The notes below the pieces were generated by a model, which was not told the DNA's origin, did not search any database, and saw only the letters and a list, made by a program, of their open reading frames with translations. Below are positions 1 to 40,284 of a DNA stretch of 40,284 bases, piece after piece. This stretch comes from Bacteroidales bacterium (GTDB lineage: Bacteria; Bacteroidota; Bacteroidia; Bacteroidales; JAAYJT01), in assembly GCA_014860575.1 (NCBI GenBank), contig JACZJK010000044.1:1-40284 (forward strand). The letters are read 5' to 3'. The translations under genes and the position numbers were made by a program. Each line of letters opens with the position of its first letter. The stretch's first letter is position 1.

Positions 1-1001
1 CACTTGGCATTGACGCTTTGGTTTGCCCTGAGAGTATAGCTGCAGATGAACTCGTAAGATTGCTGCAACAACCTTCAGCAACCGAGGTTTTCGATTTCTC
101 TGAAGGGCGGTTGATGCTATTTCTCGTGAGGTTAGATGAAAAATCCCTGGTTCTGAACCAAACACTCAATGATATAGCTCACCTAAACCCAAAACTCGAT
201 TTCAGGGCAGTGGCAATCCACCGGAACGGTAAAACAATTGTGCCCAAAGGAGATGATCATTTTCAGCTAAACGACCTTATTTATGTTGTAACCAAGCCCA
301 GTGGTATCGAGGAGTTATTCCGGTTGGGCGGTAAAGAAAAGCACAAAATCCACAATGTTATGATTATTGGCGGAGGGCGAATTGGTCGTGAAACAGCCCG
401 AAAGCTTGAAGACGATTTCAATGTAAAACTGATAGAGATTGACAAGGATCGGTGCGTGCACCTTTCTGACCTGCTCCACAATACACTGATCATCAATGGT
501 GATGCCCGGGATACCGAAATACTTGAAGACGAAGGCATCAGGAATATGGATGCTTTTATAGCAGTTACCGATGATACCGAAACAAACATGTTTTCCTGCC
601 TGCTTGCCAAGCGCCTGGGCGTTAAACGTGTGATCCCACTTGTTGAAAACATTGACTATATTGATATTTCGCAGAGCATAGGTATTGAATCAATCATCAA
701 TAAAAAACTGATTACCGCCAGCCACATCGTACAATATACAATGGATGCTGAAGTCACAGCAATCAAATGCCTGAGCGGCATTGACGCCGAAGTGCTGGAG
801 TTTGTGGTCAAACCCAAGGCAAAAATTACAAAAGGACCTATCAGTAAAATTAAAACACCGCCCGGATCGCTAATTGGAGGCATTATACGTGGCAAGGAAA
901 GTTTTATTGCCACCGGAAGTTTTCAGGTTGAAGCTGGCGACAAGGTGGTTGTGTTTGCTGTACCTGATGCAATCTACAAAGTTTCTTCGCTTTTTAATTA
1001 A
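1..1001 (+). CDS. trkA: TrkA potassium uptake regulator, C-terminal part (5' end outside window)
   Basis: This is the cytoplasmic NAD(H)-binding regulatory subunit of the Trk potassium transporter. The reading frame is open from the first full codon (base 3) with no start, so the N-terminal RCK domain lies outside the window. What remains is the end of the first half (LGIDALVCPES), a TrkA-C domain, a second Rossmann RCK domain with the dinucleotide motif GGGRIG followed by the acidic strand end LIEIDKD, and a final TrkA-C domain. The whole family is about 450 aa and about 332 codons are present. The next gene, trkH, encodes the membrane channel partner 28 bp downstream on the same strand, so the two form a transport operon. 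The identification is firm. Confidence 0.93.
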   Translation, partial: LGIDALVCPESIAADELVRLLQQPSATEVFDFSEGRLMLFLVRLDEKSLVLNQTLNDIAHLNPKLDFRAVAIHRNGKTIVPKGDDHFQLNDLIYVVTKPSGIEELFRLGGKEKHKIHNVMIIGGGRIGRETARKLEDDFNVKLIEIDKDRCVHLSDLLHNTLIINGDARDTEILEDEGIRNMDAFIAVTDDTETNMFSCLLAKRLGVKRVIPLVENIDYIDISQSIGIESIINKKLITASHIVQYTMDAEVTAIKCLSGIDAEVLEFVVKPKAKITKGPISKIKTPPGSLIGGIIRGKESFIATGSFQVEAGDKVVVFAVPDAIYKVSSLFN

Positions 1002-1029
1002 AAAGGTTCCTGCAAACCAGGAATAAGAA

Positions 1030-2493
1030 ATGCCCGATACTTCAAAAATACATGCCAGGATAATTGTGAAGATCATGGGGGTATTCCTGATGATCATTGC
1101 ATTCATGATGTTCTTGGGACTGATCTTCTCGTTTATTTACGACGAACCCGACAAGCAGGCGTTAAGTATTTCAGGTGCCATCACTTTTCTTTCCGGACTG
1201 TTTTTGTTTTTAATCAACAGGCGTGTTGATTACGAAGCAATAAACAAACGAGATGGCTTTATTATTGTCAGCTTCACCTGGGTAGTTATCTCTCTTTTCG
1301 GAACTCTCCCTTTCCTGCTCTCAGGCACTATTGACAACTTCACGGACGCATTTTTTGAAACCATGTCAGGCTTCACAACCACTGGGGCTACTGTTCTCAC
1401 AGATATTGAGTCCGTTAATAAAGGAATTCTATACTGGCGCAGTGTGACCCAATGGATAGGTGGCATGGGCGTGATTGTTCTTGCGCTGGCCATTATGCCT
1501 GTACTTGGTATTGGCGGTATGCAGCTTTTTATTGCCGAGGTTCCGGGTCCCACCAAAGATAAATTGCACCCGCGCATTACCGAAACAGCTAAACGTTTGT
1601 GGGGAATTTATGTGTTACTCACACTGATACAGAGCATCCTTCTTTATGCAGGAGGATTGAATATTTTTGAATCTGTTTGCCATTCTTTTACCACAATGGC
1701 TACCGGTGGGTTCTCAACCCGAAACGCCAGCATTGCAGCTTTTTCGCCTTACATCCAGTATGTTACTACCGTCTTCATGTTTCTGGCAGGAACCAGTTTC
1801 GTTTTGCACTATTATAGCCTGCATCTACGTTTCCGGAAGGTCTGGGAAAGTGAAGAGTTTCGATCTTATTTTTGGATCACAATGCTGGCAACTGTTTTTA
1901 TAGCAGTCTCTCTCGTTATAACTTCAGATGCAACACCCGGTGAATCCTTTAGGGTTGCAGTATTTCAAACTGTATCCATTATAACAACCACCGGCTTTAT
2001 TACAGCCGATTATCTTGTCTGGCAGCCTTTTCTTTGGTTCCTAATATTTATGCTGATGTTTACAGGAGGATGCGCCGGATCGACCGGAGGCGGAATTAAA
2101 ATTGTCAGGCAATTGCTACTCTTTAAGAACAGCCGCCTCGAAATGCGAAGGCTGATCCATCCAAAAGGCATCATACCTTTGAGATTAAATGGCAGGGCTA
2201 TTCCTGAACCCATTATTTACAATGTGCTGGCCTTTTTTATTATTTATATACTGATCTTTGTTTTCGGCTCACTGTTCATGTCAATGTTAGGACTTGACTT
2301 TGAAACCTCAATTGGTTCGGTAGCTTCTTCGCTTGGGAATATTGGCCCCGGGCTCGGAAAAGTTGGGCCGGTGGATAATTACTCGTTTATTCCGGTCGCT
2401 GGAAAATGGGCACTTGCCTTATTGATGTTGCTAGGCAGATTAGAACTATTTACTGTCCTTGTACTTTTCTCTTCCTCATTCTGGAGAAGGTAA
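1030..2493 (+). CDS. trkH: TrkH family potassium uptake channel subunit
   Basis: This inner-membrane pore protein takes up K+ together with TrkA. It has 487 aa, normal for TrkH, with many hydrophobic helices. The four selectivity-filter loops of the Trk/Ktr/HKT superfamily are visible: TMSGFTTTGATVL (about residues 111-123), SFTTMATGGFSTRN, VSIITTTGFITADY and ASSLGNIGPGLGKVG. The glycine-rich MFTGGCAGSTGGGIKIVR segment typical of TrkH is also present. The start is the ATG 28 bp after trkA stops. Regulation by TrkA through nucleotide binding is known for the family and fits the gene order. Confidence 0.95.
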   Translation: MPDTSKIHARIIVKIMGVFLMIIAFMMFLGLIFSFIYDEPDKQALSISGAITFLSGLFLFLINRRVDYEAINKRDGFIIVSFTWVVISLFGTLPFLLSGTIDNFTDAFFETMSGFTTTGATVLTDIESVNKGILYWRSVTQWIGGMGVIVLALAIMPVLGIGGMQLFIAEVPGPTKDKLHPRITETAKRLWGIYVLLTLIQSILLYAGGLNIFESVCHSFTTMATGGFSTRNASIAAFSPYIQYVTTVFMFLAGTSFVLHYYSLHLRFRKVWESEEFRSYFWITMLATVFIAVSLVITSDATPGESFRVAVFQTVSIITTTGFITADYLVWQPFLWFLIFMLMFTGGCAGSTGGGIKIVRQLLLFKNSRLEMRRLIHPKGIIPLRLNGRAIPEPIIYNVLAFFIIYILIFVFGSLFMSMLGLDFETSIGSVASSLGNIGPGLGKVGPVDNYSFIPVAGKWALALLMLLGRLELFTVLVLFSSSFWRR

Positions 2494-2701
2494 TGAATGT
2501 ATTAGAAAGTCTGCGATCAGTGATAAACAATTAAAAATTATTTCCTGACATGCTTACAGATGTAATGTTTGTCGTCCTGTATCAACTAAACAAAATACAA
2601 TACCGGGTTTATTCCTTTACTCCCAACAAACACAAACGCATCTGGAAAACCTGCCTACATACAAGACCATCTGGAGAATAGCCTATCCGATTATTTTCAG
2701 C

Positions 2702-3973
2702 TTGTTGGCCCAAAACGTTATCAATGTGATTGATACGGCTTTCATGGGGCGCGTGGGTGAAGTTGAACTTGGCGCGGCTGCTATTGCCGGCATTTTCTAC
2801 ATCGTGCTGTATATGATCGGTTTTGGGTTCAGTACAGGAGCACAAATTTTGATGGCCCGGCGAAATGGTGAAGGCAGAATAAAGGAAATCGGGAGCATTA
2901 TGGATCACAGTATTTATGTGATGCTAGCCATGGGAATTTTTCTTTTTGTGATCATCAGGTATTTTTCGCCTGCTATGCTAAGACCGTTTATTGCGTCGGA
3001 TGAAATTTTCAACGCCTCGGTAATATACCTGCAATATCGTATATATGGAGTTTTTTTCGCCTTTTTTAATGTGCTTTCCAGGGCGTTCTTTGTTGGGATT
3101 ACAAGAACACGACTGCTTATAGTCAGCGCTGTAATTATGGCCAGCGTAAATGTGGTTTTTGATTATATTCTCATTTTCGGACATCTCGGGTTGCCTGCTA
3201 TGGGGATAGGAGGAGCCGCTATTGCATCTGTAATTGCTGAAGGGGCATCGGCGCTGTTTTTCCTGGTTTACATTCTCAATATGAGCGACCGACACAATTA
3301 TAACTTGTTTCGGTTTCCAAAATTTAACCTGCAAATCATAAAGAAAACATTTGATGTGTCAGTGTTTATAATGCTTCAATACATTTTCTCGCTGAGTGCC
3401 TGGTTCATATTTTTCATGATTATTGAAAAAATGGGCGAGCGCTCATTGGCTATTTCCAATATTATACGGAGCATGTACATGGTACTGATGATACCGGTAT
3501 GGGCATTTAGTGTAACCACTAGTACCCTTGTAAGCAATACAATAGGCAAAGGCCATACCCATCTGGTAATTCCGATTATTAAACGCATAACCGGGTTTAC
3601 CTTTATCAGTGTAATCCTCACGCTGGTTCCTCTACTATTTATCCCTGGGCTTATAATCAGGGTTTATACACCTGATGCTTCACTGATTGCCGAAGGTGTT
3701 CCTTCGGTGTATGTGATTTTCGGAGCCGTTGTAATGTTCGCCCTGGCCCAAAATATGTTTAGCGGTGTTTCGGGTACCGGTAATACCCGCGATGCCCTGG
3801 TGATCGAAATTTTTACATTGGTTATATACCTGTTTGTAACCTGGTATATTGGCATTTATATGAAACAACCTATTGCCGTGGTATGGTTCTGCGAATATGT
3901 CTATTTTACAGCCCTGGGACTGTTTTCTTATTTTTATCTGAAATCAAGGCGCTGGGAGCTTAAGAGTATTTAA
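2702..3973 (+). CDS. MATE family multidrug/cation efflux transporter
   Basis: This is a predicted 12-TM inner-membrane exporter of the MATE (MatE/NorM/DinF) family, which moves cationic drugs or metabolites using Na+ or H+ gradients. Its substrate cannot be told from sequence. Family features include the N-terminal LLAQNVINVIDTAFMGRVGE and the C-terminal GVSGTGNTRDAL motif. The length is about 423 aa from the first TTG. The coordinates use that TTG, but homologous-looking sequence (TYKTIWRIAYPIIFS) continues upstream in the same frame to at least 2657. The frame is open back to a stop at 2546 with no ATG, GTG or TTG, so the real start is probably a CTG (2642 or 2651) or hidden by an error. 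It lies 208 bp after trkH and may be transcribed alone. Confidence 0.87.
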   Translation: MLAQNVINVIDTAFMGRVGEVELGAAAIAGIFYIVLYMIGFGFSTGAQILMARRNGEGRIKEIGSIMDHSIYVMLAMGIFLFVIIRYFSPAMLRPFIASDEIFNASVIYLQYRIYGVFFAFFNVLSRAFFVGITRTRLLIVSAVIMASVNVVFDYILIFGHLGLPAMGIGGAAIASVIAEGASALFFLVYILNMSDRHNYNLFRFPKFNLQIIKKTFDVSVFIMLQYIFSLSAWFIFFMIIEKMGERSLAISNIIRSMYMVLMIPVWAFSVTTSTLVSNTIGKGHTHLVIPIIKRITGFTFISVILTLVPLLFIPGLIIRVYTPDASLIAEGVPSVYVIFGAVVMFALAQNMFSGVSGTGNTRDALVIEIFTLVIYLFVTWYIGIYMKQPIAVVWFCEYVYFTALGLFSYFYLKSRRWELKSI

Positions 3974-4084
3974 CCGGCTATTCAGGTTTGTGTAGCTACA
4001 TTCCCCGCTATATTCATAATTTTGTCAGGTATTAGTTATAATCGTTTAACTGAATTTTTCAATCTTGCTGAACCAGGAATAGTT

Positions 4085-5761
4085 ATGTCGCGGGAAAAAA
4101 TCATCAGCATTGCTTATCTTGCTTTTGTTGCCTTGCTTGCAGCAAGTATTCCGGTATCGAGGTATATGATTAGTGTTTTCCAGTTTTGTCTTGCTGGCAT
4201 CTTCATCCTTGATGGGATAAAATATAGCTCAGTAGCATCTTTCAATAAAACCTATTCAACCTTAGGGATAATACTTCGCTTTATTCCTTTTCATGTCTGG
4301 ATCATTTTCGATGGTATAGCCAGGCAGTTTAAACGACTAATCAATAATCGTCCTTTTCTCGTATTCCTTCTTTTTAGCCTTGTATATATTCTTGGACTTT
4401 TACATACAACGAATATCAACACTGCATTGAAAGTGCTCAGGAATAACCTGCCCATTTTTTTACTGCCACTGTTCTTTTCGGCAATCAAATCAATTCGAAA
4501 AGACCAAAAAAACATCATCCTTCTATTCTTTGTACTCAGCGTTACTATCAGCAGTTTCATAAGTTTCTCAATATTTTGGAGTGGAAACTACGATGACATA
4601 CGGAGAATCTCACCGTTCATTAACCACATACACCTGTCAATCTTTATCAGCTTTTCGATTTTTATTGTTTTTCATTTTCTGAATTCCGGTGTCTTTAACA
4701 AATTATTAAAAGTTCCGGCAGCCATTGTATTGATTTGGCTCGTTGTTTTTCAATTTATGATCCTGAAGTCGTTAACCGGAGTGATTATTCTTTTTGCAGG
4801 CATATACTTTATTTTCGTCTTTCAAAAACTATTTGGCTTACAGATTAACAAGATACTAAGGTTTGCCGTGGTTTTCGTTATCCCCATAACGGCAATCCTT
4901 GTTTTATTCTTTTATGTATTGAGGTTTTATACTGTGGATGAGCTTGATCCCGAAAGCCTTGAGCTATACACGGCAAAGGGCAACCGCTACCACCACGACC
5001 TGGAACCCCGTATGCTTGAAAATGGACATTATGTTTTCATATATATTTCTGAAGTTGAGATGAGAGAAGAATGGAACAAAGTAAGCGATTATGACTACGA
5101 TTCGCTTGATCAAAAAGGCCAGCTCCTTAATTACACCCTCATGCGATATCTCGCTTCAAAAGGATTGCGCAAAGATGCCGAAGGAATACAGCATCTCAGC
5201 AGCGATGACATCAGGATGGTTGAGCAAGGTTTTGCGAACCATATTTTTTCCAGGAAACTTAGCCTATATCCGCGTATTTATCAGGTTTTATGGGAATTTG
5301 ACATGTACTTTAAAACGGGAAATCCTACCGGTCACTCAGCCACACAACGGCTGGAATCTCTGCGGATGGGATTGCGCATCATATTAAAACATCCTGTTTT
5401 TGGAGTAGGTACCGGCGATCTCTTTTCCTCCTATCACCATGAATATGATGAATCAGGTTCGCAAGTGCCACGAGATAAAAGAATTACCGGCGCCAATCAA
5501 TTCCTGAACTTTATCGTTTATTTCGGGTTCGCAGGACTGATTCTAATACTATTCTCCTGGTTGTACCCTGCCATTAGAAACAAGTCCTTCAGGAACCCAA
5601 TTTTTGTAATGTTCCTTTTCATCGCTTGCGTGGCCATGTTCAGCGAAGAGATATTGAGGTTCCAAACCGGAGTAAGCTTCTTCGCATACTTTTATAGTTT
5701 TTTTGTTCTTCTTGATGATGCACCAGGAAACAAGTCACTTAAAACCGATGATACAGTATAG
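4085..5761 (+). CDS. O-antigen ligase / Wzy-like polymerase family membrane protein
   Basis: This polytopic inner-membrane protein belongs to the O-antigen ligase/polymerase family (Wzy_C/WaaL-like), which transfers or polymerises lipid-linked sugar chains at the periplasmic face. It has about 558 aa from the ATG at 4085; the frame is open upstream to a TTG at 4022, but the ATG starts a normal hydrophobic N-terminus. About ten to twelve hydrophobic helices flank a large polar loop (roughly residues 295-455). That loop ends in the family signature LRMGLRIILKHPVFGVGTGD, followed by a YHHEYDESG segment. The stop codon directly abuts the ATG of the following glycosyltransferase, so the two are translationally linked and probably work on the same surface polysaccharide. 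Ligase versus polymerase cannot be decided. Confidence 0.82.
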   Translation: MSREKIISIAYLAFVALLAASIPVSRYMISVFQFCLAGIFILDGIKYSSVASFNKTYSTLGIILRFIPFHVWIIFDGIARQFKRLINNRPFLVFLLFSLVYILGLLHTTNINTALKVLRNNLPIFLLPLFFSAIKSIRKDQKNIILLFFVLSVTISSFISFSIFWSGNYDDIRRISPFINHIHLSIFISFSIFIVFHFLNSGVFNKLLKVPAAIVLIWLVVFQFMILKSLTGVIILFAGIYFIFVFQKLFGLQINKILRFAVVFVIPITAILVLFFYVLRFYTVDELDPESLELYTAKGNRYHHDLEPRMLENGHYVFIYISEVEMREEWNKVSDYDYDSLDQKGQLLNYTLMRYLASKGLRKDAEGIQHLSSDDIRMVEQGFANHIFSRKLSLYPRIYQVLWEFDMYFKTGNPTGHSATQRLESLRMGLRIILKHPVFGVGTGDLFSSYHHEYDESGSQVPRDKRITGANQFLNFIVYFGFAGLILILFSWLYPAIRNKSFRNPIFVMFLFIACVAMFSEEILRFQTGVSFFAYFYSFFVLLDDAPGNKSLKTDDTV

Positions 5762-6877
5762 ATGGAAACAATGAGGATCATACATGTATCAACTGCAACA
5801 TCATGGCGGGGTGGCGAACAGCAACTGGCATACCTGATTGGTGCTTTGCAAGAAAAAAAAATTGAGCAGGAAGTTTTGTGCGCGGCAGATTCTTCATTCG
5901 CAATTTACTGCGATGAAAAAAGCATAAAAAATACCACATTCAAAAAGACCGGTTCAATTAATCTAAGAGCCGCAGGCATCCTGGCCCAACTTTCTTCATC
6001 AGCACACAACCCGATAGTGCATTGTCACGACAGCCATGCTCACAATATTGCTTATTTTGCGGCTTTGCTTTTCAGAAACCCAGCGCCGGTAGTAATCCAT
6101 CGAAGGGTGGATTTTCCTGTCAAAACCAATATTTTTTCTCGGGCCAAGTACAACCACAATTCGGTTAAGAACTTCATTTGTGTTTCAGCGGCAATTAAAA
6201 GGATTTTGATTCCAGCCTTGAATGATCCCGGAAAAGCAACAGTAATTCATAGCGGTATTGATCTGAATAAATTCAAAAATTTAAAGGACTACGGTTCATT
6301 AAAAAAGGAATTCGGATTATCAGACGAAACTGTTCTGATTGGTAATGTTGCAGCCCTTGCACCACATAAAGATTACAAAACCTTTGTGCGAACCGCAGAA
6401 ATACTTTTGAAAAACAATCCTGACCTCCGTTTTGTTATTGTTGGCGATGGCCCTGAAAGAAAAACAATTGAAGCGGAAATAAAAACTAGGCAATTAGGCG
6501 AACGGATTCTTCTTACCGGGTTCAGAAATAACATACCTGAATTGTTAAAAGAATTAGATGTACTTTTGCTGACTTCAAAAACAGAGGGACTGGGAACTAC
6601 CCTGTTGGATGCCTTCGCAGGCGGCTTGCCTGTGGTTGCAACAAGGGCAGGTGGGATCCCGGAAATTGTTGAACACAAGGTTACAGGCTTGCTGGCCGAA
6701 ACAGGTGATGCCCCATCGCTTGCTGGGATGGTAGAAATGTTGCTTGCTGATGAAAATCTCAGGCAAAACCTTGTTAAAAATGCAATTGAAAGGGTGATAG
6801 ATTTCGATTATAGAAATACAGCGCTTAAGATCCTGGATGTTTACAACCAGATTAAGTTGCAACAAAATCAGGACTAA
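5762..6877 (+). CDS. GT4-family glycosyltransferase
   Basis: This is a retaining GT-B glycosyltransferase of family 4, 371 aa, cytoplasmic or peripheral to the inner membrane. The N-terminal acceptor domain opens with RIIHVSTATSWRGGEQQLAY, typical of GT4 enzymes acting on lipid-linked acceptors. The C-terminal donor domain shows LIGNVAALAPHKDY, FVIVGDGPERKTIE, LTGFRNN and the nucleotide-sugar motif TEGLGTTLLDAFAGGLPVVA, followed by GGIPEIVEH. In the usual E-x7-E motif the second acidic residue is Asp. The ATG at 5762 follows the stop of the O-antigen-ligase-like gene with no gap; a second ATG lies at 5774. The sugar and acceptor are unknown. Confidence 0.9.
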   Translation: METMRIIHVSTATSWRGGEQQLAYLIGALQEKKIEQEVLCAADSSFAIYCDEKSIKNTTFKKTGSINLRAAGILAQLSSSAHNPIVHCHDSHAHNIAYFAALLFRNPAPVVIHRRVDFPVKTNIFSRAKYNHNSVKNFICVSAAIKRILIPALNDPGKATVIHSGIDLNKFKNLKDYGSLKKEFGLSDETVLIGNVAALAPHKDYKTFVRTAEILLKNNPDLRFVIVGDGPERKTIEAEIKTRQLGERILLTGFRNNIPELLKELDVLLLTSKTEGLGTTLLDAFAGGLPVVATRAGGIPEIVEHKVTGLLAETGDAPSLAGMVEMLLADENLRQNLVKNAIERVIDFDYRNTALKILDVYNQIKLQQNQD

Positions 6878-6892
6878 CAGAAAATTCCATGC

Positions 6893-7888
6893 ATGGCAGA
6901 TGAGAGCCAACATACTGAATGGTTTGTGATTGTGAATCCAAACGCCGGAAGGCGTAAGGGCGAGAAAGACTGGCCTGAAATCACAAGACTTCTCACAGCC
7001 GCCAATATACAATTCAAAAGTATATTCACCCAGCACCGTATCCATGCCATCCGTGAAGCCCGCAAGTTTGTTGAAATGGGCTATCGAAATATCATAGTTG
7101 TTGGTGGTGATGGCACAATGAATGAGACGGTTAATGGAATTTTTACCCAGGCAAAACGCCCAACAGACAGTGTAACCGTTGGTATGATCCCGGTAGGAAC
7201 CGGAAACGACTGGTGCCGCATGTTTGGAATCCCTGATGATTATCAGGGCGCTATTGATGTTATTAAAAAGGGAATGACTTTTTTACAGGACGTTGCCTGG
7301 GTTAAATTTATGCAGGGCGGCTTGGAAAAGAACCGCTATTTTGCAAATATGGCCGGCATGGGTTACGATGCGATGGTAGCCGAAAAAACCAACAAACAAA
7401 AAGATGCCGGTAAAGCCGGGCCTTTCTCATACTTCGTCAATATTTTCTCCAGCCTGTTTTCTTTTCAGGAAGCCCAGACCGAAGTGTTTGTTGACGGCCA
7501 GGAAGTTTTGAAAGCGCCGGTGTTTACTATGAATGTAGGTGTTTGCAAATACAATGGCGGCGGCATGATGCAACTTCCAAAAGCTATTCCCGACGACGGC
7601 AATCTTGATATGACTGTGATTACACAATTAAGTCGTTTCAGGGTTATGCGCAGCGTTCGTAAACTCTATGATGGGTCATTTATTCAATTGCCACAGGTGA
7701 AGACGTTTCGCGGTAAATCCATCATTATTGATTCCAAGCCTGAAGTTTACATGGAAGCCGATGGAGAATCGCTTGGCCACAGCCCGTTTAAATTTGGCAT
7801 TGTGCCAAAAAGCCTCAGGGTTATAGTTGGTAAGGAAATGGAGGTTACGGAGAAACCCACTGACCATGGTCCGCGATTACCGATATAA
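6893..7888 (+). CDS. Diacylglycerol kinase-family lipid kinase (YegS/DgkB-like)
   Basis: This soluble lipid kinase of the DAGK catalytic superfamily uses ATP to phosphorylate diacylglycerol or a related lipid, either recycling lipid head-group by-products or making a signalling lipid. It has 331 aa, full length. Motifs are VNPNAGRRKG at residues 14-23, the nucleotide-binding GGDGTMNE at 71-78 and PVGTGNDW at 100-107. The C-terminal beta-sandwich ends with MEADGES near residue 285. The start ATG is 15 bp after the glycosyltransferase, so it probably belongs to that operon. Its last 44 bp overlap the end of ispG on the opposite strand. Confidence 0.92.
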   Translation: MADESQHTEWFVIVNPNAGRRKGEKDWPEITRLLTAANIQFKSIFTQHRIHAIREARKFVEMGYRNIIVVGGDGTMNETVNGIFTQAKRPTDSVTVGMIPVGTGNDWCRMFGIPDDYQGAIDVIKKGMTFLQDVAWVKFMQGGLEKNRYFANMAGMGYDAMVAEKTNKQKDAGKAGPFSYFVNIFSSLFSFQEAQTEVFVDGQEVLKAPVFTMNVGVCKYNGGGMMQLPKAIPDDGNLDMTVITQLSRFRVMRSVRKLYDGSFIQLPQVKTFRGKSIIIDSKPEVYMEADGESLGHSPFKFGIVPKSLRVIVGKEMEVTEKPTDHGPRLPI

Positions 7889-9608
7889 GCGCATCAATAG
7901 CATTATCTTCCGCAATGTTCTTCATTAGAGGCGTTTTGCCTTTATAAATACTTACTTTGCCGCTCCCCTGTCCAACATAACCATAATCGGCATCGGCCAT
8001 TTCGCCCGGCCCGTTTACGATGCAGCCCATTACTGCAATTTTTAAGCCTTTCAGGTGCGATGTTGCCGCTTTTACCTTTTCAAACGCTTCTTCAAGTTTG
8101 TATTGTGTGCGACCACAACCTGGGCAGGCTATGTATTCCGTTTGTGTGATCCGGGCGCGGGTTGCCTGCAATAATCCAAAAGCTACATCATTTACTTTTT
8201 CGGGATCAATCTTTTTGTTTCTCAGAAAAATACCATCGCACAAACCATCGTTTAACAATGGCGACAAACGGAGGGCAGCATCAATTGCAAAACCTGACAG
8301 CTCAGTGTTTGCATCTTCAAAAGCCAGGATTATCGGTACTTTTGGTTCGATCCTATCCAGTTCATTAATGATTGAACGAATCTTAATGATAGACTCTGGC
8401 GAAGTCAATTTCAGAACCAATACACAATCATTTTCTGATAGCTGTTTTGAGAAATGCGGGAATACATGATCCTGCAGCGGATCAGCAATTAAATATCGTA
8501 TGGCGCCTAAACCAGCATCAGGTTCACTTTCTGCGAACCAGTTTCCATGATTCCCTTCTGCATGTCCAAGTTCATCAATAGTATGAATTGCGTCTAGTTC
8601 GCGAAGTACAACCGGAGCGTTTCCATTTCCAATATTACCAACAAGCGATGATATGCGGCGTTCATAAGCAAAATCCGATGTAAATCTCAGCTCTGTTGCT
8701 TGCTTCAAATCCTTACCAGTTCTTTTTGGTTTCGGGAAAAACGAAACAATCTGCCTTGCTACAGGAATTTCATTTTCAGGAGTCTCAGTTAATGAAACCC
8801 TGATTGTATCACCGATTCCATCGGCCAGCAATGTGCCGATACCAGCCGCTGACTTCATTCTGCCTTCGAGATCATTGCCAGCTTCGGTCACGCCCAAATG
8901 AACGGGAAACATCATATTTTCGGTGATCATTTTATGAACCAGCAGACGGGTGGCTTCAACCATTACGCGCACATTGCTCGATTTCATTGACAATACCAGG
9001 TGTTGGAATCCGGCATCATGGCAAATTCGCACAAATTCCATAGCAGATTCAGCCATTCCTAACGGCGTATCGCCATAACGATCCATGATACGACCCGAAA
9101 GCGAACCATGATTGGTTCCGATGCGGATGGCGGTACCGTTTTCTTTGCAAACCTTAAGCAGAGGAAGAAGTTGTTGGGCGATCTTTTCAATTTCTTCCTT
9201 ATATCCGGCATTTGTATAAGCCGTGTTCAAAGTCCGCTTCTCAGCATAATTTCCCGGGTTGATACGCACTTTCTCAACAATACGCGCAGCCTTCAAAGCA
9301 ACTGCAGGATTAAAATGCACATCGGCTATCAACGGAATCATGAAGCCTGCCTTTCGCAACTCTTTTTTAATGACAGCGAGATTTTCAGCTTCTTTAAGGT
9401 TTTGCGCAGTAACTCTCACAAGTTCGCAACCTGCTTCAATCATACGAATGCACTGCTTCACTGTTGCGTCAGTGTCAAGAGTTGGCGTATTGGTCATGGA
9501 TTGGATGCGAACCGGAAAACTGCCACCAAGAGGAATGTTGCCGATCTGAACTATGCCGGGCTTCCACAAAGAAAACATAGAAGAAATATTCACCAGATTT
9601 TCTGTCAT
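7845..9608 (-). CDS. ispG: 4-hydroxy-3-methylbut-2-en-1-yl diphosphate synthase (large Bacteroidetes form)
   Basis: IspG carries out the penultimate step of the MEP isoprenoid pathway, reductively opening MEcPP to HMBPP with a [4Fe-4S] cluster. The protein has 587 aa, well above the ~370 aa of E. coli IspG. This is the three-domain type, with an insertion between the N-terminal TIM barrel and the C-terminal cluster domain, known from Bacteroidetes, Chlamydiae and plants. The barrel starts with GNIPLGGSFPVRIQSMTNT. Cluster ligands are visible at Cys495 and Cys498 (CPGCGRTQ) and Cys529 (MGCIVNGPGE). The start ATG follows a TAAATTTG promoter box. The gene is convergent with the lipid kinase and overlaps its end. 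Confidence 0.96.
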   Translation of the reverse strand: MTENLVNISSMFSLWKPGIVQIGNIPLGGSFPVRIQSMTNTPTLDTDATVKQCIRMIEAGCELVRVTAQNLKEAENLAVIKKELRKAGFMIPLIADVHFNPAVALKAARIVEKVRINPGNYAEKRTLNTAYTNAGYKEEIEKIAQQLLPLLKVCKENGTAIRIGTNHGSLSGRIMDRYGDTPLGMAESAMEFVRICHDAGFQHLVLSMKSSNVRVMVEATRLLVHKMITENMMFPVHLGVTEAGNDLEGRMKSAAGIGTLLADGIGDTIRVSLTETPENEIPVARQIVSFFPKPKRTGKDLKQATELRFTSDFAYERRISSLVGNIGNGNAPVVLRELDAIHTIDELGHAEGNHGNWFAESEPDAGLGAIRYLIADPLQDHVFPHFSKQLSENDCVLVLKLTSPESIIKIRSIINELDRIEPKVPIILAFEDANTELSGFAIDAALRLSPLLNDGLCDGIFLRNKKIDPEKVNDVAFGLLQATRARITQTEYIACPGCGRTQYKLEEAFEKVKAATSHLKGLKIAVMGCIVNGPGEMADADYGYVGQGSGKVSIYKGKTPLMKNIAEDNAIDALISVIADHGQWVSP

Positions 9609-9631
9609 TTACATCTGCTTTTCAGGAAAGG

Positions 9632-9639
9632 CAAATTTA
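9632..9639 (-). promoter_or_regulatory. Predicted ispG promoter -7 box (TAAATTTG)
   Basis: On the reverse strand the sequence reads TAAATTTG, an exact match to the Bacteroidetes TAnnTTTG box, 23 bp upstream of the ispG ATG. No well-spaced -33 TTTG is clear. It is part of a compact divergent promoter region shared with the GldN-like gene. Confidence 0.5.
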
Positions 9640-9660
9640 GGCAAACACCAACAGTTTGCT

Positions 9661-9668
9661 TATTTTTG
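9661..9668 (+). promoter_or_regulatory. Predicted promoter -7 box for the GldN-like gene (TATTTTTG)
   Basis: The plus strand reads TATTTTTG, matching TAnnTTTG, 55 bp upstream of the ATG at 9724. It lies 21 bp from the oppositely oriented ispG box, so the two transcripts diverge from one short region. A transcription start near 9675 would make the ORF's upstream TTG (9691) possible, but the ATG at 9724 fits the lipoprotein signal better. Confidence 0.45.
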
Positions 9669-9723
9669 TTGATAATAATTCAACGCCTGTTTGAGTTATA
9701 TAAAGACCATTAAACCTGCCGAA

Positions 9724-10284
9724 ATGAGAAACCAAATTGCCGCTTTGCTATGGATTGGAGTGTTATTGACAGCCTGCCAGTCAAAACAGAAAGATTCCTG
9801 GGCTGTCACACAACGCATTCAATACGATGTCACCATAAAAAGTCCTGACGCAGACTTCGATTGGTGGGTTCAGAATATTGAAGGTATGAACCGTGAGGCA
9901 TTTATAACTGAACTACTAAATGCAGCATACCAGGGAAATGTAAAAGCCTACGATGTTTTCCTGCTCAATGAAATGACGGCTGATCAGGTAAAGAATATTG
10001 GCCGCCGGAGCGATACACTTCGCCTGCAACGGCCAGTACCCCCTCATAATTTCCGTGATACCATCATTAATAAAGAACTAAGCATTCATGAAATAACGCG
10101 CATTCGCTTTCTGGAAGAATGGAATCTGAATAAAGAAAATATGCAGATCAACAAAGAGGTAATGGGCATTGCCCCCTTGCTTGAAAGTTATGACGAAAAC
10201 GGTAATCTCAGGGGCTATCAACCTATGTTCTGGATTTTCTTTGATAATAAATACCCGGAAGCGCTAAGGGGAAGCGTTTTATAG
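9724..10284 (+). CDS. GldN/PorN-like lipoprotein
   Basis: A predicted lipoprotein of 186 aa starting MRNQIAALLWIG, with lipobox LLTAC (lipidated Cys about residue 18). The second half follows the pattern of GldN/PorN, the periplasmic partner of GldM/PorM in the type IX secretion and gliding machine: HEITRIRFLEEWNLNKEN, then VMGIAPLLESYDENGNLRGY and PMFWIFF correspond to the family's KEDWFFDK ... IIGIAP ... LRG..PlFWvYf segments. The usual gldKLMN neighbours are absent, so this is an orphan paralogue. The start is placed at ATG 9724 because the frame's upstream TTG at 9691 only adds residues before the signal peptide. The relationship rests on motif recall and needs a profile search. A role in T9SS is inference, supported only by the T9SS substrates in this window. 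Confidence 0.68.
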   Translation: MRNQIAALLWIGVLLTACQSKQKDSWAVTQRIQYDVTIKSPDADFDWWVQNIEGMNREAFITELLNAAYQGNVKAYDVFLLNEMTADQVKNIGRRSDTLRLQRPVPPHNFRDTIINKELSIHEITRIRFLEEWNLNKENMQINKEVMGIAPLLESYDENGNLRGYQPMFWIFFDNKYPEALRGSVL

Positions 10285-10292
10285 AAAAAAAC

Positions 10293-10321
10293 CGTAGCCG
10301 GAAACAGGATTCATGGCTACG
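10293..10321 (+). terminator. Possible terminator hairpin after the GldN-like gene
   Basis: A 7-bp perfect stem (CGTAGCC / GGCTACG) with a 15-nt loop lies 9 bp after the stop codon and is followed by the moderately T-rich TATTCATTTC. The U tract is poor, so it may be only a weak terminator or an RNA-stabilising hairpin. Confidence 0.35.
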
Positions 10322-10344
10322 TATTCATTTCAATCACAAAAACA

Positions 10345-10989
10345 ATGGAAAGTCAGTCGGATCAGGCAACACATGATTATGTCATTGCACACTCTTCGTA
10401 TGAACCTGAAGTGTTGCAGCAACTCTATCGTGAAACATGGACAAAAATCTATGCGCCACAAATGATAGCCGGACACATGCAGGGAAGTTTGCTGAGGATG
10501 ATCAGCCAGATGATAAATCCAGAAAACATTCTTGAGATCGGAACATTTACAGGATATTCAGCCATTTGTCTGGCTGTGGGACTGCAGATAGACGGAAAAC
10601 TTCACACCATAGAACTGAACCGTGAGCTTGAAGAAATAGCTGCCAGGTATATTGAAATGGCTGGTTTATTAGGGAAAATTGTGAGGCATTACGGCGATGC
10701 AAGTGAAATTATTCCGACACTGGACATGCAATTCGATCTGGTGTACATTGATGCCGCCAAAGAGCTATATGTGGAATTTTACGAAATGGCTTTGACAAAA
10801 ATTCGCATAGGTGGTTTCATACTTGCCGACAATGCCCTGTGGTACGGCAAGGTAGCCGATCCGTCTGTAATAAATGACAAGGATACCGAGGCAATCAGGA
10901 AATTCAACTTTCATGTGCAAAGCGATCCCCGCACCGAAAATCTGATTTTACCCGTAAGAGATGGTATCATGCTTATCAGAAAAAAATAG
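10345..10989 (+). CDS. Class I SAM-dependent O-methyltransferase
   Basis: A 214-aa cytoplasmic methyltransferase of the caffeoyl-CoA/catechol O-methyltransferase family (Methyltransf_3), which moves a methyl group from SAM to a hydroxyl of a small aromatic or related substrate with a divalent metal. SAM motif I is ILEIGTFTGYS (residues 62-72) and the acidic end of strand 2 is HTIELNRELEE. The metal-site segment is DLVYIDAAKELYVEFYE followed by LADNALWYG. The length is normal for the bacterial family and the start ATG is clear. Its substrate is unknown and the neighbours do not help. It ends at a pyrimidine-rich repeat patch. Confidence 0.9.
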   Translation: MESQSDQATHDYVIAHSSYEPEVLQQLYRETWTKIYAPQMIAGHMQGSLLRMISQMINPENILEIGTFTGYSAICLAVGLQIDGKLHTIELNRELEEIAARYIEMAGLLGKIVRHYGDASEIIPTLDMQFDLVYIDAAKELYVEFYEMALTKIRIGGFILADNALWYGKVADPSVINDKDTEAIRKFNFHVQSDPRTENLILPVRDGIMLIRKK

Positions 10990-11140
10990 ACCGCCCCCTT
11001 CACCATATCTCATCGTCTCCCCTTTCCCAGGTCTCCATTTCACCTTGTCTCATTTTCTAATTTTCTCATCTTCTCCTCTTCTCCCCTTCTCATTTTCTCA
11101 TCTTCTAATTTTCTCATCTTCCCATCTTCTCCATTCTTTC
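10990..11140. repeat. Pyrimidine-rich low-complexity patch
   Basis: About 150 bp made almost only of C and T on the plus strand, with approximate repeats of TTCTCATCTTCT and TTCTCATTTTC. It begins right after the O-methyltransferase stop codon and ends at the purE stop codon, filling the gap between two convergent genes. No hairpin or gene is seen in it. Confidence 0.75.
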
Positions 11141-11145
11141 TTCAA

Positions 11146-11652
11146 TCACAACACCCTAAACCTAAACTCATACTTCGCCAAATCTTCGTTGGCTTTCACA
11201 ACTTTCACCTTCAAGTCTTCTTTGAACCTGACAACTTTCTTCATCAGCGCTTCATCACCAGTGGCAAGGATTTGGGTCGCAAGGATGGCTGCATTGCGGG
11301 CCCCATTCACAGCAACGGTAGCAACAGGAATTCCGGGTGGCATCTGCACAATTGCCAATAATGAATCCAGGCCGTCAAAACTGCTTTTAATCGGAACACC
11401 AATTACCGGGAGTGGGGTCATAGCGGCTATTACACCAGGCAAATGGGCTGCCATGCCTGCTGCGGCAATGATTACACGAATGCCTTTATCGTAGGCGCCT
11501 TTGGCAAAAGCTTCAACTTTTTCGGGAGTGCGGTGGGCCGAAAGTGCGTTTACCTCGAAAGGTATTTCCATTTCATCGAAGAACTTTGCTGCATCTTCTA
11601 TTACCTGCCAGTCGGAGGTGCTGCCCATAATTATGCTTACAATTGGTTTCAT
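11146..11652 (-). CDS. purE: 5-(carboxyamino)imidazole ribonucleotide mutase
   Basis: PurE class I rearranges N5-CAIR to CAIR in de novo purine synthesis. It has 168 aa, the usual length. Signature segments are the phosphate-binding IIMGSTSDW (residues 7-15), the active-site SAHRTPEKV (38-46), AAGMAAHLPGVIAAMTPLPV, and the C-terminal QMPPGIPVATVAVNGARNAA. The start ATG lies 20 bp downstream of a TATATTTG box. The gene faces hpt across about 250 bp; both concern purine nucleotides (synthesis and salvage). Confidence 0.96.
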   Translation of the reverse strand: MKPIVSIIMGSTSDWQVIEDAAKFFDEMEIPFEVNALSAHRTPEKVEAFAKGAYDKGIRVIIAAAGMAAHLPGVIAAMTPLPVIGVPIKSSFDGLDSLLAIVQMPPGIPVATVAVNGARNAAILATQILATGDEALMKKVVRFKEDLKVKVVKANEDLAKYEFRFRVL

Positions 11653-11672
11653 ACTTATGCTTATTTTGTGTG

Positions 11673-11680
11673 CAAATATA
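11673..11680 (-). promoter_or_regulatory. Predicted purE promoter -7 box (TATATTTG)
   Basis: The reverse strand reads TATATTTG, an exact TAnnTTTG match, 20 bp before the purE ATG. This would give a leader of roughly 14 nt. A TTTG lies 12 bp further upstream, closer than the usual -33 spacing. Confidence 0.5.
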
Positions 11681-11826
11681 GCCCGAACTCTTCAAACTTA
11701 AATCCCCTATTTATTATAAAATCCTTTATTGCCGGATGGCTATTAGCCTGCGCTTTATGGTGCTTTGCCGAATTATGGCAATCATAGATATTTCAACATG
11801 TTTAGATTTTGTAAACAAAAAAAACG

Positions 11827-11834
11827 TAGGTTTG
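11827..11834 (+). promoter_or_regulatory. Predicted hpt promoter -7 box (TAGGTTTG)
   Basis: TAGGTTTG matches TAnnTTTG, with a TTTG at 11808-11811 as a possible but closely spaced -33 element. Transcription would begin near 11840, which argues against the ATG at 11840 and for the ATG at 11906 as the hpt start. Confidence 0.5.
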
Positions 11835-11905
11835 CATAAATGAGATTTTTACAAACTCCGGCAATTATTGAATTGGCCGGAAATTATTTTTTCAGCAACA
11901 AATTT

Positions 11906-12448
11906 ATGGATACAATCACCCTTAAAGACAGAGACTTCTCCCTTTTCATTAAGGCCAGCGATATTGACAAAGCTGTCACAAACATGGCGCAACAAATGAA
12001 TGAGGATCTGAATGGGAAGCACCCTATTTTTCTTGTGATCCTTAGCGGAGCATTCGTTTTTGCCGCCGACTTGCTCAGGAAAATAAAAACAGATTGTGAT
12101 GTTACCTTTGTTAGGCTTTCATCCTATTCCGGAACCCAATCCACTGAAAAGATCAGGGAACTACTGGGTTTGAATGAAGTTTTGAAAGACCGCACAGTAG
12201 TAATTGTTGAAGATATTATTGACACCGGTCACACCATGGACGATATGATACATAAAATCCGGCATCTTGAAGCAGCCGAAGTAAAGATTGCAACCTTTCT
12301 GCTAAAGCCGGCAGCGCTCAGAAAGGATCTGAAAATTCATTATATAGGTATGGAAATTCCAAACGACTTCATTGTTGGTTATGGCCTTGACTACGATGGA
12401 TACGGAAGAAATTTACCCGATATTTACAAAGTTGTTCCTGAAGAATAA
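11906..12448 (+). CDS. hpt: Hypoxanthine phosphoribosyltransferase
   Basis: This purine-salvage enzyme joins hypoxanthine or guanine to PRPP to give IMP or GMP. From the ATG at 11906 it has 180 aa, the normal bacterial length. The frame is open to an ATG at 11840, but that adds 22 residues unlike the family and lies at the predicted transcription start. The PRPP-binding signature VVIVEDIIDTGHTMDD is at residues 98-113, the flexible-loop segment VRLSSYSGT at about 69-77, and the base-binding NDFIVGYGLDYDGYGRNLP near the end. The gene is followed 26 bp later by the double adenylate kinase and then obg, an order common in Bacteroidetes. Confidence 0.94.
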   Translation: MDTITLKDRDFSLFIKASDIDKAVTNMAQQMNEDLNGKHPIFLVILSGAFVFAADLLRKIKTDCDVTFVRLSSYSGTQSTEKIRELLGLNEVLKDRTVVIVEDIIDTGHTMDDMIHKIRHLEAAEVKIATFLLKPAALRKDLKIHYIGMEIPNDFIVGYGLDYDGYGRNLPDIYKVVPEE

Positions 12449-12474
12449 ATTACCACCCACGAAAAACAACGCTT

Positions 12475-13644
12475 ATGTTAAACATCGCATTATTTGGCCC
12501 ACCGGGAGCAGGAAAAGGAACCCAATCAAAGCTATTGGTTGAAAAGTACAATCTCACCTATATCTCAACAGGCGACATTTTGCGCCAGGAAATCTCAGAG
12601 CATACTGCGCTGGGTATGCAGGCTAAATCAATCATTGAAAAAGGTGGTTTGGTTTCTGACGAAATCATCGTGCAGATCATCGAAAACAAGATCAGTAAAA
12701 ATTCGCATGCCAATGGCATTTTGTTCGATGGTTTTCCGCGAACCGTGGTGCAGGCATATATCCTTGAAGGCTTGCTGCTCAAATTGGGAACCTCACTTAC
12801 ATGTATGCTTAGCCTTGAAGTTCCCCGCGACCAATTGATGAAGAGAATGCTCGAACGCGCAAAAATAGAAGGCCGTAGTGATGACACTCAGGAGGTTATT
12901 GAGAACCGGTTTAGGGAATACGACAATAAAACAATTCCTGTGGCGGAATTCTACAAAGAAAAAGAAAAATATATCCCAATCAATGGTGTAGGCAAAGTTG
13001 AGGAAGTTTTTGAAAGGCTTACCCAATCTATTGATGTTACCCTGCAAAAAGTTTGGTTTAACCTGGTTATTTCAGGACCTCCGGGCGCCGGGAAAGGAAC
13101 ACAAGCCAAATACCTTGCTGATAAATATAATCTGTATTATATCTCAACCGGATCAATGCTGCGCAAGGAGATTGATGCCAACACTGAGTTTGGTAAGAGG
13201 GCAAGGCCTTTCCTCGAAAAAGGGGAGATTGTTCCTGATGACATAGCCATTCCGTTGATTGAGCGCGAAATAAAGGCGCATCAGGATGTAAACGGGTTTA
13301 TTTTTAAAGGTTTCCCGCGAACCATTGTGCAAGCCTATATCCTCGACGGGTTGTTGCGTAGACTCAACTCCACCGTATCCTATGCAATTGAGATTCAGGT
13401 TCCAACTCTTGAATTGATTAAAAGACTCTCGGCCCGATCCAAAACTGAAACGGCGCGTTCGTACGATAAATCAACCGAGCTGATTGTAAACCGCCTCGAA
13501 GAACACGAAACCAAAACAGTTCCGGTTTCAGAATACTATAAGAAACAGGGTAAACACGCTATTATTGACGGCAGAGGTGAAGAAGAAGAAGTGTTTGAAA
13601 GACTGGCATCATCCGTAGAATATGCCTACCGTAATATCCGTTAA
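12475..13644 (+). CDS. adk: Tandem double-domain adenylate kinase
   Basis: Adenylate kinase (ATP + AMP to 2 ADP) present as two complete fused copies, 389 aa against about 190 for the usual Bacteroidetes enzyme. Domain 1 (residues 1-190) is intact: P-loop GPPGAGKGTQ (8-17), AMP-site ISTGDILR, FDGFPRT (84-90) and LID GRSDD (133-137). Domain 2 (about 194-389) keeps the P-loop GPPGAGKGTQ (201-210), the lid arginines and FPRT. It departs at three acidic positions: ISTGSMLR (Asp to Ser), FKGFPRT (Asp to Lys278) and ARSYD for GRSDD (Asp to Tyr330). The second copy may therefore be inactive or changed in function, which is inference. The two halves are clearly similar but diverged, so the duplication is not recent. 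The start ATG is 26 bp after hpt; obg follows after 8 bp. Confidence 0.92.
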   Translation: MLNIALFGPPGAGKGTQSKLLVEKYNLTYISTGDILRQEISEHTALGMQAKSIIEKGGLVSDEIIVQIIENKISKNSHANGILFDGFPRTVVQAYILEGLLLKLGTSLTCMLSLEVPRDQLMKRMLERAKIEGRSDDTQEVIENRFREYDNKTIPVAEFYKEKEKYIPINGVGKVEEVFERLTQSIDVTLQKVWFNLVISGPPGAGKGTQAKYLADKYNLYYISTGSMLRKEIDANTEFGKRARPFLEKGEIVPDDIAIPLIEREIKAHQDVNGFIFKGFPRTIVQAYILDGLLRRLNSTVSYAIEIQVPTLELIKRLSARSKTETARSYDKSTELIVNRLEEHETKTVPVSEYYKKQGKHAIIDGRGEEEEVFERLASSVEYAYRNIR

Positions 13645-13652
13645 TTAAGTAA

Positions 13653-14666
13653 ATGAGCAACCAGAATTTTGTTGATTATGTAAAGATTTTTTGCCGCTCC
13701 GGATCAGGTGGCGGGGGTTCGGTGCATTTTATCCGGAACCGGCAAACTGCGCGCGGGGGTCCCGATGGTGGTGACGGCGGACGCGGCGCTCACATCATGC
13801 TTCGTGGCAATAAGCAATTGTGGACCTTGCTGCATCTCAAGTACACTAAACATATTCATGCTCCCAACGGAGAAAGTGGTGGGGCTCAACTCAGTACCGG
13901 AGCGTCCGGAAATGATGTGATTCTAGAGGTTCCGCTTGGAACCGTTGCCAAAGATGCTGAAACAGGTGAAATCCTGCTTGAAATTACTCATCACGATGAA
14001 ACCCGCATTTTGTTTGAAGGAGGACGTGGCGGTCAGGGCAATGATCACTTCAAAACTGCTACTCACCGCACCCCGCGGTTCGCACAACCCGGCGAAGAAG
14101 GTAAAGAAAGCTGGGTAATCCTCGAATTAAAAATCCTGGCCGATGTTGGCCTGGTTGGTTTCCCGAATGCCGGAAAGTCCACCTTGTTATCAGTGGTTTC
14201 TGCAGCCAAACCTGAGATTGCCGACTATCCTTTCACCACGCTTACGCCCAACCTCGGAATAGTTGCCTACCGCAACGGCCGCTCATTTGTGATGGCTGAT
14301 ATACCCGGAATCATTGAAGGCGCTCATGAAGGCAAGGGTTTGGGAACGCGTTTTTTGCGTCATATCGAGCGTAACTCATCGCTACTTTTTATGATCCCCG
14401 TTGATACAGCCGATATTAAAAAGGAATACGAAATTCTGTTAAACGAACTCCGGCTTTATAATCCCGAATTGCTTGACAAAGACCGCTTGCTGGCGCTTAC
14501 CAAATCAGACATGATTGATAAAGAATTGATGAAAGAAATGGAACACGATCTTCCTGATTTGCCACATGTGTTTATTTCATCGGTAAGCGGTCAGGGAATT
14601 CAACTGTTAAAAGATATGCTGTGGTCGCAGTTAAACCCGCCAACTGAAACTGGAAGCAATGATTGA
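13653..14666 (+). CDS. obgE: GTPase Obg
   Basis: Essential ribosome-associated GTPase needed for large-subunit maturation. It has 337 aa. The glycine-rich Obg fold (about 1-158) shows [29 protein letters not shown] and GGRGGQGND. The G domain has G1 GFPNAGKST (169-177), switch [10 protein letters not shown]3 [11 protein letters not shown]4 TKSD and G5 SSVSGQG. The C-terminal OCT domain of E. coli ObgE is missing, as usual in this phylum. It starts 8 bp after adk and its last 8 bp overlap the start of the PAP2 gene (ATGATTGA), so the two are translationally coupled. Confidence 0.96.
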
Positions 14667-15225
14667 GTTCCTCAAAAATATTGACACGCAACTCTTTCTT
14701 TTTTTTAATGGTTTCCACAACCCGTTCGGCGACTTTGTTATGTACTGGCTCTCCGATAAATATATCTGGGTTCCGTTATATGCTTTTCTGCTTTACCTTC
14801 TTTTCCGTTATTATGGTAAGAAAGCATTCATATTCATGGTGTTGGTTGCTTTACTGATTACAATCAGTGACCAGGTTTCGGTTCACTTTTTTAAAAATGT
14901 TTTCCTGCGATTGAGACCTTGCCACGAACCAGCCCTCGAAGGAATGGTTTATACGCTTGGAAGATGTGGCGGAAAGTATGGTTTCATATCATCCCACGCA
15001 AGCAACAGTTTTGCTATCGCAGTGTTTATGGCGCTTCTGCTATGGAATAAAGTGCGAACCGTTGCCATCATCATGCTGATATGGGCCGCAATGGTTTCTT
15101 ACAGCCGTGTGTACCTGGGCGTTCATTATCCCGGAGATGTTTTGGTTGGTGGGATGGTTGGAGCGCTGGAAGCTTTGCTGGTTTATGGACTGTGGCGGAT
15201 CATTAAACAGCGGCTAAAATTCTAG
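14659..15225 (+). CDS. PAP2-family membrane phosphatase
   Basis: A 188-aa integral-membrane acid phosphatase of the PAP2/PgpB type, removing phosphate from lipids such as undecaprenyl diphosphate or phosphatidic acid at the periplasmic face. All three catalytic motifs are present: KNVFLRLRP (residues 79-87), SSHA (111-114, the family's SGH position) and [12 protein letters not shown] (149-160). Five to six hydrophobic segments surround them. The ATG overlaps the obg stop region. The substrate is not determined; undecaprenyl-diphosphate recycling would fit the polysaccharide genes upstream but is only inference. Confidence 0.9.
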
Positions 15226-15238
15226 TCCTGGTTGGGGG

Positions 15239-15289
15239 AAGTCAGGTTCATGGTTCAAAGTTCAAGGTTCGACGTTCAAGGTTGAGTCC
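15239..15289. repeat. GGTTCAAGGTTC-type low-complexity repeat
   Basis: A short run of near-repeats (GTTCATGGTTCAAAGTTC, AAGGTTCGACGTTCAAGGTT) just past the PAP2 gene. It was considered as a tRNA arm but has no cloverleaf. It shares the convergent gap with the next repeat. Confidence 0.55.
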
Positions 15290-15338
15290 ACGAGTCCACT
15301 TCGAAAAAGTCATTTTACCACGTAGGCACTAAGAACAC

Positions 15339-15409
15339 TCTCTCAGCCCTTTGCTCTCTGCCCATTGCCTTCTTTTCCTTTGCTCTCAGCCCTTTGCCCT
15401 CAGCCTACT
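15339..15409. repeat. CCCTTTGCTCTCAG-type pyrimidine-rich repeat
   Basis: Imperfect repeats such as CTCAGCCCTTTGCTCT, TTTGCTCTCAGCCC and TTTGCCCTCAGCC, strongly pyrimidine-rich on the plus strand, ending two bases before the stop codon of the reverse-strand PPOX gene. Like the patch at 10990-11140 it fills a gap between convergent genes. Confidence 0.65.
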
Positions 15410-15410
15410 C

Positions 15411-15875
15411 CTAATACCCGTAAGTCCTTCCCTCCATCTTTTCAGCCACAACCTTATATACCAGCACGTTTATAATTGCCGGGTCATTGTATTTGAAGTC
15501 GTCGCGCCCAGTGTATTGTTTCATCAGCATGTTGAGTATGTTTCTTTTTTCTTCAGGGTCTTCAATAAACTCAACTTTGCCATAAATCAACACGCTGCGG
15601 TATTTCATCCCATAAGAACACGCTACATCTTCATGCTGGTGCCGAAGTTCAAGATCAGCGCTGAATGAAAGACATACACTGCTATTGTTTCGTAAGATGT
15701 TCACTTTTTTCCCTTCGGGAGCAGAATGAAGGTAAACGACCCTGTCGGCATAACCGAAGTTCATTGGTAAAACGTAGGGCTGATTGTTCTGGTCAACCAT
15801 AGCCATGGTGCAATAGAGGCATTTGGCAATGATTTCTTCCATCGAGGATTGCAGGGTGATTTGGCGACTATGCAT
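15411..15875 (-). CDS. Pyridoxamine 5'-phosphate oxidase-family flavoprotein
   Basis: A 154-aa protein of the FMN-binding split-barrel fold (Pyridox_ox_2 / NimA-like group). Characteristic segments are CLYCTMAMVDQNNQPYVLPM, VVYLHSAPEGKKVNILRNN and YRSVLIYGKVEFIEDPEEK. Members bind FMN, heme or F420 and some reduce nitroimidazoles. This one is too short and divergent to be PdxH, and its reaction is unknown. It lies 9 bp downstream of the small membrane protein gene on the same strand and is probably the last gene of that operon. Confidence 0.83.
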   Translation of the reverse strand: MHSRQITLQSSMEEIIAKCLYCTMAMVDQNNQPYVLPMNFGYADRVVYLHSAPEGKKVNILRNNSSVCLSFSADLELRHQHEDVACSYGMKYRSVLIYGKVEFIEDPEEKRNILNMLMKQYTGRDDFKYNDPAIINVLVYKVVAEKMEGRTYGY

Positions 15876-15884
15876 AGCTTTAGT

Positions 15885-16241
15885 TTATTCTCTGTTATGA
15901 GTCTGGCGTGTGCTTCCAATTCCTAATATTGAAGAAATTATTGACAGGATGATGCTGAATAACAGTGCCCACCAGAAGTTCTCAACACTAAACCCCGAAA
16001 TAAAATACTCTGCCAGCAAGATCATAGCTGCATTGATTACCAGCAAGAACAAACCAAAAGTAAAAATGGTGATTGGTATTGTTAGAATAATCAATATGGG
16101 CTTGAGTATTGAATTGAGCAAAGCAAGTACCACTGCCAGTATAATGGCCGTTGAAAAATCGGCGATATGAACACCGGGAAGAATATAGGCTGCTACAATT
16201 GCGGATATTGATGTGATGATGATTCTGATCAGCAGGTTCAT
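15885..16241 (-). CDS. Small 4-TM membrane protein, phage-holin-like (DUF360/Phage_holin_4_2) family
   Basis: About 118 aa from the ATG at 16241; the frame is open further to a TTG at 16274 that adds polar residues. It has four hydrophobic helices with GVHIADFSTAIILAVVLALL and LNSILKPILIILTIPITIFT, the pattern of the widespread 'phage holin family' (membrane protein of unknown function, not phage-linked here). It starts 39 bp after the 965-aa gene's stop on the same strand, with the PPOX gene 9 bp downstream. Confidence 0.8.
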   Translation of the reverse strand: MNLLIRIIITSISAIVAAYILPGVHIADFSTAIILAVVLALLNSILKPILIILTIPITIFTFGLFLLVINAAMILLAEYFISGFSVENFWWALLFSIILSIISSILGIGSTRQTHNRE

Positions 16242-16280
16242 ATTTTCAATTTTAGGAATAAATGTCTGGTGCAAACTTAA

Positions 16281-19178
16281 TCAATAAGTAGGTAACATAT
16301 TCCTTCTGCCATTGAGTTTCTGCCCGACATCATAAAAATTAACACCCCATAAAAATTCGAAAGTGAATGTGCTTTCGTTTTCAAGGTACACCGTTCTGAA
16401 CCCGAGTTCATACGGCATAGGCATGCGCAACAAATGGGCATCTATCAGAATATCAAACCCGAAAGAACCATAATTGCTTATTTCCTCCTGGTATATAACC
16501 TGGCTGTGTTCATAAAAAAAGTTGGCTTTGAGCCTCTTGGCATACATGATTGAACCAATAGCCAGATCTGGATACCAAAGTGGTAGCGTATAGCTTGCTG
16601 AAAGAAGTAAAAGCTCGTCGTTTGGAAGTGCGTGGTAACCTTGAGCGGGGCGAATTGCGTCGCCAAAATAGGTTGATCCGTAAATTTTTTCCTGCCAGCC
16701 GGAATACAAGCGAAAGCTATGATGCTTTATTAATCCAGGAAGAAAAATTGATGCAGCGGCATGGGTCAGACTTCCGGCATTTACATCGGTGAACGGCTCA
16801 CTTCTGCGAAATGGCGTGTGAATAAAACTGGCCGCTACAGAAATGCCAAGTCTGGGATACAAATCTCTAAATGCCATGCGGCGATATGCATAAGCTGAAA
16901 GCCGGTATGATACTGAGCGGCTTCCACGTTTGCGCGTATCGTCCTGGAAAGTAAAAGAGTAAATTTCCTGTGAAGTGCTCACCCTGGGTGTAAATCCATA
17001 AATCAAAGCATTGTGTGTGAAAGATAGCGGCAATCCAATACCTCCGGTGATTTTGCCAGTTGATGTTCTGAGCTCTATTACGCTGTCGCCATTTCTGTAG
17101 TAACGGTCTTCAGCACCTGTTTCCAGCCGGAGATCAAAAACCGGGTAAAGCGCTTTGAATGATAAATCTACAAAAGCCTTATGGCCATCATTCAGTGAAT
17201 CATACTCATAACCCAAAGCGAGCACTGTAGTGCCCATTAAGTCTTGCGAGAAGGCTGTTATTCCGGGATTCACCATCATTTCATCAACATCAATAGCTGC
17301 CGGAAACCAGCTATGAAAGTGAAACAGGTTCAGAAACTTGTTGTATTTTCCTGAATCAAATTTCTGACTTGATAAGGTAATTGTATCAACGATTAGATTT
17401 TCTTGTTGAGCAGCAGCCTTAAAAAGATCAAGAGAAATACTTTTAATTTCCCTTTCGTTCACAGGTAACGATTGCCCTGTGCCTGCTTCTCCCATCTGAT
17501 ATCCGTATGAAGTGTAATCGGAAAACAAAATTTTTGAGCCATCGTCAGTGTCACTGGCGCATGTTGCACCGAAAGGAGAAGACAAAACTTTATTTAGCTG
17601 CTGATTATTTAGATCCCAAGAATAAATTTCATCTCTCCCGCTCCAGGTTCCTGTAAAATAGATCAATGAATCATGGATGGCAGGTTCGGTAATATCATTA
17701 AAGCCCGAATGAAAAAGATGTTCGAATTCAGGATTCTCAATCCCGGTTCTAACAATTGACTTTCCTTTGCCCTCAACAAAAGCAATTGCAATGAGAAAAG
17801 TTTGGCAATCGCTCCATTCGGGTTCTATGATAAAGTCAATGCCTGAATCAGTAATACGCTGCAATTCTGCGCCATCACTGGTATCAAAAATCACAAGTGC
17901 CCACTGGTTGGTTTCATCTAATTCAACCGCCACAATCTTTGAACCATCCGGAGAAAGCCTGGGTGCTTGAAAGCGCCCTCTTTTAGTGATTAGTTTGCTT
18001 TGTCCTGATTCTATATCTAGAACCCTGATGTTTGTCCAGTTTCTGTATTCCCACCTTGGATCCGGGTTGATTTCCAGCCATGCAGCCAGTCCGTTGCTGT
18101 AGCTCATGCTGATGTAAAAACCAAAACCCGGTGTAAACAGTATTTCCTCTGATCCATCCCGTCCTACTTTGACTAGTCGCGGAATATCGGCAGGCGAGGT
18201 ACGAAAAGCAATAAGATGATCATCATCTATGTACTGTGGGTTTATGTAGTTAACGTAGTCAAATCTGCTGTCAGTTTCAATAATTTGATAATCCGAAACC
18301 GGAGCATTGTTTAAATTTTCCTGCCATTCCGTTTCAAGTTCTGAAATGACTGATTGATAATTTTGCGAAAGTCTTTTTCCTGTCGCTTTCCTGATTCCCC
18401 TTGCAAATGAGCCCGGAAGGAAGGGAGTTCTGGCAACCTGCCGGGTCGCAGCCTGGAAAGGTTCAAAACCGTGTTTACTCTGTAAGGCGGCCACAAGATG
18501 ATAACCGAAAGCGTAATGGTCGGGAACCATATCCCGATAAGAACCAAGTGTTGCTTTATCGAATCTGTATGCTCCCTGCTCCAGTACCTGTGCGGTTAAA
18601 GGCATTTTAAATGCAGGCAGTCTTCCACGACCCGAGCGTGTAAAGGAAGTCTCAGCAAGAACTGCATCACCTTCAAGAAACCATAACGGGATATGCAAAC
18701 CAACAACTGCCCCGGTAATGTGTTCTCCAAAAATTCTGGAGAAAAACCTTGTTGTGGAAGTGTTCACTGCTTCTACCTGTACAACATGACGAAACTCATG
18801 CACCAAGAGGTATTTCATCCAGTCAATCGCCTGGTTGTTATAAGGAATGGTGGTAACCAATTCAATCCTTTTGGGAGCCCACATAACAAAACCGTTACTG
18901 AGCATTGTTTGATTACGTAGAACAACCGGGATAGGTTTGGGATTGCTGTTTAAGGAACTGCTCAAAGGTTCTCTTATTGCTTCCAGAAATTGAGCCTGTT
19001 TCTGAACCTGACTTTCCCAGGCCTCCGGATAGATTAACCGGAAATGATTGGTACGCAGTTGCCGCCATCTTTGAGAAGCCGGATCCTGGCCATAAGTGTA
19101 GTATTGAGCCTGCAGATCATTTACTAGTAATATGAAGCCGTAAAAAAGTAACAGCCAAAAGATTTGATTTTTATTCAT
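16281..19178 (-). CDS. Secreted protease-like / beta-propeller / beta-barrel outer-membrane protein
   Basis: A 965-aa exported protein with a signal peptide (cleavage near AQAQ, residue 25). The N-terminal domain resembles the peptidase MA (gluzincin) group: HEFRH at 127-131 is an HExxH zinc motif, and WFLEGDA at 166-172 supplies the third ligand glutamate (Glu169). The central part (about 300-600) has repeated TolB/WD40-like strands such as RFQAPRLSPDGSKIVAVEL. The C-terminal part (about 640-965) has alternating aromatic/polar strands ending in FTFEFLWGVNFYDVGQ, like an outer-membrane barrel. Similar Bacteroidetes proteins are often just called Tol-like. Catalysis is inferred from motifs and the substrate is unknown. 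A TATTTTTG box precedes the ATG. Confidence 0.72.
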   Translation of the reverse strand: MNKNQIFWLLLFYGFILLVNDLQAQYYTYGQDPASQRWRQLRTNHFRLIYPEAWESQVQKQAQFLEAIREPLSSSLNSNPKPIPVVLRNQTMLSNGFVMWAPKRIELVTTIPYNNQAIDWMKYLLVHEFRHVVQVEAVNTSTTRFFSRIFGEHITGAVVGLHIPLWFLEGDAVLAETSFTRSGRGRLPAFKMPLTAQVLEQGAYRFDKATLGSYRDMVPDHYAFGYHLVAALQSKHGFEPFQAATRQVARTPFLPGSFARGIRKATGKRLSQNYQSVISELETEWQENLNNAPVSDYQIIETDSRFDYVNYINPQYIDDDHLIAFRTSPADIPRLVKVGRDGSEEILFTPGFGFYISMSYSNGLAAWLEINPDPRWEYRNWTNIRVLDIESGQSKLITKRGRFQAPRLSPDGSKIVAVELDETNQWALVIFDTSDGAELQRITDSGIDFIIEPEWSDCQTFLIAIAFVEGKGKSIVRTGIENPEFEHLFHSGFNDITEPAIHDSLIYFTGTWSGRDEIYSWDLNNQQLNKVLSSPFGATCASDTDDGSKILFSDYTSYGYQMGEAGTGQSLPVNEREIKSISLDLFKAAAQQENLIVDTITLSSQKFDSGKYNKFLNLFHFHSWFPAAIDVDEMMVNPGITAFSQDLMGTTVLALGYEYDSLNDGHKAFVDLSFKALYPVFDLRLETGAEDRYYRNGDSVIELRTSTGKITGGIGLPLSFTHNALIYGFTPRVSTSQEIYSFTFQDDTRKRGSRSVSYRLSAYAYRRMAFRDLYPRLGISVAASFIHTPFRRSEPFTDVNAGSLTHAAASIFLPGLIKHHSFRLYSGWQEKIYGSTYFGDAIRPAQGYHALPNDELLLLSASYTLPLWYPDLAIGSIMYAKRLKANFFYEHSQVIYQEEISNYGSFGFDILIDAHLLRMPMPYELGFRTVYLENESTFTFEFLWGVNFYDVGQKLNGRRNMLPTY

Positions 19179-19196
19179 ACAGGTAATTGCTTAACG

Positions 19197-19204
19197 CAAA
19201 AATA
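19197..19204 (-). promoter_or_regulatory. Predicted promoter -7 box for the 965-aa protein gene (TATTTTTG)
   Basis: The reverse strand reads TATTTTTG, matching TAnnTTTG, 18 bp before the ATG. No clear -33 element is seen. Confidence 0.4.
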
Positions 19205-19275
19205 AACAACTTAACCTGAGTATCGCATTCTATTAGTTTATAAATACCCGTATGTGCGCATTACTTCTGTTGAAT

Positions 19276-19304
19276 TCTGTCCGGATAAAATTTATCCGGA
19301 CAGA
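19276..19304. promoter_or_regulatory. Perfect palindrome 1, candidate operator
   Basis: A perfect inverted repeat: arm TCTGTCCGGATAAA, single central A, arm TTTATCCGGACAGA. With a one-base centre it cannot be a normal terminator hairpin and looks like a binding site for a dimeric regulator. Its core TGTCC..ATA / TAT..GGACA recurs at 19354-19378. It lies about 200 bp upstream of the CTERM-tailed protein gene and about 100 bp from the divergent 965-aa gene. Confidence 0.65.
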
Positions 19305-19353
19305 GTAAACTCAAAGGTTTAACTACTGTTTATCTGATTATTAGCATATTTTT

Positions 19354-19378
19354 TGTCCAAATAAAATCTATTCGGACA
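19354..19378. promoter_or_regulatory. Imperfect palindrome 2, candidate operator
   Basis: Arm TGTCCAAATA, centre AAATC, arm TATTCGGACA: 9 of 10 arm positions pair. It has the same 10-5-10 layout as palindrome 1, 76 bp away, about seven helical turns. It lies 41 bp upstream of the TAGTTTTG promoter box, a position suited to an activator. Confidence 0.6.
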
Positions 19379-19419
19379 TAGTTCTATTCTTTAATCCCGG
19401 CTCTTCGGAGAATGTGTCC

Positions 19420-19427
19420 TAGTTTTG
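19420..19427 (+). promoter_or_regulatory. Predicted promoter -7 box of the exosortase locus (TAGTTTTG)
   Basis: TAGTTTTG matches TAnnTTTG, 46 bp before the ATG at 19474. There is no good -33 TTTG, which would fit a promoter that needs an activator bound at the two upstream palindromes; that link is inference. Confidence 0.5.
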
Positions 19428-19473
19428 CAGCACAGAATTAAATTTATTATTTAACCCTAAACAATTAATTAGT

Positions 19474-20292
19474 ATGAAAAAACATTTTATTAGCCTTGCA
19501 GTGATCTCAATGTTCCTGCTTTTTTCGACAAACTTCGTAACTGCTGATAACACAAATGCCCCGCAAGCATCAGTAAATGCATTTGCAAAACATTATGGCC
19601 AAATACTTGAAGCATCAGAAAGAGGGCCACTTGATGCACTCGTTTATATTGATCTTGAACTGGAAGATGGTAAAGTACTTGATGCATTGCTTAATTTAGG
19701 CTATACAATAACAGTAGCCACTGACTGGTTTGATTTCAGCACTGAATTGAACACCGGTGATTATGGGCTTGCTGTTGCATTTAACCAAAACTTCACATGG
19801 GAAAGCACCGGAGCAAAGCCCACCTTGCTTCCTGCATTAACTGCATATATAGGCAATGGGGGCTCTGTGGTTTTTGGTGATTGGAGAACCGATAATGACT
19901 TTGCTACTTTATTTGAAGCACAGTTTACCGGCGTTAATAACCAAACTCAAATGACCCTTGATGCCTCTATTGAAGATGGACTCCCAAATCCATTAACACT
20001 CTCAAATACGGGTTGGGGTATTTTTTCAACAGGACTCGTAGCGATCGGAGGCGGGCAGGCTTTAGCTACCTTCCCTAATGGTGATGCCTCAATAGTTAGA
20101 GGTAATAGCGGCAGAACAATTATTTTGGGCTATTTGTCAGATACACCTCCTGCAGACGACAGACAGCAACTATTTGAAAATTTGTTCGTAGTAGCAACAG
20201 ACCCACCAGTTCCACTCTCTAACTGGGCGCTTTATCTTGGCATTTTTCTTATGATTGCATTTGTTGTTATCCGTTTCAGAAGAATGATCTAA
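19474..20292 (+). CDS. Secreted protein with exosortase-type C-terminal sorting tail
   Basis: A 272-aa exported protein with a signal peptide (residues 1-24, ending FVTADN). The body looks like a flavodoxin/GATase-1-like alpha-beta fold: DALVYIDLELEDGKVLDALL, then LTAYIGNGGSVVFGDWR and GNSGRTIILGYLSD. No catalytic residues are recognised. The tail is tripartite like PEP-CTERM-class signals: PVPLSNWA (245-252), a hydrophobic helix (about 252-266), then basic RFRRM. The motif with its Trp resembles the IPTLxxWG (IPTL-CTERM) type known to go with exosortase H. I infer cleavage and surface attachment by the exosortase encoded next. Two palindromes and a promoter precede it and a terminator follows, so it can be expressed separately from, and more strongly than, the sortase. 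Confidence 0.75.
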   Translation: MKKHFISLAVISMFLLFSTNFVTADNTNAPQASVNAFAKHYGQILEASERGPLDALVYIDLELEDGKVLDALLNLGYTITVATDWFDFSTELNTGDYGLAVAFNQNFTWESTGAKPTLLPALTAYIGNGGSVVFGDWRTDNDFATLFEAQFTGVNNQTQMTLDASIEDGLPNPLTLSNTGWGIFSTGLVAIGGGQALATFPNGDASIVRGNSGRTIILGYLSDTPPADDRQQLFENLFVVATDPPVPLSNWALYLGIFLMIAFVVIRFRRMI

Positions 20293-20314
20293 TTCTATCT
20301 TTAAAACACATTAA

Positions 20315-20342
20315 AGCTGCTTCTTAAGAAGCGGCTTTTTTT
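20315..20342 (+). terminator. Rho-independent terminator after the CTERM protein gene
   Basis: An inverted repeat AGCTGCTTCTT / AAGAAGCGGCT (one G-U pair) is followed by a run of seven T. It lies 22 bp after the stop codon and separates the substrate gene from the exosortase gene. Confidence 0.85.
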
Positions 20343-20440
20343 ATGACACTTAAGTAATCTTTTGTTCATTCTTCCAACTGTATTTTTTACTACTTTTAGC
20401 GGCTTAATCAAGCAAAGCAACTAATAACTTCCAGAATCTT

Positions 20441-21040
20441 ATGTCGCCATCAAAAAAGTTATCTAAACAAGAAATTAAAACCAAGCAGCATGAAAAAGCA
20501 GCTAAAAAGGAAGCATTCCGTCAATTTCTAAAGCATTTTATGCCCCTCGTACTGGCGGTGGTACTTTGGCTGATTATTAGTGCAATCCTGCATTTGCCAG
20601 CATTCAGAAGCCAGGTCCAGGAGTTCTTCATAAGATTTACGTTAGATGCGGCTGTTGGTTTTGGCAAGCTGATTTTCTTACCTGTTGATAGCTATGTATT
20701 TCCTAAGATTACTGTGGGTGGCTATACAATGGAAGTAATTATGGAATGTACTGCTTACAACTTTTATATCTTCGTTGTGTGCCTCAGCTTATTATCACCT
20801 GTTAGTTGGAAGAATAAATTGCTAACACTTGTCATTTTCCTAACTGCAGTTTTTATGGTGAATAATCTTAGGTTCTATACCATGGGTTATGTTGGAAAAC
20901 ATCACTCGCATCTTTTCCATGATATTCATGACTACCTTTGGAATATTCTATTTGGTTTTCTTGTTTTCCTGATATGGCTGTGGCGTTACAAAGATGCAGG
21001 GATCAAAAAACCAGTAGTACCAGAAGAAATAGGCAAATAA
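20441..21040 (+). CDS. Exosortase/archaeosortase family transpeptidase
   Basis: A 199-aa polytopic inner-membrane protein of the exosortase/archaeosortase family, which cleaves C-terminal sorting tails and passes the protein to a surface anchor. The expected catalytic residues are present: Cys103 in MECTAYN, Arg144 in VNNLRFYTMGY, and His160/His163 in LFHDIHDYLWN, each beside a hydrophobic segment. A lysine-rich cytoplasmic N-terminus precedes the first helix. The protein is at the short end of the family, like the XrtH-type sortases rather than XrtA/EpsH. The neighbouring CTERM-tailed protein is its likely substrate and the next gene is a membrane partner 21 bp downstream. The exact subfamily is uncertain. 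Confidence 0.85.
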   Translation: MSPSKKLSKQEIKTKQHEKAAKKEAFRQFLKHFMPLVLAVVLWLIISAILHLPAFRSQVQEFFIRFTLDAAVGFGKLIFLPVDSYVFPKITVGGYTMEVIMECTAYNFYIFVVCLSLLSPVSWKNKLLTLVIFLTAVFMVNNLRFYTMGYVGKHHSHLFHDIHDYLWNILFGFLVFLIWLWRYKDAGIKKPVVPEEIGK

Positions 21041-21061
21041 CTTATCAACACCCCCGAGGAT

Positions 21062-21577
21062 ATGGCACTAGTGTCTTCAAAAGGAACAAAGATCGTAGCA
21101 TTAATAATTATTTCTGCGATCGTGTATGCAGGCTGGTTAAAAGGTCTAGAGATCATCTACACCCGTGTGTTGGTTGCCGGAACAAATGTAGCCCTGGGTA
21201 TGGTAAAGAAAGACACGCGCATCGAATTGGAGAAAGCAAATAGCACTTTCCAATTTAAGGTTCGCACACGTATTGATGGCAGAAAAGCATCGTTTACTCA
21301 ACCATTCGGCAGTTTACTACAGCCGTTTGTAATAATACTTTCCTGGCAGATATTTCTTCTCATCGCTATCTCATTTAAATCAGCGGTCAAAGCTTTTGGT
21401 GTTAATGTGGGGATTTTTCTTTTGTTGCAAATAGTCTTTCTAATTTTGTTGACAGGTTATCACTCTTCAGAAACCCAAAAATTCATTTATATTCTATTTA
21501 TGGATAGTTTCTATATTATGGCACTGGTACTGGTAATCAAGGATAATATGCTATATCAGGTTTTCCGCAGAATATAA
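21062..21577 (+). CDS. Exosortase-linked 4-TM membrane protein
   Basis: A 171-aa inner-membrane protein with one N-terminal helix (about 9-28), a polar, basic extracytoplasmic stretch (about 45-92, with IELEKANSTFQFKVRTRIDG), and three more helices (about 96-170). No catalytic motif is seen. It starts 21 bp after the exosortase gene behind a GAGGA ribosome-binding-like sequence, so the two are co-transcribed. I recall that some short exosortases have a dedicated membrane partner, and this fits by position and topology. It may present or hold substrates, or shape the active site; this is inferred from context alone. Confidence 0.65.
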   Translation: MALVSSKGTKIVALIIISAIVYAGWLKGLEIIYTRVLVAGTNVALGMVKKDTRIELEKANSTFQFKVRTRIDGRKASFTQPFGSLLQPFVIILSWQIFLLIAISFKSAVKAFGVNVGIFLLLQIVFLILLTGYHSSETQKFIYILFMDSFYIMALVLVIKDNMLYQVFRRI

Positions 21578-21619
21578 CTTGTCATAATTTCAACTCCCCT
21601 AAAAAATATGAAACGCAAA

Positions 21620-21660
21620 AAACCCTAAGACTTCTGGATGAACCATAAGTCTTAGGGTTT
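21620..21660. terminator. Bidirectional terminator
   Basis: A perfect 13-bp stem (AAACCCTAAGACT / AGTCTTAGGGTTT) with a 15-nt loop, with A's on its left and T's on its right, so it can stop transcription from both sides. It sits between the convergent exosortase operon and the reverse-strand secreted-protein operon. Confidence 0.88.
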
Positions 21661-21695
21661 ATTTTGATACCAACCTCTTGGTACTTGACGATAGC

Positions 21696-21938
21696 CTATT
21701 CGTTCAACGATGCTTTGCGCGCGTCATACACTTTCTTTGCACCGTATCCCAAACCCATCGCCAGGAGCATCACAAGTCCACTACCAATTGGAGCATTGCC
21801 GCCGATTGGGCCACCACCGCCTGAGCCCCCTCCAACACCTGGATCACCAGGACGCGGTTGGGCTAAAGAAGTGTTGATCAAGGCGCCGGCGCCTATAATT
21901 GATACGACAAGGAATAGTTTTCTTAGCGTTTTTTTCAT
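21696..21938 (-). CDS. Small secreted protein with PID-CTERM-like sorting tail
   Basis: An 80-aa protein starting MKKTLRKLF (ATG at 21938; the frame runs on to 21974, but the extra residues precede a standard signal peptide). The signal peptide ends at SLAQ (residue 27). Residues 28-48 are Gly/Pro-rich (GVGGGSGGGG), followed by a C-terminal tail: APIGSG, a hydrophobic stretch VMLLAMGLGYGAKK, then VYDARK. This matches the PID-CTERM class of Bacteroidetes sorting tails (PI[DG]xG, short helix, YGxKKxxDARK) as I remember it. Nearly the whole mature protein is linker plus tail, so it may be a surface-coat or anchor peptide. It is the last gene of the reverse-strand series and sits next to the exosortase. 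Confidence 0.72.
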   Translation of the reverse strand: MKKTLRKLFLVVSIIGAGALINTSLAQPRPGDPGVGGGSGGGGPIGGNAPIGSGLVMLLAMGLGYGAKKVYDARKASLNE

Positions 21939-21987
21939 AGTCGTGTTGCTTATTTTTCGATGATTATAATTCATTAATTTAACGGGA

Positions 21988-23964
21988 TTAATCTACAAAA
22001 ACTTTTCGTGAACTAATACCCTGATCGCTAATCACCTTAACAACCACATAGGAGTTGGATACAGGTAAAGTAATAACATTCATTTGTTCCGTGAGTGCTT
22101 CACGAACCAATTCCTGACCCAAAACGTTCATAATAATGATTTCACCTTTTGCATTTCCTGCATCAACATACACTTGTTTATTGATTGCAAAAATATTTGC
22201 AACTTGCTGATCCATACCAGGTACACCGGTTAGCGTCTTAAAGTGAATCTGGAAACGGTTTACATCGTCTTCCGTATTCGCAACAAAATTATACACCGGG
22301 TTATCGCGCAAATTCCATTGCACATCAGCAACCTGATCGTAAAGCCAAACAGGAAGCATATCATCAAAGGAATTTATACCTGAAGCTGTAAGTGACATCA
22401 TCGCATCAACACCAGCCTTAAAGCCAACGTTGACAGGGATTTCATTGTTAATTGAAGGCATTGCATTGATGGCAAGTGATTCATTATTTGAAGTAACTGA
22501 GTAAATCTGAGGAACGTCTTCTGAAGCTACTAGCTTAAAGAAATCAAATTGTTCATCATAATTTACACCAGCGTCTTCAGCAAAACGAATCACAGCTTCA
22601 TCGCTAAAATTGCCATGCTGAACTAACAGGCGTAAGGTATTTGTCGGGTCACTCTTGTAGAAGTTCTGCGTTGTGTGAGCTCTTGCGGCATTACTTACTC
22701 CAATCGTTCCATTGGCTGAAGCCTTAACAAAGAAACCTTGCATCGGTGGAATGAATTGTGATCCATTATTTGCGGGAACACCAAAGGCATAATATCTGTA
22801 GTTATCAATGGTTTCATCCCAATAGGCTACACCATTACCTACATTTACGCGTGTCCAACCTGCTCCGTCGACATCAAGTGCTGAGGGATATGGATTTCCA
22901 ACAAGGTTCCATCCATCGTAATCAGGATTTCCGGAAGTACCAAGAGCTGTAACAGCGATGCTGTAAGGACCGTCGTTTAACATACCTGTGAATTCAAGCA
23001 TCTTATCGTCGGTTCCGTGGAATGCCGTTGCATAACCAAGCATTGGTGTATTCAGAGTTACTGAAGTCCACTGGTCGGGTTGTACATCAACCCATACACT
23101 TCCTGGTTCGTTCCATGTCTGCAAATAACAGTTCAGGAAAACATCATAAGACTCAACAGCATTAACAGGTACTGAAACCAGGTGCCAGGCCAGAAAACCA
23201 GGCATAAACTGCTTTACAGTTCCGTCAAACATAAGAGGTGCACCTAAATTCACGAATGATCCGGTTCCGGTTGGATCAGAATCAATCAGGAAATCTCCAC
23301 TGACAGCAAGTGCTGCACCATCATTTACTGTAAGCTCTCCATCTATTGCAATTGAAAGATCATTTGCGACAGCGGAGGAACTTATGCTGGCAGCGCCTTC
23401 TACGAAAACATTGTGAAACGAGTTCGGAACTACATCCAGACTCCAATCGAGCGCTGTTTCCCATGCGCCATCAACTATGATATTATCAACAAAACCGCCT
23501 AATACAGCTCCGTCAACAAGATTTGGAATGGCAACAGCAACGAATGATGTATTAAAATACTCAGAAGCATAAGGTGCATTAGTTATAAAAGCTAAATCCG
23601 AATTACCGCCAAGATATGTGAAACCAAGTGAAACCAATTCCCCATCTGGTATAGTAAATAATACAAAATTTGGATGGTACATTTGAATTCGTAAAATGGT
23701 TGGAGACATATTCGAAACCGTTATCTTAGTAGGATCAGAATTGTTAATGACACCGGTAAATGATATCACTGAGGGATCATACTCAACATAAATTAATACA
23801 CCGAACACACTAGAAGGGAAATCGCTAACATTAATTGGCATTTCAATAACGCCACCTACTGCAGGAACATCCTCTCCTGAGAGAGTCGGGGTTGACACTG
23901 TTTGTGCAAGCGAAACCGATCCTGTGATCAGTAAAACGCTTAAAAGAAATATCAGTTTTTTCAT
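21988..23964 (-). CDS. Secreted cohesin-like domain protein with T9SS sorting domain
   Basis: A 658-aa exported protein with a signal peptide ending VSLAQ (about residue 20). Residues about 22-155 form a cohesin-like module: VIEMPINVSDFPSSVFGVLI, then VEYDPSVISFTGV and VSLGFTYLGGNSDLAF. The middle (about 160-560) is beta-rich, like many Bacteroidetes surface proteins, with WNLVGNPYPSALDVD and FIPPMQGFFVKA. The end (about 585-658) is a T9SS type A-like sorting domain, with IIMNVLGQELV and a final SSRKVFVD. No enzyme motif is recognised. It starts 31 bp after the 716-aa gene's stop. Export through T9SS to the surface is inferred from the tail. Confidence 0.8.
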   Translation of the reverse strand: MKKLIFLLSVLLITGSVSLAQTVSTPTLSGEDVPAVGGVIEMPINVSDFPSSVFGVLIYVEYDPSVISFTGVINNSDPTKITVSNMSPTILRIQMYHPNFVLFTIPDGELVSLGFTYLGGNSDLAFITNAPYASEYFNTSFVAVAIPNLVDGAVLGGFVDNIIVDGAWETALDWSLDVVPNSFHNVFVEGAASISSSAVANDLSIAIDGELTVNDGAALAVSGDFLIDSDPTGTGSFVNLGAPLMFDGTVKQFMPGFLAWHLVSVPVNAVESYDVFLNCYLQTWNEPGSVWVDVQPDQWTSVTLNTPMLGYATAFHGTDDKMLEFTGMLNDGPYSIAVTALGTSGNPDYDGWNLVGNPYPSALDVDGAGWTRVNVGNGVAYWDETIDNYRYYAFGVPANNGSQFIPPMQGFFVKASANGTIGVSNAARAHTTQNFYKSDPTNTLRLLVQHGNFSDEAVIRFAEDAGVNYDEQFDFFKLVASEDVPQIYSVTSNNESLAINAMPSINNEIPVNVGFKAGVDAMMSLTASGINSFDDMLPVWLYDQVADVQWNLRDNPVYNFVANTEDDVNRFQIHFKTLTGVPGMDQQVANIFAINKQVYVDAGNAKGEIIIMNVLGQELVREALTEQMNVITLPVSNSYVVVKVISDQGISSRKVFVD

Positions 23965-23995
23965 ATTGTAAGATTTTAATTTTACTTAATTAATA

Positions 23996-26146
23996 CTAGG
24001 GGATCACATAGGAGGCATTAACGTCACCAGAACTTAATCCCTTAATATTTACTGATACATCTCCACCGGAGACAGTGATTTGAGGATTCTCAAAAGCCCA
24101 TAAAGGAGCAGTCCAGGCAGGAACAAACGCATTTGGAGGCAAACTGTTGCTGATGATAATTGCATCAAAAACGTTTACTGTCGCATCTGCATTAACGTTG
24201 GCCACCTTGAACACAAGAGTACCCGGTACATAAGTACCCGGAGCAGCATTGGCTATGATGATTGCATCAAATATATTCACGCCACCCCATGGTATAGATG
24301 TTGAGGCGTCGAGCATATAATCTCCATCAGCAACATTAAGAAACTCATAATAGCCATCTACGTCTGTAGTTGTTGTTTCCAGAATGCTTAAGCCATCGGA
24401 ACTTTTGAGGTGTACTTCTGAGTTCGCAAGCGGTGTATTAGCCTGATTTGCATATTCTAAATATCCGCTAACCATAAATCCGCCAGGAGTAACATTCACT
24501 CCACCATCTTCAAGGCTGATCGGAATCAGGTTCAAATCAGTGTCATACAATTCAACACCTGGGTTGAAAACCACAGGGGCAGCGCCGGTTCCCGGATAGT
24601 TAAAGTTAAGTTCCACCAGCAATCCATCTGCCATAAGCTGACCACCGGAGTTGCTCCAATTCAGGGTAACCTGATTTGAAGTACTTGTTGCAACCCATCC
24701 TGAAAATGCAGGGTTGGTTGCGGTAAAACCAGTGTAGATAAGTTTACCTGCCGGGAAACCAACTTTTAGTGTGATAGAACCTACTATTATAGAAGCGTCA
24801 AAATCACTGGCTGTAATAGGAACTACAACAGGGAAACTGGTTGTTCCACTTACTTCACCGAGAGTCAATGTTGCATCATGATCTGCAGGAACTACCATCC
24901 CATTCTCAAATTCAACAGGTATAGTTTCAAGATCAGTGTCAGTGATTAAAGTTCCCGGGCCAAATTCAACCGATGCCAAACCGCCCCCATTATACATAAA
25001 CTTTACTTCAAGAAGCAGACCGTCACCAATAGTCAGACCACCAGAATTAGCTCTGTGAATGGAGAGTACACCACCTGAAGCACTCACGATCCATCCAGCT
25101 ATGGATTGATAAGGAGTATATGCTGAGAATGTAAGCTTCGCGGGATCATAACCAATTTTAAGCGTTATTGCTCCTACTTCAAAACCTGCAAAGTCAGCAG
25201 CATCAATAGGAATGGTAACGAGAGTACCAGGTGTACCATTAACTGTTCCGAGGGTCAGTAAAGGATCGCCAAACAGAGGTGATACAACTGTGTTTACATA
25301 ATTCACCGCGATTGGTGAAAGAGCATCAGCAATTTCGCTTCCCGGATAAAAAGCCAGGTCAGCATCACCACCGCCATTGTAAACAAATTTCAGGTCAAGC
25401 AGGGTTGCAACTGATGTGAAATCCTGTGCAGCTCCTATCCAGTTTAATGTCAGAAGCCCATCGTTTGATGCTGAAGCTACAACACCAGCAATTGCATGTT
25501 CTACTTTCCCAGCATAAACAAGTTTAGCAGGATCATAAGCAATTTTGAGTGTTATAGAGTTCACTGCGCCAAAGTCAGGTCCTTCAATAGTTACAGGTAC
25601 TGTTGCTGTGCCGCCCACAAGTACCAGGCCAGGATCAACCAGTGATACCACATTGGTAGTGGTAACCTGGGTAACGCTGCCAGGAATAAAAGTCGCGGCA
25701 ATTGGAGCCAAATTTGACCCAACAATTTCAGCGCCTGTAACTGCTACCGGAGTAGAGAATCCCCCTGGATAACTAAATTTCAGGTCTAGCAATTTACCGT
25801 TGATTGTAGTTCCGGCCATACTCTGCCATGTGATCCTAAGGAAATCCCCATTACTAACATAGTTGGCCATGATGCCAAGAAAAGCGGGGTTTTCGAAGCC
25901 ACTAAAAGTTAGCAGGTCGGAATCATATTCAATATCTAATGTGATAGCGTGCACATTTCCATTTGTGAAACCCAGCATGTCAAGAGGAACCAGAATTACA
26001 CCTGGCTCTTCAACAACATCATGAATTTGCACTGTTTGTGCCATCACCCCAGATACGGTAAACAGCAGGACGAATATCAATTGATATATCCTTTTTATCA
26101 TATGCTGTAGGGTTTTTCGTTTCATAATATTTTCTTTCATATTCAT
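23996..26146 (-). CDS. Multi-cohesin scaffold protein with C-terminal dockerin-like repeats
   Basis: A 716-aa exported protein with signal peptide ending VSGVMAQ; the likely start is the ATG at 26125, with earlier in-frame ATGs at 26140 and 26146. Four tandem cohesin-like modules follow (about 37-160, 161-290, 291-420, 421-553), each with a V.VPI.... start, an AITLKIGYDPAKLTFSAYTP-type strand pair and a LLDLKFVYNGG-type end. Residues about 555-613 form a carboxypeptidase-like/CNA-B domain (TTTDVDGYYEFLNVADGDYM). The C-terminus has two dockerin-like repeats, WGGVNIFDAIIIAN and VNADATVNVFDAIIISN, then GDVNASYVIP. There is no T9SS tail, so secretion or attachment may depend on partners. It starts 10 bp after the 344-aa gene. 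A scaffold role is inferred. Confidence 0.78.
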   Translation of the reverse strand: MNMKENIMKRKTLQHMIKRIYQLIFVLLFTVSGVMAQTVQIHDVVEEPGVILVPLDMLGFTNGNVHAITLDIEYDSDLLTFSGFENPAFLGIMANYVSNGDFLRITWQSMAGTTINGKLLDLKFSYPGGFSTPVAVTGAEIVGSNLAPIAATFIPGSVTQVTTTNVVSLVDPGLVLVGGTATVPVTIEGPDFGAVNSITLKIAYDPAKLVYAGKVEHAIAGVVASASNDGLLTLNWIGAAQDFTSVATLLDLKFVYNGGGDADLAFYPGSEIADALSPIAVNYVNTVVSPLFGDPLLTLGTVNGTPGTLVTIPIDAADFAGFEVGAITLKIGYDPAKLTFSAYTPYQSIAGWIVSASGGVLSIHRANSGGLTIGDGLLLEVKFMYNGGGLASVEFGPGTLITDTDLETIPVEFENGMVVPADHDATLTLGEVSGTTSFPVVVPITASDFDASIIVGSITLKVGFPAGKLIYTGFTATNPAFSGWVATSTSNQVTLNWSNSGGQLMADGLLVELNFNYPGTGAAPVVFNPGVELYDTDLNLIPISLEDGGVNVTPGGFMVSGYLEYANQANTPLANSEVHLKSSDGLSILETTTTDVDGYYEFLNVADGDYMLDASTSIPWGGVNIFDAIIIANAAPGTYVPGTLVFKVANVNADATVNVFDAIIISNSLPPNAFVPAWTAPLWAFENPQITVSGGDVSVNIKGLSSGDVNASYVIP

Positions 26147-26156
26147 TGATAATGGT

Positions 26157-27191
26157 TCATTGTTTAATTATTTTCACAGTGTTAAGCACCACAGCTTCGC
26201 GCTTCAGTTGAAGAAAATAAAGGCCGTTTTGAAGGTCATTTGTATAAATGCTTCCAGAACGTCCCTCATTCAAATCAATGTTGGACGCATTATAAACACT
26301 TTTGCCCAACAAGTTAACCAGCTCAAGGCTGACATTGCTCATCGGAGTGTTTACCGTATAGTAAAGCTTATCGCTGCAGGGATTAGGATAAACATTGAGT
26401 ACAGGATTTTTCTTAAAATTGTCATTTATTCCAAGCGGAGTCACCAAAAGGATGGCAGAGTCGCTGGTAAGATAACAATCATCGAGAGTAATGAGACACC
26501 TGAAAAAATGATTATCGAAATCCAATGGAACACTATTAATAATGAGTTCATCGGTATCAGTTCCGGAATAGTACATATCATTGGCAAGATTGCTCCAGCC
26601 GTTGCCGGAATTCAATTGCCACTGATATGTTGAAACACCATTCTGGATAATAGTGAAAGTAACAGGATCATCCTCAATAACAGTAACACCCTGAGGTTGA
26701 TTGATGATTTCAATCGGTTCTACAAATCCATTATTAAAAATGGCATTGCCAACCAATGTCAGATCAGATAAAGCAATCTCACAATCATCACTCAAATTGA
26801 GTGTAGGTGATCCATGCTTGTAAACAAGCTTCAGATCAAATAATTTTCCTGAAGATATTGAGACTGGGGTGTTTCTCCACCAGGTCACAACAATTTCACC
26901 ATCAAGTTCCATAAAATTGGAGGAAATATTTCCTCCGCTTAAGCTGGCATGCGGATTCATCACAGCATCGAATTCTAGTTCCTGTGTATTGATCTCAATG
27001 TTTAGTTGCAAAGAACCAACATTATTAAAATCAGACACAAACACCGGAAGCAGGATTTCAGAGTTCTCGCAATGATATTGCTGATCAATGCTTACTGTAA
27101 GCTGGCTGTAAACAGCCGTCTGAAACAGTAAGAAAGCGAGCAATACCATGCCAACCTTGTCCCTTGCTTGTATGATGAATCTTTTACTCAT
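26157..27191 (-). CDS. Secreted cohesin-like / Ig-like protein with T9SS sorting domain
   Basis: A 344-aa exported protein with signal peptide ending TAVYSQ (about residue 30). Residues about 31-165 resemble one cohesin module: EILLPVFVSDFNNVGSLQLN, then IEINTQELEFDAV and GKLFDLKLVYKHGSPTLNL. Residues about 168-262 form an Ig-like domain with YQWQLNSGNGWSNL. The end (about 270-344) is a T9SS type A sorting domain with NVYPNPCSDKLYY, VNLLGKSVYN and NGLYFLQLKREAVVLNTVKI. Its stop is 10 bp before the multi-cohesin gene, and a hairpin lies 51 bp upstream of its start, after the 1512-aa gene. It may be a cohesin-bearing surface anchor for dockerin-tailed partners; this is inference. Confidence 0.8.
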   Translation of the reverse strand: MSKRFIIQARDKVGMVLLAFLLFQTAVYSQLTVSIDQQYHCENSEILLPVFVSDFNNVGSLQLNIEINTQELEFDAVMNPHASLSGGNISSNFMELDGEIVVTWWRNTPVSISSGKLFDLKLVYKHGSPTLNLSDDCEIALSDLTLVGNAIFNNGFVEPIEIINQPQGVTVIEDDPVTFTIIQNGVSTYQWQLNSGNGWSNLANDMYYSGTDTDELIINSVPLDFDNHFFRCLITLDDCYLTSDSAILLVTPLGINDNFKKNPVLNVYPNPCSDKLYYTVNTPMSNVSLELVNLLGKSVYNASNIDLNEGRSGSIYTNDLQNGLYFLQLKREAVVLNTVKIIKQ

Positions 27192-27242
27192 TATATAATA
27201 TGTACCCTAAGAACCTTAAATCAATGCCTGATTAGAATAGAA

Positions 27243-27273
27243 TTTACCGGAGGGGATTTTCCCCTCCGGTAAA
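27243..27273 (-). terminator. Hairpin after the 1512-aa gene (terminator or attenuator)
   Basis: A perfect 13-bp GC-rich stem (TTTACCGGAGGGG / CCCCTCCGGTAAA) with a 5-nt loop, 12 bp past the stop codon in the direction of transcription. The following T tract is weak, so some read-through into the 344-aa gene is likely. Confidence 0.75.
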
Positions 27274-27285
27274 ATTCATTCAGGA

Positions 27286-30200
27286 TTATTGCATGATGAT
27301 CATGCTATTGGTAGCTGTGTGTGTAGCTTCGCCTTCTACAATAATTTTGCAGAAGTAAACACCTGCGGTTAGGTCAGCGCGACCGAAATCAACCGTATGT
27401 GTACCAGCTTCCTGACGTGCGCTTACCAATGTTTCAACAACCTGACCCAGTTTGTTGTAAACTACCAGGCTTACATTACCATCTTCTGGTAAATTGTAGC
27501 TGATTGTAGTAGTTGTACGGAACGGGTTAGGATAATTGGTCATGAACAATGCATCGCTAACAGTGCTAAGAGCAGTTGTTTCGAGGCTGATGTTCTTGAT
27601 TGGCTGAGCGTTGCGATCAGCAAGTTCAGTATTGGCTTCAAGTTCGAAGAAGCGGGTATTGGCTTTGATGTCGCCAAGTACGCGTACCTGGATCGTTGCA
27701 ATGGCATCGCCGAATGCAAAGTTTGCAGGTTGATCGAGGTTGTACCACATCACGCGGATAGTTCCGGTTTCGGCATCAACCATGAAGAAGTCTTCATCGT
27801 AATTTACACCTATAACTTCAATCAGGCTGGTGTTGTAGCTAAGATCCAGTGAGATGGCACCAACTTCAGCATTTTGGTCAATGCGGATAGGTACTTCAAC
27901 AATCTGGCCTTTGCTTACAATTTGTTCACCATTATATACCAGGGCCATTTCGGATTCAGCCTTGAAGCCACCACTTGTTGGTACGTAGCTCGAATTGGCA
28001 TCACCAAGGGCAAGGTAATAAATGTGGATGAAGTTCTTATCACTAAGAGTGATTGGTGCACTAGTGTATTTGTGCAGCAGAGCATCAGTGAAGTACAAGT
28101 ATGACTGTGTAGTTGTGGGATATGTAAATGGTACATCATCAGCGTTGTCATAATCAAATGGCATTGGCCAAGTAGTTGTGACAACGTTGGTTACACTAAA
28201 GTCAGGATTAGTCTGAGTGTAGGTCAGATCTGGCACTAGACGTCCGGTTACGCGGAAGTTCGGTGAATACTGAACACCAGGCTGGCTATTGGGGAATACA
28301 TCAATCAATCCAACAGCACGGTAGTTGGTTGTCAGAGCATCAAGTGCAGTGATTCCACCGTTTACGTATGGGTTCGAGCTGTTCACGTCAGCAGCGCTGT
28401 GTGAATAGTATCCATAACGTGGTGAATCAGCAACCGGTCCAACCCAATTAAAGTTGTAAGGAACACCATTGATATCAATTGCAGTAGCCATCATTTGAAC
28501 AGCCAGCGCATCTGTAGCATTTACGCCACCCCAGTTATTATAGGTATAGTTAGCACCAAGATGTGTACCTGAAACAGGAGGAACTCCCGATCCGCCGGGG
28601 AATGCATAATGATAGTACAATCCACCGTCCCAAATCTTGAGCCAGTAACCATCGCAACCAAATTCACCAACATACTCTGTGAGATCGAATTCGAAGTATG
28701 ACATGAATTCAGTAGTAACCCATTCAAATTCGCCAACTTCTACTTCTTTAATTGTAGGTTCAACTTTGGTTACATCAATATATACTTCACCATTCCAAAG
28801 TTCTACATAGAAGTAGTCATGAGGATAGGTAGAGTAATCTATAGTTGGATAAGGAGAAGGCATAAAGGTTTCAAACTGGTTCCAGTATTTAACCTGACCT
28901 GCAAATGTTGGAGCTACAATATCAACTGTAACTTCATCGTATCCAGTGCAATTAGTAAGGTTGCCAATATAAGCAGTTACATAAACTGTTACCGGTCCTA
29001 AATAATTCCACTCGATGGTAACTGAAGTACCTGTATTTCCTCCGATGAAATTACCAGCGCCTGGAGGATTGATTCCCCATACGTAGGTGATGTCATCTGT
29101 AAGATAGCAAGTAGAATTTTCCTGAACGGTGAATGTAGATTCAGCGCAGAGGTTCAATACATCAGGCACTATAATTTCAGGATCTGGTTCTTCGTAGAAG
29201 ATAATAGTGAAGCTTGTTGAACCTTCACATGGACCATTCCCAACAGTATAAGTGAAATCATATTCTCCGCATTCAGTTACTGTAATTGCGAATTCTTCAC
29301 AATCCTGAACAGCAGACAATGAAATAATTGATACTTCGTCAGTAACATCTTCGCCAAGAAGCATAACAGTCCATGTGCCAACAAATCCGTTAGGATCTTC
29401 ACAGTCAACAGTTGTGCAAATAGTAACATTGGTTTCGAATCCACAAACTTCCTCAGCAGCATAAGCTACAACTACTGGTTCGTCAAAGAATCCAATTGTA
29501 ACATAATCTACAGCATAACAATCTTCGCCATTGGATGCCCAATATCCGAACGTGTATACACCGCATAAGGAAACTGTCACTGAACCATTCACGAATGTTG
29601 CGGTACCAGGACCTGATTCAAGGAACCAACCTGTTGCAAAATCAGGATGTTCGCAGATTACTGAAGCGCTGCCCATAAGTGGATAGGTAAGTCCACAAAC
29701 TTCATCATCTTCTCCGGCATCAACTACAGGAATATCGTAGAAGTTAATGGTTACGGTTGATGTTACAGGTTCACATGGACCGTTGGTAACAGTGTATAGG
29801 AACTCATATTCACCACAGTCTGAAACGGTAACAACATCACCTACAAACCCAGCAGTTCCTGGACCATCAACGAGGCTCCACTCTGCCGTATAATCTGGAT
29901 GTTCACAGTCAAGATCAACTTCGGGCATGAGTTCATATACGAGTCCGCAAATTTCATCATTTGGACCTGCATAAACTTCAGGAGTATCGTAGAATTTTAT
30001 CCAAACAGGATCGCTAACCGGTTCGCAATCATTATTATATACTGTCCATAGCAATTCATACTCTCCGCAGCAACCAACAGTGACCATGGTTTCAGGATCA
30101 TTTTCATCATCGAAAACAACAGCACAAGGTCCTGGGGTTTTAACAGTCCAAACTCCGTAAGAATCCGGATGAGCGCAATCGGCAGTCCATGATGCTTCAA

Positions 30201-31824
30201 GTTCAGTGCTTACACCGCAAACTTCCTGATCAGGACCGGCATCAACAACAGGTTCGTCGTAGAAGCTAATAGCAACCAAGTCAGTTACAGGGCCGCAAGG
30301 ACCGTTTGTTACAGTAAATAGGAAGGTATAGTCACCACAAAGATCAACAACAACATCGTTGCCAGTGAAAACTGCCGTGCCAGGTCCTGATACTTGACTC
30401 CAACCTTCCATATAGTCAGGATGTTCGCATGAATATTCTGACCAGGGCATTAATGTATATTCTAATCCGCAAACATCATCGTCTTCGCCTGCATAAATCT
30501 GTGGTGTATCATAAAAATCGATAGTTACCTGTGAGGCTGCATAACAAGGGCCGTTGTTTACGAAAAATTCGAAAGTGTAAGATCCGCAAAGATCAACAGT
30601 TACTGAATTACCATCAAACTCGCTAACTCCCGGTCCAGATAATTGACTCCAACCGTAATATAATTGTGGATATGCACAATCTACACTCCATGTTACATCA
30701 AGGTCATATTCGAGGCCGCAAACTTCATCATCGTCCTGAAGGTCAATCATTGGTTCATCATAGAAGTTGATGTTAACAGTTGTTGCAGCTTCACAAGGTC
30801 CATTTGTTACAGTATATAAGAAGGTATAATCTCCACAAACTGATACAGTAACTTCACTGCCATCAAAATCAGCAGTGCCAGGTCCACTTACAAACGACCA
30901 GGCTGCTACTGCAGGATAATCGCATTCTACTTCATAACTTGCTTCCAGATCATACACGAGACCGCAAATTTCATCGTCGTCCTGCACATATAAATAAGGA
31001 ATATCATAAACTTCAACATTGCGAATTACTTCATCACCGCCACAATTGTTATTATTGGCTTGCAGATAAGTGAAAACAAATTGGTAATCACCACATTCAT
31101 AATCACAGAACTCCAGTGTTTTCTGATATACACCAGGAGCGATAAGGTCAGCTAACAAAATTTGGAAAGCAATTACGCCACCACCATTGATCTCATAAGT
31201 GAGGTCGTATGGAGGCAGAGCTTGTGATTGCGGAGGCAAGTTGATGTCTCTGGTGAGCGTTACAACAAACTCAAAGCATTCGTCTTCACAAGTATCGTCA
31301 ACTTCGGTAACTTCGAGAAGGGGCTTTTCGATTACATAATAGTCACCTTCAACATAGTTGCCATTGTCCCAAGTATAACGAAAAACATAACGGCCGGGTA
31401 AATCAGCGCTGGCTGTTGTGATTTCGTCTGGTGGGGAAGCAATAACCACGGTTGATCCCAAAGGAGATGATTCAAGCGACCAAACTCCAATTGTAGGACA
31501 TTCATCAGCAAAGTTAGTGAACGCTACAATAGGAATTGGCAACCCAATACATACCGATTGAGTTTGAATAAAATAAAGACAGGTAGCGCGATCGCCAGCC
31601 TGAGCTTTGATTACTTTGCTGTCCTGACCGGCTTCAATAGGTAGAAGCGCGTAATTTCCGGGTGCAAGTAGCATAGTCTCAACAAGGTCATCGGTCATGG
31701 CAACCGACAATTCCTCATCGTTAGCTACCTCGACTGTTTTACCCCATTGGGCGAACGTGTTCACACTTAGCAAACTTAATAATGCCACAGTGAACGTGAA
31801 TAACAGTAATTTTCTCATTTTCAT
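27286..31824 (-). CDS. Giant Cys-rich repeat surface protein with dockerin-like and cohesin-like modules and T9SS tail
   Basis: A 1512-aa exported protein with signal peptide ending NTFAQ (residue 26). Residues about 276-880 are seven tandem repeats of about 86 aa, mostly with four Cys each (EVCGL, DCxHPD, DLCGxYTF, TNGPC) and ending FYDxP; the Cys pairs probably form disulfides outside the cell. A PKD-like domain follows. Dockerin-like motifs come next: WGGVNATDALAVQMMA (about 1098) and AADVNSS..VNGGITALDAL (about 1143), with GDANSSYVP near 1276. A cohesin-like module spans about 1290-1420 (VEVPIRIDQNAEVGAISLDL). The final 85 residues are a T9SS type A domain with NYPNPF, YNKLGQVVETL and LTAGVYFCKI. 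It is the first gene of the series and has both halves of a possible cohesin-dockerin pair. No enzyme domain is seen. Confidence 0.82.
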   Translation of the reverse strand: MKMRKLLLFTFTVALLSLLSVNTFAQWGKTVEVANDEELSVAMTDDLVETMLLAPGNYALLPIEAGQDSKVIKAQAGDRATCLYFIQTQSVCIGLPIPIVAFTNFADECPTIGVWSLESSPLGSTVVIASPPDEITTASADLPGRYVFRYTWDNGNYVEGDYYVIEKPLLEVTEVDDTCEDECFEFVVTLTRDINLPPQSQALPPYDLTYEINGGGVIAFQILLADLIAPGVYQKTLEFCDYECGDYQFVFTYLQANNNNCGGDEVIRNVEVYDIPYLYVQDDDEICGLVYDLEASYEVECDYPAVAAWSFVSGPGTADFDGSEVTVSVCGDYTFLYTVTNGPCEAATTVNINFYDEPMIDLQDDDEVCGLEYDLDVTWSVDCAYPQLYYGWSQLSGPGVSEFDGNSVTVDLCGSYTFEFFVNNGPCYAASQVTIDFYDTPQIYAGEDDDVCGLEYTLMPWSEYSCEHPDYMEGWSQVSGPGTAVFTGNDVVVDLCGDYTFLFTVTNGPCGPVTDLVAISFYDEPVVDAGPDQEVCGVSTELEASWTADCAHPDSYGVWTVKTPGPCAVVFDDENDPETMVTVGCCGEYELLWTVYNNDCEPVSDPVWIKFYDTPEVYAGPNDEICGLVYELMPEVDLDCEHPDYTAEWSLVDGPGTAGFVGDVVTVSDCGEYEFLYTVTNGPCEPVTSTVTINFYDIPVVDAGEDDEVCGLTYPLMGSASVICEHPDFATGWFLESGPGTATFVNGSVTVSLCGVYTFGYWASNGEDCYAVDYVTIGFFDEPVVVAYAAEEVCGFETNVTICTTVDCEDPNGFVGTWTVMLLGEDVTDEVSIISLSAVQDCEEFAITVTECGEYDFTYTVGNGPCEGSTSFTIIFYEEPDPEIIVPDVLNLCAESTFTVQENSTCYLTDDITYVWGINPPGAGNFIGGNTGTSVTIEWNYLGPVTVYVTAYIGNLTNCTGYDEVTVDIVAPTFAGQVKYWNQFETFMPSPYPTIDYSTYPHDYFYVELWNGEVYIDVTKVEPTIKEVEVGEFEWVTTEFMSYFEFDLTEYVGEFGCDGYWLKIWDGGLYYHYAFPGGSGVPPVSGTHLGANYTYNNWGGVNATDALAVQMMATAIDINGVPYNFNWVGPVADSPRYGYYSHSAADVNSSNPYVNGGITALDALTTNYRAVGLIDVFPNSQPGVQYSPNFRVTGRLVPDLTYTQTNPDFSVTNVVTTTWPMPFDYDNADDVPFTYPTTTQSYLYFTDALLHKYTSAPITLSDKNFIHIYYLALGDANSSYVPTSGGFKAESEMALVYNGEQIVSKGQIVEVPIRIDQNAEVGAISLDLSYNTSLIEVIGVNYDEDFFMVDAETGTIRVMWYNLDQPANFAFGDAIATIQVRVLGDIKANTRFFELEANTELADRNAQPIKNISLETTALSTVSDALFMTNYPNPFRTTTTISYNLPEDGNVSLVVYNKLGQVVETLVSARQEAGTHTVDFGRADLTAGVYFCKIIVEGEATHTATNSMIIMQ

Positions 31825-31923
31825 AACATTTTAGATTAGTGAAACAATAATTATTGGTTTGTTAAACAAAAAAATCGGATTATATATTGATTTTAAGTGA
31901 AGCCTGTTTTTAAAAATAAAGAA

Positions 31924-31931
31924 CAAATATA
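31924..31931 (-). promoter_or_regulatory. Predicted promoter -7 box of the 1512-aa gene (TATATTTG)
   Basis: The reverse strand reads TATATTTG, identical to the purE box, 99 bp upstream of the ATG. The resulting leader of about 90 nt is AT-rich. No well-spaced -33 element is seen. Confidence 0.4.
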
Positions 31932-32250
31932 CAACGTTGAAGAGCCAAAATCAATGATCTGGCTAAATTTTATTTTTACTTTGACCAAATTACTACTGTT
32001 CAATCCGGGTTCTTTTGATTCACCATGCAAATAAACTACAATTTCCAGCAAGTGTTTGTTAAATCTTTGTTAAAAAACCAAATCATTTTAGAACAACTTA
32101 GCTACGGTTAATACTAAAATGAAACAATCCTGAAAATTTTCCAGAAACACAGTAAACTAAATGATCACAAACTAGAATCCCTGATATAATCCGGTTCATG
32201 GTGCAAAGGTATAACATGGCCCAAGTGAAAGCAAGCCAGTCTTGCAAGAC

Positions 32251-32291
32251 CAAAAAGAAAACCAGTACGGATTCAGGAATCCGAACTGGTT
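32251..32291 (-). terminator. Rho-independent terminator of the 1077/648-aa operon
   Basis: In the reverse direction a hairpin (AACCAGT and CGGATT arms pairing with AATCCG and ACTGGTT, one A-A mismatch, 4-nt loop) is followed by TTTTCTTTTT. It lies about 170 bp beyond the 648-aa gene's stop codon. Confidence 0.75.
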
Positions 32292-32457
32292 TGAATAAAG
32301 TCATAGTCTGATGAAGTCTTTCTAGCTATACGGATAGATTACCAATGCATTGTGCAAGTGCCGCTTATGCTTTTAGAACAATTGTATTTAAAAGAACTGT
32401 AAATTAATCGAACTGCCCAGCTTTCTAGTCTTGTAGTAAAATATAATACTATTCTAT

Positions 32458-34404
32458 CTACTTCCTGATCATCTTTTCAGTACCAAACTGATCGCCGCAT
32501 AGTACGCGAATAATGTAGATACCTTTGGGCCGATCGCTTAAATCCATTTCAAACTGCTGTTCTCCATAATACTCATTTGTTAATAAAAGTTCGCCCAGCA
32601 TACTATAAACCTCAGCTTTTACCGCTGATTCAATGGCAACAGTTAAACGGATAGAAAATACGCCCAACGTTGGATTAGGATAAGCGCTGAAAAAGGATAT
32701 CTGATCACCGTACGCAGGATTCTGAAAATCTAGTAGTTCTCCTTCAGTTGAAGTTGTAATAATACTTTTAGCATTGAGGCAATAGTTTCCTTCAGAATCA
32801 ATATAGGCATGAAAACCACCACCAGAATAAACACTGAATCCATCCTTTAGCACAATTGACTTACCTGCAATAAGTTGAAGATATCCACCATTCAATACTT
32901 CAACAATGCTCCCATTTCCAGCGACTGTAATTGTTTCAGTAGCTGATAAACATGTATCTGATGTTGAATTGATTGTGACATCTGCCAGTACTAAGTATTC
33001 TGGGATCCCACCCTGGTCAGGCAAAGTCTCGAAAATCATCTGTGTGCCCAATGATGTACCTATTGCGTTCGTAGCATATGCTTTGTAAAAGTATAAAGTT
33101 GATGGATTAAGATTCTCCAAAACCGCACCAAATTCGCCAATTCCACTTCCGATTGAAAACTGCGTTCCGGAAATCTCAGGATCTGGATCTATTCCCCAAT
33201 AAACTCCCCGATCAGTTACTACTGAGAGACCGTCAGATGTGACCTCCCCACCAATATAGGCAGAATGATAAGTAATTTCAGACGGATCAACCGTATTTAC
33301 CTGGGGTAGGGATAAAGTAGTAAATACTATTTCACTTCCTATGGCAGTACCAATACTGTTGGTTGCATAAGCCTTAACATAATACAATGTAGCAGGCTCG
33401 AGGGAAGTAAGCATTCCTTCGAAAACGCCTATTCCTATACCAATTGAAAAAATATCTCCAGTAACATCAGGATCCGGGCTAGTACCCCAAAATATACCCC
33501 TGTCAGTGATATTATCGCCGCCATCAAAAATTACTTCACCCCCTACCAAAGCTGTCTCATTGTTAATCCCGATAGCTTCAGAAGTAATAACCACAGGCAG
33601 TGCAAGTGTTGTAAACATCACTTCTTCTCCATAGGCAGTCCCTATCTCATTTGTTGCAAAAGCTTTTACAAAATAAATTGTTTGCGGGTCTAGAGGTTGT
33701 AACAACTGGGTAAATGTTCCAACTCCGTCACCTATTTCAATACGGGATCCAGTTAGCTCGGGTTCAGGATAAAGACCCCAGTAAACTCCCCGATAACTGA
33801 CCGTATCACCCCCATTGCAGGTTATTTCACCACCAACAACTGCTGATATATCTGTAATTTCAACAACCGTCGAAGTTGTGACTTTAGGTAGTAATACTGT
33901 GCAGAAACTCAATTCATCACCATAGGAAACCCCTTCGCTATTAACAGCGTATGCAATTACAAAATAATTTGTCGCGGGATTCAGTGCATCAAGCGCATAA
34001 GAAAACAACCCTGAGCCTGAACCCAGCAATACCTGGGTTCCCGAAATAAGGGGATTGGGTTCAGTTCCCCAAAAAATACCACGCTCAGTGACCGCAACCC
34101 CGCCATTGTAAGTTACATTTCCGCCAACAATTACCAATGTTGGTTCAAGGATTACAGGCTCAGAAGTAATAACTGTTGGAGGTTCTTTAGTAGTGACATC
34201 ATAACCCTGATGAAAACCTTGCGATAGAAGAAATGAGCCATTGTTAAGAGTTTCTGTGCTAATTTCGCCAATAGTCCAGTCAAGTCGTAGAGTTGTTCCT
34301 GAGAACTCCCCTCCACTGGTTGATATAACATCCTGCACCACCTCCTGTGACCAGCAAACCAGCGAAAACAAGAAACTTATTAGAATCAAACCTGGTGCTT
34401 TCAT
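32458..34404 (-). CDS. Secreted FN3-like repeat protein with 3-coathanger stack and T9SS domains
   Basis: A 648-aa exported protein with signal peptide ending CWSQ (residue 20), then a segment common in Bacteroidetes secreted proteins (ISTSGGEFSGTTLRLDWTIG). Residues about 75-460 hold four tandem fibronectin-III-like repeats of about 96 aa, each with VGGEV....GG, RGIFWGTSPDPD and YYVKAYATNSIGTA-type segments. Residues about 475-550 match the '3-coathanger stack' pattern (ATETITVAGNGSIVEV, AGKSIVLKDGFSVYSGGGF). The end is a T9SS type A domain (AYPNPTLGVFSIRL, LGELLLTNEYYG, PKGIYIIRVLCG). It starts 73 bp after the 1077-aa gene, probably co-transcribed, and a terminator lies downstream. A structural or adhesive role is inferred. 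Confidence 0.82.
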   Translation of the reverse strand: MKAPGLILISFLFSLVCWSQEVVQDVISTSGGEFSGTTLRLDWTIGEISTETLNNGSFLLSQGFHQGYDVTTKEPPTVITSEPVILEPTLVIVGGNVTYNGGVAVTERGIFWGTEPNPLISGTQVLLGSGSGLFSYALDALNPATNYFVIAYAVNSEGVSYGDELSFCTVLLPKVTTSTVVEITDISAVVGGEITCNGGDTVSYRGVYWGLYPEPELTGSRIEIGDGVGTFTQLLQPLDPQTIYFVKAFATNEIGTAYGEEVMFTTLALPVVITSEAIGINNETALVGGEVIFDGGDNITDRGIFWGTSPDPDVTGDIFSIGIGIGVFEGMLTSLEPATLYYVKAYATNSIGTAIGSEIVFTTLSLPQVNTVDPSEITYHSAYIGGEVTSDGLSVVTDRGVYWGIDPDPEISGTQFSIGSGIGEFGAVLENLNPSTLYFYKAYATNAIGTSLGTQMIFETLPDQGGIPEYLVLADVTINSTSDTCLSATETITVAGNGSIVEVLNGGYLQLIAGKSIVLKDGFSVYSGGGFHAYIDSEGNYCLNAKSIITTSTEGELLDFQNPAYGDQISFFSAYPNPTLGVFSIRLTVAIESAVKAEVYSMLGELLLTNEYYGEQQFEMDLSDRPKGIYIIRVLCGDQFGTEKMIRK

Positions 34405-34477
34405 TTAGTTAGATTTATAGTTGTTAAATATTTATCAAGTTGTAATTGCTGGCATGTGACTAATAGGTCAAAACTTA

Positions 34478-37400
34478 CTAGTCCTTCACGCATCTGACAG
34501 ATGTATAGGCAGATTTTGCAATTGTCAGCATATCAAACGTTGCAGAGGAATTGTATAAACGAACATGGAAGTAATTTGAAGCGGAAGGGGTTGATGTTGC
34601 AAAGTTTCCGGTTGACTTAAATCCAATAAAGAAACCGTTATGGAAACCGCCACCAAAAGCTGTAAATCCACTTTCGTTTGTTGCAGCAGTATTATTATTC
34701 CAATGGGCATTGCCTTCTTCCTTCATCTTTCCACCTGCAGCAGTTGATCCACCAAGGGCAGTTGCAAGTGTCTCGAATTCTGTTTTAGTCGGCACGCGCC
34801 AGCCAGCAGGACATATACCTTGTGAACCCTCAGTAGGCACATAATTCATTAACTCATCCCAGGAATAGAGTCCTCCATATACATCGCAATTAGTAGGTTC
34901 ATTGGCCATGCAGAATTTTTCAATAATACCATTGTTACTGGGGCTGGTGTATATCTGATTACCAACGTTTAGGTTCTTAGCCATCCAGCATTTATTTTCA
35001 ATCTGAACAGTTGAATAAACCTTATTATCTCTCTCATCAAGCAGGTCCTCTCCACAAATAAATACGGGTACAAAACTTACCTTCACAGTATCACTGCTTG
35101 AGTAGCACACAGTGCTTATGGTCCATACCAATTCATACACCTGACCATTGGGTACACCAGTAAATTCTGTAGAGGGATCGTAAATATCTACGAATACACC
35201 ACCGTCACCTGATGCGATACTCCATTGGCCTATACCACCGGTAGTGCAGGTATTACCTGCCAGCGTTACAGTACTACCTTCAACATTAAGCTGATCTGGC
35301 CCTGCGTTTGCAATTGCAGGATATAATCCAAAAGTTATTATCAGAGTGTCTGATGTTGCACCACATGCATTAGAGATTGTCCATACAAGTTGGTATGTTG
35401 ATCCGGGTACTCCACTTAAAGTAGAGTTAGGATCATTAATATCTGAGAACGAACTCCCGGTTCCTGATAAAACAGACCATAGTCCGGTATTGCCTGAACC
35501 TGGGTTGTTTGCTTCCAGGGTGTGAGGAATACATGCGTTAAGTGCATCTGGTCCGGCGGAAGCTTGAATAAGTGTTGGACAGAAGCTGATAGTAACTTCA
35601 TCAGAAAACGATTGATTACACAAATTGGAAATGGTCCATGCTAAAACATAGGTTTCATTCGGTTGTCCAAAAAATTGGGTCAGAGGATTTGTGGATTCTG
35701 CAAAAGAGCCGCCATTGCCTGAAACAATCGTCCACACACCACTGCCATATCCTGGTATATTTGCCTCAAGGTAGGTTGATACATCATCAATATTTTCCTG
35801 GTCATTTCCGGCGTTGGCCTGAGAAGGCAGTTGTTCAAAAGTTACAGAAACAGTATCAGAACTTGAGCCGCAGGCATTGCTGATAGTATAAACCAGCACA
35901 TACTCCTCACCCGGAAGTCCGGCAAGTATGGCATCAGGATTACCGGGATTTGTCATCTGGCCTCCTGTTCCGCTTATGATTGCCCATATAGCATCATTGC
36001 CTTCGCCCATATCATTTCCTTGTAAAATATAATTACCACAAACATTTTCAACATCCGGACCTACGGCAGCCAAAACCAAATCGGGGCAGAAACTGATTGT
36101 AACCTCATCAAAAGAAAACTGATCACATAGCGTTGTGATAGACCAACGTAAGATATAAGTTGCGCCAGCCGTTCCATCAAACAGCGTTTGTGGGTTGGTT
36201 GGGTCAGCAAATCCATCTCCTGAACTTAGAGTTCCCATGCTTGATTCGATAGTCCATAAACCTGTGTTTCCTATTCCCGGTATATTTGCAGCAAGCTGAG
36301 TGCTTGTGCCATCAATATCGGTTTGGTCCTCACCAGCATCAGCCTCAGTAAGGATCGGACAGAAATATATTGTAACTTCATCGAAGGATTCTTCACAATC
36401 AGAGCTAATTGTCCATTTCAAGACATAAGTTTCGTTAGGTAAGCCGGTAAATACACCATTATACAGTGCAGGGTTAACAATTTGACCGCCTACGCCGGAA
36501 GTGATTGTCCAATTTCCTGTATTGCCACTCCCAGGCTGATTACCGGCCAGGGTGATTGAAGTACCAAGAACACCTGGCTCATCTGAACCAGCAGAAGCTA
36601 ATGTTAAAGTATAACAGAAATTGATTTCTACTTCGTCATAATTGGAGCCGCAACCGGTTGAAATGGTCCATCTCAGTTGGTATGTCGTTCCCGGTATTCC
36701 ATTGAATGTAGTAAGCGGATCGAAGATATCGTTAAAACTTCCACCTACTCCTCCAGAAACAGACCATATGCCAGAATTTCCTACCTCAGGTATATTGGCT
36801 GATAATTGTGTTGAAGCACCAATAAGCCCTGTTTGATCCACACCTGCATTGGCAATGGTATTGGGTGGGCAGAAACTAATATAAACCTGATCAAATGTTT
36901 CGCCACATTCGTTGGTTACGGTCCATTGCAGAACAAAATTACCACCTGTTGAAACGAGCAGCGCGTTTGGATCTGTATAATCGGATAAACTAACAATCAC
37001 TCCATTGTCCTGGCTGATAATACTCCACAAACCAGTTCCATGATTAGGGGATTCAGCTTCAAGAGAGGTACTGGTACCTGCAACATCAACCTGATCAAGA
37101 CCTGCATTGGCCGATGAAGGAGGTGGAAAGCACTGTTCTCCTGTAGTTACCCATTGTTCACCATTAAAATAAACCATCTTCCCTTCATCAGATACATATA
37201 CCATCATTCCAGGAGTAGCTCCGGTAGTCCTGTTCTGAAGATACTCCTGAAGCTGAGCCCAGGTATAGGCAGGCGGGCCTCCGGCTTCTTTTGCATAAAT
37301 GGCATAAGGCACTGAAAGTAGCTGAGAGGTTCCTATTAAAACAAAATTATTGCCTCCGGCAATGTCTACCTCAACTTTAACAAAGTAGTCGCCAAGTCCC

Positions 37401-37711
37401 CAAGAAATAAGTCCGAACGATCCGATATCGGCGTTTCCAGATCCGATATCAAGGGTGATCAATCCGCCGGCACTGGTAACAACATTGTGCACTTCACGAT
37501 ACACTTCAGGATTTTCGGGCGCAACTGGTACAACACCAATGCGAACACTAACATTTGATTCAACAATCGGATTGCCTAACAAATCGCGGACAACAGCCTG
37601 ATATTTAAAGGCCTGCGGTGCCTGAGCCAGTAATGAAACTGTGAGTAAGAGCAGGGCAAACATAATCAGCCCACGCATTCTTTTTACTAAACGGTAGTTG
37701 AAAGGGTTCAT
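34478..37711 (-). CDS. Large PKD-like repeat surface protein with C-terminal FISUMP domain
   Basis: A 1077-aa exported protein with signal peptide ending LLAQ (about residue 30). Residues about 33-145 are the N-terminal domain common in Bacteroidetes tail-fibre-like proteins (APQAFKYQAVVRDLLGNPIV, LLSVPYAIYAKEAG). Residues about 200-880 hold eight PKD-like repeats of about 85 aa, each opening like ANAGxDQ and holding GTSTQLxANxPGxGNTGxW and YxLxWTISxxCG segments, many with one Cys pair. The end is a Fibrobacter-succinogenes-type major paralogous domain (CWMAKNLNVGNQIYTSPSNN, GICPAGWRVPTKTEFETL) finishing VRCVKD. There is no T9SS tail. Its last domain is closely related to that of the gene at 38856. 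Function unknown; probably adhesive or structural. Confidence 0.82.
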   Translation of the reverse strand: MNPFNYRLVKRMRGLIMFALLLLTVSLLAQAPQAFKYQAVVRDLLGNPIVESNVSVRIGVVPVAPENPEVYREVHNVVTSAGGLITLDIGSGNADIGSFGLISWGLGDYFVKVEVDIAGGNNFVLIGTSQLLSVPYAIYAKEAGGPPAYTWAQLQEYLQNRTTGATPGMMVYVSDEGKMVYFNGEQWVTTGEQCFPPPSSANAGLDQVDVAGTSTSLEAESPNHGTGLWSIISQDNGVIVSLSDYTDPNALLVSTGGNFVLQWTVTNECGETFDQVYISFCPPNTIANAGVDQTGLIGASTQLSANIPEVGNSGIWSVSGGVGGSFNDIFDPLTTFNGIPGTTYQLRWTISTGCGSNYDEVEINFCYTLTLASAGSDEPGVLGTSITLAGNQPGSGNTGNWTITSGVGGQIVNPALYNGVFTGLPNETYVLKWTISSDCEESFDEVTIYFCPILTEADAGEDQTDIDGTSTQLAANIPGIGNTGLWTIESSMGTLSSGDGFADPTNPQTLFDGTAGATYILRWSITTLCDQFSFDEVTISFCPDLVLAAVGPDVENVCGNYILQGNDMGEGNDAIWAIISGTGGQMTNPGNPDAILAGLPGEEYVLVYTISNACGSSSDTVSVTFEQLPSQANAGNDQENIDDVSTYLEANIPGYGSGVWTIVSGNGGSFAESTNPLTQFFGQPNETYVLAWTISNLCNQSFSDEVTISFCPTLIQASAGPDALNACIPHTLEANNPGSGNTGLWSVLSGTGSSFSDINDPNSTLSGVPGSTYQLVWTISNACGATSDTLIITFGLYPAIANAGPDQLNVEGSTVTLAGNTCTTGGIGQWSIASGDGGVFVDIYDPSTEFTGVPNGQVYELVWTISTVCYSSSDTVKVSFVPVFICGEDLLDERDNKVYSTVQIENKCWMAKNLNVGNQIYTSPSNNGIIEKFCMANEPTNCDVYGGLYSWDELMNYVPTEGSQGICPAGWRVPTKTEFETLATALGGSTAAGGKMKEEGNAHWNNNTAATNESGFTAFGGGFHNGFFIGFKSTGNFATSTPSASNYFHVRLYNSSATFDMLTIAKSAYTSVRCVKD

Positions 37712-38855
37712 AATTTAATTAATTATTAGTTTAGAATGAATTTTCAAACAGATGGGTCAGACCCACTCTGCAGGTCTGAACTCATATTAAGATTAGCTTA
37801 AAGGATCTCCCCCATCCTTTTGCGAATTAATCCGGCTATACTCAAAAGGTACTACCTAAATAAAAAAAATAATCATTCCGGATAATAAATATCTCAGCAT
37901 GATATCGAACAAAACTAATTTCAAGGAAAAAGTTTTATCTCCAAAGAAGCCTTCCAATGGCGGATGCATGAGTTTTTACCTTGAATGAAAAAGAAATGTC
38001 CTCTCGTAATATTGAATTCACTATAAGAAAATATCATGAACTCAAAGCGTAAAGATATATTAACTTTTAATGTGGCCTAACTTTTAAAAAAATTTTTAAT
38101 AATCTACATTTGCATAACCAGCAACAATCTCTTGCCCACACTGCATCGAATCAATGGAACCCGCTAATAACAAAAGCTCTGGTCAGAGTTTGGCAATGTA
38201 TATTTATGCATACTAATTCCTTGATAGTATTCTATCTCCAAAAAGGGATTTTACCAATTTGAATTTTTGAGAGAATAGTCTTTTAGTGGAACAGTTAACC
38301 TTTGACAACCCAATGGCCATAGGGAGGTTGTGAACTGCAATACTCCATCGCAATGAGAAATCAAGTCTTTAAGGGAATGGTAAGTTTGTGTTTTAGACTA
38401 AAACTGTTATTGTGAGGCGGAGCCAGGATAAGGGGAAAGCTCTATTAATAAACATTGATTTCTTTACCTAAATAAAAAATATTTTTACACGGCTGAGAGA
38501 ATTTAGACTCCATAATTTTAGTTTAATACCAATGCTAAATAAATCACAAGAATTTCGTCGGCCTCATTAAGTTTGCACCAAATCCAAACATGATAATAAG
38601 GAAGGTAAACCGTCTCAAGTATAATAAACAATTCATGAATAGTTTTGGTTATCAAAACATTGCAAACTAAAAGTTTATATTATTAAGCATGCAATGTATA
38701 TAATTAACCAACTCTCGTACATAGGATTCATCCTTTACAGAATCGAAAAGTGATAAGGTCTGAAGTGCAGTTCTTCGAAGAAAACTCAGTGTTTACAGGC
38801 CCCGCAAACAGGTAACTGTTAACCGTAACTGAAAGAAATTTTAAGGTGTCTTGGA
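37712..38855. other. 1.1-kb stretch without a gene
   Basis: AT-rich sequence between two related surface-protein genes, with no ORF of about 60 codons or more on either strand. An 11-bp palindrome GGGTCAGACCC is at about 37754. Near 38291-38337 CAGTT..ACAACC can pair with GGTTGT..AACTG around ATGGCCATAG, a possible RNA fold. No promoter, tRNA or mobile-element end is convincing. It could be a decayed gene, an untranslated leader or an RNA gene. Confidence 0.55.
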
Positions 38856-40284
38856 TCAATCCTTTACACACCTTACTGAAACAAATGCTGCTTTGCTGAT
38901 TGTAAGCAAATCATGTGTAGCCGAAGAGTTATATAATCTTGTATGGAAGAAATCTGATCCTGAGCCTGTTGATGTTGCAAAATTTGCAGTTGATTTAAAA
39001 CCTATAAACAAAGAATTATAATATCCACCACCATAAGCAGTAAATCCGCTTTCATTTGTAGCTCCTACATTACTATTCCAATGAATATTTCCGATTTCCT
39101 TCATCTTTCCCCCGGCAACTGTTGTGCCTCCAAGAAGAGTAGTAAGCGCCTCAAATTCAGCCTTAGCCGGAATATGCCAGCCTGTGGGGCAAATCCCCTG
39201 TGTTCCTTCAGACGTAGTATAGTTCATGAGCTCGTTCCAAGAATATAGTGCTCCATATTCATCACAATTCGTACTTAAATTCTGCATACAGTATTTCTCA
39301 ATAATACCATTGTCGCTGGGAACTACCGAGACCTGCTGGCCGATATTCAGGTTTTGGCTCATCCAACACTGGGTGCCAATCACCACTGTGTTGTAAACAT
39401 TCCCATCTGCATCGCCTATAGCGCTTAATCCGCAGGTCCATTCAGGTGTAGTAAACTGCACCTGGTCACCGTATGAAACGCCAATTTCATTTATCGCATA
39501 AGCTCTTACATAATAGGTGGTAAGAACCGAAAGTCCGGTAAGGCTGCTGGTAAATGTTCCGACTCCGGCGCCATCAATGGTCATGCCTACATTGTTGGTG
39601 ATAGTTGGGTTTTGCGTTAACCCCCAACAAACACCCCGTTGAGTAACAGGCTGCCCACCATCCTGAAGCACATTTCCACCACCTGTAGCTGTTATTCCAG
39701 TATTATTTGTGATTTCTGAGGTTGCAACTTCAGGAATACATCCACCCCAGGAAGGGACTCCGTTGCAGTAAACAAGGGATTGACCATTGGTGCCGGGTGG
39801 TATCACCATCCAATCAGTGCCATTCCAATAAAGCATTTGGCCGGCAGAGGTTCCATTTTGAATTTTGTTACTGTCAAAATATGCTTTGGTAACAGCATCC
39901 TGGTTATTTACAGGATTGGCCATATTTGTGATCCGGCTGTTTCCGGCATTCACTCCTGCATCGGCAACAATTGCGCTTGAAAAACTCTTTGTCCCACCAA
40001 TGGTTTGGTTGCCTGAAGTTGTAACAGCATCAGTAATTCCATAACCGCTGGTTGTTGTCGGTTTGCCGGTTGTGATTTTACTCCAGTTCAGATCGGGAAT
40101 GTCTGAGGCAAGCAAAGCCCTGAATGAGGGTGTTCCAGTGGTCCCGTTTGGTGATGCTAAAACAAGATTCGCGTTCTGGGTTACCAAATTGGCTGAAATT
40201 GTTCCTGAACCTGTGACAGGAGTGCCCGAAACGCTGAAAATATTTGGCAAGGCAAGGCCAATTGAAGTAACTGTTCCGACATTC
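38856..40284 (-). CDS. Tail-fibre-like / FN3-like surface protein with FISUMP domain (5' end outside window)
   Basis: A partial protein; the frame is open to the window edge, so the apparent TTG start at 40250 is internal (upstream codons read NVGTVTSIGLA). The visible part begins with tail-fibre-like sequence (LPNIFSVSGTPVTGSGTI, TTGKPTTTSGYGITDAV, NPVNNQDAVTKAYFD) common in large Bacteroidetes surface proteins. One fibronectin-III-like repeat follows, of the kind seen four times in the 648-aa protein (RGVCWGLTQNPTI, YYVRAYAINEIGVSYG). It ends in a FISUMP domain (CWMSQNLNIGQQVS, GICPTGWHIPAKAEFEAL, VRCVKD) very like that of the 1077-aa protein. Function unknown; no phage genes are nearby, so the tail-fibre likeness points to an adhesin-like surface protein, not a prophage. 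Confidence 0.78.
   Translation of the reverse strand, partial: NVGTVTSIGLALPNIFSVSGTPVTGSGTISANLVTQNANLVLASPNGTTGTPSFRALLASDIPDLNWSKITTGKPTTTSGYGITDAVTTSGNQTIGGTKSFSSAIVADAGVNAGNSRITNMANPVNNQDAVTKAYFDSNKIQNGTSAGQMLYWNGTDWMVIPPGTNGQSLVYCNGVPSWGGCIPEVATSEITNNTGITATGGGNVLQDGGQPVTQRGVCWGLTQNPTITNNVGMTIDGAGVGTFTSSLTGLSVLTTYYVRAYAINEIGVSYGDQVQFTTPEWTCGLSAIGDADGNVYNTVVIGTQCWMSQNLNIGQQVSVVPSDNGIIEKYCMQNLSTNCDEYGALYSWNELMNYTTSEGTQGICPTGWHIPAKAEFEALTTLLGGTTVAGGKMKEIGNIHWNSNVGATNESGFTAYGGGYYNSLFIGFKSTANFATSTGSGSDFFHTRLYNSSATHDLLTISKAAFVSVRCVKD

Follow-up and report, generated by a model that had tools for sequence, protein, structure and literature searches.

A conserved cohesin–dockerin operon of a Bacteroidales bacterium and its apparently split-loop dockerins

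An operon in the 4.4 Mb draft genome of a Bacteroidales bacterium encodes four proteins whose shared modules are almost certainly true cohesins and dockerin-derived domains. The dockerins depart from the ordinary type, in that they appear to have a split calcium loop and to be inserted in a CnaB-like domain. Judged from its sequence, the operon has about an even chance of encoding a surface layer without enzymes, whose T9SS-tethered and tail-less parts assemble in trans and in which one product, p2, acts as an adaptor scaffoldin. The window analysed is the whole stretch of 40,284 nucleotides of contig C44. An initial annotation had claimed four consecutive reverse-strand genes; the same ORFs, here named p4, p3, p2 and p1, were recovered, and a conserved fifth gene of the operon, p0, which was absent from that annotation, is added:

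27286..31824, reverse strand: p4, ORF of 1512 aa; signal-peptide-like N-terminal end, beta-like repeats, dockerin module, cohesin and T9SS tail
26157..27191, reverse strand: p3, ORF of 344 aa; one cohesin, a weak match to an Ig-like domain and a T9SS tail
23996..26146, reverse strand: p2, ORF of 716 aa; four cohesins, followed by a dockerin that forms the very C-terminus, without a T9SS tail
21988..23964, reverse strand: p1, ORF of 658 aa; one cohesin, a middle part that contains GWNLVGNPYPS, and a T9SS-like tail
21696..21974, reverse strand: p0, at most 92 aa; start resembling a signal peptide, linker rich in Gly and Pro, and a PID-CTERM-like tail of the exosortase type

With D for a dockerin, C for a cohesin and T for a T9SS tail, the module order from p4 to p1 reads D-C-T, C-T, CCCCD and C, and the gaps between genes are 10 bases (p3 to p2) and 31 bases (p2 to p1). 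By their sequence the repeats of p4 read as beta domains; Pfam gives no match to them in p4 itself, and it finds a PKD-like match in the homologue L060:3364-8061. The complete order recurs in G001, a genome of the same genus (locus L060) where the counterpart of p2 carries two cohesins, in a Bacteroidales MAG (L153) in which the CCCCD protein is also 716 aa long, and in L156 (3-12691), but there the p3-p2 pair is duplicated, and one p2 copy with an extra cohesin and a T9SS tail (CCCCDCT) adjoins the tail-less CCCCD copy. Two more genomes have the gene set in part: G042 (L057) keeps the operon order without p3, and G033 (L059) has a partial operon with p1 spread over two ORFs. Because gene order is conserved in other MAGs, the arrangement is not a product of chance, and the conservation in related genomes that the initial annotation had proposed to look for was found. 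Elsewhere in the window, two large secreted-looking proteins (34478-37711 and 38856-40250, both on the reverse strand) have very similar C-terminal regions; Fib_succ_major was listed by Pfam in the former, and the C-terminal region of the latter was read by eye. Homologues of 34478-37711 and of 32458-34404 also lie upstream of the operon in G001 (L060).

Seven cohesins (1 + 1 + 4 + 1) had been counted in the initial annotation, and the count holds:

27574..27921, reverse strand: p4 cohesin, aa 1302-1417; PF00963, iterated profile and fold; cassette-type clade
26727..27077, reverse strand: p3 cohesin, aa 39-155; PF00963 at 16.5 bits, iterated profile at 4e-26
25679..26014, reverse strand: p2 cohesin 1, aa 45-156; iterated profile
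25289..25624, reverse strand: p2 cohesin 2, aa 175-286; iterated profile
24899..25240, reverse strand: p2 cohesin 3, aa 303-416; PF00963 and iterated profile
24503..24847, reverse strand: p2 cohesin 4, aa 434-548; iterated profile
23509..23862, reverse strand: p1 cohesin, aa 35-152; PF00963 (genome search) and iterated profile

In a Pfam scan of the whole proteins, PF00963 (curated cut-off 24.1 bits) exceeded its cut-off in p2 (four stretches, 9.4e-20) and p4 (one stretch, 2e-7), fell under it in p3, and was unlisted for p1, which passed it with 25.7 bits in a six-frame search of the genome. The cohesin of p3 was recognised with an iterated profile built on the cohesins of the window; this profile matches all seven at 1e-21 or better, five of the seven having served as its seeds. 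The nearest solved structure to the third cohesin of p2 by sequence is 2vn5_A (3.3e-5). Cohesin and dockerin modules were folded as separate modules, and the one cohesin of the seven that was folded, that of p4, had only cohesin-bearing chains among its best 20 structure matches (Z 11.6-12.9); A. fulgidus 2xdh is a fold match of this module. An unrelated Ig-like fold, the alternative that the initial annotation had raised, is thus not what this module shows.

Dockerins had likewise been proposed in two of the genes:

23999..24490, reverse strand: p2 dockerin module, aa 553-716; dockerin apparently within a CnaB-like domain
27979..28911, reverse strand: p4 dockerin module, about aa 972-1282, with long insertions; CnaB-like strands, NNWGGVNATDA, ITALDA, then GDANSS

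Here the outcome was divided. PF00404 (cut-off 22.9 bits) was unlisted for whole p2 and p4 in the Pfam scan even at E ≤ 1, and the isolated dockerin fragment of p2 scored 13.6 bits, under the cut-off; on the other side, the p2 homologues of L057 (1.2e-8) and L153 (5.7e-6) are over it, and a 92-row profile of the module matches solved dockerins (e.g., 4dh2_B at 1.7e-8) as well as, by sequence, SdrD-type domains and the CipA X-dockerin. The module of p4 reached iE 4e-5 with the family profile. Among 23 module-bearing relatives scanned, PF00404 was listed in 12, of which 10 reach or exceed the cut-off. In each of the 12 the best stretch begins at profile position 8-12 because, in the alignment, calcium loop 1 starts only from its position 6. 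The 11 relatives in which PF00404 was unlisted are counted against the best explanation.

The AlphaFold2 model of the p2 dockerin module (pLDDT 93.2, pTM 0.87) has strands within residues 5-63, helices within 73-115, three of which are predicted in the module, and further strands within 131-153. Single domains of the CnaB/transthyretin-like kind align near full length across model residues 3..155, e.g., the CnaB-like 3e8v with 80/82 residues over 5..153 (rmsd 1.9, Z 11.3) and the CnaB/transthyretin-like 8bdw_A with 90/95 residues (rmsd 2.0, Z 11.4). Only residues 5-63 hold strands ahead of the helices and a near-full alignment needs strands after them, so that in the model the dockerin appears to be inserted before the last strands of the CnaB-like sandwich. 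The X-dockerin pairs of cellulosomal scaffoldins are comparable to a dockerin joined in this way to a CnaB-like domain. Foldseek placed the CipA X-dockerin 4wi0_B at rank 7 (E 1.1e-4, 161 columns) with a TM of only 0.30 and an rmsd of 13.1, and no X-dockerin stood among the 50 structure matches listed for the p2 module, a list filled by CnaB-like domains. The model of the p4 module, a divergent dockerin, has the same order of elements with low-confidence insertions (pLDDT 73).

Instead of two contiguous calcium loops, each with a helix after it, the p2 module has one complete loop and one that is probably split into two distant pieces:

24266..24289, reverse strand: WGGVNIFD of p2, putative second half of calcium loop 1, GGVNIFD being loop positions 6-12
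24164..24199, reverse strand: calcium loop 2 of p2, complete, NVNADATVNVFD
24011..24028, reverse strand: GDVNAS of p2, C-terminal; DVNAS is proposed as loop 1 positions 1-5

The evidence comes from the alignment of modules and from a rejoining of the two pieces. In the alignment, loop 1 is laid out as GGVNxxDA, which follows a Trp and runs from position 6, and as a short GDVNxS at the end of the module; positions 6-12 precede helix 1, and the candidate positions 1-5 (DVNxS) come about 80 residues later. The residues of the C-terminal piece are D in 128, N in 114 and S in 117 of 129 modules, and the same modules have at positions 1, 3 and 5 of loop 2 a D in 119, an N in 74 or a D in 42, and an S in 75; N9 and D12 of the cut loop are kept in 118/129 and 127/129 (modules shorter than 125 residues, p4-type dockerins among them, were left out; 130 were kept and 129 used). 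For four modules the C-terminal piece was placed in front of GGVN and the rejoined sequence rescored with PF00404, which raised p2 from 13.6 to 25.0 bits, L087 from 28.3 to 43.3, L057 from 40.2 to 50.7 and L153 from 31.0 to 38.6. Scrambled controls, made for p2 and L087 only, gave a smaller rise (17.0 and 33.4 bits); that they also rose slightly is counted against the best explanation. A split-loop dockerin topology was not found in the literature searched.

The residues at dockerin repeat positions 10, 11, 17 and 18 are the known cohesin-contact positions, and in dual-mode dockerins the dual-binding rule is tied to the internal repeat symmetry of the recognition residues. In six p2 homologues (the string of L156 was placed by hand after a shift in the alignment; L062, one string of which was treated likewise, does not belong to the six), repeats 1 and 2 match within a module at a mean of 7.7 of 11 positions (8-18), while repeat 1 matches between modules at only 2.3 of 11. 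At positions 10-11 the repeats match in 10 of 12 cases, the shuffled mean being 2.5 (p 0.0013, with relatedness uncontrolled). The recognition residues of the six p2-type dockerins agree between the two repeats while varying from genome to genome, as would be expected of dual-mode dockerins. Across the 129 modules, positions 10, 11 and 18 match more than shuffled, but so do 9, 13, 14 and 20, again with relatedness uncontrolled. The recognition pairs read from p2 (IF/VF) differ from those of p4 (AT/AL), a hint of different partners, and the difference in recognition residues between p2-type and cassette-type dockerins suggests two orthogonal cohesin–dockerin pairings, like the tiers of a cellulosome.

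Export by T9SS had been claimed from three sorting tails:

27331..27537, reverse strand: p4 T9SS type A sorting tail, aa 1430-1498; over both curated cut-offs
26193..26393, reverse strand: p3 T9SS tail, aa 267-333; over both curated cut-offs
21994..22170, reverse strand: p1 T9SS-like tail, aa 599-657; sub-threshold, E 0.36

The tails of p4 and p3 are clear, and the model of the former resembles the C-terminal part of PorU (6za2_A, Z 10.8), but that of p1 is sub-threshold and is inferred by way of the p1 homologue L057:5075-7060, in which the tail scores 7.6e-7. No T9SS tail was found in p2, the protein ending at its dockerin. The genome encodes SprA (SprA_N 563 bits) and at least 150 T9SS tails. 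A short GldN-like protein of a T9SS component family is encoded in the window at 9691-10284 on the forward strand (PF19841, 44 bits, cut-off 23).

The fifth gene, p0, bears a tail of another kind. Small genes of 81-92 codons follow p1 in the window, L060, L057, L059 and L153, and in all five loci their products have a signal-peptide-like start and a PID-CTERM-like tail. Against NF046080 (cut-off 26), p0 scored 23.5 bits as a protein, 25.7, or 26.3 with neighbours, and its homologues 42.3 (L153), 22.1 (L060) and 16.6 bits (L057), the L059 copy being unlisted. Like the substrates of exosortase X (NF046080, NF046081), p0 has a tail that matches PID-CTERM, at about the cut-off; unlike them, it shares an operon with cohesin proteins. 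The three PID-CTERM-like matches of this genome (C44:21723, C50:54338 and C16:103055), two of them sub-threshold, lie at most about 4.2 kb from a cohesin gene. PID-CTERM was rejected as a general marker of cohesin loci, since over all genomes only 6 of 38 sites had a cohesin or dockerin gene in the flank (four of the six in G000/G001, G000 being the genome of the window, and another at G047:C205), the flanks being uneven and often ended at contig ends.

An exosortase/archaeosortase-family protein (20441-21040, forward strand; TIGR04178 40 bits, XrtH-like 41 bits) is encoded beside the operon, between a secreted-looking protein and an unassigned ORF within 19474-21577 (forward strand). The C-terminal end of the secreted-looking neighbour, VPLSNWALYLGI..RFRRM, resembles an exosortase sorting tail by eye, and NCBIfam lists none. 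The exosortase gene was dismissed as a part of the operon because none of the L060, L057, L059 and L153 stretches analysed shows a homologue next to the operon. A second, better XrtX-like exosortase is found at C16:132970-133311 of G000 (91.6 bits, under the cut-off of 170). The window further holds a 389-aa ORF (12475-13644, forward strand) with two tandem GPPGAGKGTQ adenylate-kinase-like halves, which is preceded by a phosphoribosyltransferase-like ORF, both as read from the sequence.

The initial annotation had suggested a self-assembling extracellular coat or scaffold, which is a candidate reading. In the proposed trans assembly, p4, p3 and p1 would be exported and tethered by T9SS, and p2 would act as a four-socket adaptor scaffoldin, its C-terminal dockerin keeping it at the surface by docking into a cohesin of p3, p1 or p4. 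The cohesins of p2 would in turn take up the p4 dockerin and those of further proteins, which the same genome encodes on contigs C57, C4 and C43, and the outcome would be a branched, calcium-dependent protein layer. The least certain step is the export of the tail-less p2, possibly in complex with a tailed cohesin partner. Fourteen proteins of this tail-less kind end in a dockerin, with a T9SS tail in 0/14; for eight of them a tailed cohesin gene lies within 1.5 kb on the same strand, and for the other six none lies within 1.5 kb, some of these being near the ends of their loci. L084 was left out of this count, its D-C-T gene being cut by an in-frame stop (a TAG after the dockerin, in L084:1-4966 of G053).

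The module is widespread. Of 60 relatives, counting the own genome, 16 carry it, and 98 of 395 genomes of the phylum match it at 1e-6; near-full-length modules were counted by eye in about 12 genomes, the own genome included, among the matches listed, and many others look partial. A contig scan of 84,980 species left 78 loci, labelled as 72 Bacteroidota, 2 Ignavibacteria, 1 Alphaproteobacteria and 3 'uncultured bacterium'. The locus labelled Alphaproteobacteria (L137:465-9354) carries D-C-T and CCCCT genes, and a tree of 58 cohesins pairs the cohesins of this locus with cohesins from a Bacteroidales MAG; the locus is perhaps mis-binned. Expansions of the cassette on varied beta-domain proteins were seen in G053 (24 matches) and RA.bin97 (10 loci, L094 to L144).

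A less likely alternative is that dockerin and cohesin form a structural cassette of rigid, calcium-stabilised adhesin-stalk domains, in contact in cis or not at all, with no trans assembly. The 139 modules of the collected loci, which include two canonical dockerins (L053 and L069), comprise 109 D-C-T, 5 D-C in which no tail was recognised, and 25 of other kinds, three of which are p4-type proteins with a tail; the D-C-T share, which speaks for such a cassette, is biased because the scan query was itself a D-C-T cassette. The gap between dockerin and cohesin in D-C-T proteins is near-constant (median 19, range 16-27 residues), the families listed for the cargo consist largely of beta domains, and in the tree of 58 cohesins a single starred clade (100/100) unites the 14 from D-C-T cassettes and leaves out the scaffold cohesins, namely those of p1, p2, p3 and the four-cohesin proteins; all three features would suit stalk domains as well. 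A trans partner, however, better fits the fourteen proteins that end in a dockerin without a following cohesin or tail, and also the rows of four cohesins in proteins without a dockerin; the matching recognition positions in both repeats of p2-type dockerins likewise argue against the cassette being structural only.

The other alternative, which we consider unlikely, is an ordinary extracellular enzyme complex, in which enzymes encoded elsewhere would dock on p2 and the operon would supply only the scaffold. The initial annotation had described the operon as free of enzymes, and indeed Pfam (E ≤ 1) lists no enzyme or CBM in p1-p4: a scaffoldin with several cohesins, one trait of a cellulosome, is present as p2 with its four, but neither a CBM on it nor dockerin-bearing plant-polysaccharide enzymes were found among these genes. 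The other dockerin proteins of the same genome could be read as the docking partners, and in relatives the cassette sits on peptidases (C25 in 3/27 proteins, papain-like C1 in 1/8), so that the system beyond this operon is poor in enzymes rather than strictly free of them. Against docked enzymes, no glycoside hydrolase or other plant-polysaccharide enzyme was seen in the best 25 of 45 families in 27 cassette proteins of relatives.

Compared with the clostridial cellulosome (type I/II; CipA X-dockerin), the operon is alike in the cohesin fold, in the internal repeat symmetry of the dockerin recognition residues, and in a scaffoldin with several cohesins whose terminal dockerin is coupled to a CnaB-like or X-type domain. 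It differs in having no listed enzyme or CBM, in T9SS tails in place of Gram-positive anchoring, and in a dockerin that seems to lie within the CnaB-like domain with loop 1 split. Cohesin and dockerin modules outside cellulosomes were reportedly described by Peer et al. in 2009; such noncellulosomal modules, e.g., A. fulgidus 2xdh, are similar, whereas a conserved multi-gene operon with T9SS tails and a split loop sets the present case apart. The closest published system in the literature searched, as far as the accessible part of its source goes, is the enzyme-carrying complex of Ca. Stygibacter (Cloacimonadota), in which dockerin enzymes and a CTD-bearing cohesin scaffoldin are proposed to form a cellulosome-like complex (PMC8542988), a precedent for docked enzymes. 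According to the same part, both systems combine dockerin and cohesin proteins with T9SS-type C-terminal domains, the scaffoldin bearing one; its dockerins, however, are on GH18, GH57, S8/S53 and C25 enzymes, its scaffoldin has CBMs, and no split dockerin is described there.

Returning to trans assembly, a bolder and quite tentative version would hold that these dockerins are a new class, a plug threaded into a CnaB-like domain with one calcium site closed when distant pieces meet, that this plug drives enzyme-free surface arrays in Bacteroidota, and that p2 and other scaffoldins without a tail are carried across the outer membrane by T9SS-tailed cohesin partners. The tail-less p2 raises the question of whether T9SS can export a partner held non-covalently by its cargo. 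If the reading is true, the split loop would couple the folding of the module to calcium binding, the split-loop dockerin would be a new orthogonal plug for protein engineering, and cohesin–dockerin assembly would be a general, mostly non-enzymatic surface construction kit of uncultured Bacteroidota.
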